Below are positions 1-35,655 of a stretch of 35,655 nucleotides of DNA, piece after piece. The notes beneath the pieces were generated by a model. That model saw only the letters and a program-made list of their open reading frames with translations. It searched no databases and was not told the DNA's origin. The first letter of the stretch is position 1. Every line of letters starts with the position of its first letter. The stretch lies in the IMG/VR virus record IMGVR_UViG_3300020057_000099, positions 1-35,655 of that record, one strand, 5' to 3'. Position numbers and translations under genes: made by a program. The DNA is from a virus.

Positions 1-25
1 TACCGCTACCGTTGATATATTCCAT
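1..25 (-). CDS. 5' end of a small gene cut by the left window edge (MEYINGSG...)
   Basis: The minus strand starts at ATG (23-25) preceded by AGAGGGAATTAACT, the same ribosome-binding context as the Gly-rich gene next to it. Eight codons are visible (MEYINGSG), matching the conserved start of the neighbouring Gly-rich paralogues. If the molecule is circular, the reading frame continues at the right edge (35655 to 35588) as a lysine run and then IAALDMNAISKVFEVPKY and a TAA, giving 30 residues. The joined product keeps the family N-terminus but lacks the Gly-X repeat, so it may be a degenerate or recombined paralogue. The joining is inference; the start, RBS and eight codons are seen directly. 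Confidence 0.5.
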
Positions 26-37
26 AGTTAATTCCCT

Positions 38-217
38 CTACTCACAAATGCCGTCACCTTCACCACCGCCGCTACCTTCACCGTCACCGCTACCGCCGCC
101 GTAACCGCTACCGCTACCATCACCGCTACCGCCGCCGTAACCGCTACCGCTACCGTAACCGCAACCGTAACCGGCACCGTAACCGTAACCATCACCGCTG
201 CCGTCAATGTAATCCAT
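38..217 (-). CDS. Small (Gly-X)n protein, paralogue 1 of the tandem family
   Basis: A 59-residue protein that is almost purely alternating glycine and Tyr/Ser/Asp/Glu/Gly, starting MDYIDGSGDGYGYG and ending DGICE before TAG. It has a good RBS (AGAGGG, 8 bases before the ATG). I recognise no named family. Low-complexity Gly-Tyr proteins of this kind are expected to be disordered and possibly self-associating, but that is inference. The single Cys, penultimate at the C-terminus, is shared by the two larger paralogues and could serve for disulfide or metal-mediated pairing. The stop codon lies just upstream of the RBS of the next gene to the left, so the set reads as one operon. Coding status is supported by the conserved start/RBS/stop modules, not by homology. 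Confidence 0.6.
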   Translation of the reverse strand: MDYIDGSGDGYGYGAGYGCGYGSGSGYGGGSGDGSGSGYGGGSGDGEGSGGGEGDGICE

Positions 218-229
218 AGTTAATTCCCT

Positions 230-445
230 CTATTGGCAAACGCCGCTACCGCTACCTTCACCGCTACCTTCACCGTCACCGTAACCGTAACCGTAACCGC
301 TTCCGCAACCGTAACCATCACCGTCACCGTAGCCGCTACCGTCACCGCCACCGCCACCGTCACCGCTACCGATGCCGTAACCGCTACCGGCACCGTAACC
401 GTAACCGTAACCGTAACCATCACCGCTACCGTCGATGTAATCCAT
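230..445 (-). CDS. Small (Gly-X)n protein, paralogue 2 of the tandem family
   Basis: A 71-residue protein starting MDYIDGSGDGYGYGYGYG and ending SGVCQ. Glycine occupies almost every second position; partners are Tyr, Ser, Asp, Glu and, once each or rarely, Ala, Cys, Ile. RBS AGAGGA lies before the ATG (443-445), and the upstream paralogue's TAG stop is just ahead of that RBS. Start and end modules match the neighbours, while the middle differs in length and order of hexamers, as expected for slippage-driven variation. Function unknown. The opposite strand is also open here and would encode a Val-Thr/Ala-Thr repeat, but it lacks a comparable RBS at each unit. Confidence 0.6.
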   Translation of the reverse strand: MDYIDGSGDGYGYGYGYGAGSGYGIGSGDGGGGGDGSGYGDGDGYGCGSGYGYGYGDGEGSGEGSGSGVCQ

Positions 446-457
446 TATTTAAATCCT

Positions 458-706
458 CTACTCGCAAATGCCGTAACCGTAACCGTAACCGTTGCCGCTA
501 CCGCTACCGTAACCGTAACCGCTACCGTAACCGTCACCGCTACCGCTTCCGTAACCGCCGCCTTCACCTTCACCGCTACCGTTGCCGATACCGTAACCGT
601 CACCGTAACCGAAACAGTCGCCGCCGCCACCATCACCGCCACCATCACCGCCACCGTAACCGCCGCCGTAACCGTAACCGTAACCGCTACCGTTGATGTA
701 ATACAT
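458..706 (-). CDS. Small (Gly-X)n protein, paralogue 3 of the tandem family
   Basis: An 82-residue protein starting MYYINGSGYGYGYGGGYGGG and ending YGICE. It includes a GGGDGGGDGGGGD-like stretch and one internal Cys near residue 31 in addition to the penultimate Cys. It is the first of the family after the DUF6948-like gene, whose TAA ends two bases before this ATG; no clear Shine-Dalgarno is seen here, so it probably depends on translational coupling. Paralogy with the two genes to the left is evident from the MxYI-N/D-GSG start and the G-I/V-C-E/Q end. Function unknown. Confidence 0.6.
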   Translation of the reverse strand: MYYINGSGYGYGYGGGYGGGDGGGDGGGGDCFGYGDGYGIGNGSGEGEGGGYGSGSGDGYGSGYGYGSGSGNGYGYGYGICE

Positions 707-708
707 AG

Positions 709-1032
709 TTAAATGGAAACAAAAGTGGACACAGATTTGTAAGCGTCATCTGTCATCTCAGCTATTTCTAGACCAGGAGGATTAACAATTAGAACGCTGT
801 TTAATCTCGCGCCGATTTGATGATCCGCCTTATCCTTTAAGCCATTAGCCGCGATGTCTGAAACCGAACCTGATTTGTCGCGAGTATAAACTCTCCACAG
901 TCTATAGGCATTTGTCAGAATAACAGACGTGCCGTTAATTTCTTGCAGCAGGCCTACATGCACTCCAGCCACGTTTGCTCTCACAATTACGGGCCTACCA
1001 ATTAAATTATTACCAATTTTATTTTCACTCAT
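709..1032 (-). CDS. DUF6948-like small phage protein
   Basis: A 107-residue protein starting MSENKIGNNLIGRPVIVRAN. The pattern IGRPVIVR...AGVHVGLLQEI...VILTNAYRLWR followed by GLKDKADHQIGARLNSVLI resembles the DUF6948 family of small phage proteins as I remember it; the role of that family is unknown. The start at 1032 is chosen because AAAGGAG sits a few bases upstream of this ATG; an in-frame ATG 24 bases further upstream would place that RBS inside the gene. It is followed directly by the Gly-rich paralogues, so they are probably cotranscribed. Family assignment is from memory of sequence pattern and moderately sure. Confidence 0.7.
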   Translation of the reverse strand: MSENKIGNNLIGRPVIVRANVAGVHVGLLQEINGTSVILTNAYRLWRVYTRDKSGSVSDIAANGLKDKADHQIGARLNSVLIVNPPGLEIAEMTDDAYKSVSTFVSI

Positions 1033-1073
1033 TTTCTTTTCTCCTTTGTTTTTCAAGTATCTCTTTTAAATTA

Positions 1074-1313
1074 TTAATCTGCGTACATAGTGCTAGCCCC
1101 TGGCGCTACTATTAAATGCAGTCTGTTTTGAGAATCGTCGTCGAAATAAACGACATGCGTTCTGCAACGTTGATCCATTCGATCGACTCTGCGCCCGCAA
1201 CGATCTCTAATTGCGTAAACACCAGGCTTTAAGCAAAGGTCACATTCTTTAACCTTCAATCTTTTTGGCGGGTAGTAATTTTTTTCTAAATTTCTGACTA
1301 AGTTTTTACGCAC
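1074..1313 (-). CDS. Small Cys/His-containing hypothetical protein
   Basis: A 79-residue basic protein with ECDLCLKPG (CxxC near residues 24-27) followed by DRCGRR and QRCRTH, so two more Cys and a His are available. This looks like a small zinc-binding fold, although the spacing matches no family I can name. The GTG start overlaps the TAG stop of the upstream gene by one base (TAGTG), implying translational coupling; no good RBS is visible. Function unknown. Confidence 0.55.
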   Translation of the reverse strand: MRKNLVRNLEKNYYPPKRLKVKECDLCLKPGVYAIRDRCGRRVDRMDQRCRTHVVYFDDDSQNRLHLIVAPGASTMYAD

Positions 1314-1561
1314 TAGTCTTTAGTCTTTAGAAGGTGTTTCATGGATTCACCAAAGGAAGAGAATACTTTCTTTTCCTCCTTTGGTGGTCCGTTTGGTTTA
1401 ACGCGTTTAGATTCCTCGTAAGACCTGTGAAGTCCTTCACCAGCAAGGAAAAGTCTGACAGCGCCCTGAGGTAACCTTAATTTTATGCAAATCGTAGAAT
1501 GGCCGTGTCCTTCCTTAAAAAGCTTTCTTACTAAATCTTTTTGAGAATCATTTAGAGTCAT
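1313..1561 (-). CDS. Small helix-turn-helix-like hypothetical protein
   Basis: An 82-residue protein, MTLNDSQKDLVRKLFKEGHG..., whose first half resembles the resolvase/sigma-type helix-turn-helix pattern (LVRKLFKEG, STICIKLRLPQGAVRLFL). The C-terminal half is charged and Pro/Lys-rich. The start at 1561 is preferred because GAGGAAAG precedes it; a longer version would need a TTG start that overlaps the RBS. Its stop overlaps the next gene's GTG. It could be a DNA-binding regulator, but this is a fold-level guess only. Confidence 0.5.
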   Translation of the reverse strand: MTLNDSQKDLVRKLFKEGHGHSTICIKLRLPQGAVRLFLAGEGLHRSYEESKRVKPNGPPKEEKKVFSSFGESMKHLLKTKD

Positions 1562-1802
1562 TTTTTCTTTCCTCAACGTTTAACAAACAACGATAACTAC
1601 GTCCGCTAATACAATCCTTTAACCTAACTCCACATGAATCCGACCAAACGGTTTTACACTGCGCCAACATGCCTTTAGTACCAACTTGGTAATATGCAAC
1701 ATAACCCCCCGTCGCGGGATTACAGTTACTTAGTAATAACAGGAGGCTTAACGGAATTAATTTTGTCAAAAATAGTACTAAGGTCTGGTTTTTCTGTTGC
1801 AT
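1548..1802 (-). CDS. Small Cys-rich secreted or lipoprotein-like protein, overlapping the ATPase gene
   Basis: An 84-residue protein with a charged start, a hydrophobic core (LIPLSLLLLLS) and SNC at residues 25-27, resembling a lipoprotein signal; Asn at -1 is atypical for a lipobox, so ordinary secretion is also possible. The mature part has four further cysteines (QC, SC, DC, RC), suggesting disulfides outside the cytoplasm. Its first 77 bases overlap the 3' end of the ATPase gene in another frame, and its end overlaps the next gene's start by 14 bases. The upstream RBS is weak (GGGA). A membrane-surface role such as superinfection exclusion would be one possibility, but nothing here proves it. 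Confidence 0.5.
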   Translation of the reverse strand: MQQKNQTLVLFLTKLIPLSLLLLLSNCNPATGGYVAYYQVGTKGMLAQCKTVWSDSCGVRLKDCISGRSYRCLLNVEERKNDSK

Positions 1803-2484
1803 TTAATTTTCCCGATCTGTCCTTGCAGACACTTCTCGCCGTTGTTTGACAAAGCAATACACGCTCCCCGTTATCGTCGAACGTCAAACGGAATAACTCA
1901 TCTAAAATTCCTGGCACCGTTTTTTTAACTACGTTGCCCTGTCCAAGGTCAGGACCAAAAAAGCGCCTTCCTGTTTCTTTGTCTTCGTCAAGTTCTTCCA
2001 AGGCAGTCATGACGACATGATAATGCGGGATATCTCGCAGATATTTTATGATTTTAACCATGCCCTCACCGAGCAAACGAAACTCTAAAAATTTATCCAA
2101 TTCTTTGCCTTTTTTGTCAGCGTCTTTCTGTGACTCTTCCTTAGCATTTTCATGGAAATTTTTAGCCAGCTCCGTTAGAGAATCTAGATAAATTGTATTG
2201 TATTTTTCCTTTGTTTCCGCCAAATTAAGCCAGACACAGATTTCTCCAAGTCGCCTATGTCGCGCGGTTTGCGGAACCGGATTACCCTCACTGTCCTCTG
2301 ACAGCCTGACAGACGTTACGTCAAAGCCTGAAAGTGACAGCAATCCGCCTTCCGCGTCTATCACGATTGGCTTGCAATAATCCGGTAGGGTTTTCACAAG
2401 CGACGTTTTACCAATGCCAGGAATACCGTACACTAGAATTTTTAGCTGTTGTTGCTTGATTTCCCGTGAATTGAAAGTCTTCAT
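1726..2484 (-). CDS. P-loop ATPase, AAA_24 / Sak4-like recombination protein
   Basis: A 252-residue P-loop NTPase. Walker A is GIPGIGKT at residues 20-27, followed by VIDAEGG near residue 41, typical of the AAA_24 phage nucleotide-binding family related to RecA/Sak4 single-strand annealing ATPases. A Walker B-like NTIYLDSLTEL lies near residues 96-106, and FFGPDLGQGNVVKKTVPGILDEL is typical of the C-terminal half of this family. It likely supports phage DNA recombination or replication. It starts in a one-base overlap with the HTH gene's TAA (TAATG), so the two are translationally coupled. The family is fairly sure; the exact biochemical role is inferred. Confidence 0.85.
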   Translation of the reverse strand: MKTFNSREIKQQQLKILVYGIPGIGKTSLVKTLPDYCKPIVIDAEGGLLSLSGFDVTSVRLSEDSEGNPVPQTARHRRLGEICVWLNLAETKEKYNTIYLDSLTELAKNFHENAKEESQKDADKKGKELDKFLEFRLLGEGMVKIIKYLRDIPHYHVVMTALEELDEDKETGRRFFGPDLGQGNVVKKTVPGILDELFRLTFDDNGERVLLCQTTARSVCKDRSGKLNATEKPDLSTIFDKINSVKPPVITK

Positions 2485-2723
2485 TATTTTTTAGCCGGTC
2501 TGCCAAGCTTTGCTAGTTTCCAGTTTTTAATTCCAGTGACTTTAATCAGAAGCTTAATTGTTCGCTCTTTTGGGCAACTTGATCCTTTTAGCAGATTGTA
2601 GAAAGCACTATGACTAATACCAATTTTCTTGGCAATGGCGTAAAAAGTCATATCCTGCGCTAGCGCCCAGTTCCGTAAAATTTGCCCTTGTTGTTTAGCC
2701 GTAACAGTTGGTGTTGTTTTCAT
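2484..2723 (-). CDS. Small helix-turn-helix DNA-binding protein (Cro/CI-like)
   Basis: A 79-residue basic protein. Residues about 17-50 (RNWALAQDMTFYAIAKKIGI then SHSAFYNLLKG) form a classical helix-turn-helix of the lambda repressor/Cro kind, and the C-terminus is Lys-rich (KLAKLGRPAKK). The RBS AAGGGAG lies 9 bases before the ATG. It is likely an early regulator. A candidate target is the 17-bp palindrome at 7499-7515, though nothing in the sequence links them directly. It is cotranscribed with the ATPase gene through a TAATG overlap. Confidence 0.75.
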   Translation of the reverse strand: MKTTPTVTAKQQGQILRNWALAQDMTFYAIAKKIGISHSAFYNLLKGSSCPKERTIKLLIKVTGIKNWKLAKLGRPAKK

Positions 2724-2818
2724 TTCGTTTTCTCCCTTTGGTTAAAAATTGTTAGCGATCAAGTACACTACTAAACGTGCAAAGTAAAGCAATAAAAAAT
2801 GTAATCACAAAAATCCAC

Positions 2819-3055
2819 TCAGTTGATATTAGAATAATAGCCAATAATTTCTTTAGAGACATCATCTTCCCCACAGTTCGAGCAAACCGGACAAAAAAAC
2901 TCACAGTTAGCAGGAAGCCTTAATCTGTGTGATTCCCCTGGAACAAAATGACAAACACCCGTAGCAGTACCCCCGCAAGAAATGCATTCCTGATTTCCCT
3001 CAGCGACAAGATCTAGTGCTATTTCTAACGTCATAATATCCATAACATAATCCAT
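2819..3055 (-). CDS. Small zinc-ribbon-like protein
   Basis: A 78-residue protein with two cysteine knuckles: CISCGG (residues 24-29), then C35, and CEFFCPVCSNCG (residues 51-62). The arrangement of CxxC pairs indicates one or two structural zinc sites; I cannot name the family. Three in-frame ATGs (codons 1, 5, 8) are possible starts; AGGA is 4 bases before the first and better spaced for the second. It sits 6 bases downstream of the primase/helicase gene and belongs to that operon. A DNA- or RNA-binding accessory role is plausible by context only. Confidence 0.65.
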   Translation of the reverse strand: MDYVMDIMTLEIALDLVAEGNQECISCGGTATGVCHFVPGESHRLRLPANCEFFCPVCSNCGEDDVSKEIIGYYSNIN

Positions 3056-3061
3056 TACATC

Positions 3062-5647
3062 CTAAAGCAAATTTATGTCAACTATTTTGTTAGGAAATTC
3101 CATAACATTATTTTTTGGCTGTGGATTGACTGCCCTGAGTTCTTCCGCTCGTCGTGGTGTGCAGTATTTTAAAAGACCATTGCTACCGTTTTTTCTAGTA
3201 GACAGAATCACTTCTTCTATTTGCCCTGTCTCAAGAGCTTCTTTGTAAACCGCTGGCCGCATGTAAATTTGAATATTTTTTAAGATTCTGTTTTTTCCAA
3301 TCTCACGCTTTGTGCACTCATTTTTTTTGTAAACGAAATCTATTAGTTTCTGAACGGCGTTGTACATTTCATCGCCACCAGCTGCGGTGACACTTGGCAT
3401 TGAATCGGCCATCTGAGAAGCCCACAGCCAATAGCCCCATAAAATGGCTGTAGCCGAAACTTCACCGAAATGCACCGGAGGTTTGCAAGCGGCTATTACA
3501 TCGTACAACCCAGCAGGGATAACCGTTGTCGCTAGGATTTCAGTTAGAACTCTTTTTTCTTCTTCGTGGAATGCATCGGTGTTTGCAAGGAAGTCTAGTT
3601 TATACGTTAGGATTTCCTCTGTTATTTTCTTTGCAGAAGAAATAAGGGGAAGTTGTTGGCTAAACGTGTATATATTTGCGAGCTTAAACGTAATTTCTAA
3701 AGCGCGCCCCCAATATGATGTTATCCCTGGATAATCCTTACCTAACTCGCGTCCATTTTTGGAAACATAAGAGTCTAGCTCGTCTAGCAGGTCCTTAACC
3801 CCTTCGCTGAATGGAAGGTCATATGGCACGAAACCAAGTGAATCGGTTTGTTTCGGAGATAAATCAATAACTCCACCATTTGTGAAATCCTGAAAAATCT
3901 CTTCTCTGTTAATTCTGTTTTGGTATTCTGTTTCTGTTTCGCCAACACGTTTACACTCAGCAGTGAATCGGTAATCGGTATTATTCAGTGGCGCTAGCAT
4001 ATCCAAAATGACCTGTAAGTTTTTTGGCTTTGTTATTTCACTGAGTTTTTTTCTTTTTGTAAAATCTACGCTGTCGTAATTATCTCTTAAAAAAATAGTT
4101 CTTGGGTAAAAACCTGCGTCAATGCCCTCACCAGTTATGTTTTCGCTTGAACCACCTGTTGCGGCTAGTCCACAAATTGTGATGCAGGGATTCCGTATTT
4201 CCGTTTGCCGGCTAGCCACCCCAGAGGCATGTTTGCTTCCGAACTTCCCTTTTGAGGCGGTGAAACTATTTGATATATTTTTCTCTAAAGCGCCCCATGT
4301 GCCGAAGCCCTTCACCATTTTGGTGATTAAGCTGTCGTACTCGTCGCAGACGTTAACCCTTGTGCGCGCGCGTAGTTTATTCATCCCCTGCATGAAAGAC
4401 TCGCTAGACGCAAAATCAGAAGCGCCTTGCAATAAACTTGATCTGTCGCCAAGCCCATCTAAAATGTTTGTAATTGTAGTTTTGACCGCATTTTTCCCAA
4501 AGCTTGCCGGCGCAATTACAGTGATTAATAAATTAGTCCAGTTATCGTGCAGCTTAAATTTATTGCCGATCATTACGCTTAAAACACTTAACGGAGCGGC
4601 TATGGCTATTCTCGGTATAGGGTTAGCATTCATAGCATTCGCGTAATCGTAAATTAGTTCTATCGCGCCAAACTTTGGAATTATCGGAGAAAAAAGCGGA
4701 GGAGTTTCTTTGTACTGCTCACCAAGCTCGATTTCTTGATTATCTGTTACTAGCAAATTATCTATTGCTATGTTCAAATTTTCTTTTTGCTCATGAGTCA
4801 TTACCACGCCACCCCGTTTGACTAATTTTTTAGAGGCGTCGTCAACCATTCGCTCAGCTGCCTTTAGTCGATTGCCTCTATGTGGTTGAGTATTATCTCT
4901 AAACCACGGTCCTTCAACATGCGCCAAATGTTTCCACTCGTCGTATCTCAGAACCGCGCTGATAGTCTCAGTTGGCGTCAAGCTGTGCAGGGACTGCCAA
5001 ACGTAAGCGGAAAGAGAATTCCACCTACCAGCGCCCGGCGTCAGCCCATTGGCACCCATTGTGGCGCTAAACTCACCGGATAAAGCTGCAAACTGCTCTA
5101 TGCGTGCAAGCATCTCTTCTAAGGCAGACAAACCACCCTTAAAAAATGGCAAATTGTGAGGCTGTGCATCACTAAGTACCTCAAGAGTGTCTTTGTACGT
5201 GTACGATTTATTGGTTTTAGGACAATTAAAAACAGATGGCGCTACTAGCATGTAGGAATTAGATAATTTTAAATCCCAGCAATCTTTAAATGCCGATTTC
5301 TTTTTTTTGACTTGCTCAAATTGTTTCTCGTACTGAAAAAAAATTCCGAAACCTTTTGAACCTACACGCGTGAAATCATCACACGTTTTTGTGTACTCAG
5401 AGACAATTTCCAACACCTTTGGATTATTAGTGTCGAGATCGAATGCCCACGCGCTCGTTGGTCCCATCGCCATAGCGATATTGCATTCCGAGTATTCGCG
5501 CTCCCATATGCTGAAAAGTTTTTCGGTTGGGAGCATTTTCGAAAACTCATTCCAACCACTAACAAAAGTTCCCTTTTCTCCCTGCGTAGCGGGAAAAACC
5601 GGAAATCCTTGCTCAAAATACCTGCGCGCGTACTTACCAAATAGCAT
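3062..5647 (-). CDS. Primase-polymerase plus DUF3987 helicase-like replication protein
   Basis: An 861-residue protein. The N-terminal ~200 residues match the bifunctional primase/polymerase (prim-pol) domain: the catalytic pair lies in AFDLDTNN (D70, D72), followed by RVGSKGFGIFF and SYMLVAPSVF. The region from about residue 320 resembles DUF3987 (phage/plasmid helicase-like ATPase), with LLITVIAPASFGKNAVKTTI near residue 380 and an acidic NVCDEYDSL near 430. The Walker A is degenerate (GKN where GKS/T is usual), so ATP use is uncertain. It probably primes and helps unwind phage DNA; no phage DNA polymerase is encoded, so host polymerase is presumably used. RBS AGAGGG is 7 bases before the ATG. 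Confidence 0.85.
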   Translation of the reverse strand: MLFGKYARRYFEQGFPVFPATQGEKGTFVSGWNEFSKMLPTEKLFSIWEREYSECNIAMAMGPTSAWAFDLDTNNPKVLEIVSEYTKTCDDFTRVGSKGFGIFFQYEKQFEQVKKKKSAFKDCWDLKLSNSYMLVAPSVFNCPKTNKSYTYKDTLEVLSDAQPHNLPFFKGGLSALEEMLARIEQFAALSGEFSATMGANGLTPGAGRWNSLSAYVWQSLHSLTPTETISAVLRYDEWKHLAHVEGPWFRDNTQPHRGNRLKAAERMVDDASKKLVKRGGVVMTHEQKENLNIAIDNLLVTDNQEIELGEQYKETPPLFSPIIPKFGAIELIYDYANAMNANPIPRIAIAAPLSVLSVMIGNKFKLHDNWTNLLITVIAPASFGKNAVKTTITNILDGLGDRSSLLQGASDFASSESFMQGMNKLRARTRVNVCDEYDSLITKMVKGFGTWGALEKNISNSFTASKGKFGSKHASGVASRQTEIRNPCITICGLAATGGSSENITGEGIDAGFYPRTIFLRDNYDSVDFTKRKKLSEITKPKNLQVILDMLAPLNNTDYRFTAECKRVGETETEYQNRINREEIFQDFTNGGVIDLSPKQTDSLGFVPYDLPFSEGVKDLLDELDSYVSKNGRELGKDYPGITSYWGRALEITFKLANIYTFSQQLPLISSAKKITEEILTYKLDFLANTDAFHEEEKRVLTEILATTVIPAGLYDVIAACKPPVHFGEVSATAILWGYWLWASQMADSMPSVTAAGGDEMYNAVQKLIDFVYKKNECTKREIGKNRILKNIQIYMRPAVYKEALETGQIEEVILSTRKNGSNGLLKYCTPRRAEELRAVNPQPKNNVMEFPNKIVDINLL

Positions 5648-5664
5648 TACTTAACCCTCTTTTC

Positions 5665-5755
5665 GCTTGACGAGCGGCGAACGAGTCTCTATCTCTTATG
5701 AGGACTCATTCGCCGCAAACGATTGGTTTATTGATAAAATAAACCTCGGTCAAGC
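5665..5755 (+). ncRNA. Multi-hairpin structured element (candidate small RNA or leader)
   Basis: This gap between two leftward genes folds extensively. GCTTGAC (5665-5671) can pair with GTCAAGC (5749-5755), enclosing a 14-bp hairpin (5674-5687 with 5703-5716, one mismatch) and an 8-bp hairpin GGTTTATT/AATAAACC (5725-5732 with 5738-5745, loop GATAA). The 3' arm of the outer stem shares AAGC with the following terminator stem, so the two folds are mutually exclusive. TTGACG (5667-5672), 17 bases, then TATCTC (5690-5695) is a possible promoter giving an RNA of about 85-90 nt that ends at the terminator. The single mismatch becomes a G-U pair on the minus strand, so a leader for the leftward replication gene is equally possible. 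No known RNA family recognised. Confidence 0.4.
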
Positions 5756-5789
5756 TACATAGGATTAAAACTCCTATGTAGCTTTTTTT
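5752..5789 (+). terminator. Strong intrinsic terminator, plus-strand orientation
   Basis: A perfect 13-bp stem AAGCTACATAGGA (5752-5764) / TCCTATGTAGCTT (5772-5784) with a 7-base loop is followed by seven T on the plus strand. It points rightward, whereas the genes on both sides read leftward; the T run even overlaps the stop codon (5788-5790) of the neighbouring minus-strand gene. On the minus strand no U tract follows, so it should not end the leftward operon. It must terminate a rightward transcript, which supports a small RNA here, or block antisense reading into 5790-7482. Confidence 0.8.
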
Positions 5790-6057
5790 ATTCTCCCATT
5801 CCGCGTAAATAGGCATGTAGCAAATTATAAAGTTCTTTTTTTGACACATGCCCGATTTGCATAACGTCTGAAGTCGCGCCGTTTTTACTTACAATACAGT
5901 GCAACGAATGGCCACCGTAAGCACTGCTTATATGAAAGTTTCCGATCTGTGCGATAAGCTTGCTATCGTCTTTTTTATAAGTTTCCATAGGCGCTTTTTT
6001 AATTTTATTAATTCTATTAATCAGCCTTTGTAGATCTTCCAATTTAATTATTTTCAT
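5788..6057 (-). CDS. Hypothetical small protein
   Basis: An 89-residue protein, MKIIKLEDLQRLINRINK..., basic in the first third and with a GGHSLHCIVSKNG stretch near the middle. The start at 6057 is chosen because AAGGGG lies 7 bases before it; an ATG 30 bases upstream would include this RBS. I recognise no family. It is the last gene of a four-gene leftward set coming from the divergent promoter near 7500. Confidence 0.65.
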   Translation of the reverse strand: MKIIKLEDLQRLINRINKIKKAPMETYKKDDSKLIAQIGNFHISSAYGGHSLHCIVSKNGATSDVMQIGHVSKKELYNLLHAYLRGMGE

Positions 6058-6083
6058 TTTAATTCCCCTTTGGAAGTTTAAAT

Positions 6084-6290
6084 TCATATCGCTTCTGAAA
6101 ACCTAAAACGGTTATCAATAATAACGCCATTCATTCTAAATTGGTCCACAAAATCTTTCTGCAATTGCATGATGTGCATTGCAGTTCCGAATTTCTCGCA
6201 TTCAATCGGTCTTATTTTGCAATGTGTTGTGTCCATTACTTTTATTTCATAATCGCACTTTCCTACATTGCAATTAAAACTGTATTCCAT
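6084..6290 (-). CDS. Hypothetical small Cys-containing protein
   Basis: A 68-residue protein starting MEYSFNCNVGKCDYEIKVMD, with C7, C12, C24 and C31, so a metal site is possible though no standard motif fits. The RBS AAGGAG lies about 8 bases before the ATG. No family recognised. It lies between two other orphans in the leftward set. Confidence 0.65.
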   Translation of the reverse strand: MEYSFNCNVGKCDYEIKVMDTTHCKIRPIECEKFGTAMHIMQLQKDFVDQFRMNGVIIDNRFRFSEAI

Positions 6291-6310
6291 TTTTATTCTC
6301 CTTATTTTAG

Positions 6311-6640
6311 TTACTGTTTAAAAATCTTCAAAAATTCTTTTGACAATGTCCCGTCAATTTCAAATACGCTAATCAATTCTTCATTGAAAATTATGAAAAG
6401 AGGGAATTTTTCTCTACTATTTAATCCTCTATAAAAATACAGTTTGTCATTTTTTTCTGTTTTCCAATAATAGTTGAGCAAATAAAGCTCGCCATCTTCA
6501 GACATTCCAAAGTCAAACGGTGCGCCATCAAAAACCGAATGTGCTTCTGAGAGCCCCTGATTAAGCTCTAACTGTCCGATGCATTTTAAATAGTTTGCTT
6601 CATTAAAGGCGTCCCGTGGAAGAACTCGATTGTATTTCAT
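6311..6640 (-). CDS. Hypothetical protein
   Basis: A 109-residue, mildly acidic protein with many aromatic residues in the middle (LYLLNYYWKTEKNDKLYFYR), reading like a compact beta-rich domain. The start lies two bases after the stop of the upstream DUF7192-like gene, with only a weak purine stretch as RBS, so coupling is likely. No family recognised. Confidence 0.6.
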   Translation of the reverse strand: MKYNRVLPRDAFNEANYLKCIGQLELNQGLSEAHSVFDGAPFDFGMSEDGELYLLNYYWKTEKNDKLYFYRGLNSREKFPLFIIFNEELISVFEIDGTLSKEFLKIFKQ

Positions 6641-6642
6641 TT

Positions 6643-7482
6643 CTATTCTACACCCATTGCTATATTTATTTTTTTCTCAAGATCATTAAAATCGATTTCA
6701 CTTTGAACAATTTTGGGAGCTAAATTTATCTCACCAGGGATTGCATAAAAAGCGCCATGAACAGGAGTCCCCAATCCGCCACATGCTGTTTTTCCATAAA
6801 ACTTTGGAATTTCATTCATTATCTGGAAAATTGCTCGTCGATAAAAATTACACGAAAAAAAGCGCGCCATGGAATTTAAATCTTGGTATGTGCCCGCCTT
6901 TTTAATATTATAAATCATGTATAAGTTATGAGTAAAACGATAATCCAAATCTTTTGATATATTAACCAGATTCACTTCGCACGATATCCCCTGCGATTCA
7001 ATTCTAGAAATTACAGACCAGCATAATGCTGCATAATCCATGATATCGGCGGAATTTATGGATGCAGGAATGCTAAAATCACAATTGATTTTGACGCTAG
7101 TAATTGGCATATTTTTTTTAATAGTAGAATTAAACGGCGCAATTTCCCACCGTTTGTCAATGTCCCAATCCCCGTCGGTGTCGGACATTATACGTTTACG
7201 TTTTCGCGACTCGGAAAAACCAGCCTTGATGTTTAGAGCAGACATTTTTTCAAGCGCCTTTTGATAAGGAACCAAATTAATTTTACCCTCAAATGCCGCA
7301 TATAAATCGGTTTGGGTCCCGCCCGCAAAGCTGTCGTCTGTTCTGGTAACTTTGGCACCATTACCAAATATCTTCCAAGCGTCACCAGACACATGGGCTA
7401 CAAAAACAGGTTTTCCATTGTCGTGCAAATTACCGTATTTTTTTACAAAATCTTCGTTACTTAAAACCGTATGATTGATCAT
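6643..7482 (-). CDS. DUF7192-like phage protein, divergent from the AAA+ ATPase
   Basis: A 279-residue protein. The middle (RWEIAPFNSTIKKNMPITSV, then INCDFSIPASINSADIMDYAAL and ISRIESQGISCEVNLV) fits the pattern I associate with DUF7192-type phage proteins, in which a beta strand and a helix pair precede a short EV-x-V strand. The N-terminal part has a SFAGGTQTDLYAAFEG segment also seen in that group. Function unknown. It is the first gene after the leftward promoter and faces a MoxR/CobS-like ATPase. AAA+ ATPases of this kind usually work with a partner protein, so this could be that partner; this is inference. The ATG has no clear RBS. Confidence 0.5.
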   Translation of the reverse strand: MINHTVLSNEDFVKKYGNLHDNGKPVFVAHVSGDAWKIFGNGAKVTRTDDSFAGGTQTDLYAAFEGKINLVPYQKALEKMSALNIKAGFSESRKRKRIMSDTDGDWDIDKRWEIAPFNSTIKKNMPITSVKINCDFSIPASINSADIMDYAALCWSVISRIESQGISCEVNLVNISKDLDYRFTHNLYMIYNIKKAGTYQDLNSMARFFSCNFYRRAIFQIMNEIPKFYGKTACGGLGTPVHGAFYAIPGEINLAPKIVQSEIDFNDLEKKINIAMGVE

Positions 7483-7489
7483 GCGTAAG

Positions 7490-7519
7490 TGAGTAATCCA
7501 CTACATAATGTAGTGTCAA
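7490..7519 (-). promoter_or_regulatory. Leftward promoter candidate with operator in its spacer
   Basis: On the minus strand a consensus -35 TTGACA (7519-7514) is followed at 16-17 bases by a weak -10 (ATTACT/TTACTC). The spacer is filled by the 17-bp palindrome at 7499-7515, a typical place for a repressor site. It would drive the set from 7482 down to 5788. Confidence 0.5.
7499..7515. promoter_or_regulatory. 17-bp palindromic operator candidate
   Basis: CACTACATAATGTAGTG is a perfect inverted repeat around a single central base. It lies between the leftward -35 element and its start point and upstream of the rightward promoter, so one bound dimer could control both directions. The HTH protein at 2484-2723 is an obvious but unproven candidate to bind it. 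Confidence 0.6.
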
Positions 7520-7521
7520 GC

Positions 7522-7552
7522 AAATAATAACGTAAATAATAACGTAAATAAT
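7522..7552. repeat. 12-bp direct repeats AAATAATAACGT in divergent promoter region
   Basis: Two perfect copies of AAATAATAACGT (7522-7533, 7534-7545) and a partial third (AAATAAT) lie head to tail directly before the rightward -35. The AT-rich 12-bp period could be an activator site or an UP-like element. Confidence 0.6.
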
Positions 7553-7554
7553 GC

Positions 7555-7583
7555 TTGACTTAATCTAGTAATTAATCCATTAT
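7555..7583 (+). promoter_or_regulatory. Rightward sigma70-type promoter for the AAA+ ATPase
   Basis: TTGACT (7555-7560), a 17-base spacer and CATTAT (7578-7583) make a good vegetative promoter, with start expected near 7590 and a leader of about 35 bases that carries AAAGGA before the ATG at 7626. The same -10 sequence recurs in the promoter at 9547-9575. Confidence 0.7.
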
Positions 7584-7625
7584 GCTTTTTATCAACTTTT
7601 TTACAAACAAGCACAAAGGACCCCA

Positions 7626-8828
7626 ATGCAAACTACAATTATTACTGAAGATACCGCAACAAACCCGGCCATTAACGGCGCGTCTACAATGCAATCAAGC
7701 GATCCAAGACTCACTCAATTAATATATAAAACAGCTTCCGCCGCTGCGGCAAGCGCAGTGATGCAAGCGCTCACGGAGGCCGACACAAAGATCGAGACAA
7801 TGATGTCCATCGTTGACGCCAAATTAAGCGCTATTAGCGGCGTAGCGCGCCCTATTATGCATATTAAAATCAACGATGCGGCCACTCGTGAGTTAAGCAG
7901 CGCAATGCACCCTATGCTACCAACTCTAATCGGTATGGTACAAGCTGGTTTGCAGGTAATGCTCGTAGGTCCCGCAGGATGTGGTAAATCTCAACTAGCC
8001 GCCTCTTTGGCAGAAGCGATGGGATTGTCATTTACGTCGTTGTGCTTGAGCGCTGGTGCATCGGAAACGTGGTTGTTTGGCAGACAAACGCCAAACGGCT
8101 ACCAAGAGTCACCCCTTGTCACGGCTTGGCGTAGCGGTGGAATTTTTCTATTAGATGAATTAGACGCTGCAGACGCAAATTTGTTGATGGCAGCGTCTGT
8201 AATTTTGGAAACATCAAGCAAATTTATGTTTAACCCAATCAATGGCGAAACGATCGAAAAACATCCTAGATGTTTTATTATTTCAGCCGCCAATACATTC
8301 GGGAAAGGTGCAGACTCGGTTTACACTGCACGGTCACGTTTAGATGCCACGACATTATCTAGATTTTGCGCATTACCAATCGATTATGATTCTGCTGTAG
8401 AAAACATCATTTGCCCTGATCTAGGCATTGCCAATGCCTTAAGAGCGCTACGGAAAGCTGTAACCGATCGAAACGGTACTGAAATAGTCTCATATCGTTT
8501 TTTTGATCAAGCGTACCGATTGCTCAATATTTTTGACTCGCCAACTAAAATTATTGAGACACTTACAGCATCATGGCAAGCATCGATGCGCTCTGAATGC
8601 CTCATAGCTGCTCTTGCAGCATTCAAAGCTACAGGCAGCGCTACTGGCAGCGCTACTGGCAGCGCTACTGGCAGCGCTACTGCTACAGGCGGCGACGAAG
8701 CGCGACGTGGGCCTGGCCGCCCCATTGGTTGGCGCAAAGCTAACCAACAAGCACAACCAATTGTTGAAGATATTAGTCCCATTGTTGATGGAGAAAAAGA
8801 TGGGGAAAAAGATGCTTTTCCGTTTTAA
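7626..8828 (+). CDS. AAA+ ATPase of the MoxR/CobS-like type with an AT-hook-like tail
   Basis: A 400-residue protein. Walker A is VGPAGCGKS near residues 114-122, Walker B is GIFLLDELDAAD near 172-183, and sensor 1 is IISAANTFGKG near residue 220, with ARSRLDATTLSRF carrying the arginine finger candidates. This fits the MoxR/CbbQ/CobS AAA+ clade found in many phages. The N-terminal ~95 residues are helical and Ala-rich. After about residue 335 there are four GSAT repeats and then RRGPGRPIGWRK, which resembles an AT-hook (GRP flanked by basic residues), followed by an acidic tail. MoxR-type ATPases remodel partner proteins; the divergent 279-residue protein may be one. The tail suggests DNA association, placed next to the AT-rich candidate origin. 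Confidence 0.8.
   Translation: MQTTIITEDTATNPAINGASTMQSSDPRLTQLIYKTASAAAASAVMQALTEADTKIETMMSIVDAKLSAISGVARPIMHIKINDAATRELSSAMHPMLPTLIGMVQAGLQVMLVGPAGCGKSQLAASLAEAMGLSFTSLCLSAGASETWLFGRQTPNGYQESPLVTAWRSGGIFLLDELDAADANLLMAASVILETSSKFMFNPINGETIEKHPRCFIISAANTFGKGADSVYTARSRLDATTLSRFCALPIDYDSAVENIICPDLGIANALRALRKAVTDRNGTEIVSYRFFDQAYRLLNIFDSPTKIIETLTASWQASMRSECLIAALAAFKATGSATGSATGSATGSATATGGDEARRGPGRPIGWRKANQQAQPIVEDISPIVDGEKDGEKDAFPF
8631..8678 (+). repeat. Four 12-bp in-frame repeats in the ATPase gene
   Basis: Four head-to-tail copies of ACWGGCAGCGCT encode TGSA four times, forming a flexible linker before the AT-hook-like motif. The first copy differs at one base; the others are identical, suggesting recent expansion. 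Confidence 0.9.
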
Positions 8829-8944
8829 CTATGCGCGTCTCAAAACATTAGGACGCACAGGACGCACTATTTTCTAATAGCATATAAATGTATAAATATA
8901 AGGTATTGATTTTGTTCAGGTGAGAAAAAGGGCGTGTATAATCG

Positions 8945-8967
8945 TAGGCCTAGTCGGCCTAGTAGGC

Positions 8968-8972
<5 letters not shown>
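8945..8972 (+). terminator. Possible terminator after the ATPase gene
   Basis: TAGGCC (8945-8950) / GGCCTA (8956-8961) can pair, or GCCTA / TAGGC (8963-8967), followed by five T (8968-8972). Stems are short, so strength is uncertain. It sits 120 bases downstream of the ATPase stop and directly before the AT-rich tract. Confidence 0.4.
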
Positions 8973-9183
<211 letters not shown>

Positions 9184-9277
9184 AAAAGACTCGAAAATGC
9201 GGCCGGATGAGGCGATTTCCGCGATTTTGGAATTGACGCGCTTTCAGAAATCGGGTTAGTACCGCATTAATAACATA

Positions 9278-9550
9278 ATGAATAACAGCATGAATAACAG
9301 CATGAAATACAGCAACAAGTTTCTAACTCCAACTCGCATGCAACAAATCGAGCATGATCTTTGGCAATGCGTGCAGTGGATGAGTTGTGAACCAATACAC
9401 GAACTACGACAAAATTGCTTGACATATGCAGCAAGCGCAGGACCGTTGCTAGCTTGGTTAGAAAGCTCACGTTTTGGTAATAAGTCTTTAGCAGCGCAAT
9501 ATAAGGCGCAATTAATTAGTGTATTAACTGCGAGATTAAATAATACTTGA
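9278..9550 (+). CDS. Hypothetical small protein
   Basis: A 90-residue protein; the body (TPTRMQQIEHDLWQCVQWMS ... LLAWLESSRFGNKSLAAQYK) reads as an amphipathic helical protein with three Cys. Three in-frame ATGs at 9278, 9290 and 9302 lie in a 12-bp repeat (ATGAATAACAGC twice); none has an RBS, so the start is uncertain. No family recognised. It sits between the candidate origin and the next promoter, which overlaps its stop. Confidence 0.5.
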   Translation: MNNSMNNSMKYSNKFLTPTRMQQIEHDLWQCVQWMSCEPIHELRQNCLTYAASAGPLLAWLESSRFGNKSLAAQYKAQLISVLTARLNNT

Positions 9551-9575
9551 CACAATAAATCAAGTACTGCATTAT
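9547..9575 (+). promoter_or_regulatory. Strong rightward sigma70-type promoter, possibly leaderless
   Basis: A consensus -35 TTGACA (9547-9552), a 17-base spacer and CATTAT (9570-9575), the same -10 as at 7578. The start point is expected at about 9582, immediately before the ATG at 9583, so the transcript may lack a leader. Confidence 0.65.
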
Positions 9576-9582
9576 GTACGAC

Positions 9583-9768
9583 ATGAGCACAAATACAAAT
9601 ACAAACACAGAAACAAATACAGACACAGAGTTAGTAGTAAGAGCAGCGAAATACTTTTTAAAATATAGCGGGATGCGCGGAAACGATAAACAGATTGCAA
9701 AGCTTATGAATACCACACCAGGCTTTGCCATAATTAACATGGCAGTTATGAGAGGTTTCAAATGCTAA
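9583..9768 (+). CDS. Small protein with Thr-Asn repeat start
   Basis: A 61-residue protein starting MSTNTNTNTETNTDTELV, followed by a short helical body (AAKYFLKYSGMRGNDKQIAK, then LMNTTPGFAIINMAVMRG) and a C-terminal Cys. An ATG at 9574 is in frame but overlaps the -10 element, so 9583 is preferred. No Shine-Dalgarno is present. The Thr-Asn part comes from a short ACAAAT/ACA-type repeat. Coding status is probable rather than certain; function unknown. Confidence 0.45.
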   Translation: MSTNTNTNTETNTDTELVVRAAKYFLKYSGMRGNDKQIAKLMNTTPGFAIINMAVMRGFKC

Positions 9769-9836
9769 CTTTTCTCTTTTGGTATTGCATTTTAGTTATG
9801 ATAGCCAAATGCAGAAGATAACTTTAAAAGATAACA

Positions 9837-9893
9837 GACGCCCGCGCCGGCAAGCATGCCGGCATCGGCGTCGGTGAACCGAATTAATTCGGT
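9837..9893. repeat. Two adjacent palindromes
   Basis: 9837-9872 is an imperfect inverted repeat with 6-bp outer and 7-bp inner arms around AGCA; 9878-9893 is a perfect 16-base palindrome with GAATTAATTC at its centre. They are only five bases apart, suggesting a composite protein-binding or cruciform site. Confidence 0.75.
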
Positions 9894-10094
9894 GCCCGAA
9901 TAATTAAAATATTTATTTATTTTTTCGAGGTATTTTATTTTTATTTATTTTATTTTATTTTATTTTTTATTTTATTTTTTATTTTTAAATTTTAAATTTG
10001 AGATTGAGTTTTAATTATTGAATAGCGAAATGTTTAAGGGGGGGGTAGTACCCTGAAATTAATTTGAAAAAAAATTTTACATCCCCTTTCCAGC

Positions 10095-10159
10095 GCACGA
10101 AAAAAAAGCACAGAAAAAAAGCACAGAAAAAAAGCACAGAAAAAAAGCACAGAAAAAAA
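10095..10159. repeat. Five 13-bp A-tract repeats upstream of TerS
   Basis: Four identical units GCACAGAAAAAAA (10108-10120, 10121-10133, 10134-10146, 10147-10159) follow one variant unit (GCACGAAAAAAAA, 10095-10107). Repeated A7-A8 tracts just upstream of a promoter can bend DNA or act as UP elements; in phages, repeats beside the small terminase gene may also be its binding site. Confidence 0.9.
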
Positions 10160-10174
10160 GCGGGAAAAAAAACG

Positions 10175-10183
10175 TGCTATACT
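10175..10183 (+). promoter_or_regulatory. Extended -10 promoter giving a leaderless terminase mRNA
   Basis: TGC followed by TATACT (10178-10183) is an extended -10 element. The start point is expected around 10190, so transcription would begin at or one base before the TerS ATG (10191). No Shine-Dalgarno precedes this ATG. The A-tract repeats lie in the place of the -35 and UP element. Confidence 0.55.
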
Positions 10184-10190
10184 TGTTCGC

Positions 10191-10895
10191 ATGCAAACAA
10201 AATCATTGCTTGAGTCGCAGTTATCAGAGGATGCCACTGGTCCCCGGTCTATTTTGGAGATAGCGCCTGTTAGGTTGGCCTCTCTTATTGGTAGGGTGGA
10301 CCGTGACTTGTTGTTTATGCCGATAGACGAGTTAGAGCGCCAGGTGAAGCCTGATGCGTTTACGAACCGTGTGCGCCTTGGTTTTTGGAGGGAGTATGAG
10401 CGGGCGCAAGCCTTTGGTGTTCGGATGGTGTTGGAGAATATAGCTGTGACGATAGGTGCGACTAGTGCGCATGTGTGGGCGTGTGTTGAGGACACGTCAA
10501 GGCGGTTACCTTGGATTTTGCAGCCTCCTGCGAGCTATGAAAGTTTTTTGGACGAAGCATTAGAGAAGGGATTAAGTAGACTACGCGCTTTGATAGATGC
10601 GGAGATAGGTCATGCAGACCCTACGTCTGGAAGGTTAGTGATAACAGACCATAAGGGCGCAGAGCTGATGTTAAAGGCTGTGGCGTTCCTGGACATGCGC
10701 AAGCATGGTGGGATTGTGCAGAAGAGTATTAACGTGACTCACGACACTGGTCAGATGAAGAAGTGGGCGAATCAAGATCGGCTTGAAGAGATTAATAAGC
10801 GCATTGCTGAGATAGAGGGCAGCGGTGTTAAGGTAGATGAGATTGGGGTAGATGAGATCAAGGTAGATGAGATTAAGGTAGATGAGCGTTTATGA
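10191..10895 (+). CDS. Terminase small subunit (probable)
   Basis: A 234-residue protein ending in an ATGA overlap with the large terminase gene, the usual place for the small subunit, which recognises phage DNA for packaging. The sequence (RLASLIGRVDRDLLFMPIDE, FWREYERAQ, then a helical middle) is not one I can assign to a specific TerS family, so the call rests mainly on position and size. The C-terminus has repeats of KVDEI from a 15-bp tandem repeat (10830-10886). No RBS precedes the ATG. Base composition is markedly G/T-rich compared with the genes further downstream. Confidence 0.7.
   Translation: MQTKSLLESQLSEDATGPRSILEIAPVRLASLIGRVDRDLLFMPIDELERQVKPDAFTNRVRLGFWREYERAQAFGVRMVLENIAVTIGATSAHVWACVEDTSRRLPWILQPPASYESFLDEALEKGLSRLRALIDAEIGHADPTSGRLVITDHKGAELMLKAVAFLDMRKHGGIVQKSINVTHDTGQMKKWANQDRLEEINKRIAEIEGSGVKVDEIGVDEIKVDEIKVDERL
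10830..10886 (+). repeat. 15-bp in-frame repeats at the end of TerS
   Basis: Nearly four copies of AAGGTAGATGAGATT (variants in the second unit) encode KVDEI/GVDEI. The repeat lengthens an acidic C-terminal tail, which in small terminases often contacts the large subunit. Confidence 0.85.
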
Positions 10896-12595
10896 TAGAT
10901 CCTAACAGGGAAGATTTGATTCGGCTCAAGCTTCAGAAGTTAGAGATTCTTGAGAAGCAGAAGAGATTACAACATTGTTTGCCGCATATTTATGCGCATA
11001 ATGGGAAGACTTATACTTGGACTGATGAGTTTTGGGAGTGTACCAAGCGGCGGCAGGTGTTGGTGGCGGCTAACCAGATTAGTAAGTCATCCAGTCATTA
11101 TCGTAAGGCTATTCGTGTGGCGACTGATCCTTCATGTTGGAAGAAGTATTGGCCGAACCTTGATGGTCAGTGGACTGTTAACAGTAACGTGCATACTCAG
11201 CAGCAGCTTGCTGGTACTTGGGAGGGTGAGCGTCCGTCTCTTTGGTGGTTATTCGGTCCTGACCGGACGTCTATGACTACTGAGTTTCATGAGAAGTGGA
11301 AGCTTTACCTACCGAAGGATGAGTTTAAGGGCCATCCGTTGTTTGGTTGGGATCATACTGTCGCACATAAAGAAGTAGATAGTATCGTGTTTAATACGGG
11401 TATTACCTTGCAGTTCAAGAGTTACGGGATTCGTGAGGAGAACTTGCAATCGAGTACGGTTTATTGGTTGTTGGTAGATGAGGAGATGCCGGTGCATCTT
11501 TTGCCTGAGTTGTTGATGCGGATTGATGCGAAGGATGGGATGTTTAGTGCGGCGTTCACGGCGACTCAAGGTCAGAAGTTTTGGAAGGACGTGGTAGAGA
11601 ATCGTACGGAGTGGGATGATGAGCAGACGCGGGTTTGGTCAGTGTCTATGTATGACTGTATTGAGTACAGTGATGGTTCGCAGTCACCTTGGACGGTGGA
11701 GCGGATTAAGAACCGAGAGCGTACGTTGGGGAACAAGAATGAGATAGCTAAGCGGGTGCTTGGTAGGTTTGTGGTGGATACAGGTAGGGTGTATCAGGGT
11801 TTTGATGATGATGTGAATGTGAAGCCGCATCATCCTATTAAGAGTTCGGATTGGTTTTACTACGCTGGTGTTGATTACGGATCTGGTGGTTCAAGTGGCA
11901 ACCCGTCTTCAATCGTTGTGGTGGCTATGGATTCGAGTAGTACTAGGTTGCGAGTTGTGAGGGCGTGGCGAGGGGATAGGGTACAGACGACTGCCGATGA
12001 TGTCGTTACTAAATATGAGTCGATAGTGAAGACGATAGGTTATCCTGTTGTGTCTGCTTATTACGATTGGTCGTGTCCTGATCTTGGTATGATCGCTAAC
12101 TCAAGGGGTTTGCCGTTTGTGAAGGCTGATAAGAGTAGGACGACTGGTATAGCGGCTCTTGACTCGCTCTTTCGCACGAAGGCGATGGTGCTGTATGTGC
12201 CGCCTAAGCCACCTAAGGCATTGCCGTTTCCATCGGATCACCTAGAGACTCAGAAGCTTGTCGATGAACTTAATACGATGACTGTGGACTCTCCCAAGCC
12301 TCGACCAGGAGAGCATCATTGGGATTTATGTGATTCTCTTAGATATGCTATCTCTAAGCTCCCTTTGGACTGGGCTAAGATAACGGAGCTTAGTGAAGTG
12401 AAGGAAGACGATTACAGGGCTCCTGTAGCCAAGACTCCTGACGAAGAAGCTGACGAAGAACGCAAGCGTACCATGAACATAAGATCATCTTCCTTAGAGC
12501 AGGAATCAAACGAAGCCTCAATAGAACAAGAGATGTCAGATTTCAACAACTCTGCTGGATATGATTTTGAGGAGTATTACGGCGACAATTTGTGA
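10892..12595 (+). CDS. Terminase large subunit (packaging ATPase/nuclease)
   Basis: A 567-residue two-domain terminase. The ATPase half has a Walker A-like VLVAANQISKSS (residues 56-67) and a Walker B WLLVDEEMP near residue 195. The nuclease half has an RNase H-like first strand YYAGVDYGSGG near residue 327 with the first catalytic Asp, a middle SAYYDWSCPDLG near 390, and HHWDLCDSLRYA near 478 with the last acidic residue. In many relatives the P-loop reads GxGK or QxGK; here it is QISK with Ser for Gly. It cuts and translocates DNA into the procapsid. It overlaps TerS by four bases. G/T-rich codon use dominates until about 12.2 kb and then fades towards the C-terminus. Confidence 0.93.
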   Translation: MIDPNREDLIRLKLQKLEILEKQKRLQHCLPHIYAHNGKTYTWTDEFWECTKRRQVLVAANQISKSSSHYRKAIRVATDPSCWKKYWPNLDGQWTVNSNVHTQQQLAGTWEGERPSLWWLFGPDRTSMTTEFHEKWKLYLPKDEFKGHPLFGWDHTVAHKEVDSIVFNTGITLQFKSYGIREENLQSSTVYWLLVDEEMPVHLLPELLMRIDAKDGMFSAAFTATQGQKFWKDVVENRTEWDDEQTRVWSVSMYDCIEYSDGSQSPWTVERIKNRERTLGNKNEIAKRVLGRFVVDTGRVYQGFDDDVNVKPHHPIKSSDWFYYAGVDYGSGGSSGNPSSIVVVAMDSSSTRLRVVRAWRGDRVQTTADDVVTKYESIVKTIGYPVVSAYYDWSCPDLGMIANSRGLPFVKADKSRTTGIAALDSLFRTKAMVLYVPPKPPKALPFPSDHLETQKLVDELNTMTVDSPKPRPGEHHWDLCDSLRYAISKLPLDWAKITELSEVKEDDYRAPVAKTPDEEADEERKRTMNIRSSSLEQESNEASIEQEMSDFNNSAGYDFEEYYGDNL

Positions 12596-13005
12596 AAATT
12601 CGTGGTATTTTGGCCACAATGTATAAAAAACACACTAAAAATGTCACAATTGAGACAGTTTCTCTTCTTGTAAAATTGTGTTCTAAGTTTGGTGTAACTA
12701 GCATTAAGGTTACAGACCCCATAAATAATGTTGACATAAGTCTGACATTAGATCCTGCGTTTTCCCCTCAACCGCATACAACTAGGAATGGTCTTCTAAA
12801 GGCAATCAAGCCTATCCCTGCTGAATCGCCTATAGCTTCGGGTTATCCCACGGAAACTCATCCTGAGTTGCTGCGAGAGCTTTCTCAAATGGCTATGGAT
12901 CAGCTTATGATTGAAAATCCTCAAGCTTGGGAAGAAGAAATGCAGAAAATACAAGATAATCAAGTCGAATTCTCAGACGTGCATCGTACAAACAAAACGA
13001 ATTAA
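12592..13005 (+). CDS. Hypothetical protein between terminase and portal
   Basis: A 137-residue protein with a GTG start overlapping the terminase TGA; an in-frame ATG at 12619 is an alternative. The C-terminal third is acidic and helical (LLRELSQMAMDQLMIENPQA). No family recognised. Its position suggests a small head-assembly or packaging accessory, by context only. Confidence 0.6.
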   Translation: MKIRGILATMYKKHTKNVTIETVSLLVKLCSKFGVTSIKVTDPINNVDISLTLDPAFSPQPHTTRNGLLKAIKPIPAESPIASGYPTETHPELLRELSQMAMDQLMIENPQAWEEEMQKIQDNQVEFSDVHRTNKTN

Positions 13006-13019
13006 AATAAGGAATTATT

Positions 13020-15293
13020 ATGGCATATATAAAACCGCCAACTTCACCATATTCATCTAGAGATGAAGACTCTAACAATAGTGACTCTAATAATAGTGAC
13101 TCTAATAATAGTGACTCTAATAATAGTGACCAGCTCCCTGATCCAAAGGCTAGCGCCGTACATACTTTTTCGAAGCTTGAGGATTTGTATCGTAAGGCAT
13201 CTGAAGTTGATGCAGCGGTTTTTTCTGAGATGAGAAGTAACGTACTTCTAGTTTCCGGTAACCATTACCCAAACAGGCTTTCCAAAATGTGGAATCGGCA
13301 GCGTGAGCAGGGGAACATAAACGAAGATCAAAGGGTTAGACTGACGAAAAACCATTTGGGGAAAATCGTGAGGCGTTTCTCAAACTCGGTTCAGAATTAT
13401 GCACCAGGTGTGAGCATGAAAGCAAAAACGGATTCAGATCTTCAAGATCAGAAAGCCGCAGAGCTTAACCAGGCGGTTTGGCAAGACGCCGTAACTCGCC
13501 ACGAGATTAAGGCTTTGCGAGGCGACTTGGTGGATGATTTCTTCACCATTGGCGAGACACATGTGTACATATATTGGGATCCCAACGAGGGGTTTCATAA
13601 GGGCTACGAAGGCAAGCTTGGTGACGATGGTCAGCCCGCTATGGATGAAATGGGACAGCAAATTCCAGATCATTCAAAACCGCAGATGAGTGGTGACTTT
13701 GTTTTCGAGCGCATCTTTGGTTTTAATGTAAAGCGTGACCCAGACTGTGAAGACATTAAAAAGTCGGATTTTATCATCGTAGATAAAATGGGTAACAAAC
13801 AAAAGTTAAGGAAGATATATAAAGGCAATGAAGAAAAAATTAAGTTTATCGAAGGCGGCGGAGGCAAAACGTTTAGAGTGTTTAATTATTCCGAAGGTGG
13901 CTTTAGAGAAGCGGACGATAATGAGGTTTTGCTTAGATGTTTTTACTTTCGTCCTTCTATTATTTATCCTAAGGGGTATTATTATCTTACAACATCGGCT
14001 GGAATTCTTGACTCTGGAGAGTTACCCTTTGGGATATTTCCAATTATCTCCGAATGCTGTGAGAGAGAGCAGTCTTCCGCCAGGGGTAGATCTATAATTA
14101 AGCAGTTCCGACCTTGCCAAGCTGAGATTAATCGGTCTGCTAGTAAAATGGCAGAGCATCAAATAACTTTGGGTGACGATAAGTTAATTACGCAATCCGG
14201 TAGCAAGTTATCTTCTGGTGCCTTGATTCCTGGTGTGCGTGGCGTATCTGTTACCGGAGCAATGCCGACCATTCTTCCTGGAAGATCCGGTAACCAGTAT
14301 ATGGATTATATGGTTTTCAATATCGAGGAAATCTACAGATTGGCCGATATGGATTACAACGAGGCAGAGAAGGGCGAGCAAGATCCTTATGCTTTACTTT
14401 ACAAGAGCGCATCACAGCGCAAGAAATACTCAAGGTATACCGAGAAGATCGAGAGCTTTTTAAAGCGATTTGCTAATTCATTCCTGTCTTTGGCGAAACA
14501 CTATTTGCCTGATGACATGATTATCGAGATAGTCGGTAAAAAAGAACAGGTAAATATTTCTGAGTTTAAGAATACCAGACCATTAGACTTTCAAGTGGTC
14601 ATCGAAGATTCAAACGAAGACATTGAGTCTAAGATTGGTCGTCAGATGATTTTCTCTCAGACTCTGCAATACGTTGGATCTAAGCTTGAGCCAGATGCCA
14701 TTGGTGAGGTTCTTAGGGCTATGCCATATCTTAACGACGACAAGGCTATGGCAGGACTTACTCTTAATACTGATATATCTGACAATATTATCTTGTCACT
14801 AGAGAGGGGTGACTTGCCTGAGCCCATTGAAGAGCAGAATCACCAGTATATTATTAAGAGATTAACCAATAGAATTATTTCACCTGACTTTAGATTTTTG
14901 GATCAGAAAATTAAAGAGAACTACGTTTTGGTACGTGAGGCACATCGTGAAATGCAAGCAGAGATTCAGAAGCAACTTTATCTAGAGAAACAAGGCTTAA
15001 TACCGATGACCGGTGCCCTTATTAAGGCTGATATTTATGTGTCAGACCCATTGAAGCCTTCTAGAACAACCCGCGCAACCATTCCGTATGATGCTCTTAA
15101 TTGGTTAGTGCAGAAACTTCAGCAGCAAGGGGTTACCATGGCCGCTGAAGCTAGCATGTCTCAAGAAGACCAACTGTCAATCAACAGATCAGCACAGTCT
15201 GGACAGCAACCACAGGACCCACAGCAACCACAGGACCCACAGCAACCACAGCAACAGGACCCACAGTTGAATCTTTTACCTGGTGGCATGTAG
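13020..15293 (+). CDS. Portal protein
   Basis: A 757-residue protein of the podovirus portal type, forming the ring through which DNA enters and leaves the head. After a repetitive N-terminus come VLLVSGNHYPNR, NHLGKIVRRFSNSVQNYAPG and FFTIGETHVYIYWD, patterns typical of P22-like/large podovirus portals, then ECCEREQSSARGRSIIKQF and REAHREMQAEIQKQ in the crown region. The N-terminus contains four SDSNN-type repeats and the C-terminus a Gln-Pro-Asp-rich repeat, both encoded by tandem DNA repeats. RBS AAGGA lies before the ATG. Position after terminase and before scaffold supports the call. Confidence 0.88.
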   Translation: MAYIKPPTSPYSSRDEDSNNSDSNNSDSNNSDSNNSDQLPDPKASAVHTFSKLEDLYRKASEVDAAVFSEMRSNVLLVSGNHYPNRLSKMWNRQREQGNINEDQRVRLTKNHLGKIVRRFSNSVQNYAPGVSMKAKTDSDLQDQKAAELNQAVWQDAVTRHEIKALRGDLVDDFFTIGETHVYIYWDPNEGFHKGYEGKLGDDGQPAMDEMGQQIPDHSKPQMSGDFVFERIFGFNVKRDPDCEDIKKSDFIIVDKMGNKQKLRKIYKGNEEKIKFIEGGGGKTFRVFNYSEGGFREADDNEVLLRCFYFRPSIIYPKGYYYLTTSAGILDSGELPFGIFPIISECCEREQSSARGRSIIKQFRPCQAEINRSASKMAEHQITLGDDKLITQSGSKLSSGALIPGVRGVSVTGAMPTILPGRSGNQYMDYMVFNIEEIYRLADMDYNEAEKGEQDPYALLYKSASQRKKYSRYTEKIESFLKRFANSFLSLAKHYLPDDMIIEIVGKKEQVNISEFKNTRPLDFQVVIEDSNEDIESKIGRQMIFSQTLQYVGSKLEPDAIGEVLRAMPYLNDDKAMAGLTLNTDISDNIILSLERGDLPEPIEEQNHQYIIKRLTNRIISPDFRFLDQKIKENYVLVREAHREMQAEIQKQLYLEKQGLIPMTGALIKADIYVSDPLKPSRTTRATIPYDALNWLVQKLQQQGVTMAAEASMSQEDQLSINRSAQSGQQPQDPQQPQDPQQPQQQDPQLNLLPGGM
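13068..13130 (+). repeat. Four 15-bp in-frame repeats near the portal start
   Basis: GACTCTAAYAATAGT occurs four times head to tail (13068-13127), encoding DSNNS. The unit is in frame, so copy change would keep the portal readable. Confidence 0.9.
15204..15266 (+). repeat. 18-bp in-frame repeats near the portal end
   Basis: CAGCAACCACAGGACCCA occurs twice exactly and once with a shorter variant, encoding QQPQDP. It forms a disordered C-terminal tail. Confidence 0.85.
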
Positions 15294-15515
15294 ATGAAGG
15301 ACAAACTTAAAACTACTAGAGACGCTCTACTGGATTTTCCATTCATCAATAAATTGGTAGACGATGGAAGGTTAGTCGGTTCGGACTTTAAATTAACACC
15401 CTTAGAAAAAAGGATGTTGATTTCAGAACTCAAAGAACTAAACAGAAGTGAAAATAGAGCATCCCTTGAGGCTATCGCTACTTTCTTAGATCCGAATATC
15501 TTTAAAGAAGATTAA
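15294..15515 (+). CDS. Hypothetical small protein
   Basis: A 73-residue helical protein (MKDKLKTTRDALLDFPFINK...) starting right after the portal TAG. It is charged, without cysteine or membrane segment. It may be a small head accessory by position; no family recognised. Confidence 0.65.
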   Translation: MKDKLKTTRDALLDFPFINKLVDDGRLVGSDFKLTPLEKRMLISELKELNRSENRASLEAIATFLDPNIFKED

Positions 15516-15542
15516 AATTAACTAAAAAGGGGAAAAAAAATT

Positions 15543-16574
15543 ATGGGTACTTTAGGTGGTTCAGGCCTTGGTGGCGGTCCAGAAGCATATGTTGCTGGCA
15601 GTGGATCAACAGATCCAGATTTAAAAGATGAGGAATCAAAGGAAGAGCCGTTTGTCAGTGAAGCCGACAAAGAAGAGTCTGCTGCTGTAGAGAAATCATT
15701 GAGTAGTGATGGTGACGGTGATGCCGTTGTTGGTGATGATAAGGAAGATCCAGACCAAGAATCTTATGCGCCCAACTATAAGTACAGGGTAAAAGATAAA
15801 GAGCTTGAGTTTGATGAGTCTCTTAGGATTGGCGTAACAAGTAAGTTACAAGAAGAGAAACTTCGTGAGCTTTACACTAAGGCTTCTGGAATAGAAGAGA
15901 TTTCAGAATCAAGAAACCAGCTTCAGAGTCAACATTCTGGCTTAATTAACCAACTTAAAACTGCCGGCCAGTACGCAAGAATTGACGACTACGATAAGGT
16001 TTTTGAGTTAATGGCTATCGACCCCAAGCGCGTCGCAGCTTGGGTTTTGGAAAAAGTTAAAGAGCAAGACTTGACGTTAGAAGAAAGATCCCGTTACAAT
16101 CAAGGGGTAGAGGCACGTAGGTCAGCAGTAGGATTCGAGCAGCAGAACTCTGGGTTGGTATCGCAAATTCAACAGTTAGAGATGCGGCAAATGCATAATG
16201 AAATGCAGACAACTATGCAGAATCCTGAAGTTACCAGTGTCGAACAGGCATACGATGGTACACATGGCTCTGGAGCCTTCCGCAAGAGGGTTATGCAACA
16301 GGGCGATTATATGTGCCAGGCAACGCAGAGATACGTACCCCCGCAAGAGGTCGTAGCGGCGTTGGTAGCTGAGATAAAGCCGTTTATCCAGCTCAATTCA
16401 CAGAGAAGCTCGCAAAGCTCATCTGGACTTTCTAACACGGTTGTAAAATCAACAAATAAACCAACCATTCCGGCTCTTGGAAGAGGATCTTCTGGCACTA
16501 AACCCGCCGTTAGAACACTCGAAGACCTAAAGAAGCTAGCAAGCAGCTTTGGGAACCAGAACATGGAAGATTAG
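15543..16574 (+). CDS. Scaffolding protein (probable)
   Basis: A 343-residue protein with a Gly-rich start, a strongly acidic N-terminal third (residues about 20-75), a helical/coiled-coil-like middle (EEKLRELYTKASGIEEISES, NQLKTAG), and a Ser/Lys-containing C-terminus with KPTIPALGRG. Acidic, helix-rich proteins placed between portal and capsid genes are normally scaffolds that guide procapsid assembly and then leave. The basic, Ser-rich C-terminus could bind the capsid protein. RBS AAAAGGGG lies about 11 bases upstream of the ATG. Confidence 0.8.
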   Translation: MGTLGGSGLGGGPEAYVAGSGSTDPDLKDEESKEEPFVSEADKEESAAVEKSLSSDGDGDAVVGDDKEDPDQESYAPNYKYRVKDKELEFDESLRIGVTSKLQEEKLRELYTKASGIEEISESRNQLQSQHSGLINQLKTAGQYARIDDYDKVFELMAIDPKRVAAWVLEKVKEQDLTLEERSRYNQGVEARRSAVGFEQQNSGLVSQIQQLEMRQMHNEMQTTMQNPEVTSVEQAYDGTHGSGAFRKRVMQQGDYMCQATQRYVPPQEVVAALVAEIKPFIQLNSQRSSQSSSGLSNTVVKSTNKPTIPALGRGSSGTKPAVRTLEDLKKLASSFGNQNMED

Positions 16575-16584
16575 TTCGTCTAGA

Positions 16585-16621
16585 CACTCTCTTGAGGTCT
16601 ACGATGAACCTTAAGAGAGTG
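16585..16621 (+). promoter_or_regulatory. 13-bp hairpin just before the capsid gene
   Basis: CACTCTCTTGAGG (16585-16597) pairs with CCTTAAGAGAGTG (16609-16621), 13 bp with one G-U pair, around an 11-base loop. It ends eight bases before the capsid ATG, and the AAGAGAG of its 3' arm is the only RBS-like sequence, so the RBS is largely inside the stem. It could stabilise processed capsid mRNA or control its translation. Confidence 0.65.
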
Positions 16622-16629
16622 AGTACAAT

Positions 16630-17874
16630 ATGGCTACGCTACAGAATTTTAGCGCAATGCTAAACCAGTACATCCCCAATAGTCTTCTACGCGAAGCACT
16701 TATCAAACGGGATTACTTCCTATCAAATTGCAAAAAAGACAATAACTGGCTCGGCGGAACATTGATTGTTCCTTTTGAAGGCGCACGTCCTTCAACTGTT
16801 AAAATTGGTGGCTTGCCATCAGTTGCTAACATCCGTCAGGGTGTTTATGTCCGTGGCGAGATCACCTCTCAGCCAGAAGCTTGGGGTTCACTCAAGTTCT
16901 TTGAAAAAGATTTAATTCAACACGGCAAGGTTAATGAGCAATCTCTTGTTAAACTGCTACCTGGTGAAATTGATTCTTTGATGGGTTACTTCAAGAACTC
17001 CCTATCACTTCAATTCACAAACGGCGCTTCTTTCATGGCGTTAAACGTAGACGGTACATCCGGCGGCGTTGCTGGTGTTTTGCGTATTGAACGCGCTGAA
17101 CTAGGCGCTAACGTTGTTATTAAAGACAACAACAGCAATGCTCTCCAAGGTTGGATTGGTGCTATTAACGTCAATACAAACCTTATCACTTTGTATTCTG
17201 ATGCTGCATTAACAACTGTATTAGACATTTCTGCCTTTACCGTTGCTCAAGCTGCTAAGATCTTTTTTGATGGATCTGAGTCAGCATCCAACCAGTTTAC
17301 TTCTTTGAAGGCTTCTTTGTTGTCTGCTGCAAACGGTGGTTCTACAAACTTGTATGGTCAGGCAAAAACAGCATACCCATACTTACAGTCGATTAACGTA
17401 AACGGCGCTTCATGGACAAGCACAAACATCTTGGAGAAATCCCTTGATGCGATGATTGCAGTTCGTAACAAAGGCAAAGGCATGGCTGATAAGATTGTGT
17501 GCTCGTACACAGTGTTCGGTTATATCTTGGCTCAGTTGCAAGCTGAAAAGGGCGCATTCCGCCAAGCTAGCGACATGAAGGCTAACCAATACGGTTGGAC
17601 CGAAGTTAACATTATTGGACCCAAGGGTCAGGCAACTTTCGTAGCGATCCAAGAGATGGACGATACTGAAATGTTCATTTTGGACATGGATGCAATCACA
17701 ATCTACTCTAACGGGTTTATTCGTAAGCGCGTTGGTCCAGACGGTTTAATGTTCTACACAATTCGTCAAACGGATGGCTATCAATACATTGTTGATATCT
17801 GTTTCTATGGCGATTTAGTTTTGGAACGTCCTAGCCGATGCGGAATCGTCTACGGGCTTCCATTCCCTGCATAG
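16630..17874 (+). CDS. Major capsid protein (HK97-fold type)
   Basis: A 414-residue protein, the first gene after the scaffold. The N-terminal part includes WLGGTLIVPFEGARPSTVKI and IRQGVYVRGEITSQPEAWGS, typical of P22-like/podovirus coat proteins; the middle has an A-domain-like SLDAMIAVRNKGKGMADKIV and the end has VLERPSRCGIVYGLPFP. Codon use is rich and regular, consistent with high expression. It is bracketed by a strong hairpin upstream and a terminator-like hairpin downstream, which may insulate and stabilise its mRNA. Confidence 0.9.
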   Translation: MATLQNFSAMLNQYIPNSLLREALIKRDYFLSNCKKDNNWLGGTLIVPFEGARPSTVKIGGLPSVANIRQGVYVRGEITSQPEAWGSLKFFEKDLIQHGKVNEQSLVKLLPGEIDSLMGYFKNSLSLQFTNGASFMALNVDGTSGGVAGVLRIERAELGANVVIKDNNSNALQGWIGAINVNTNLITLYSDAALTTVLDISAFTVAQAAKIFFDGSESASNQFTSLKASLLSAANGGSTNLYGQAKTAYPYLQSINVNGASWTSTNILEKSLDAMIAVRNKGKGMADKIVCSYTVFGYILAQLQAEKGAFRQASDMKANQYGWTEVNIIGPKGQATFVAIQEMDDTEMFILDMDAITIYSNGFIRKRVGPDGLMFYTIRQTDGYQYIVDICFYGDLVLERPSRCGIVYGLPFPA

Positions 17875-17898
17875 TTGGTCATAATATTAGTTAAATAA

Positions 17899-17922
17899 CA
17901 GGGGGTATTAAAATACCCCCTG
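17899..17922 (+). terminator. Terminator-like hairpin after the capsid gene
   Basis: CAGGGGGTAT (17899-17908) / ATACCCCCTG (17913-17922) is a perfect 10-bp stem with a TAAA loop, followed by ATTTGTAT. The U tract is weak, so partial termination or 3'-end protection of capsid mRNA is most likely. Confidence 0.65.
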
Positions 17923-17951
17923 ATTTGTATAAAATTTAAAGGAGATTGAAA

Positions 17952-18455
17952 ATGCCTGTATTGAGCGTATTACCCAGTCAGTTAGAGAACATTGATTATT
18001 TGTTGAATCGTCTTGATGACGTAGAATTGAAAGCTGTACTTGTTAGGCTTCTAAGAGCTGGTTCAACCACACTGCGCGGTCAGTGGGACTTCGCTACTAG
18101 TGGCGGTGCTGTATCTGAAATTCCAGTACTTGATTTTAACGGAAACCAAGTTGTTATTCCCGCTGGATGGATGATGAAGCGTCACTGGCAGTATGTGATT
18201 ACCGCTCCATTATCTGCTGGTTCAGCTACTCTCAGCTATGGTCAGAACGGTTCTGTTGTAGCTTATTCTGTAGCTACAGCGGTTGCCTCTCTTACCCTTG
18301 GTGCCTTCATCATCGGTAAACCAATTGTAACAGCAGGCACGATGCTAGCTTTCTCTGCTGAGAAAACAGTTATTGTCGATATCGCAGTTGCAGCTATGAC
18401 CGCTGGTAAAATTATGGGCTATTTTGAGATTTTGCCACTCGCGTTCACTGCATAG
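17952..18455 (+). CDS. Head decoration or Ig-like accessory protein (tentative)
   Basis: A 167-residue protein with a short helical start (SQLENIDYLLNRLDDVELKA) followed by a beta-rich region. Start at 17952 is chosen for its AAGGAG; an upstream TTG is in frame but less likely. Its position directly after the capsid gene and the beta-rich body suggest a head decoration protein. No family recognised, so other roles such as tail assembly are possible. Confidence 0.55.
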   Translation: MPVLSVLPSQLENIDYLLNRLDDVELKAVLVRLLRAGSTTLRGQWDFATSGGAVSEIPVLDFNGNQVVIPAGWMMKRHWQYVITAPLSAGSATLSYGQNGSVVAYSVATAVASLTLGAFIIGKPIVTAGTMLAFSAEKTVIVDIAVAAMTAGKIMGYFEILPLAFTA

Positions 18456-18468
18456 TTAATTTGTTATG

Positions 18469-18486
18469 GGGGAGGGCTTCCTCCCC
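18469..18486 (+). terminator. GC-rich hairpin before the fibre block
   Basis: GGGGAGG (18469-18475) / CCTCCCC (18480-18486) with a GCTT loop, followed by TGTCTTT. It closes the capsid transcription unit or attenuates it ahead of the fibre genes. Confidence 0.6.
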
Positions 18487-18509
18487 TGTCTTTAAAAAAG
18501 GGGGGGGAA

Positions 18510-20087
18510 ATGATTTTTCTCTTTATATTCTTGGGATTATTCCTTGCTCCTAATGCACATTCACAATTTTTCCCCATATCGAGCGGCAGCGTCCCGTTTG
18601 GTAGCTCTCAACGCTCTCTTGCGCAAAACGCTACTAAATTTACTTGGGACAATACTAATGCACAATTACGCTTAGGTGCCGGAACCGCGTTGCTTCCTTC
18701 ATATAGTTTCGTTGGGGTAGGGAATAATGCAGTTGGAATGTATAGATTGGAAAGTGGTTCTCTTGGTTTCTCAACAAGTGGAATAGAAAGAATGAGTATA
18801 GCCTCAGACGGTACTTTGGTTTTGGCTACCGCATTAAATACTAGCAACGGTGGCACTGGGATTACAACGTACACAACTGGAGATATTCTTTATTCATCAG
18901 CTACAAACGTACTTTCCAAGCGTGCTATTGGCAGTAATGGTCAAGTCCTAACAATTTCTGGTGGGGTTCCTATATGGGCAGCGGTATCCGGCACTGGCGA
19001 TGTGGTCGGTCCAGCCAGCTCAGTTAATAGTGAGATTGCTCTTTTTGATGGAACAAATGGAAAACTTTTAAAATCTTTGACGGGAACAGGTGTTGTTAAA
19101 TCAACTAGTGGAGTGGCGTCAGTTTCTGCCGTTTCTCTAACTGCTGATATTTCTGGCGTGCTACCCGTCGCCAATGGTGGAACTAATTTGTCTTCTGGAA
19201 CTAGCGGTGGAATTTTAGGTTACACAGCTGCCGGTACGATAGCATCTAGCAGCGCTCTAACTGCTAACGCTTTAGTTTTGGGTGGTGGAGCAGGAGTGTT
19301 ACCATCTCCAATGGGCTCCCTTGGAACAACAAGCACGGTTCTGCATGGCAATGCTGCTGGAGCGCCTACCTTTAGCGCTGTCTCTCTAACTGCTGATGTC
19401 AGTGGAAATTTACCTGTAGCTAATTTAAACTCAGGCACTTCAGCAAGTGCCGCTACTTTCTGGAGAGGTGACGGTACATGGGCAGCGGTATCCGGCACTG
19501 GTGACGTGGTCGGCCCAGCTAGCTCAGTTAATAGTGAGATTGCTCTTTTTGATGGAGCAACTGGAAAGCTTTTAAAATCTTTAACAGGCACAGGTGTCGT
19601 GAAATCGACTAGTGGAGTGGCGTCAGTCTCTGCTGTCTCTCTAACTGCCGATGTCAGTGGAAATTTACCTGTAGCTAATCTGAACTCAGGAACTTCAGCA
19701 AGTGCCTCCACTTTCTGGAGGGGTGACGGTACTTGGGTAGCGGCAGGATCTGGATTACAAGTATCTGGCTCAACTGGAACACCAAAGTCTATTTCTGCGG
19801 CTACATGTATAAATTCAACTGCCGTTCCAACGCTTGACGTAAAAGTTGTTGTGTTTATTACCGGCAACGCTGGAGCAATAGATTGCACGGCAGCCGTTAC
19901 TCAGATTTTGGCGGGCACATCTGTAGGTCAGGAGATTACGGTTATAGGAACCAGTGATACGAACACGTTAACTTTAGATAACGGTGATGGTTTAGTTCTT
20001 AACGGATCAATAATTATCGGTAACAACGATATTCTGCGAGCTATCTGGAATGGTTCTGCATGGGTCGAAATTACGAGGAACAACTAA
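18510..20087 (+). CDS. Fibre-like repeat protein with Sec signal peptide (1 of 5)
   Basis: A 525-residue protein. The first 18 residues, [18 protein letters not shown], form a hydrophobic signal peptide with a plausible cleavage after AHS. The rest is Ser/Thr/Gly-rich and beta-repeat like: [14 protein letters not shown]-type motifs near the start, NGGTG motifs, and two near-identical blocks ([11 protein letters not shown]...LTADVSG and [15 protein letters not shown]...WRGDGTW). These are hallmarks of trimeric phage tail fibres. A signal peptide is unusual for a virion fibre. Eight consecutive G (18500-18507) form the RBS. Mature cysteines are few (two near residues 430-455). Confidence 0.8.
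18980..19742 (+). repeat. Long diverged direct repeats inside the fibre gene
   Basis: About 180 bp at 18980-19155 recurs at 19482-19665 with scattered changes, mainly synonymous, and about 105 bp at 19379-19488 recurs at 19636-19742. They encode the repeated fibre shaft blocks and could support recombination that changes fibre length. Confidence 0.85.
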
Positions 20088-20088
20088 T

Positions 20089-21909
20089 ATGAAAACACTT
20101 ATATTGTTAACATCTTTTTTTACACTTACTTGCTTTGGCATTGGCTCTACAACGACAACAAAGCAAATCAAGAATATCAATGGCTCTTTTACGTCAGATA
20201 ACACTATCTATAATAGTGGCTTTGAGCTTGGTTCTGGTGGCTGGACTGCAAGCGGAGGCACATTTACCACTACGACTACAGCAGCAAACGTAGGTCGCGG
20301 TTCAGTAGCAGGTTCATTTGACGGGTCAGCTGCGGCTCAGACTTTAACCAGTTCCGCTATTACAATTCCAGCAGGCCTCTATGGTAAGAACGCCGTTATT
20401 AGCTGTAATGTTCAGGGCGCATCTGCAACTCTTACTGTTGCGGCATGGGATGGTTCTGCAAATCTATCTGTAGCCACACCGATTACATCTCAAGCGACGT
20501 ACGCAAGAACTTCGGTAAACTTTATTGCTCCAACTTCAGGCACTGTAGCTGTGCAATTTAAAACAGTGGCCGTTAATGAGCCGATTATTTATATTGATGA
20601 TTGCTACATAGGCGCAGCCGACACTTTTAATATCAGCCAGGTGAGTCAGGCTTCTTTCGTTGGTTCTGCGAAAACAATAGGCGCAGCGAACTGCGTTTGG
20701 ACTGGCACATCTGCAGCAATAGCTGACATGCCCACAGATTCAGATTGTTCTGCGGCTACTTTAACGGGTAGCTTTTTAGCGCCCACTGTTGCGAAAACAC
20801 CAGGCTTTAAAGTAACGAATTTACCTCCAGGCGTTTACTACGTTTATTCTCAAGGTAACTATGGTGGCACTGCGGATTGTAACTTTAGAATATACGACGG
20901 TACAAATTTCACAGGCACAAGTAACTCAAACAATGACAGAACTGGCGGACTTGCCGGCACGTTTACTTACACAACGACACAAGCAAGTTTAGATTTTACA
21001 ATACAGCAGCGAGGAACTAGCTGCACTATTTACAACGATTTGACCTCCCAAAACTACGAAATTGGGATGATGAGATTTCCCTCAACTTCAGAGATTGCCA
21101 TTAGGCCTGAATCAATGCTGCAGTTTGGTTTTCTGAAATACGCAGGAACTGCAAACTGCACATGGATTTTTTCAAGCGCGTCCTTTGCAAACTTAGCCTT
21201 AGATGCCGATTGCCCAACTCCAACTGTAAGTGGATCAGGTGTAGCACCAGGAACAAAAATTCCAGCGATGGTCGTTAATAATGTTCCCGCTGGTAAATAC
21301 CTAGTCATGGTTCAGGGAGCTAACATAATGGGGGGCGGTGGAGATAGCTGCTCGATGCAGATACACGATGGCACTACTGGAAAAGGTTACACGGCAGTTT
21401 ATAATACAACAAACCAGGCTTTAGCGCCGATATCTTTGATGGGAGTTTTTGAATATAGTACGGCTCAAAGCACTTTAACTTTTAACGTTCAGGGCAGAAA
21501 AGATTCGGGGGCCGGAACGTGTGCTCTTGCTAATGACGCTGTAAGGAACCTTGAGATTTCTATCATTCCAATTTCTCAAAGTATCAACGTGCCTCTTTTA
21601 GTTGGCTCAGTGACTAGCGGTAACGCTGGAGCTTTAAGAATCGAAGCCGCTGAATTGAATTGTGATGCTTCCTCTGCGATTACATCTCAAACAAGCTCTG
21701 TGTTTGTAGCTACCATTGGAAATAGATCTACGACTAGTTGTGCAATTACATTTACAGCGGGAACCTGGTTGTCGGCTCCTTACTGCACTTTTTCTACAAA
21801 AGCCGCTGCTAACAGTTCAGGTTTAACTGTAACCTCAACGACTGCTGGTACTATTTTTGGACCATCGGCTGACTATGACGGATACCTAACATGCATAGGG
21901 GTTAGGTGA
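20089..21909 (+). CDS. Exported adhesin-like protein with carbohydrate-binding-like and Cys-rich domains (2 of 5)
   Basis: A 606-residue protein. The start MKTLILLTSFFTLTCFGIGS is a signal peptide; the ATG at 20089 follows GAGGAA. Residues about 35-180 (YNSGFELGSGGWTASGG ... PIIYIDDCYIG) resemble the jelly-roll carbohydrate-binding modules with N-x-G-F-E-x-G-x-x-x-W. Two related domains follow, each with C-x-W and D-C motifs and a jelly-roll-like body (ANCVWTGTSAAIADMPTDSD; ANCTWIFSSASFANLALDAD). By my count fourteen cysteines follow the signal, an even number suited to disulfides. Likely binds host or neighbouring-cell surface glycans. Whether it is part of the virion is unknown. Confidence 0.7.
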   Translation: MKTLILLTSFFTLTCFGIGSTTTTKQIKNINGSFTSDNTIYNSGFELGSGGWTASGGTFTTTTTAANVGRGSVAGSFDGSAAAQTLTSSAITIPAGLYGKNAVISCNVQGASATLTVAAWDGSANLSVATPITSQATYARTSVNFIAPTSGTVAVQFKTVAVNEPIIYIDDCYIGAADTFNISQVSQASFVGSAKTIGAANCVWTGTSAAIADMPTDSDCSAATLTGSFLAPTVAKTPGFKVTNLPPGVYYVYSQGNYGGTADCNFRIYDGTNFTGTSNSNNDRTGGLAGTFTYTTTQASLDFTIQQRGTSCTIYNDLTSQNYEIGMMRFPSTSEIAIRPESMLQFGFLKYAGTANCTWIFSSASFANLALDADCPTPTVSGSGVAPGTKIPAMVVNNVPAGKYLVMVQGANIMGGGGDSCSMQIHDGTTGKGYTAVYNTTNQALAPISLMGVFEYSTAQSTLTFNVQGRKDSGAGTCALANDAVRNLEISIIPISQSINVPLLVGSVTSGNAGALRIEAAELNCDASSAITSQTSSVFVATIGNRSTTSCAITFTAGTWLSAPYCTFSTKAAANSSGLTVTSTTAGTIFGPSADYDGYLTCIGVR

Positions 21910-22127
21910 TGAGAATTACAGAAAACTCCGCTGTATCCTTTTCCCTAGTTGGCGCGATAATTGGTGGCGTCTTTTGGTTTACCTCTCTGTATATGAAAGT
22001 AGAGGCTAACGCGTCTGATATGACTACTACTAAGATAAAACAAGAACGTAATGAAACGTTATTGCTAGAAATTCGTGACCGAGTAATGCGCATAGAATCT
22101 AAGATTGTCAGGCATAATGAGCGGTAA
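21909..22127 (+). CDS. Small membrane protein, holin-like
   Basis: A 72-residue protein with a single transmembrane segment (SFSLVGAIIGGVFWFTSLYM) followed by a helical, coiled-coil-like stretch (TTTKIKQERNETLLLEIRDR). The start overlaps the previous TGA, and its end overlaps the endolysin start, forming a classical lysis pair. A holin or a membrane-anchored lysis helper is likely. Topology would place the helical part in the cytoplasm or periplasm depending on orientation. Confidence 0.6.
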   Translation: MRITENSAVSFSLVGAIIGGVFWFTSLYMKVEANASDMTTTKIKQERNETLLLEIRDRVMRIESKIVRHNER

Positions 22128-22698
22128 GATAGGAATTATCGTGGGACACGAGGAGAACGCTCCTGGAGTAGTGGCGACTTTCCCCATAAACCTATCTGAA
22201 TACCACTTCAACAAAACTCTCTCTCTGGAAATATACAGAGCTGTGCAAGATGCTGGGTATGAATGCAGAGTTTTCTTGAGGGATAGGACTACACGCGATG
22301 GCGTCACCAAGGCTGTGAATTCGTGGATTAGTGATGATGACGGTGTTTCTGTAGAATTACATTTAAACGCGTTTGACGGCAAGACTCGTGGAACAGAAAC
22401 GCTCTATAGCGTCCATTCAGACGATAGCAAGATGCTGGCGCTCTTAGTCCAATCTCATGTGTGTGAGGCGCTAGGGCGTACTGGAAAGTCTAATCGTGGC
22501 TTGAAAATCTTGGAGTTCGGTGACAGAGGATCTTCTAATCTGAGAAAAATGGATCATCCGGCGTGCCTTGTGGAGCCAGTGTTTGCAGATAACAAAGATG
22601 ATGCTGCTCTACTCAGTTCGCAGCGTTTGCTGTATGCTGAGAGTATTGCTGAGTCCTGCATAGAGTTTTTGAAAAAATATAAGGAGACAGTTAAATGA
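22117..22698 (+). CDS. Endolysin: zinc-dependent N-acetylmuramoyl-L-alanine amidase (Amidase_3)
   Basis: A 193-residue amidase that cleaves the bond between MurNAc and the peptide stem. Zinc ligands and catalytic residues are visible: H11 in IVGHEENAPG, E28 in SEYHFNKTL, H82 in ELHLNAFDG and the catalytic Glu E153 in CLVEPVFADN. There is no signal peptide and no separate cell-wall binding domain, so it should need the holin to reach the periplasm. The ATG at 22117 is used; an upstream TTG is less likely. Its TGA overlaps the next ATG. Placement inside the fibre block, rather than with the lysis-like genes at the right end, is notable. Confidence 0.9.
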   Translation: MSGKIGIIVGHEENAPGVVATFPINLSEYHFNKTLSLEIYRAVQDAGYECRVFLRDRTTRDGVTKAVNSWISDDDGVSVELHLNAFDGKTRGTETLYSVHSDDSKMLALLVQSHVCEALGRTGKSNRGLKILEFGDRGSSNLRKMDHPACLVEPVFADNKDDAALLSSQRLLYAESIAESCIEFLKKYKETVK

Positions 22699-23039
22699 TT
22701 AAAATTTTATTGCTACTAAGCTTTGTGACATTCGGTGCGCAAGCGCAGAGTGTAATGCTACAATGCACTAACTTCACGATGACGGAAAATGCTACTGTAA
22801 ACTCGACCGCGTCGACATTAATTTTGTCTGCGAATCGATTTCGTAGATGTTTGACGATACAGAACAAGAGCACGACCGTCACTATGTATATTACTTTCGC
22901 CGCTGGTGGTGGCGCTACCGAGGGCATCGGTATTCCGGCTGGGGGAAACTGGGACCAAAACATTGCTAATGCGAATGCGATTTACGCACGTTCCGCTAGT
23001 GGTAGTTCGCAGACAATTGCAGTTATGTCGGGAGAATAA
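22695..23039 (+). CDS. Small exported protein (3 of 5)
   Basis: A 114-residue protein with a clear signal peptide (MIKILLLLSFVTFGAQA, cleavage expected before QSVML). The mature part is short and beta-rich with two cysteines (QCTNF, RRCLT) that could pair, and a Gly-rich stretch (FAAGGGATEGIGIPAGGNW). The RBS AAGGAG is well spaced. It starts within the endolysin stop (ATGA). The LTIQNKS...GIPAGG pattern resembles the small domain often seen at phage fibre or spike tips, but I cannot name it. Confidence 0.75.
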   Translation: MIKILLLLSFVTFGAQAQSVMLQCTNFTMTENATVNSTASTLILSANRFRRCLTIQNKSTTVTMYITFAAGGGATEGIGIPAGGNWDQNIANANAIYARSASGSSQTIAVMSGE

Positions 23040-23040
23040 A

Positions 23041-24111
23041 ATGTTTACAAAACTAATCACAACTCTGTTACTACTCACTTGTGCGACATCACATGCATAC
23101 CTCTCTCCCATGTTCGGTTATCCACTCCCAATCGGTGGGACAATTACGGGTGGAACTACTGGATCAGTTCTCTTCGTAAACCCCACTGGGATACTCGCGC
23201 AAGACAACGATAACTATTTTTGGGATAACACCAACAAACGATTAGGCATTGGCACGCCGACACCAGCCAGCAAACTTGACGTCGTCGGAGTTATAAACGG
23301 AACTTCATCTATCATTAGTGGTGACACCATTTACTCTCCAAATGGACTCTCTAATTCCAGCACTAGCAGCAATGCTTATGTTCAAACCATAACGACTGGC
23401 ACTTTAATTACTAGAGACGCAGCTGATGCAAATCCTGCTGCGATCGTGCAACAAGTTCATGCAAGCAGCACCGGAGATGTTTTACAACTTAAGAACAATG
23501 CCTCTACCCTGATGACCGTTAAGCAAGGCGGTAGCGTTGGTATTGGCATTACGGCTCCAAGCTCTCTTGTCCACGTCCGGCAAACAGTAGACAGTGTAGT
23601 AACGGCTACGCCTATAGGCCTAAACGTTGATTCAGTCGGAGCGGCTGGTGAGTTAACAGCAGCTAGCAGCGTACAAACATTTGCACAAATTGCGCCGATA
23701 ATTAACCAAACTAGCACGGCAGGTTACACAGCGTTAAAAATTAACCCAACAGAAACCAGCACAGGCAGTGGTGTAAAACTACTTGCTGATTTTCAAGTCG
23801 GTGCAGCTTCAAAATTTTCTGTAAACAATTTCGGCAAAATCGCAATGGACGCGACAAACACAGCAGGCGGCACAACAGGCGCTCAAACTATTAACAAGCC
23901 TTCGGGAACTGTTAACTTTGCAGCGGCAGCATCGTCGCTCGTTGTTACAAATTCTTTAGTCACAACAAGTAGCATCGTTCATGCAATGGTTAGAACCAAT
24001 GACTCGACGGCAATAGTTAAAAACGTTGTACCTGCTGCCGGCTCATTTACGATAACATTAAACGCATCTGCAACAGCTGAAACATCAGTTGGCTTTGTAG
24101 TTTTTAACTAA
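23041..24111 (+). CDS. Fibre-like protein with Sec signal peptide (4 of 5)
   Basis: A 356-residue protein. MFTKLITTLLLLTCATSHA is a signal peptide with cleavage after SHA. The mature part has the motif DNYFWDNTNKRLGIGTPTPA, a repeat-type segment common in phage and bacterial fibre/adhesin proteins, then Ser/Thr/Gly-rich beta-helix-like sequence to the end. The ATG at 23041 is preceded by GGGAGAA; a longer frame from 22906 lies inside the previous gene and is rejected. Confidence 0.8.
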   Translation: MFTKLITTLLLLTCATSHAYLSPMFGYPLPIGGTITGGTTGSVLFVNPTGILAQDNDNYFWDNTNKRLGIGTPTPASKLDVVGVINGTSSIISGDTIYSPNGLSNSSTSSNAYVQTITTGTLITRDAADANPAAIVQQVHASSTGDVLQLKNNASTLMTVKQGGSVGIGITAPSSLVHVRQTVDSVVTATPIGLNVDSVGAAGELTAASSVQTFAQIAPIINQTSTAGYTALKINPTETSTGSGVKLLADFQVGAASKFSVNNFGKIAMDATNTAGGTTGAQTINKPSGTVNFAAAASSLVVTNSLVTTSSIVHAMVRTNDSTAIVKNVVPAAGSFTITLNASATAETSVGFVVFN

Positions 24112-24120
24112 GGAGATTTC

Positions 24121-24438
24121 ATGCCAGATATTAAAATCGTAGATTCAAGTGTAGTAGAAGCCGTAGTACAAGCGCCCGTAATTTATTCCTCAGTCGTTGT
24201 GGGTGAGATAGAAGCTGATTTGAACCTTAAATCAGAAAAGATTGTAACGTTTTATCAAGCGTGTGTGAAAGTTAGTTTCTTGCTCAAACAAAACGATAAG
24301 CCAGATATCACAGTAATTAGATCAGAGTGTATCGGCTTACCAAGCGAGAACAAAGTATTGTCTATAAATGAAGCTTTCGTGCAGGAACTTGTTGCGCAAA
24401 TGCTGGTAGAAGTAAAAGCAGAGTACGGAATAGTTTAA
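24121..24438 (+). CDS. Hypothetical small protein in fibre block
   Basis: A 105-residue acidic protein without a signal peptide (MPDIKIVDSSVVEAVVQAPV...) with a good AAGGAG RBS. It could be a chaperone or attachment protein for the neighbouring fibres, judged only from position and lack of export signal. Confidence 0.65.
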   Translation: MPDIKIVDSSVVEAVVQAPVIYSSVVVGEIEADLNLKSEKIVTFYQACVKVSFLLKQNDKPDITVIRSECIGLPSENKVLSINEAFVQELVAQMLVEVKAEYGIV

Positions 24439-24464
24439 ACTTTAATTAAAAGGAGAAAAAATTT

Positions 24465-24938
24465 ATGAAAGAACTTAATGTAAGCGCAATGCAATTTATG
24501 AGGGCAGCCACAATGGAAGCCACAACGTCGTCAACAACCCCAGTTGGCACAGTGACAACGCTGACCAGCACTACGGCTACGATCGCAAACTTAAACGCGA
24601 CCACGTCCGTTGTTGGGACTACTACTGTCACTGGATTAAAACTTGCGTTCCAAACAGGCACATTAGACGTTGTAGCAACAAGTGCTATGTACGGGATTCA
24701 AGTTGATCCTACTGGCGCAGCCAAAACAGTTACTCTTCCTGCTGCCTCTGCGCACGCTGGTCGTGTTTATGTTATCTCCGACAAAGCAACTGGCAACAAC
24801 TTAACCATCACGCCTAACGGTTCAGATACGGTTGATGGATCTGCAACGCTTGTACTTAATGCTGCAAAAGAATGCGCAACCATTATGTCCGATGGCGTAT
24901 CCAACTGGATTCTTATTGTTAACGTAGGTATCTCGTAA
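24465..24938 (+). CDS. Fibre-like beta-rich protein without signal peptide
   Basis: A 157-residue protein, Thr-rich near the start (ATTSSTTPVGTVTTLTSTTA) and then with TKVTLPAAS-type and SDKATGNNLTITPNGSDTVD motifs typical of the C-terminal domains of phage tail fibres. RBS AAAAGGAG. Unlike its neighbours it has no signal peptide. It may be a fibre tip or a fibre-associated protein. Confidence 0.7.
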   Translation: MKELNVSAMQFMRAATMEATTSSTTPVGTVTTLTSTTATIANLNATTSVVGTTTVTGLKLAFQTGTLDVVATSAMYGIQVDPTGAAKTVTLPAASAHAGRVYVISDKATGNNLTITPNGSDTVDGSATLVLNAAKECATIMSDGVSNWILIVNVGIS

Positions 24939-24949
24939 TTAGTTAATTA

Positions 24950-24969
24950 AGAGGGGCAAGTGTCCCTCT
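24950..24969 (+). terminator. Short hairpin between fibre genes
   Basis: AGAGGG (24950-24955) / CCCTCT (24964-24969) with an 8-base loop, followed by AGTTTAATTT. A weak terminator or mRNA end signal. Confidence 0.5.
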
Positions 24970-24992
24970 AGTTTAATTTGGGGGAGGGATTA

Positions 24993-25814
24993 ATGAAGAG
25001 ATTATTTCTTCTGTTATTATCTTGCAATGTTTTCGCCGTGACTACGCCAAATATGCTGCTTTCTAGCCCTGTCGTTGGTGACACGAATTATCCGACTCAA
25101 ATAACAACATCTCTTAGCCTTATCGATGCTCACGATCATACGACTGGCAAAGGGGTTCAGGTAGGTTCTGGCGGCTTAGCGGCTGGATCTGTAGTTGCTA
25201 GCACCATTGGAACAAGTGCAGTTACCACTGTAAAAATACAAGATACAGCAGTTACCACTGCGAAGATAACAGACTTGAACGTGACCACAGCGAAGATTAA
25301 TGCTTTGGCGGTTACTACAGCTAAGATTAATGATCTGGCGGTTACTACTGGGAAGATAGCTGATCTGGCGGTTACGCAGGGCAAGAGGGCGGCATTGGGG
25401 CAGCAGTTAAGTTCTGGTAGTGGAACCTTTAGCACGACATCATCATCTTTTGTAGATGTAACAAATTTAACCGTGACGATTACAACAACCGGAAGACCTG
25501 TTTTCCTTAGTTTAGGTGGTGCTGCAACTGGTACTATACCAGGTCCTTCCGCTGGATGTAGCCACGGCAGTTCAGATACGGCAATATGCAAATTTGCCTA
25601 CCTTAGAGATGCATCACCAAGTGTGGGAGAAAACACTGTTACTGCTAGAGCCCTTGGTGCAACAGCAGTCAAAAACTTTATCCCATGTTCAAGTTTTTCC
25701 CATATAGACGTAGTTGCTGCTGGAACATACACATATAAATTTCAAGCGGCAGCTGTAGGTTCTGGTTCCGCTGCTGAAGTTTCGGAATGCAAACTAACCG
25801 CCTATGAGCTTTAA
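24993..25814 (+). CDS. Fibre-like protein with Sec signal peptide and decapeptide repeats (5 of 5)
   Basis: A 273-residue protein. MKRLFLLLLSCNVFA is a signal peptide with cleavage after VFA. Then LIDAHDHTTGKGVQV, a motif very common near the start of phage tail fibres and collars, and about six 10-residue repeats of the type AVTTAKINDL (25205-25380), forming a trimeric shaft. The C-terminal domain has four cysteines (AGCSHG, AICKF, IPCSS, SECKL). The start at 24993 is favoured over an upstream GTG-like start because GGGGGAGGG precedes it. Confidence 0.82.
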   Translation: MKRLFLLLLSCNVFAVTTPNMLLSSPVVGDTNYPTQITTSLSLIDAHDHTTGKGVQVGSGGLAAGSVVASTIGTSAVTTVKIQDTAVTTAKITDLNVTTAKINALAVTTAKINDLAVTTGKIADLAVTQGKRAALGQQLSSGSGTFSTTSSSFVDVTNLTVTITTTGRPVFLSLGGAATGTIPGPSAGCSHGSSDTAICKFAYLRDASPSVGENTVTARALGATAVKNFIPCSSFSHIDVVAAGTYTYKFQAAAVGSGSAAEVSECKLTAYEL

Positions 25815-25817
25815 CCC

Positions 25818-28121
25818 ATGCCAACACTGAACTTTAATGATTTTAATGGTGGAGTTACAGAGAGTCCAATTGACTGTAATCCCACGCAATATGAGCAGGC
25901 AAATAACTTTCTAATCACACAAGATAAGAAACTGGAGCCACGCTATGGATCATCTAGAGATAGTACGTCAGCATCATTGGTCCCAGGATCTGTTACTCGC
26001 ATTGGCGCTCTTATTTCTTTTCGCGATATTATTTTTAAACAGAGAGTGAATGATCTGCATTATGTGCAATCAGGTGTAATGAGCACACTTGTCGGGCCAA
26101 CGGGTAACGCTGTTTATCCGTCTGCAACAGTTTCTAACATCCCAAGCTGGGGATTATGGAACATGCATTTTATGACAGTCAATGATGACCCCTTAAATCG
26201 ACCACAAAAGGTGTTTCTAAACACAAGTGGTAATCCTGTTTTACTTAATCTTGGATTACCTATTCTTGCGTCTGCTCCCAATGTTGTATTGACAGCTGGT
26301 GGATCATCTTTAAGTTATCTGTATAAGTTCTTTTATAAGCACACTTATGTTCGTGAGGGTAACGTTACCTTTGAAGAGACAGGGCAAACGTCTGCAACAT
26401 TGACAGTTGCAAGTGCTGGTGCCGCAGCAATCGCGGGCGGTGCTCCGGCTAGCATTACTGTTATTCCAGTTTTGGCAAACGGGTTATATGACAACTTTGC
26501 CACAACTGAAATAACAGTACAGATTTACAGGACTGCAAACGCTGGTACTGAATATTATAAAGTGGGAGAGGTTACTAATGGTACCACTACTTTCTCAGAC
26601 ACAACGGCAGACGCAGCCTTGTTATTAAACGATCTTATTTACACCGCTGGTGGGATTGCTGAGAATACGCAGCCACCACAATGCAAGAGTATTCATTGCA
26701 CAGAGCAGTTTGCATATTTTGTTAATATTTTAGAGGGTGGAGAGACACTATCTAATGAAATAAGACAATCCAAGGCTAACAGGCTTTATGCTGCTCCTGC
26801 TGACTTCTCTGAGTCAGTGGATGATGAACTTGTAGCAGTAAGCTCTGTTAGGTCTATTCCTATAGTATTTGGTAAGAACTCTGTTTATAGAATAGACGGT
26901 TTCTTTGACGACTTCGGTCGTGGGGGTATGAATGCGGTTAAGATATCTGATACGACAGGTTGTAATTCTCCTTTATCTATTGTGCAAACCCTGGATGCTT
27001 TGTTCTTTGCTGGCACAGATGGTTTTTATACGACCGATGGCTACAAGGTAATTAAGATATCCAACCAGGCTGATAAAATTTATCAGCAAGCTACAGTTAC
27101 CTCTACGCAAAGAAATAGAATATACGGAATATTTCAAAAGAGTCAGAGCAGAATTTGGTGGGCACTTAATCCAAGCAATGGGGTAGATAACGATACTCTT
27201 TTTATATTCGATCTAAGATTTGGTATTTCTTCGGAGGTTCCTTACACAAACGCCAATGGGGTGAGGCTTGATTCTTCGTATGCAGCTCTTTCCACACAAT
27301 GGACGGCAAGCTCCATGACTTATCTGAACGGATACATTTATCGCGCTCAAAGTAATGGCTACACAATGAGGCACGATCCAATTGCTTTTACAGATGAGTA
27401 TATAAATGCAGACTCTTTGTGGGTACAGCAGCCAATTCAATATGATTTCAAGAGCGCCATTTTCTCATGTGCTAATCCTAGTGTTAAGAAATTTGCCTCA
27501 AAGGTATCTATCGTTGCTGAAAACGTCGCCAATCTTTCTTGCTTAATTCAGTCAGATAACGACAAGAAACAAAGCTACTCTAATTGTGATGTTATTTGGG
27601 TGAAGTCCCACGTCCAATGGGGGGATAGCTTCTGGGGTGATCCCATTCTATGGACTGGTGACACCGAAATTATAAAGCAGATTAGGTACTTGCCACAGTC
27701 TGGTGGATTGCGTTTTGTTTATAAACAAATAAGGTTTAAAAATGCCTACACAAACATTTCATCTAGCGATTTAAGATCTACATGCGCAGTTGCAAGCGGA
27801 ACAACGGTAAAGACTTTGATTATTCCGTCACCTAAAACATTTCCACCAGATTGCACTGATTACTATATCAGCGTTGAGAATACGGTTGGATCTGGAATTT
27901 ACAGTAATGATTTGCTTATTTTAAGTAATGTCGATTCAAAAACGATTACCGTTAACGACCCTTCTCAGGTTCTTACAGTAGGGGTCGATAAACGATGGGT
28001 CATCAAGGGGTTTGCTAAAGGGGACGTTCTTAAGATTTTATCTTGGAGCCTGTACTTTGAAAACCTAAGCAGCGGCTCTTTGGTACCGTACCTTGGTGAG
28101 CTTGGCGGTAATGCTGTATGA
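25818..28121 (+). CDS. Tail nozzle / hub protein (T7 gp12-like)
   Basis: A 767-residue protein starting MPTLNFNDFNGGVTESPIDC, the usual N-terminus of podovirus nozzle or tail-tube B proteins. It has beta-propeller-like repeats (VVFGKNSVYRIDG, ALFFAGTDGFYTTDGYKVIK, RNRIYGIFQKSQSRIWWALN). Long and mostly beta, without signal peptide or membrane segment. It probably forms the tail nozzle at the tip of the short tail. No RBS is seen; it starts three bases after the previous stop and may be coupled. Confidence 0.75.
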   Translation: MPTLNFNDFNGGVTESPIDCNPTQYEQANNFLITQDKKLEPRYGSSRDSTSASLVPGSVTRIGALISFRDIIFKQRVNDLHYVQSGVMSTLVGPTGNAVYPSATVSNIPSWGLWNMHFMTVNDDPLNRPQKVFLNTSGNPVLLNLGLPILASAPNVVLTAGGSSLSYLYKFFYKHTYVREGNVTFEETGQTSATLTVASAGAAAIAGGAPASITVIPVLANGLYDNFATTEITVQIYRTANAGTEYYKVGEVTNGTTTFSDTTADAALLLNDLIYTAGGIAENTQPPQCKSIHCTEQFAYFVNILEGGETLSNEIRQSKANRLYAAPADFSESVDDELVAVSSVRSIPIVFGKNSVYRIDGFFDDFGRGGMNAVKISDTTGCNSPLSIVQTLDALFFAGTDGFYTTDGYKVIKISNQADKIYQQATVTSTQRNRIYGIFQKSQSRIWWALNPSNGVDNDTLFIFDLRFGISSEVPYTNANGVRLDSSYAALSTQWTASSMTYLNGYIYRAQSNGYTMRHDPIAFTDEYINADSLWVQQPIQYDFKSAIFSCANPSVKKFASKVSIVAENVANLSCLIQSDNDKKQSYSNCDVIWVKSHVQWGDSFWGDPILWTGDTEIIKQIRYLPQSGGLRFVYKQIRFKNAYTNISSSDLRSTCAVASGTTVKTLIIPSPKTFPPDCTDYYISVENTVGSGIYSNDLLILSNVDSKTITVNDPSQVLTVGVDKRWVIKGFAKGDVLKILSWSLYFENLSSGSLVPYLGELGGNAV

Positions 28122-28450
28122 AGTTTGAAGGGCTATTATTAAACGAACTTGTAGACAGGAAACAGCAAGAAAACTTCCAACGTCTTCAAAACTATCTTAG
28201 CGCAGAACCAATAAGTAACGGGCAGTGGAGTTTTCTAGAACTAAAGTTTGTTGCCAACGCGACAAACTTCAGACAGAGGGTTTCCTTAAGCTTTGCACCG
28301 AAAGACGTAATAGTGACTAGTCTTCGCGGGCCTGGTGCTGTACAATTTAATTACTCCCTGTTCACAAAGGATTTCCTTGACCTTACGATAACGGGGACAA
28401 GTGCTGTGCCAACGGTAATAAGATTTTTATTCGGGACTCTGGAGGGGTAA
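28118..28450 (+). CDS. Small tail or neck protein
   Basis: A 110-residue protein (MKFEGLLLNELVDRKQQENF...FGTLEG) starting in an ATGA overlap with the nozzle gene. Short helix first, then a beta-rich body (SLSFAPKDVIVTSLRGPGAV). It lies between nozzle and adaptor and is probably a small neck/tail component. No family named. Confidence 0.65.
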   Translation: MKFEGLLLNELVDRKQQENFQRLQNYLSAEPISNGQWSFLELKFVANATNFRQRVSLSFAPKDVIVTSLRGPGAVQFNYSLFTKDFLDLTITGTSAVPTVIRFLFGTLEG

Positions 28451-29194
28451 TTGCAATTTTTCACACTTTCCGATCTCATCGAAAAACTAAATGCACGCTT
28501 AAACCTAAGCGGCGAAACGTTTATCACTACAGCAGAAAAAATTGAATACATAAACGAGGGCATCAAAGAGGCTGAAGCAGAAATCCACAAAATGGATTTA
28601 GAAGATAATTATTTTCGCGCATCACAGCCACTAGAGCTTGCTGTAGATCAATCTTCTTATGGATTGCCTACTAATATTTACGCCAATAAAATTCTCAAGA
28701 TTATTTATTCATCTGGTGGAACGATTTATGAAATTCGCAGGTTACGCAGAAGAAATAATTCTTCGGTTGAAGAACAAATTGCTAATATCGCTGCCAATGG
28801 TTCATCGGATAGTTACCAGTATTATGTAAATAATGATTCCGCAGCGTTTGGGAATGAGATTGTTCTTACTCCTACTAGCAGAGAGACAAGTTCTACCGCT
28901 GCCAAGATTTGGTATATACGCCAAGCAAACGTGTTGGCGGTAGATGCAGACATCTGCGACATTCCAGAATTTTATTACTTTGTTCTGCAATACGCTAAGG
29001 TTATGTGCTTACGAAAAGAATTCACCGGATCTACTATTCCAGAAGGTGATTTCATTGAGTTGCAGAGATTAAGAAAATTAATGATTTCGACTCTAGAGGA
29101 AATGGTTCCTGATGAGGACAATAAGATAGATCAAGATACGCAATTCTATGATGACTTTAATTCTTGGAATTCCGGCTTCGGAGGAGATTACTAA
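28451..29194 (+). CDS. Head-to-tail adaptor protein
   Basis: A 247-residue protein with a TTG start directly after the preceding TAA, with GGAGGGG just upstream. The start MQFFTLSDLIEKLNARLN and EKIEYINEGIKEAEAEIHKM are typical of podovirus adaptor/gatekeeper (T7 gp11 / DUF6682-like) proteins; a hydrophobic middle (DIPEFYYFVLQYAKVMCLRK) and acidic C-terminus follow. It likely docks to the portal and to the nozzle. The use of TTG is supported by the RBS spacing. Confidence 0.75.
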   Translation: MQFFTLSDLIEKLNARLNLSGETFITTAEKIEYINEGIKEAEAEIHKMDLEDNYFRASQPLELAVDQSSYGLPTNIYANKILKIIYSSGGTIYEIRRLRRRNNSSVEEQIANIAANGSSDSYQYYVNNDSAAFGNEIVLTPTSRETSSTAAKIWYIRQANVLAVDADICDIPEFYYFVLQYAKVMCLRKEFTGSTIPEGDFIELQRLRKLMISTLEEMVPDEDNKIDQDTQFYDDFNSWNSGFGGDY

Positions 29195-30076
29195 ATGGCT
29201 CAATCATGGTGGGATAAATACGGGAAACCTGCTCTTTCTGTTATTAATCCAATTGCTAGAACTGCTGCTGTTGTTGGTGGAGTAAAGAAAGCCGTAAGTA
29301 ATCCAGGGCAGCTTCAAAACGCCTATACTGCCATTAATCCAATTGGTGGCGTAGGGCTTGCTTTAGGGAAGAAATTACTTCCTAGCTCACTAGGTGGGGG
29401 TGCTCCACAGGGAGCCGCTCCACAGGGAGCCGCTCCACAGGGGCAATCAGTAACGGAGATGGCTCAAGGGGCACCACAATTTCAGGGAAACGTTGGCGGT
29501 ATCTACTCTCAATATGGACTCAATCAGGGTCCTAACACTCAGGGACTTGAAGCTATTCGCGCTCAATCTCTAGCAGCTCCTGGTCAATCGGCTTGGGGTC
29601 AATATGCTAGGGCACAACAAGAGGATCAGACACAGCAACAATTGGGTCAAGGCAACGTTTATAATCAAAGTCAGCTTAACACTGGGTTAAGTAACCTGGC
29701 TGGTTCTGGCGGTCTTTCTGGTGGCGCTCGTGAGAGATTATCCCAAAGAGCTATGGAGCAAGGGTCGGTCACACGTCAACAAGTTCTAGGACAGGGTAGA
29801 CAGGCGCAAATGGGCATTGATACCCAAGCCGAACAGATGAGACAATCCTCTTTAATGGGTCTGCCTGGTATGGAGAATCAATACATGGCGACTAAGCTTG
29901 GACTTACACAGCCTCTTCAACAAGAGAACATGGCACAGCAACAGTTTAACTTGGATAGATATAAAACGCTTATGCAAGCGCAATCGGCACAAACACAAGC
30001 GGCGGCTGAAACTGCTTCTGCGAATAAAAAAGGATTTTTGGAGAAGGCTGGGGATTTTTTAAATCCATTTGATTGA
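29195..30076 (+). CDS. Internal/ejection-type virion protein, Gln/Ala-rich
   Basis: A 293-residue protein: MAQSWWDKYGKPALSVINPI, a Gly-rich segment with APQGA repeats, then a long Gln/Ala/Gly-rich helical stretch and the C-terminus FLEKAGDFLNPFD. Such sequence, between adaptor and large injection-type genes, is typical of podovirus internal virion proteins ejected with the DNA. RBS GGAGGAG before the ATG. A 15-bp tandem repeat (29402-29444) encodes the APQGA units. Confidence 0.65.
   Translation: MAQSWWDKYGKPALSVINPIARTAAVVGGVKKAVSNPGQLQNAYTAINPIGGVGLALGKKLLPSSLGGGAPQGAAPQGAAPQGQSVTEMAQGAPQFQGNVGGIYSQYGLNQGPNTQGLEAIRAQSLAAPGQSAWGQYARAQQEDQTQQQLGQGNVYNQSQLNTGLSNLAGSGGLSGGARERLSQRAMEQGSVTRQQVLGQGRQAQMGIDTQAEQMRQSSLMGLPGMENQYMATKLGLTQPLQQENMAQQQFNLDRYKTLMQAQSAQTQAAAETASANKKGFLEKAGDFLNPFD
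29402..29444 (+). repeat. 15-bp in-frame repeats (APQGA)
   Basis: GCTCCACAGGGAGCC occurs twice exactly and once partially, encoding APQGA units. Confidence 0.85.
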
Positions 30077-30090
30077 AGGAGATTTTGAAA

Positions 30091-30126
30091 ATGATTAAAT
30101 TTGGAGGTGTGTCATCGATCCTATAA
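30091..30126 (+). CDS. Eleven-codon minigene with strong RBS
   Basis: GAAGGAG precedes ATG at 30091, which reads MIKFGGVSSIL and then TAA. The next gene's frame is open from 30099 and has no RBS for its first ATG at 30141. So this may be a coupled leader, or the two may once have been one reading frame separated by an indel. Confidence 0.35.
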   Translation: MIKFGGVSSIL

Positions 30127-30140
30127 CTATTGCAGCAATA

Positions 30141-30620
30141 ATGGCAGCTCTTGGCGGAGCCAAGGGTTACGCTGATACAAAAACAAATAGAGAGCAGAAA
30201 CTCTTGCAAGCTAAGCAACGTCCTTATGGGATGTACTCTGGCTATTATGGAAAAGATCCAGACACTAAAGGAGACATCCTTGGTGGCGTTGTCGCTGGTG
30301 GCACGCAAGGATTTATGCTGGGAAAGAGTCTTGAGCAATCTGAACTTATGAACAAGCTTATGACTGCGGAGACAGCTAATCAGTTGGCTCAGTCTAACTC
30401 TAACTCTAACTCTAACTCTAACTCTAACTCCATGACTCCTCCATTATCTAAAACCAATAACTTTGGTAGCCCTATGATTATTCAAGAGGGACAAGCACAG
30501 CCAGTTAGCGGGTTATATGATTATTACCAGGGTCCATTAAGATCAGCGCCACAAAAGGATCAATACCAAGTGGCAGATTACATGTTGGGTCCACAAAGGG
30601 CAGCGAGAGGCAGGTATTAA
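30141..30620 (+). CDS. Small virion-associated hypothetical protein with SN repeats; start unclear
   Basis: A 159-residue protein from ATG 30141 (MAALGGAKGYADTKTNREQK...). The frame is open upstream to 30099 and reads IDPITIAAIMAALGG from an ATC at 30114, which is six bases after GGAGG. DPITI...AAL is a familiar start for phage internal proteins, so the true start may be upstream at a non-standard codon or in a frame shifted by an indel. The middle has GGVVAGGTQGFMLG (hydrophobic Gly-rich) and six TCTAAC repeats encoding (SN)n at 30393-30428. Probably an ejection-type accessory protein by neighbourhood. Confidence 0.6.
   Translation: MAALGGAKGYADTKTNREQKLLQAKQRPYGMYSGYYGKDPDTKGDILGGVVAGGTQGFMLGKSLEQSELMNKLMTAETANQLAQSNSNSNSNSNSNSMTPPLSKTNNFGSPMIIQEGQAQPVSGLYDYYQGPLRSAPQKDQYQVADYMLGPQRAARGRY
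30393..30428 (+). repeat. Six TCTAAC hexamers in frame
   Basis: Six exact copies of TCTAAC encode Ser-Asn pairs. The preceding AGTCTAAC gives one more Ser. A likely slippage hotspot. Confidence 0.95.
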
Positions 30621-31745
30621 ATGAAGGACCCATACTTGGCCTTGCAAGGTGTATACCCATATAATTCAGAAAAGGTAGAGAAAAAACAACAAGAAGAGGA
30701 TTCGAATAGTAAAAAGACTGTGCAAGCCGAATTCACCAGTGCGATGAATCCTGAAGAAATTTTCAAGACAATGAAGATGTTTGAGGGTTCTCCTGGTGTA
30801 ATCGCACAAAAAAAAGGTGTATCGGATCTTCAAGAGCAAATGGGAATTCTTAATAAAATACCATTTGAAACCGATTATAGACCACTAGCCAACTTTGCTG
30901 ATTATATGGCAGGGACTAGCTTCGCTAAAGACATGAAACCTACAGAAACTCCTCAAGAGCGAATAGCTACTAAGGCAGGTCTTCAGAAGCTTATTAATTC
31001 ATCCAACGTGGAAGTTGATCAGACTCTCCTAAATTATATTAAGGCTAGCAAGTTCGATCCAAAGAAAACTGGAGAGAATAGTTCTGAAAATAAATCAAGC
31101 GTAGGAAGTGAAGGAGCAAACTCATTAGAAGGAACTAACCAACCTAAGAAAGTTCCTACTACTCTTAAGAAAGATATTTTTGATCCATCAAAGATTGAAA
31201 AGTCACCAGACTATAAAGCGATTACCATTAGAACAGAATTGCAAAACTCTATTCAAGATTTATATAACTTTGTAGATAAATATGGTTACGCTATTTACGA
31301 TAGCGAAAAAAGTCAGCTTGATGGAAAAATTGCAAGAATTAAAAGAGGATTAGCTAAAGGATTTGGTTCCTTGACTGCGACTGAAGAAGCTATTGTCACC
31401 AATGCCATTGGTGCTATCGCTAATAACAAATGGAATGGGGCTATTACTTACGGATTGTACGGTGGCAAAAAAGGACAACTTGCAACTTTAACAGACTACT
31501 TAGACAATAATACTTTCAATAATGAAGCTGGTATTGAAAGACTTAACGACACTTGGGGTCGTAAAAATCCAGGAAACCAAGTAACTATTGATAACCTTCG
31601 TAAAAAATTTAATGCAATTCGAACACAACGTAATAAAGAAGAAGAAGAGATTATTAATCCCAGGACTAATGGTGGTGGTGGATTAAGCCCTGAAGATGAA
31701 AAAAGATACCAAGAGTTATCTAAGCGAGCGGCGGGTAAATCATGA
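30621..31745 (+). CDS. Internal virion protein (probable)
   Basis: A 374-residue charged, helical protein starting MKDPYLALQGVYPYNSEKVE, with a Lys/Ser/Glu-rich linker (residues about 150-180) and a globular-looking C-terminal half (RTELQNSIQDLYNFVDKYG, GLAKGFGSLTATEEAIVTNA). No family recognised. It lies between two ejection-type genes and overlaps the next ATG by four bases, so it probably belongs to the internal protein set. Confidence 0.6.
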   Translation: MKDPYLALQGVYPYNSEKVEKKQQEEDSNSKKTVQAEFTSAMNPEEIFKTMKMFEGSPGVIAQKKGVSDLQEQMGILNKIPFETDYRPLANFADYMAGTSFAKDMKPTETPQERIATKAGLQKLINSSNVEVDQTLLNYIKASKFDPKKTGENSSENKSSVGSEGANSLEGTNQPKKVPTTLKKDIFDPSKIEKSPDYKAITIRTELQNSIQDLYNFVDKYGYAIYDSEKSQLDGKIARIKRGLAKGFGSLTATEEAIVTNAIGAIANNKWNGAITYGLYGGKKGQLATLTDYLDNNTFNNEAGIERLNDTWGRKNPGNQVTIDNLRKKFNAIRTQRNKEEEEIINPRTNGGGGLSPEDEKRYQELSKRAAGKS

Positions 31746-34015
31746 CAGAAGCGGAAGAATTAGAGCTTTTAACTTTGAAAAGAAAGCGCGGTTCTGGAAA
31801 TCTTGGTCCCGATTGGTGGGATAGGTTTATTACAAAAGGCTTTGCTAAAGATCCAAAATCTGGGGCGAATTATCTAGGCAAGAAATTTCCAGACATTGAA
31901 TTCAAAGTCTCTAAAGATGGGGACATACTCTACAAACCACACAACCAAGTAGAGAAGGGCTTTTATCAACTTGACCCATCACTAGATCAGCTTCCAAGTT
32001 TTGCTGAGAAGGCGCAAGAAGTATTTAAAGATGTGGCTGTGGACCTTCCTGTAGATATCGCACAAGGGTTGGCACAGGGCGCGGCTACGGCTGGTGGTGC
32101 GCTGGCCGGTGGTGCAGTTCCCTTTTTGGGTCCAGTTGGAGCGATGGCCGGTGGCTTGTCGGCATCGACAGCGTCCGGTGCTGCGCTTCGAGCCTTAAAA
32201 GCAAAAATAGCCAATTTTATTGATCCTGAACTTAACAAAGATGGTCCGACATCTAATGATACATTTGATACAACATCAATGCTGATAGACGCCGTTTCAC
32301 CTGTTCTCTTTGGAACAGGTGCCGCCAATAAAGTAGAGCGTGTTGCGAGACAAAAAATAAAAGACATTTCCAAAAATTCAAGTGGTAATCTTATTAAAGA
32401 CTTTATCAATAAGGAAGATCTCCTTGCAGAAGCCACTAGTGCGGCTAGAAAAAATCAAGGGCTTTTATCTCATGGATGGGACTTTGCCTCTCGTGATGTT
32501 GTTCCTAGTGCTATAGAAGCTCTATTCGGAACATCCAGGGCTGGTATTAATGCAGACCTTCGCGGCAACCTAAAGGATTTAGACAGTCAAGATGCGACTA
32601 GAGCGGCTACAAACAGAATAAGAAAAATTATTCAAGAACCACTACAGGACAAAGTACGCACAATAAATGATGACATCGTTGATGTTTTAACAAAGGGAGC
32701 TGCCAAGGGGGATATGGTTAGCTATGGCGATGCAGAAGATATTCTTTTAAATGAATTAAACAGATATAAAAATCTTTCTCGTAATTCTAGTTCTAAACCA
32801 GGAGCTATTAGAGGAGCGGCTAACGATATCGAAGGATTGCACGAGTATCTAATTGGTAAAAAGCTAGAACCAACAGTTAAAAATTCATGGGAAAAGGTAG
32901 GCGAAACGCCACGCTATCAAGCGACGGGTGAAATTACGCCACCTGCCATTCAAAGTCGTGGCGTTGAAAGACGTATGGGTGCCCAGCAAGTGAGTGACGA
33001 AGCGCAGGGTATAGCAACGGGCGAGCTTTCTATTGAGGGTGGCCAAAGAGTAGGCCAAAGACGGCTTGGCTCTGACACCATTTTGCAAGGCATGGATGCC
33101 GATCCAAACATTCCCATTATATATAATGAACTTGTCAGTTCTGGAAGAGTTGCTCCGTACAGTCGAGCGTCTGGCGTTCCAGAAGAAATCTATGCAAGAC
33201 GGGTAGTTGGTGAATGGCAAGCATCTCCAGAGGGTATCGCCTCACAAGCTAAAGAAGCTAAAACATTTGCCACTGAACAAGTTGGCTCCATTCCTGAGAA
33301 CATACGACGTACAACAGTAACCAAGCCAGTAAGAGAATGGTCACCGTTATTAGCAAGAGAAATGAAGATCGCCGCGTCTGATTTGGCCAGTCCAGAAACC
33401 GCTAGCGGTGTGGCAAGTGCTGCGCAAGAGAATACTAATTTAGTCACCAAAAGGAATATTGCTCTAGCTAGTAGATTTGCGAAAGATCAACGAGATAAAA
33501 TAAACACATTGTATCCAGAGATTGTAGATAAAAATATCCAATATGGCAAAGGCATGGAGATAATCAACCAGTCTGGTGAGTTCATTGGTGACACTGCTAA
33601 GACATATCAAAGAACCGTTGAAATGGACCCAGGAGCGCGTAAAAATCTCATACAACAACTAGAGGAATTAATAGGAAAAAAGTCTTCAAAAGAATACGAA
33701 ACACTATCCGACGGCCTTCAGGGGAGCGATATTTTTAATAAAAAAACGTCATCCCCAGTCTTGGCAACGAGCATGTCACAGCCTAAAGGAGTCGGCACAT
33801 TCGCCGGAAGACGGTTAGGTGGTCCCCTTGGTCACCTTGGTATGGAAACCGTTGGAGACGATTTAGGTTCCTTTTTATCTGAAGTTTATACAGGCGGCAT
33901 AAAAGGAGTGGAGTATCTACCAAACCAGTTTAGTAACGCTGGTGGTGCGATAAACCCTTATGAAGTTTTAATGAACAAGCTTGCTAGAGAAAAAGCAAAA
34001 CAGGAGACACAATGA
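31742..34015 (+). CDS. Large internal/ejection protein with a hydrophobic Gly/Ala segment
   Basis: A 757-residue protein. Residues about 110-145 (AAATAGGALAGGAVPFLGPV then GAMAGGLSASTASGAALR) form a small-residue hydrophobic region able to enter membranes, as in phage DNA-ejection proteins. The rest is helical, with several Arg/Gln-rich and coiled segments. No lytic transglycosylase motif was recognised. Start overlaps the previous stop (ATGA). Confidence 0.65.
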   Translation: MTEAEELELLTLKRKRGSGNLGPDWWDRFITKGFAKDPKSGANYLGKKFPDIEFKVSKDGDILYKPHNQVEKGFYQLDPSLDQLPSFAEKAQEVFKDVAVDLPVDIAQGLAQGAATAGGALAGGAVPFLGPVGAMAGGLSASTASGAALRALKAKIANFIDPELNKDGPTSNDTFDTTSMLIDAVSPVLFGTGAANKVERVARQKIKDISKNSSGNLIKDFINKEDLLAEATSAARKNQGLLSHGWDFASRDVVPSAIEALFGTSRAGINADLRGNLKDLDSQDATRAATNRIRKIIQEPLQDKVRTINDDIVDVLTKGAAKGDMVSYGDAEDILLNELNRYKNLSRNSSSKPGAIRGAANDIEGLHEYLIGKKLEPTVKNSWEKVGETPRYQATGEITPPAIQSRGVERRMGAQQVSDEAQGIATGELSIEGGQRVGQRRLGSDTILQGMDADPNIPIIYNELVSSGRVAPYSRASGVPEEIYARRVVGEWQASPEGIASQAKEAKTFATEQVGSIPENIRRTTVTKPVREWSPLLAREMKIAASDLASPETASGVASAAQENTNLVTKRNIALASRFAKDQRDKINTLYPEIVDKNIQYGKGMEIINQSGEFIGDTAKTYQRTVEMDPGARKNLIQQLEELIGKKSSKEYETLSDGLQGSDIFNKKTSSPVLATSMSQPKGVGTFAGRRLGGPLGHLGMETVGDDLGSFLSEVYTGGIKGVEYLPNQFSNAGGAINPYEVLMNKLAREKAKQETQ

Positions 34016-34299
34016 AACCAGTTGAATTAAGTAAAAACGATAATTACAGCAGTGAATGTGACGCGAATGATTTAATTCGTGTTGGAGAAATTGTTGCTGA
34101 TCCAAAAAGATTAGCAGCAGCAAACAAAATTTTGAGTGCTAAAAAAGAGGTTATTTCCACATTGGATGACCTGTTCAAGCTCAGAGAAAGGATACCAGAA
34201 GATGAAGATGTCGAAAGTAAAGAAGCCAAAATCAAAAGTAAAAGTAAAAGTAAAGAAGTAAAGGATTACGGCAACGAAGAAGAGGAGGAAGAGGAATAA
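34012..34299 (+). CDS. Small acidic hypothetical protein
   Basis: A 95-residue protein starting MKPVELSKNDNYSSECDAND, with KSKSKSK repeats and a tail of seven Glu. RBS AGGAG before the ATG, overlapping the previous stop. The 3' end forms a hairpin with the following leader. Function unknown. Confidence 0.6.
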   Translation: MKPVELSKNDNYSSECDANDLIRVGEIVADPKRLAAANKILSAKKEVISTLDDLFKLRERIPEDEDVESKEAKIKSKSKSKEVKDYGNEEEEEEE

Positions 34300-34316
34300 G
34301 CCCTAGCTCTTCCTCC
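34284..34316 (+). terminator. Hairpin at the Glu-tail end, before the next gene
   Basis: GGAGGAAGAG (34284-34293) pairs perfectly with CTCTTCCTCC (34307-34316), followed by AAATTTT and the next ATG (34324). The 5' arm lies in the Glu codons of the upstream gene. It may attenuate transcription or hold back translation of the next gene, which lacks its own RBS. Confidence 0.55.
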
Positions 34317-34323
34317 AAATTTT

Positions 34324-34695
34324 ATGAATCCGTATCAACTATCGCAGATAGGCAATCCAGCGAATCTATCACCAGGCCGTCCTATGATCGGGCCTGATTG
34401 GAGAAATGATAAACGATCAGAAGTTGAGGCCCTTAGGGAACTAATGGGCGCTCAAAAGGATTTAGATACGGAGACAATGTTAAGTCTTGATGGTCGATAT
34501 AACATGGGCAATAATTATATCCCTAAAAATGTATACATGAATGAGTTCGAGAAAAGGCTAAACTCTTTAAAGTCTTTAAAGAGTTTTGAATTAAATGACT
34601 ACGCTAAAGACCAAATTAAAATTATGATGGACGAGCAGAGCCAGGATGCCAGAGAAGCATTTGGCCAAAAGGGCTTATTAAGCCTTAGGGGCTAG
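34324..34695 (+). CDS. Hypothetical protein
   Basis: A 123-residue charged, mostly helical protein starting MNPYQLSQIGNPANLSPGRP. The middle contains LKSLKSFELNDYAKDQI with a short 9-bp DNA repeat (TCTTTAAAG). No RBS is visible. Its 3' end overlaps the lone leftward gene by 11 bases. Function unknown. Confidence 0.6.
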   Translation: MNPYQLSQIGNPANLSPGRPMIGPDWRNDKRSEVEALRELMGAQKDLDTETMLSLDGRYNMGNNYIPKNVYMNEFEKRLNSLKSLKSFELNDYAKDQIKIMMDEQSQDAREAFGQKGLLSLRG

Positions 34696-34951
34696 AGTAT
34701 GCCTTTTCTAGCAAAGCCTTAGCGTAAAGAATAGCCGCACTAACATTTCCATCCAGCGTTGGTTTTTCGATCTTGGCATTAAATCCAGATACGGGGTCGC
34801 CCACAAGAATGTAGGGTTGTTTCAAGCTGTATAATAGTGCGCCTAGAATTACAGAAGATACCTGTACCAATTCCCCTTTTGTGTACGACTCCTTGGCTTG
34901 TGGCTTAGGCTGTTGGTAATCTTGACGTGATTGCTGTTTTTCATTTTGCAT
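34685..34951 (-). CDS. Lone leftward hypothetical protein near the lysis genes
   Basis: An 88-residue protein with a Gln/Lys-rich start (QQSRQDYQQPKPQAKESYTK) and a more compact body (LVQVSSVILGALLYSLKQPY, VGDPVSGFNAKIEKPTLDGN). It is the only leftward gene in the late half and is convergent with the 34324 gene. No RBS precedes its ATG. The body has normal globular composition, which supports coding; function unknown. Confidence 0.5.
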   Translation of the reverse strand: MQNEKQQSRQDYQQPKPQAKESYTKGELVQVSSVILGALLYSLKQPYILVGDPVSGFNAKIEKPTLDGNVSAAILYAKALLEKAYSSP

Positions 34952-34959
34952 GACATAAT
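34931..34959 (+). promoter_or_regulatory. Promoter candidate for the lysis cassette
   Basis: TTGCTG (34931-34936), a 17-base spacer and CATAAT (34954-34959), a good -10. Transcription would start near 34966, leaving a 21-base leader with seven G as RBS before the ATG at 34987. The promoter overlaps the start of the leftward gene, so the two may interfere. Confidence 0.5.
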
Positions 34960-34986
34960 TAATAACATAAGGGGGGGATTAATTAT

Positions 34987-35184
34987 ATGGATCTAATCGT
35001 AGGACTGTTGCCAGGTGACGTTTCTCATAAAGTGCTAGTAGGTGTTCTTTTGCTGAACCTTGCACTTTCAGTAGCCCAAAAGGCGTTGGTTATTTTAGGA
35101 AAATCAGAAGTGCCATTCCTATCAAAAGCAGCGGTTTTTGTGCAAAAGTTCGTGGACGCACTTTCCGCAAACGTAAAGCATTAA
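34987..35184 (+). CDS. Small membrane protein, holin candidate
   Basis: A 65-residue protein with one transmembrane segment (VLVGVLLLNLALSVAQKALV) and an amphipathic C-terminus. RBS GGGGGGG, 9 bases before the ATG. It starts a three-gene set ending in a lipoprotein, as in lysis cassettes. Holin is a reasonable but unproven call; the genome also has a holin-like gene beside the endolysin. Confidence 0.5.
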   Translation: MDLIVGLLPGDVSHKVLVGVLLLNLALSVAQKALVILGKSEVPFLSKAAVFVQKFVDALSANVKH

Positions 35185-35384
35185 TGGCGAGTCTGCTTGC
35201 AGCCTTGGCAACTATAGGAACTATTCTTAAAGAAGCCAGGGCCATTATTGATTGGATGAAAGACGAACATAATAAGAGGCTAGTGCTTGAGATTAACTCT
35301 TCATGGCAGGCTTTGAAAGCTGCCAAAACTCACGAGGAAAGACAAAATGCGGCTTCTGCTATTGCTAGTGTCATCTCTAGTTAG
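35184..35384 (+). CDS. Small helical protein, possible inner-membrane spanin
   Basis: A 66-residue protein with a short hydrophobic start (MASLLAALATIGTIL) and a charged helical rest (EARAIIDWMKDEHNKRLVLE). It overlaps the previous stop by one base and its 3' end overlaps the lipoprotein gene by 38 bases. The arrangement recalls Rz/Rz1 spanins, but the hydrophobic part is short for a membrane anchor. Confidence 0.5.
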   Translation: MASLLAALATIGTILKEARAIIDWMKDEHNKRLVLEINSSWQALKAAKTHEERQNAASAIASVISS

Positions 35385-35580
35385 CTGTTCCGGTGGACCT
35401 AATGTTGTAGTACACATAGCGAACCATGCGGAGCAGGGTTTTGATTATGCCAACAGGGATAATACCATTCGTGGTTTTAAACCTTACAGTGACACTTCCA
35501 CTGATAAACTGCTGTGCCTGTCAGAGGGAGACGCAAGGGCTCTACTCGATTGGTCAAAAGCCCAGTGCCGAAAACCCTAA
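35347..35580 (+). CDS. Lipoprotein, outer-membrane spanin candidate
   Basis: A 77-residue protein with a classical lipoprotein signal: MRLLLLLVSSLVSC, lipobox LVSC with the lipidated Cys at 14. The mature part has two more cysteines (LLCLSE, AQCRKP). It starts inside the preceding gene in a different frame after a GAGGAAAG RBS, like Rz1-type outer-membrane spanins. This indicates a Gram-negative host. Its length is typical for o-spanins though Pro content is low. Confidence 0.65.
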   Translation: MRLLLLLVSSLVSCSGGPNVVVHIANHAEQGFDYANRDNTIRGFKPYSDTSTDKLLCLSEGDARALLDWSKAQCRKP

Positions 35581-35587
35581 TATTTAA

Positions 35588-35655
35588 TTAATATTTAGGG
35601 ACTTCAAAAACCTTGCTTATCGCGTTCATATCAAGTGCAGCTATTTTCTTTTTCT
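35588..35655 (-). CDS. 3' end of a leftward gene cut by the right window edge
   Basis: The minus strand is open from the window edge to TAA (35588-35590), reading KKKIAALDMNAISKVFEVPK and Tyr. It is convergent with the lipoprotein gene, 7 bases away. Joined to the left edge it continues in frame the eight codons of MEYINGSG, with one Lys codon spanning the junction. An internal ATG would give a 13-codon product alone, so the joined reading is favoured. Confidence 0.45.
   Translation of the reverse strand, partial: KKKIAALDMNAISKVFEVPKY

Follow-up and report, generated by a model that had tools for sequence, protein, structure and literature searches.

The closest described counterparts of the proteins considered here are the mosaic adhesive trimeric (MAT) fibres, exported, signal-peptide-bearing and surface-displayed proteins with which Bdellovibrio grips its prey (PMC10769870). 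In that account, a conserved β-rich domain of ~130 aa lies right behind the MAT signal peptide, disulphides occur in the TNF-like tips, a PelB export leader was used to make that of Bd2734, predation is delayed when Bd2734 is deleted, and an S74 chaperone/protease end is present in 13 of 21 MATs and missing from the other 8. The family is described there as phage-tail-fibre-like, and no explanation of where its signal peptide came from was found in that description. Judged by description, a likeness is also offered by PblB of streptococcal phages, a tail-related protein serving as an adhesin outside the cell, although its host is Gram-positive and the phages are temperate; the pneumococcal protein is reported to have a putative signal peptide, and release of PblB in S. 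mitis is reported to follow permeabilisation induced by the phage (PMC4508584). Virion tail fibres of the ordinary kind (T7 gp17 type; phiPLPE gp63), by contrast, are signal-free and can bear a domain for virion attachment. The whole stretch of viral DNA considered here (the window; IMG/VR record IMGVR_UViG_3300020057_000099, 35,655 nucleotides) is a short-tailed-phage-like genome, in which five genes share fibre repeats and a near-tail position with such fibres but have the reverse N-terminus, being signal-bearing and without any virion-attachment domain detected by Pfam or PHROG. On this sequence evidence, they would not be classed with the tail fibres assembled in the cytoplasm, which lack an export signal and begin with an attachment region.

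Results

Export signals in the fibre gene block

The initial annotation had ascribed Sec-type signal peptides to five genes of one block (Table 1), with starts fixed by well-placed ribosome sites, and had held that two neighbours lack the signal and that the block is not due to chance; each of these points is borne out. The ribosome site lies directly before the ATG in 18510 (ggggggggaa), and is gaggaacaactaat before that of 20089, aaggagacagttaa before 22695, gggagaataaa before 23041, and gggggagggatta before 24993. Longer frames beginning at 20050 (for 20089), 22906 (for 23041), and 24978 (for 24993) were dropped because they have no ribosome site. Signal peptides were scored by an n/h/c rule of our own, not by SignalP, that requires an uncharged 9-residue core with a mean hydropathy of ≥2.1, a small-X-small site, and a start that is not net negative. 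Under this uniform rule all five genes pass and 24121 and 24465 fail, with pass rates of 2.4% in four cultured control phages (5 of 211 genes of ≥100 aa) and 4.8% in IMG/VR loci picked for fibre genes (102 of 2118); the probability of at least five passes among nine genes is 9e-7 at the former rate and 3e-5 at the latter.

Read from the sequences, the hydrophobic cores span ~10–13 residues, fewer than an ordinary membrane-spanning segment needs, and the residue following the small-X-small site is often Gln (PANA/Q, AQA/Q, MATA/Q, AHS/Q; the slash marks the predicted cleavage point). The weakest signal of the five is that of 20089, with an ambiguous cleavage site, and its orthologue in another phage has the textbook site PANA/Q. 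Even numbers of cysteines, pointed out for several of them in the initial annotation, are found in all five mature proteins. Its claim of five independent cases is slightly too strong, because 18510 and 23041 are similar over 78 aa of the mature N-terminal region (37%, E 4e-4). No lytic domain was detected in the five by Pfam or PHROG, and the endolysin of the block is itself signal-free, so that they do not appear to be Sec-dependent lysis proteins of the SAR endolysin or spanin kind.

Table 1. Genes of the block and its flanks, named in the text by their first nucleotide
Feature	Coordinates	Strand	Predicted signal peptide or basis	Mature Cys
Candidate major capsid protein, upstream of block	16630..17874	+	weak PHROG 'major head protein' E 0.002; position	
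Predicted exported fibre-like protein, 525 aa	18510..20087	+	signal peptide 1-18 (AHS/Q)	2
Predicted exported MAT-like adhesin, 606 aa	20089..21909	+	signal peptide ~1-20	14
Small holin-like protein, one hydrophobic segment	21909..22127	+	sequence, position	
Endolysin, N-acetylmuramoyl-L-alanine amidase (Amidase_3), without signal peptide	22117..22698	+	Pfam E 2.7e-18; PHROG endolysin E 4.5e-25	
Predicted small exported protein, 114 aa	22695..23039	+	signal peptide 1-17 (AQA/Q)	2
Predicted exported MAT-like fibre, 356 aa	23041..24111	+	signal peptide 1-19 (SHA/Y)	0
Small partner without export signal, 105 aa, inherited together with 23041	24121..24438	+	90% identical L088 protein	
Small fibre-tip-like protein, 157 aa, without signal peptide	24465..24938	+	C-terminal match to fibre ORFs	
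Predicted exported fibre protein, 273 aa	24993..25814	+	signal peptide 1-15 (VFA/V)	4
Tail/virion structural protein, downstream of block	25818..28121	+	PHROG internal virion/tail appendage E 1e-8 to 2e-5	

Homology to MAT adhesins

Two of the five proteins, 20089 and 23041, appear homologous to MAT tips or shafts and resemble the prey-grabbing surface fibres of the predator. Protein 20089 matches the TNF-like tip of Bd2734 (PDB 8OKW, E 7.8e-17) and is laid out as an N-terminal β domain, two tandem TNF-like domains (residues ~188–313 and ~347–470; E 3e-19 and 1e-13 to the Bd2734 tip), and a Cys-rich C-terminal tip; all 14 cysteines are kept in its orthologue from siphophage L082, and three align with Bd2734 cysteines. 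For 23041, which has the head/shaft motif 'GIGTxxPxxxLHV' and a C-terminal β tip, a profile that also takes in the orthologue gives matches to Bd2133 (8OND, E 1.7e-9) and Bd3182 (8OJN, E 6.1e-6). Both thus recall the described MATs in having a signal peptide, a fibre build, and a mosaic design with exchangeable C-terminal tips, 20089 through its two Bd2734-type domains and 23041 through the 'GIGTxxP' motif of Bd2133/Bd3182. The set differs from MATs, as far as these are described, in consisting of phage late-operon genes, in length (114–606 aa versus about 627–1151 aa), and in the further tip that follows the tandem TNF-like domains of 20089. No S74 end was found within the window, which is no bar to kinship because eight MATs also lack it. 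The Bd2734 fragment and the 20089/L082 alignment had no relative in the genome contigs scanned, nor were relatives found on plasmids. The AlphaFold models of 20089 and 23041 are poor (mean pLDDT 44 and 38); a Foldseek search with the former listed C1q/TNF heads, carbohydrate-binding modules, and 8OKW, to which we give little weight.

The other three have no MAT match. Protein 18510 contains an internally duplicated fibre module and a C-terminal tip with both of its cysteines; its last 109 residues match (40%) the tail fibre of podovirus ct8d5349, itself non-exported, and a similar tip occurs in a signal-free Bradyrhizobium phage fibre, so the tip alone is no sign of export. Protein 24993 is composed of an AVTTAKI-repeat shaft and a C-terminal domain holding its four cysteines, matches a PHROG tail fibre family (E 1.6e-16), and is related to a protein of cultured Bdellovibrio phage phi1422, gp75, which likewise has no MAT match. 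For 22695, only weak matches to PHROG families of unknown function were obtained, with no relative in the PDB or among phages. The C-terminus of the signal-free 24465 matches fibre ORFs of three uncultured phages (L053, L162, L165).

Exchange with a siphophage and related sets in other phages

A siphophage (L082/L088) encodes a 65% orthologue of 20089 (in L082) and an orthologue of 23041 (in L088, 6748-7833). Both pass the signal rule with N-termini different in sequence from those of the window (MIILFSLLVTLFLCTPANA/Q and MIKNIFYIILFLSTSWANS/Q), so that the signal-like character is retained in diverged orthologues. In L088, the relative of 24121 directly follows the 23041 orthologue and is likewise signal-free; no other relative of 24121 was found. 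In both the window and L082, 20089 or its orthologue adjoins a small holin-like gene, which here overlaps the 20089 stop. Long stretches of DNA in common with the otherwise unrelated siphophage occur only in 20089 and in the 23041–24121 pair (21073-21937, 97%; 23535-24428, 94.5%), indicating that phages with different kinds of virion trade these genes. For the portal, capsid, and tail genes no viral relatives were found in the searched collections, and for the capsid none among cultured phages.

Phage phi1422 (JQ177062) encodes two fibre-like proteins that pass the signal rule near the end of its tail genes, gp68, whose gene comes before a membrane-protein gene, and gp75, whose C-terminus is 34% identical to the C-terminal 150 residues of 24993, whereas its annotated tail fibre gp67 has no signal. 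This phage differs in being a myovirus of another lineage, with gp68 and gp75 annotated only as hypothetical proteins. By sequence, gp68 is not detectable as a MAT, and its hhalign probability with the N-terminal domain of 20089 is 3%, suggestive only. In relatives of phi1422 on other hosts, namely phages of Aeromonas, Pectobacterium, Vibrio, and Iodobacter, the tail/fibre genes checked are signal-free. With signal-like, sequence-divergent N-termini in the five window proteins, the two siphophage orthologues, and the two phi1422 proteins, predicted export of the five is well supported.

Discussion

Homology points to Bdellovibrio, or a bacterium closely related to it, as the most likely host. 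With a probability of roughly 0.7, we propose that the five products are MAT-like, disulphide-bonded, glycan-binding fibres exported through Sec late in infection and acting outside the cytoplasm, not virion fibres assembled within it. In the proposed mechanism, the late operon would encode a set of fibre-like, mostly β-structured, glycan-binding proteins, which the host Sec system would export during late infection; the signal peptide would be cut off and the periplasm would be the site of disulphide formation, and the mature products, presumably trimerised, would work outside the cytoplasm as the host's own MAT adhesins do, the exported set being separate from the virion fibres put together in the cytoplasm. 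The presence of at least two MAT-like exported proteins suggests that the phage equips or disturbs the host surface beyond building its own tail. As to the role, our guess places display on the infected predator or the surrounding prey ghost, or binding to either, ahead of both a soluble decoy set free at lysis and late attachment to virions; such surface action could alter prey handling or mask phage receptors, the latter countering superinfection and keeping progeny from being lost to debris. The five genes lie within a structural operon, where virion fibre genes are found too, a counterpoint to a non-virion reading.

Export might also serve the virion itself, the proteins being folded in the periplasm with their disulphides, freed at lysis, and then joined to tails as add-on fibres. 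The Cys pairs would supply the reason for export, the tips are swapped among phages as receptor-binding tips are, and the genes stand between capsid and tail genes, beside the lysis genes. We nevertheless regard this as unlikely, since the exported modules are common to podophage-like and siphophage genomes and recur in a myophage with no tail parts shared, and since L051 and ct8d5349 carry, beside exported fibres, a separate signal-free fibre with a T7-like virion-attachment domain. That the hydrophobic N-termini remain uncleaved, as cytoplasmic virion anchors merely resembling signal peptides, seems quite improbable: N-terminal anchors do occur on fibres and cleavage is here a prediction, but small-X-small sites come after the short cores, Gln being frequent at +1, the pattern is kept in orthologues while the sequence is not, and comparable tail/fibre genes in related phages lack it.

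A narrower version of the main explanation is that the phage acquired host MAT genes or tips and uses them, in the manner of lysogenic conversion, chiefly to affect the prey range or prey entry of the predator. The homology to Bd2734 and Bd2133 and the delayed predation reported on Bd2734 deletion (PMC10769870) would fit, and a bdellophage would benefit from successful prey invasion; however, the genes lie in the late structural/lysis region, where expression is expected only after entry, and no integrase was found among the genes scanned, leaving this version doubtful. Chance or a compositional artefact is scarcely credible: the proteins are hydrophobic and rich in small residues, and 3.8% of their whole-protein shuffles pass the rule, yet five passes in one block, retained in orthologues, have P ≤ 3e-5, and the orthologue and phi1422 results exclude this explanation.

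Beyond the initial annotation, the present analysis adds the likely Bdellovibrio host, the MAT homology, the exchange between unrelated phages, and the recurrence in uncultured phages. A wider and tentative idea, possible but with the odds against it, is that Bdellovibrio phages systematically encode sets of MAT-like adhesins for export, which unrelated phages trade with one another and which remodel the surface of the bdelloplast or infected predator, and that the predator's MAT prey-recognition fibres may have evolved from exported fibres of phages. If so, a phage of a predatory bacterium would alter predator–prey recognition or shield receptors by secreted fibres, fibre proteins would be put to use outside the virion, and a concrete path would lead from phage fibres to bacterial adhesins. 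In the literature searched, which comprised papers accessible without subscription, no report of exported fibres in bdellophages was found. In five uncultured phages (L051, L137, L078, L007, L009), the tail genes are followed by a cluster of two to four fibre-like genes with signal peptides, which precedes an endolysin in L051 and L137, with no strong sequence kinship to the window beyond fibre repeats; the recurrence of such clusters suggests that a class of exported phage proteins has been overlooked.

Results

The starts given for all five genes in the block 18510–25814 (18510, 20089, 22695, 23041 and 24993, each named by its start coordinate) proved correct, a good ribosome site standing before each; longer frames from 20050, 22906 and 24978 are without such a site and were rejected. 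The initial annotation had ascribed an N-terminal signal peptide to each of the five products and none to the neighbouring 24121 and 24465. Under our own uniform n/h/c rule (not SignalP; an earlier form was tried out on seven established E. coli signal peptides), all five pass, the cleavage site of 20089 being the least clear, and both neighbours fail. The rule is satisfied by 2.4% of the genes of four cultured control phages and by 4.8% of those in IMG/VR loci selected for fibre genes, which makes five of nine genes by chance very unlikely (P = 9e-7 and 3e-5, respectively), as had been argued. Besides these genes, this 35,655-base IMG/VR virus record encodes a primase, portal, large terminase and internal virion/tail proteins recognised by PHROG, an amidase endolysin, and a weakly matched capsid protein having no close relative among cultured phages.

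The product of 20089 strongly matches one PDB family, 8OKW (E 7.8e-17), the tip of Bd2734 from Bdellovibrio bacteriovorus, and contains by pairwise comparison two tandem copies of the Bd2734-type TNF-like domain (residues about 188–308 and 347–470). When 23041 and its orthologue are combined into a profile, it matches Bd2133 (8OND, 1.7e-9) and Bd3182 (8OJN, 6e-6). According to PMC10769870, these three belong to the mosaic adhesive trimeric (MAT) fibres, which are exported to the surface and used by Bdellovibrio for prey recognition and entry. Gene 24993 encodes a tail-fibre shaft (PHROG, 1.6e-16) with a C-terminal domain that shows homology to phi1422 gp75 (34% over 159 aa), 18510 a fibre with a tip common to a podovirus tail fibre, and 22695 a small protein of no recognised kind. 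Since sequence matches link only two of the five to MATs, we do not file the proteins as MATs; nor do they fit the picture of virion fibres that assemble in the cytoplasm.

The same feature, sought in related phages as initially proposed, is present in two settings. The IMG/VR contig 3300020186_000084, a siphophage by its tape-measure-like and tail genes, has little in common with the window beyond orthologues of 20089 (full-length), 23041 and 24121, the last again directly behind the 23041 orthologue, and a weak likeness (36% over 120 aa) between genes in decoration-protein position after the capsid. The two long stretches of common DNA cover distal parts of the predicted exported genes and the small partner; further DNA matches are limited to a 54-base motif within 23041 and the low-complexity window end. 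The N-terminal parts of the 20089 and 23041 orthologues are diverged or replaced, yet both begin with a predicted signal peptide, which remains absent from the 24121 orthologue. These genes are thus exchanged between phages with different virions; this suggests a common host and a job not tied to one tail type.

The second setting is phi1422, a cultured myovirus of B. bacteriovorus, in which textbook predicted signal peptides are found on gp75 and on gp68. The latter (614 aa) comes immediately after gp67, annotated as tail fibre and itself signal-less, and a membrane-protein gene follows it. Among its relatives on Aeromonas, Pectobacterium, Vibrio and Iodobacter, no tail or fibre gene checked by annotated start has one, including the phiPLPE fibre gp63, annotated as confirmed in virions by mass spectrometry; five rule passes among their automatically called genes are mostly lysis-type and other small proteins. 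Within this group, the trait goes with the Bdellovibrio host, though the comparison is of one phage with four.

Among IMG/VR loci fetched for fibre similarity, about a dozen hold two or more signal-peptide genes close together, each 150 aa or longer. In one (L051), an internal virion protein, a fibre that lacks a signal and whose N-terminus is recognised as that of a tail protein, four signal-peptide proteins and an endolysin follow in order; L137 is arranged similarly. In the annotated podovirus ct8d5349, a fibre without a signal but with a weak match to the T7 attachment domain precedes a 906-aa signal-peptide protein annotated as a caprin-2 domain. From these cases, predicted exported fibre-like proteins recur in phages alongside separate virion fibres, Bdellovibrio phages being one case.

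Discussion

The best-supported reading is that the host Sec system would export the five proteins during late infection and that they would work outside the cytoplasm in a MAT-like manner, by analogy. For 20089 export has a clear use: all 14 mature cysteines are conserved in the orthologue, three align with Bd2734 cysteines, and, according to PMC10769870, disulphides occur in the TNF-like MAT tips and a PelB leader was used to make the Bd2734 tip. That the genes lie between those for structure and those for lysis implies that they are expressed late, and slightly favours a role around lysis and release. Since bdellophages multiply while their host is inside prey, the proteins might be displayed on the predator, bind to the prey ghost, mask receptors against superinfection and against progeny loss to debris, or attach late to the virion. 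The literature searched yielded no published report of exported fibres in bdellophages; the interest lies in a link between phage fibres and predator adhesins that is testable in a laboratory phage.

The product of 24121 is a candidate cytoplasmic partner or chaperone; outside the siphophage, no relatives were found. Further observations are tabulated.

Coordinates of shared segments and additional features
Sequence	Positions	Feature
Window	1-712 (- strand)	Tandem small genes; Gly/Tyr/Ser-rich products beginning M(D/Y)YIDGSG...
Window	13020-13130	SNNSDSNNSDSNNSD tandem repeats at portal N-terminus
Window	18990-19745	Module duplicated internally, near-exact, in 18510 fibre; possible recombination substrate
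Window	21073-21937	DNA common with siphophage (97%)
Window	23535-24428	DNA common with siphophage (94.5%)
Window	24121-24438	105-aa signal-less protein directly behind fibre 23041 (predicted exported); 90% conserved in unrelated phage
Window	34987-35580	Right end: two small genes with hydrophobic stretches and one for a short lipoprotein (MRLLLLLVSSLVSCSGG), spanin-like; second lysis-type cluster, distant from endolysin at 22117
Siphophage (L082; L088 is the same contig)	15496-16059	Near L082 end: gene (MEYIDGSGGGEGGGSGYG...) resembling those at window 1-712, thus also shared
L137	9713-12730	Signal-peptide protein, uncultured phage; tail-spike PHROG match, marginal S74 chaperone match; build of an S74-type MAT
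phi1402 (L167), second cultured Bdellovibrio phage	19842-20327, 21591-22475	gp35, gp39 in lysis region; signal-like N-termini
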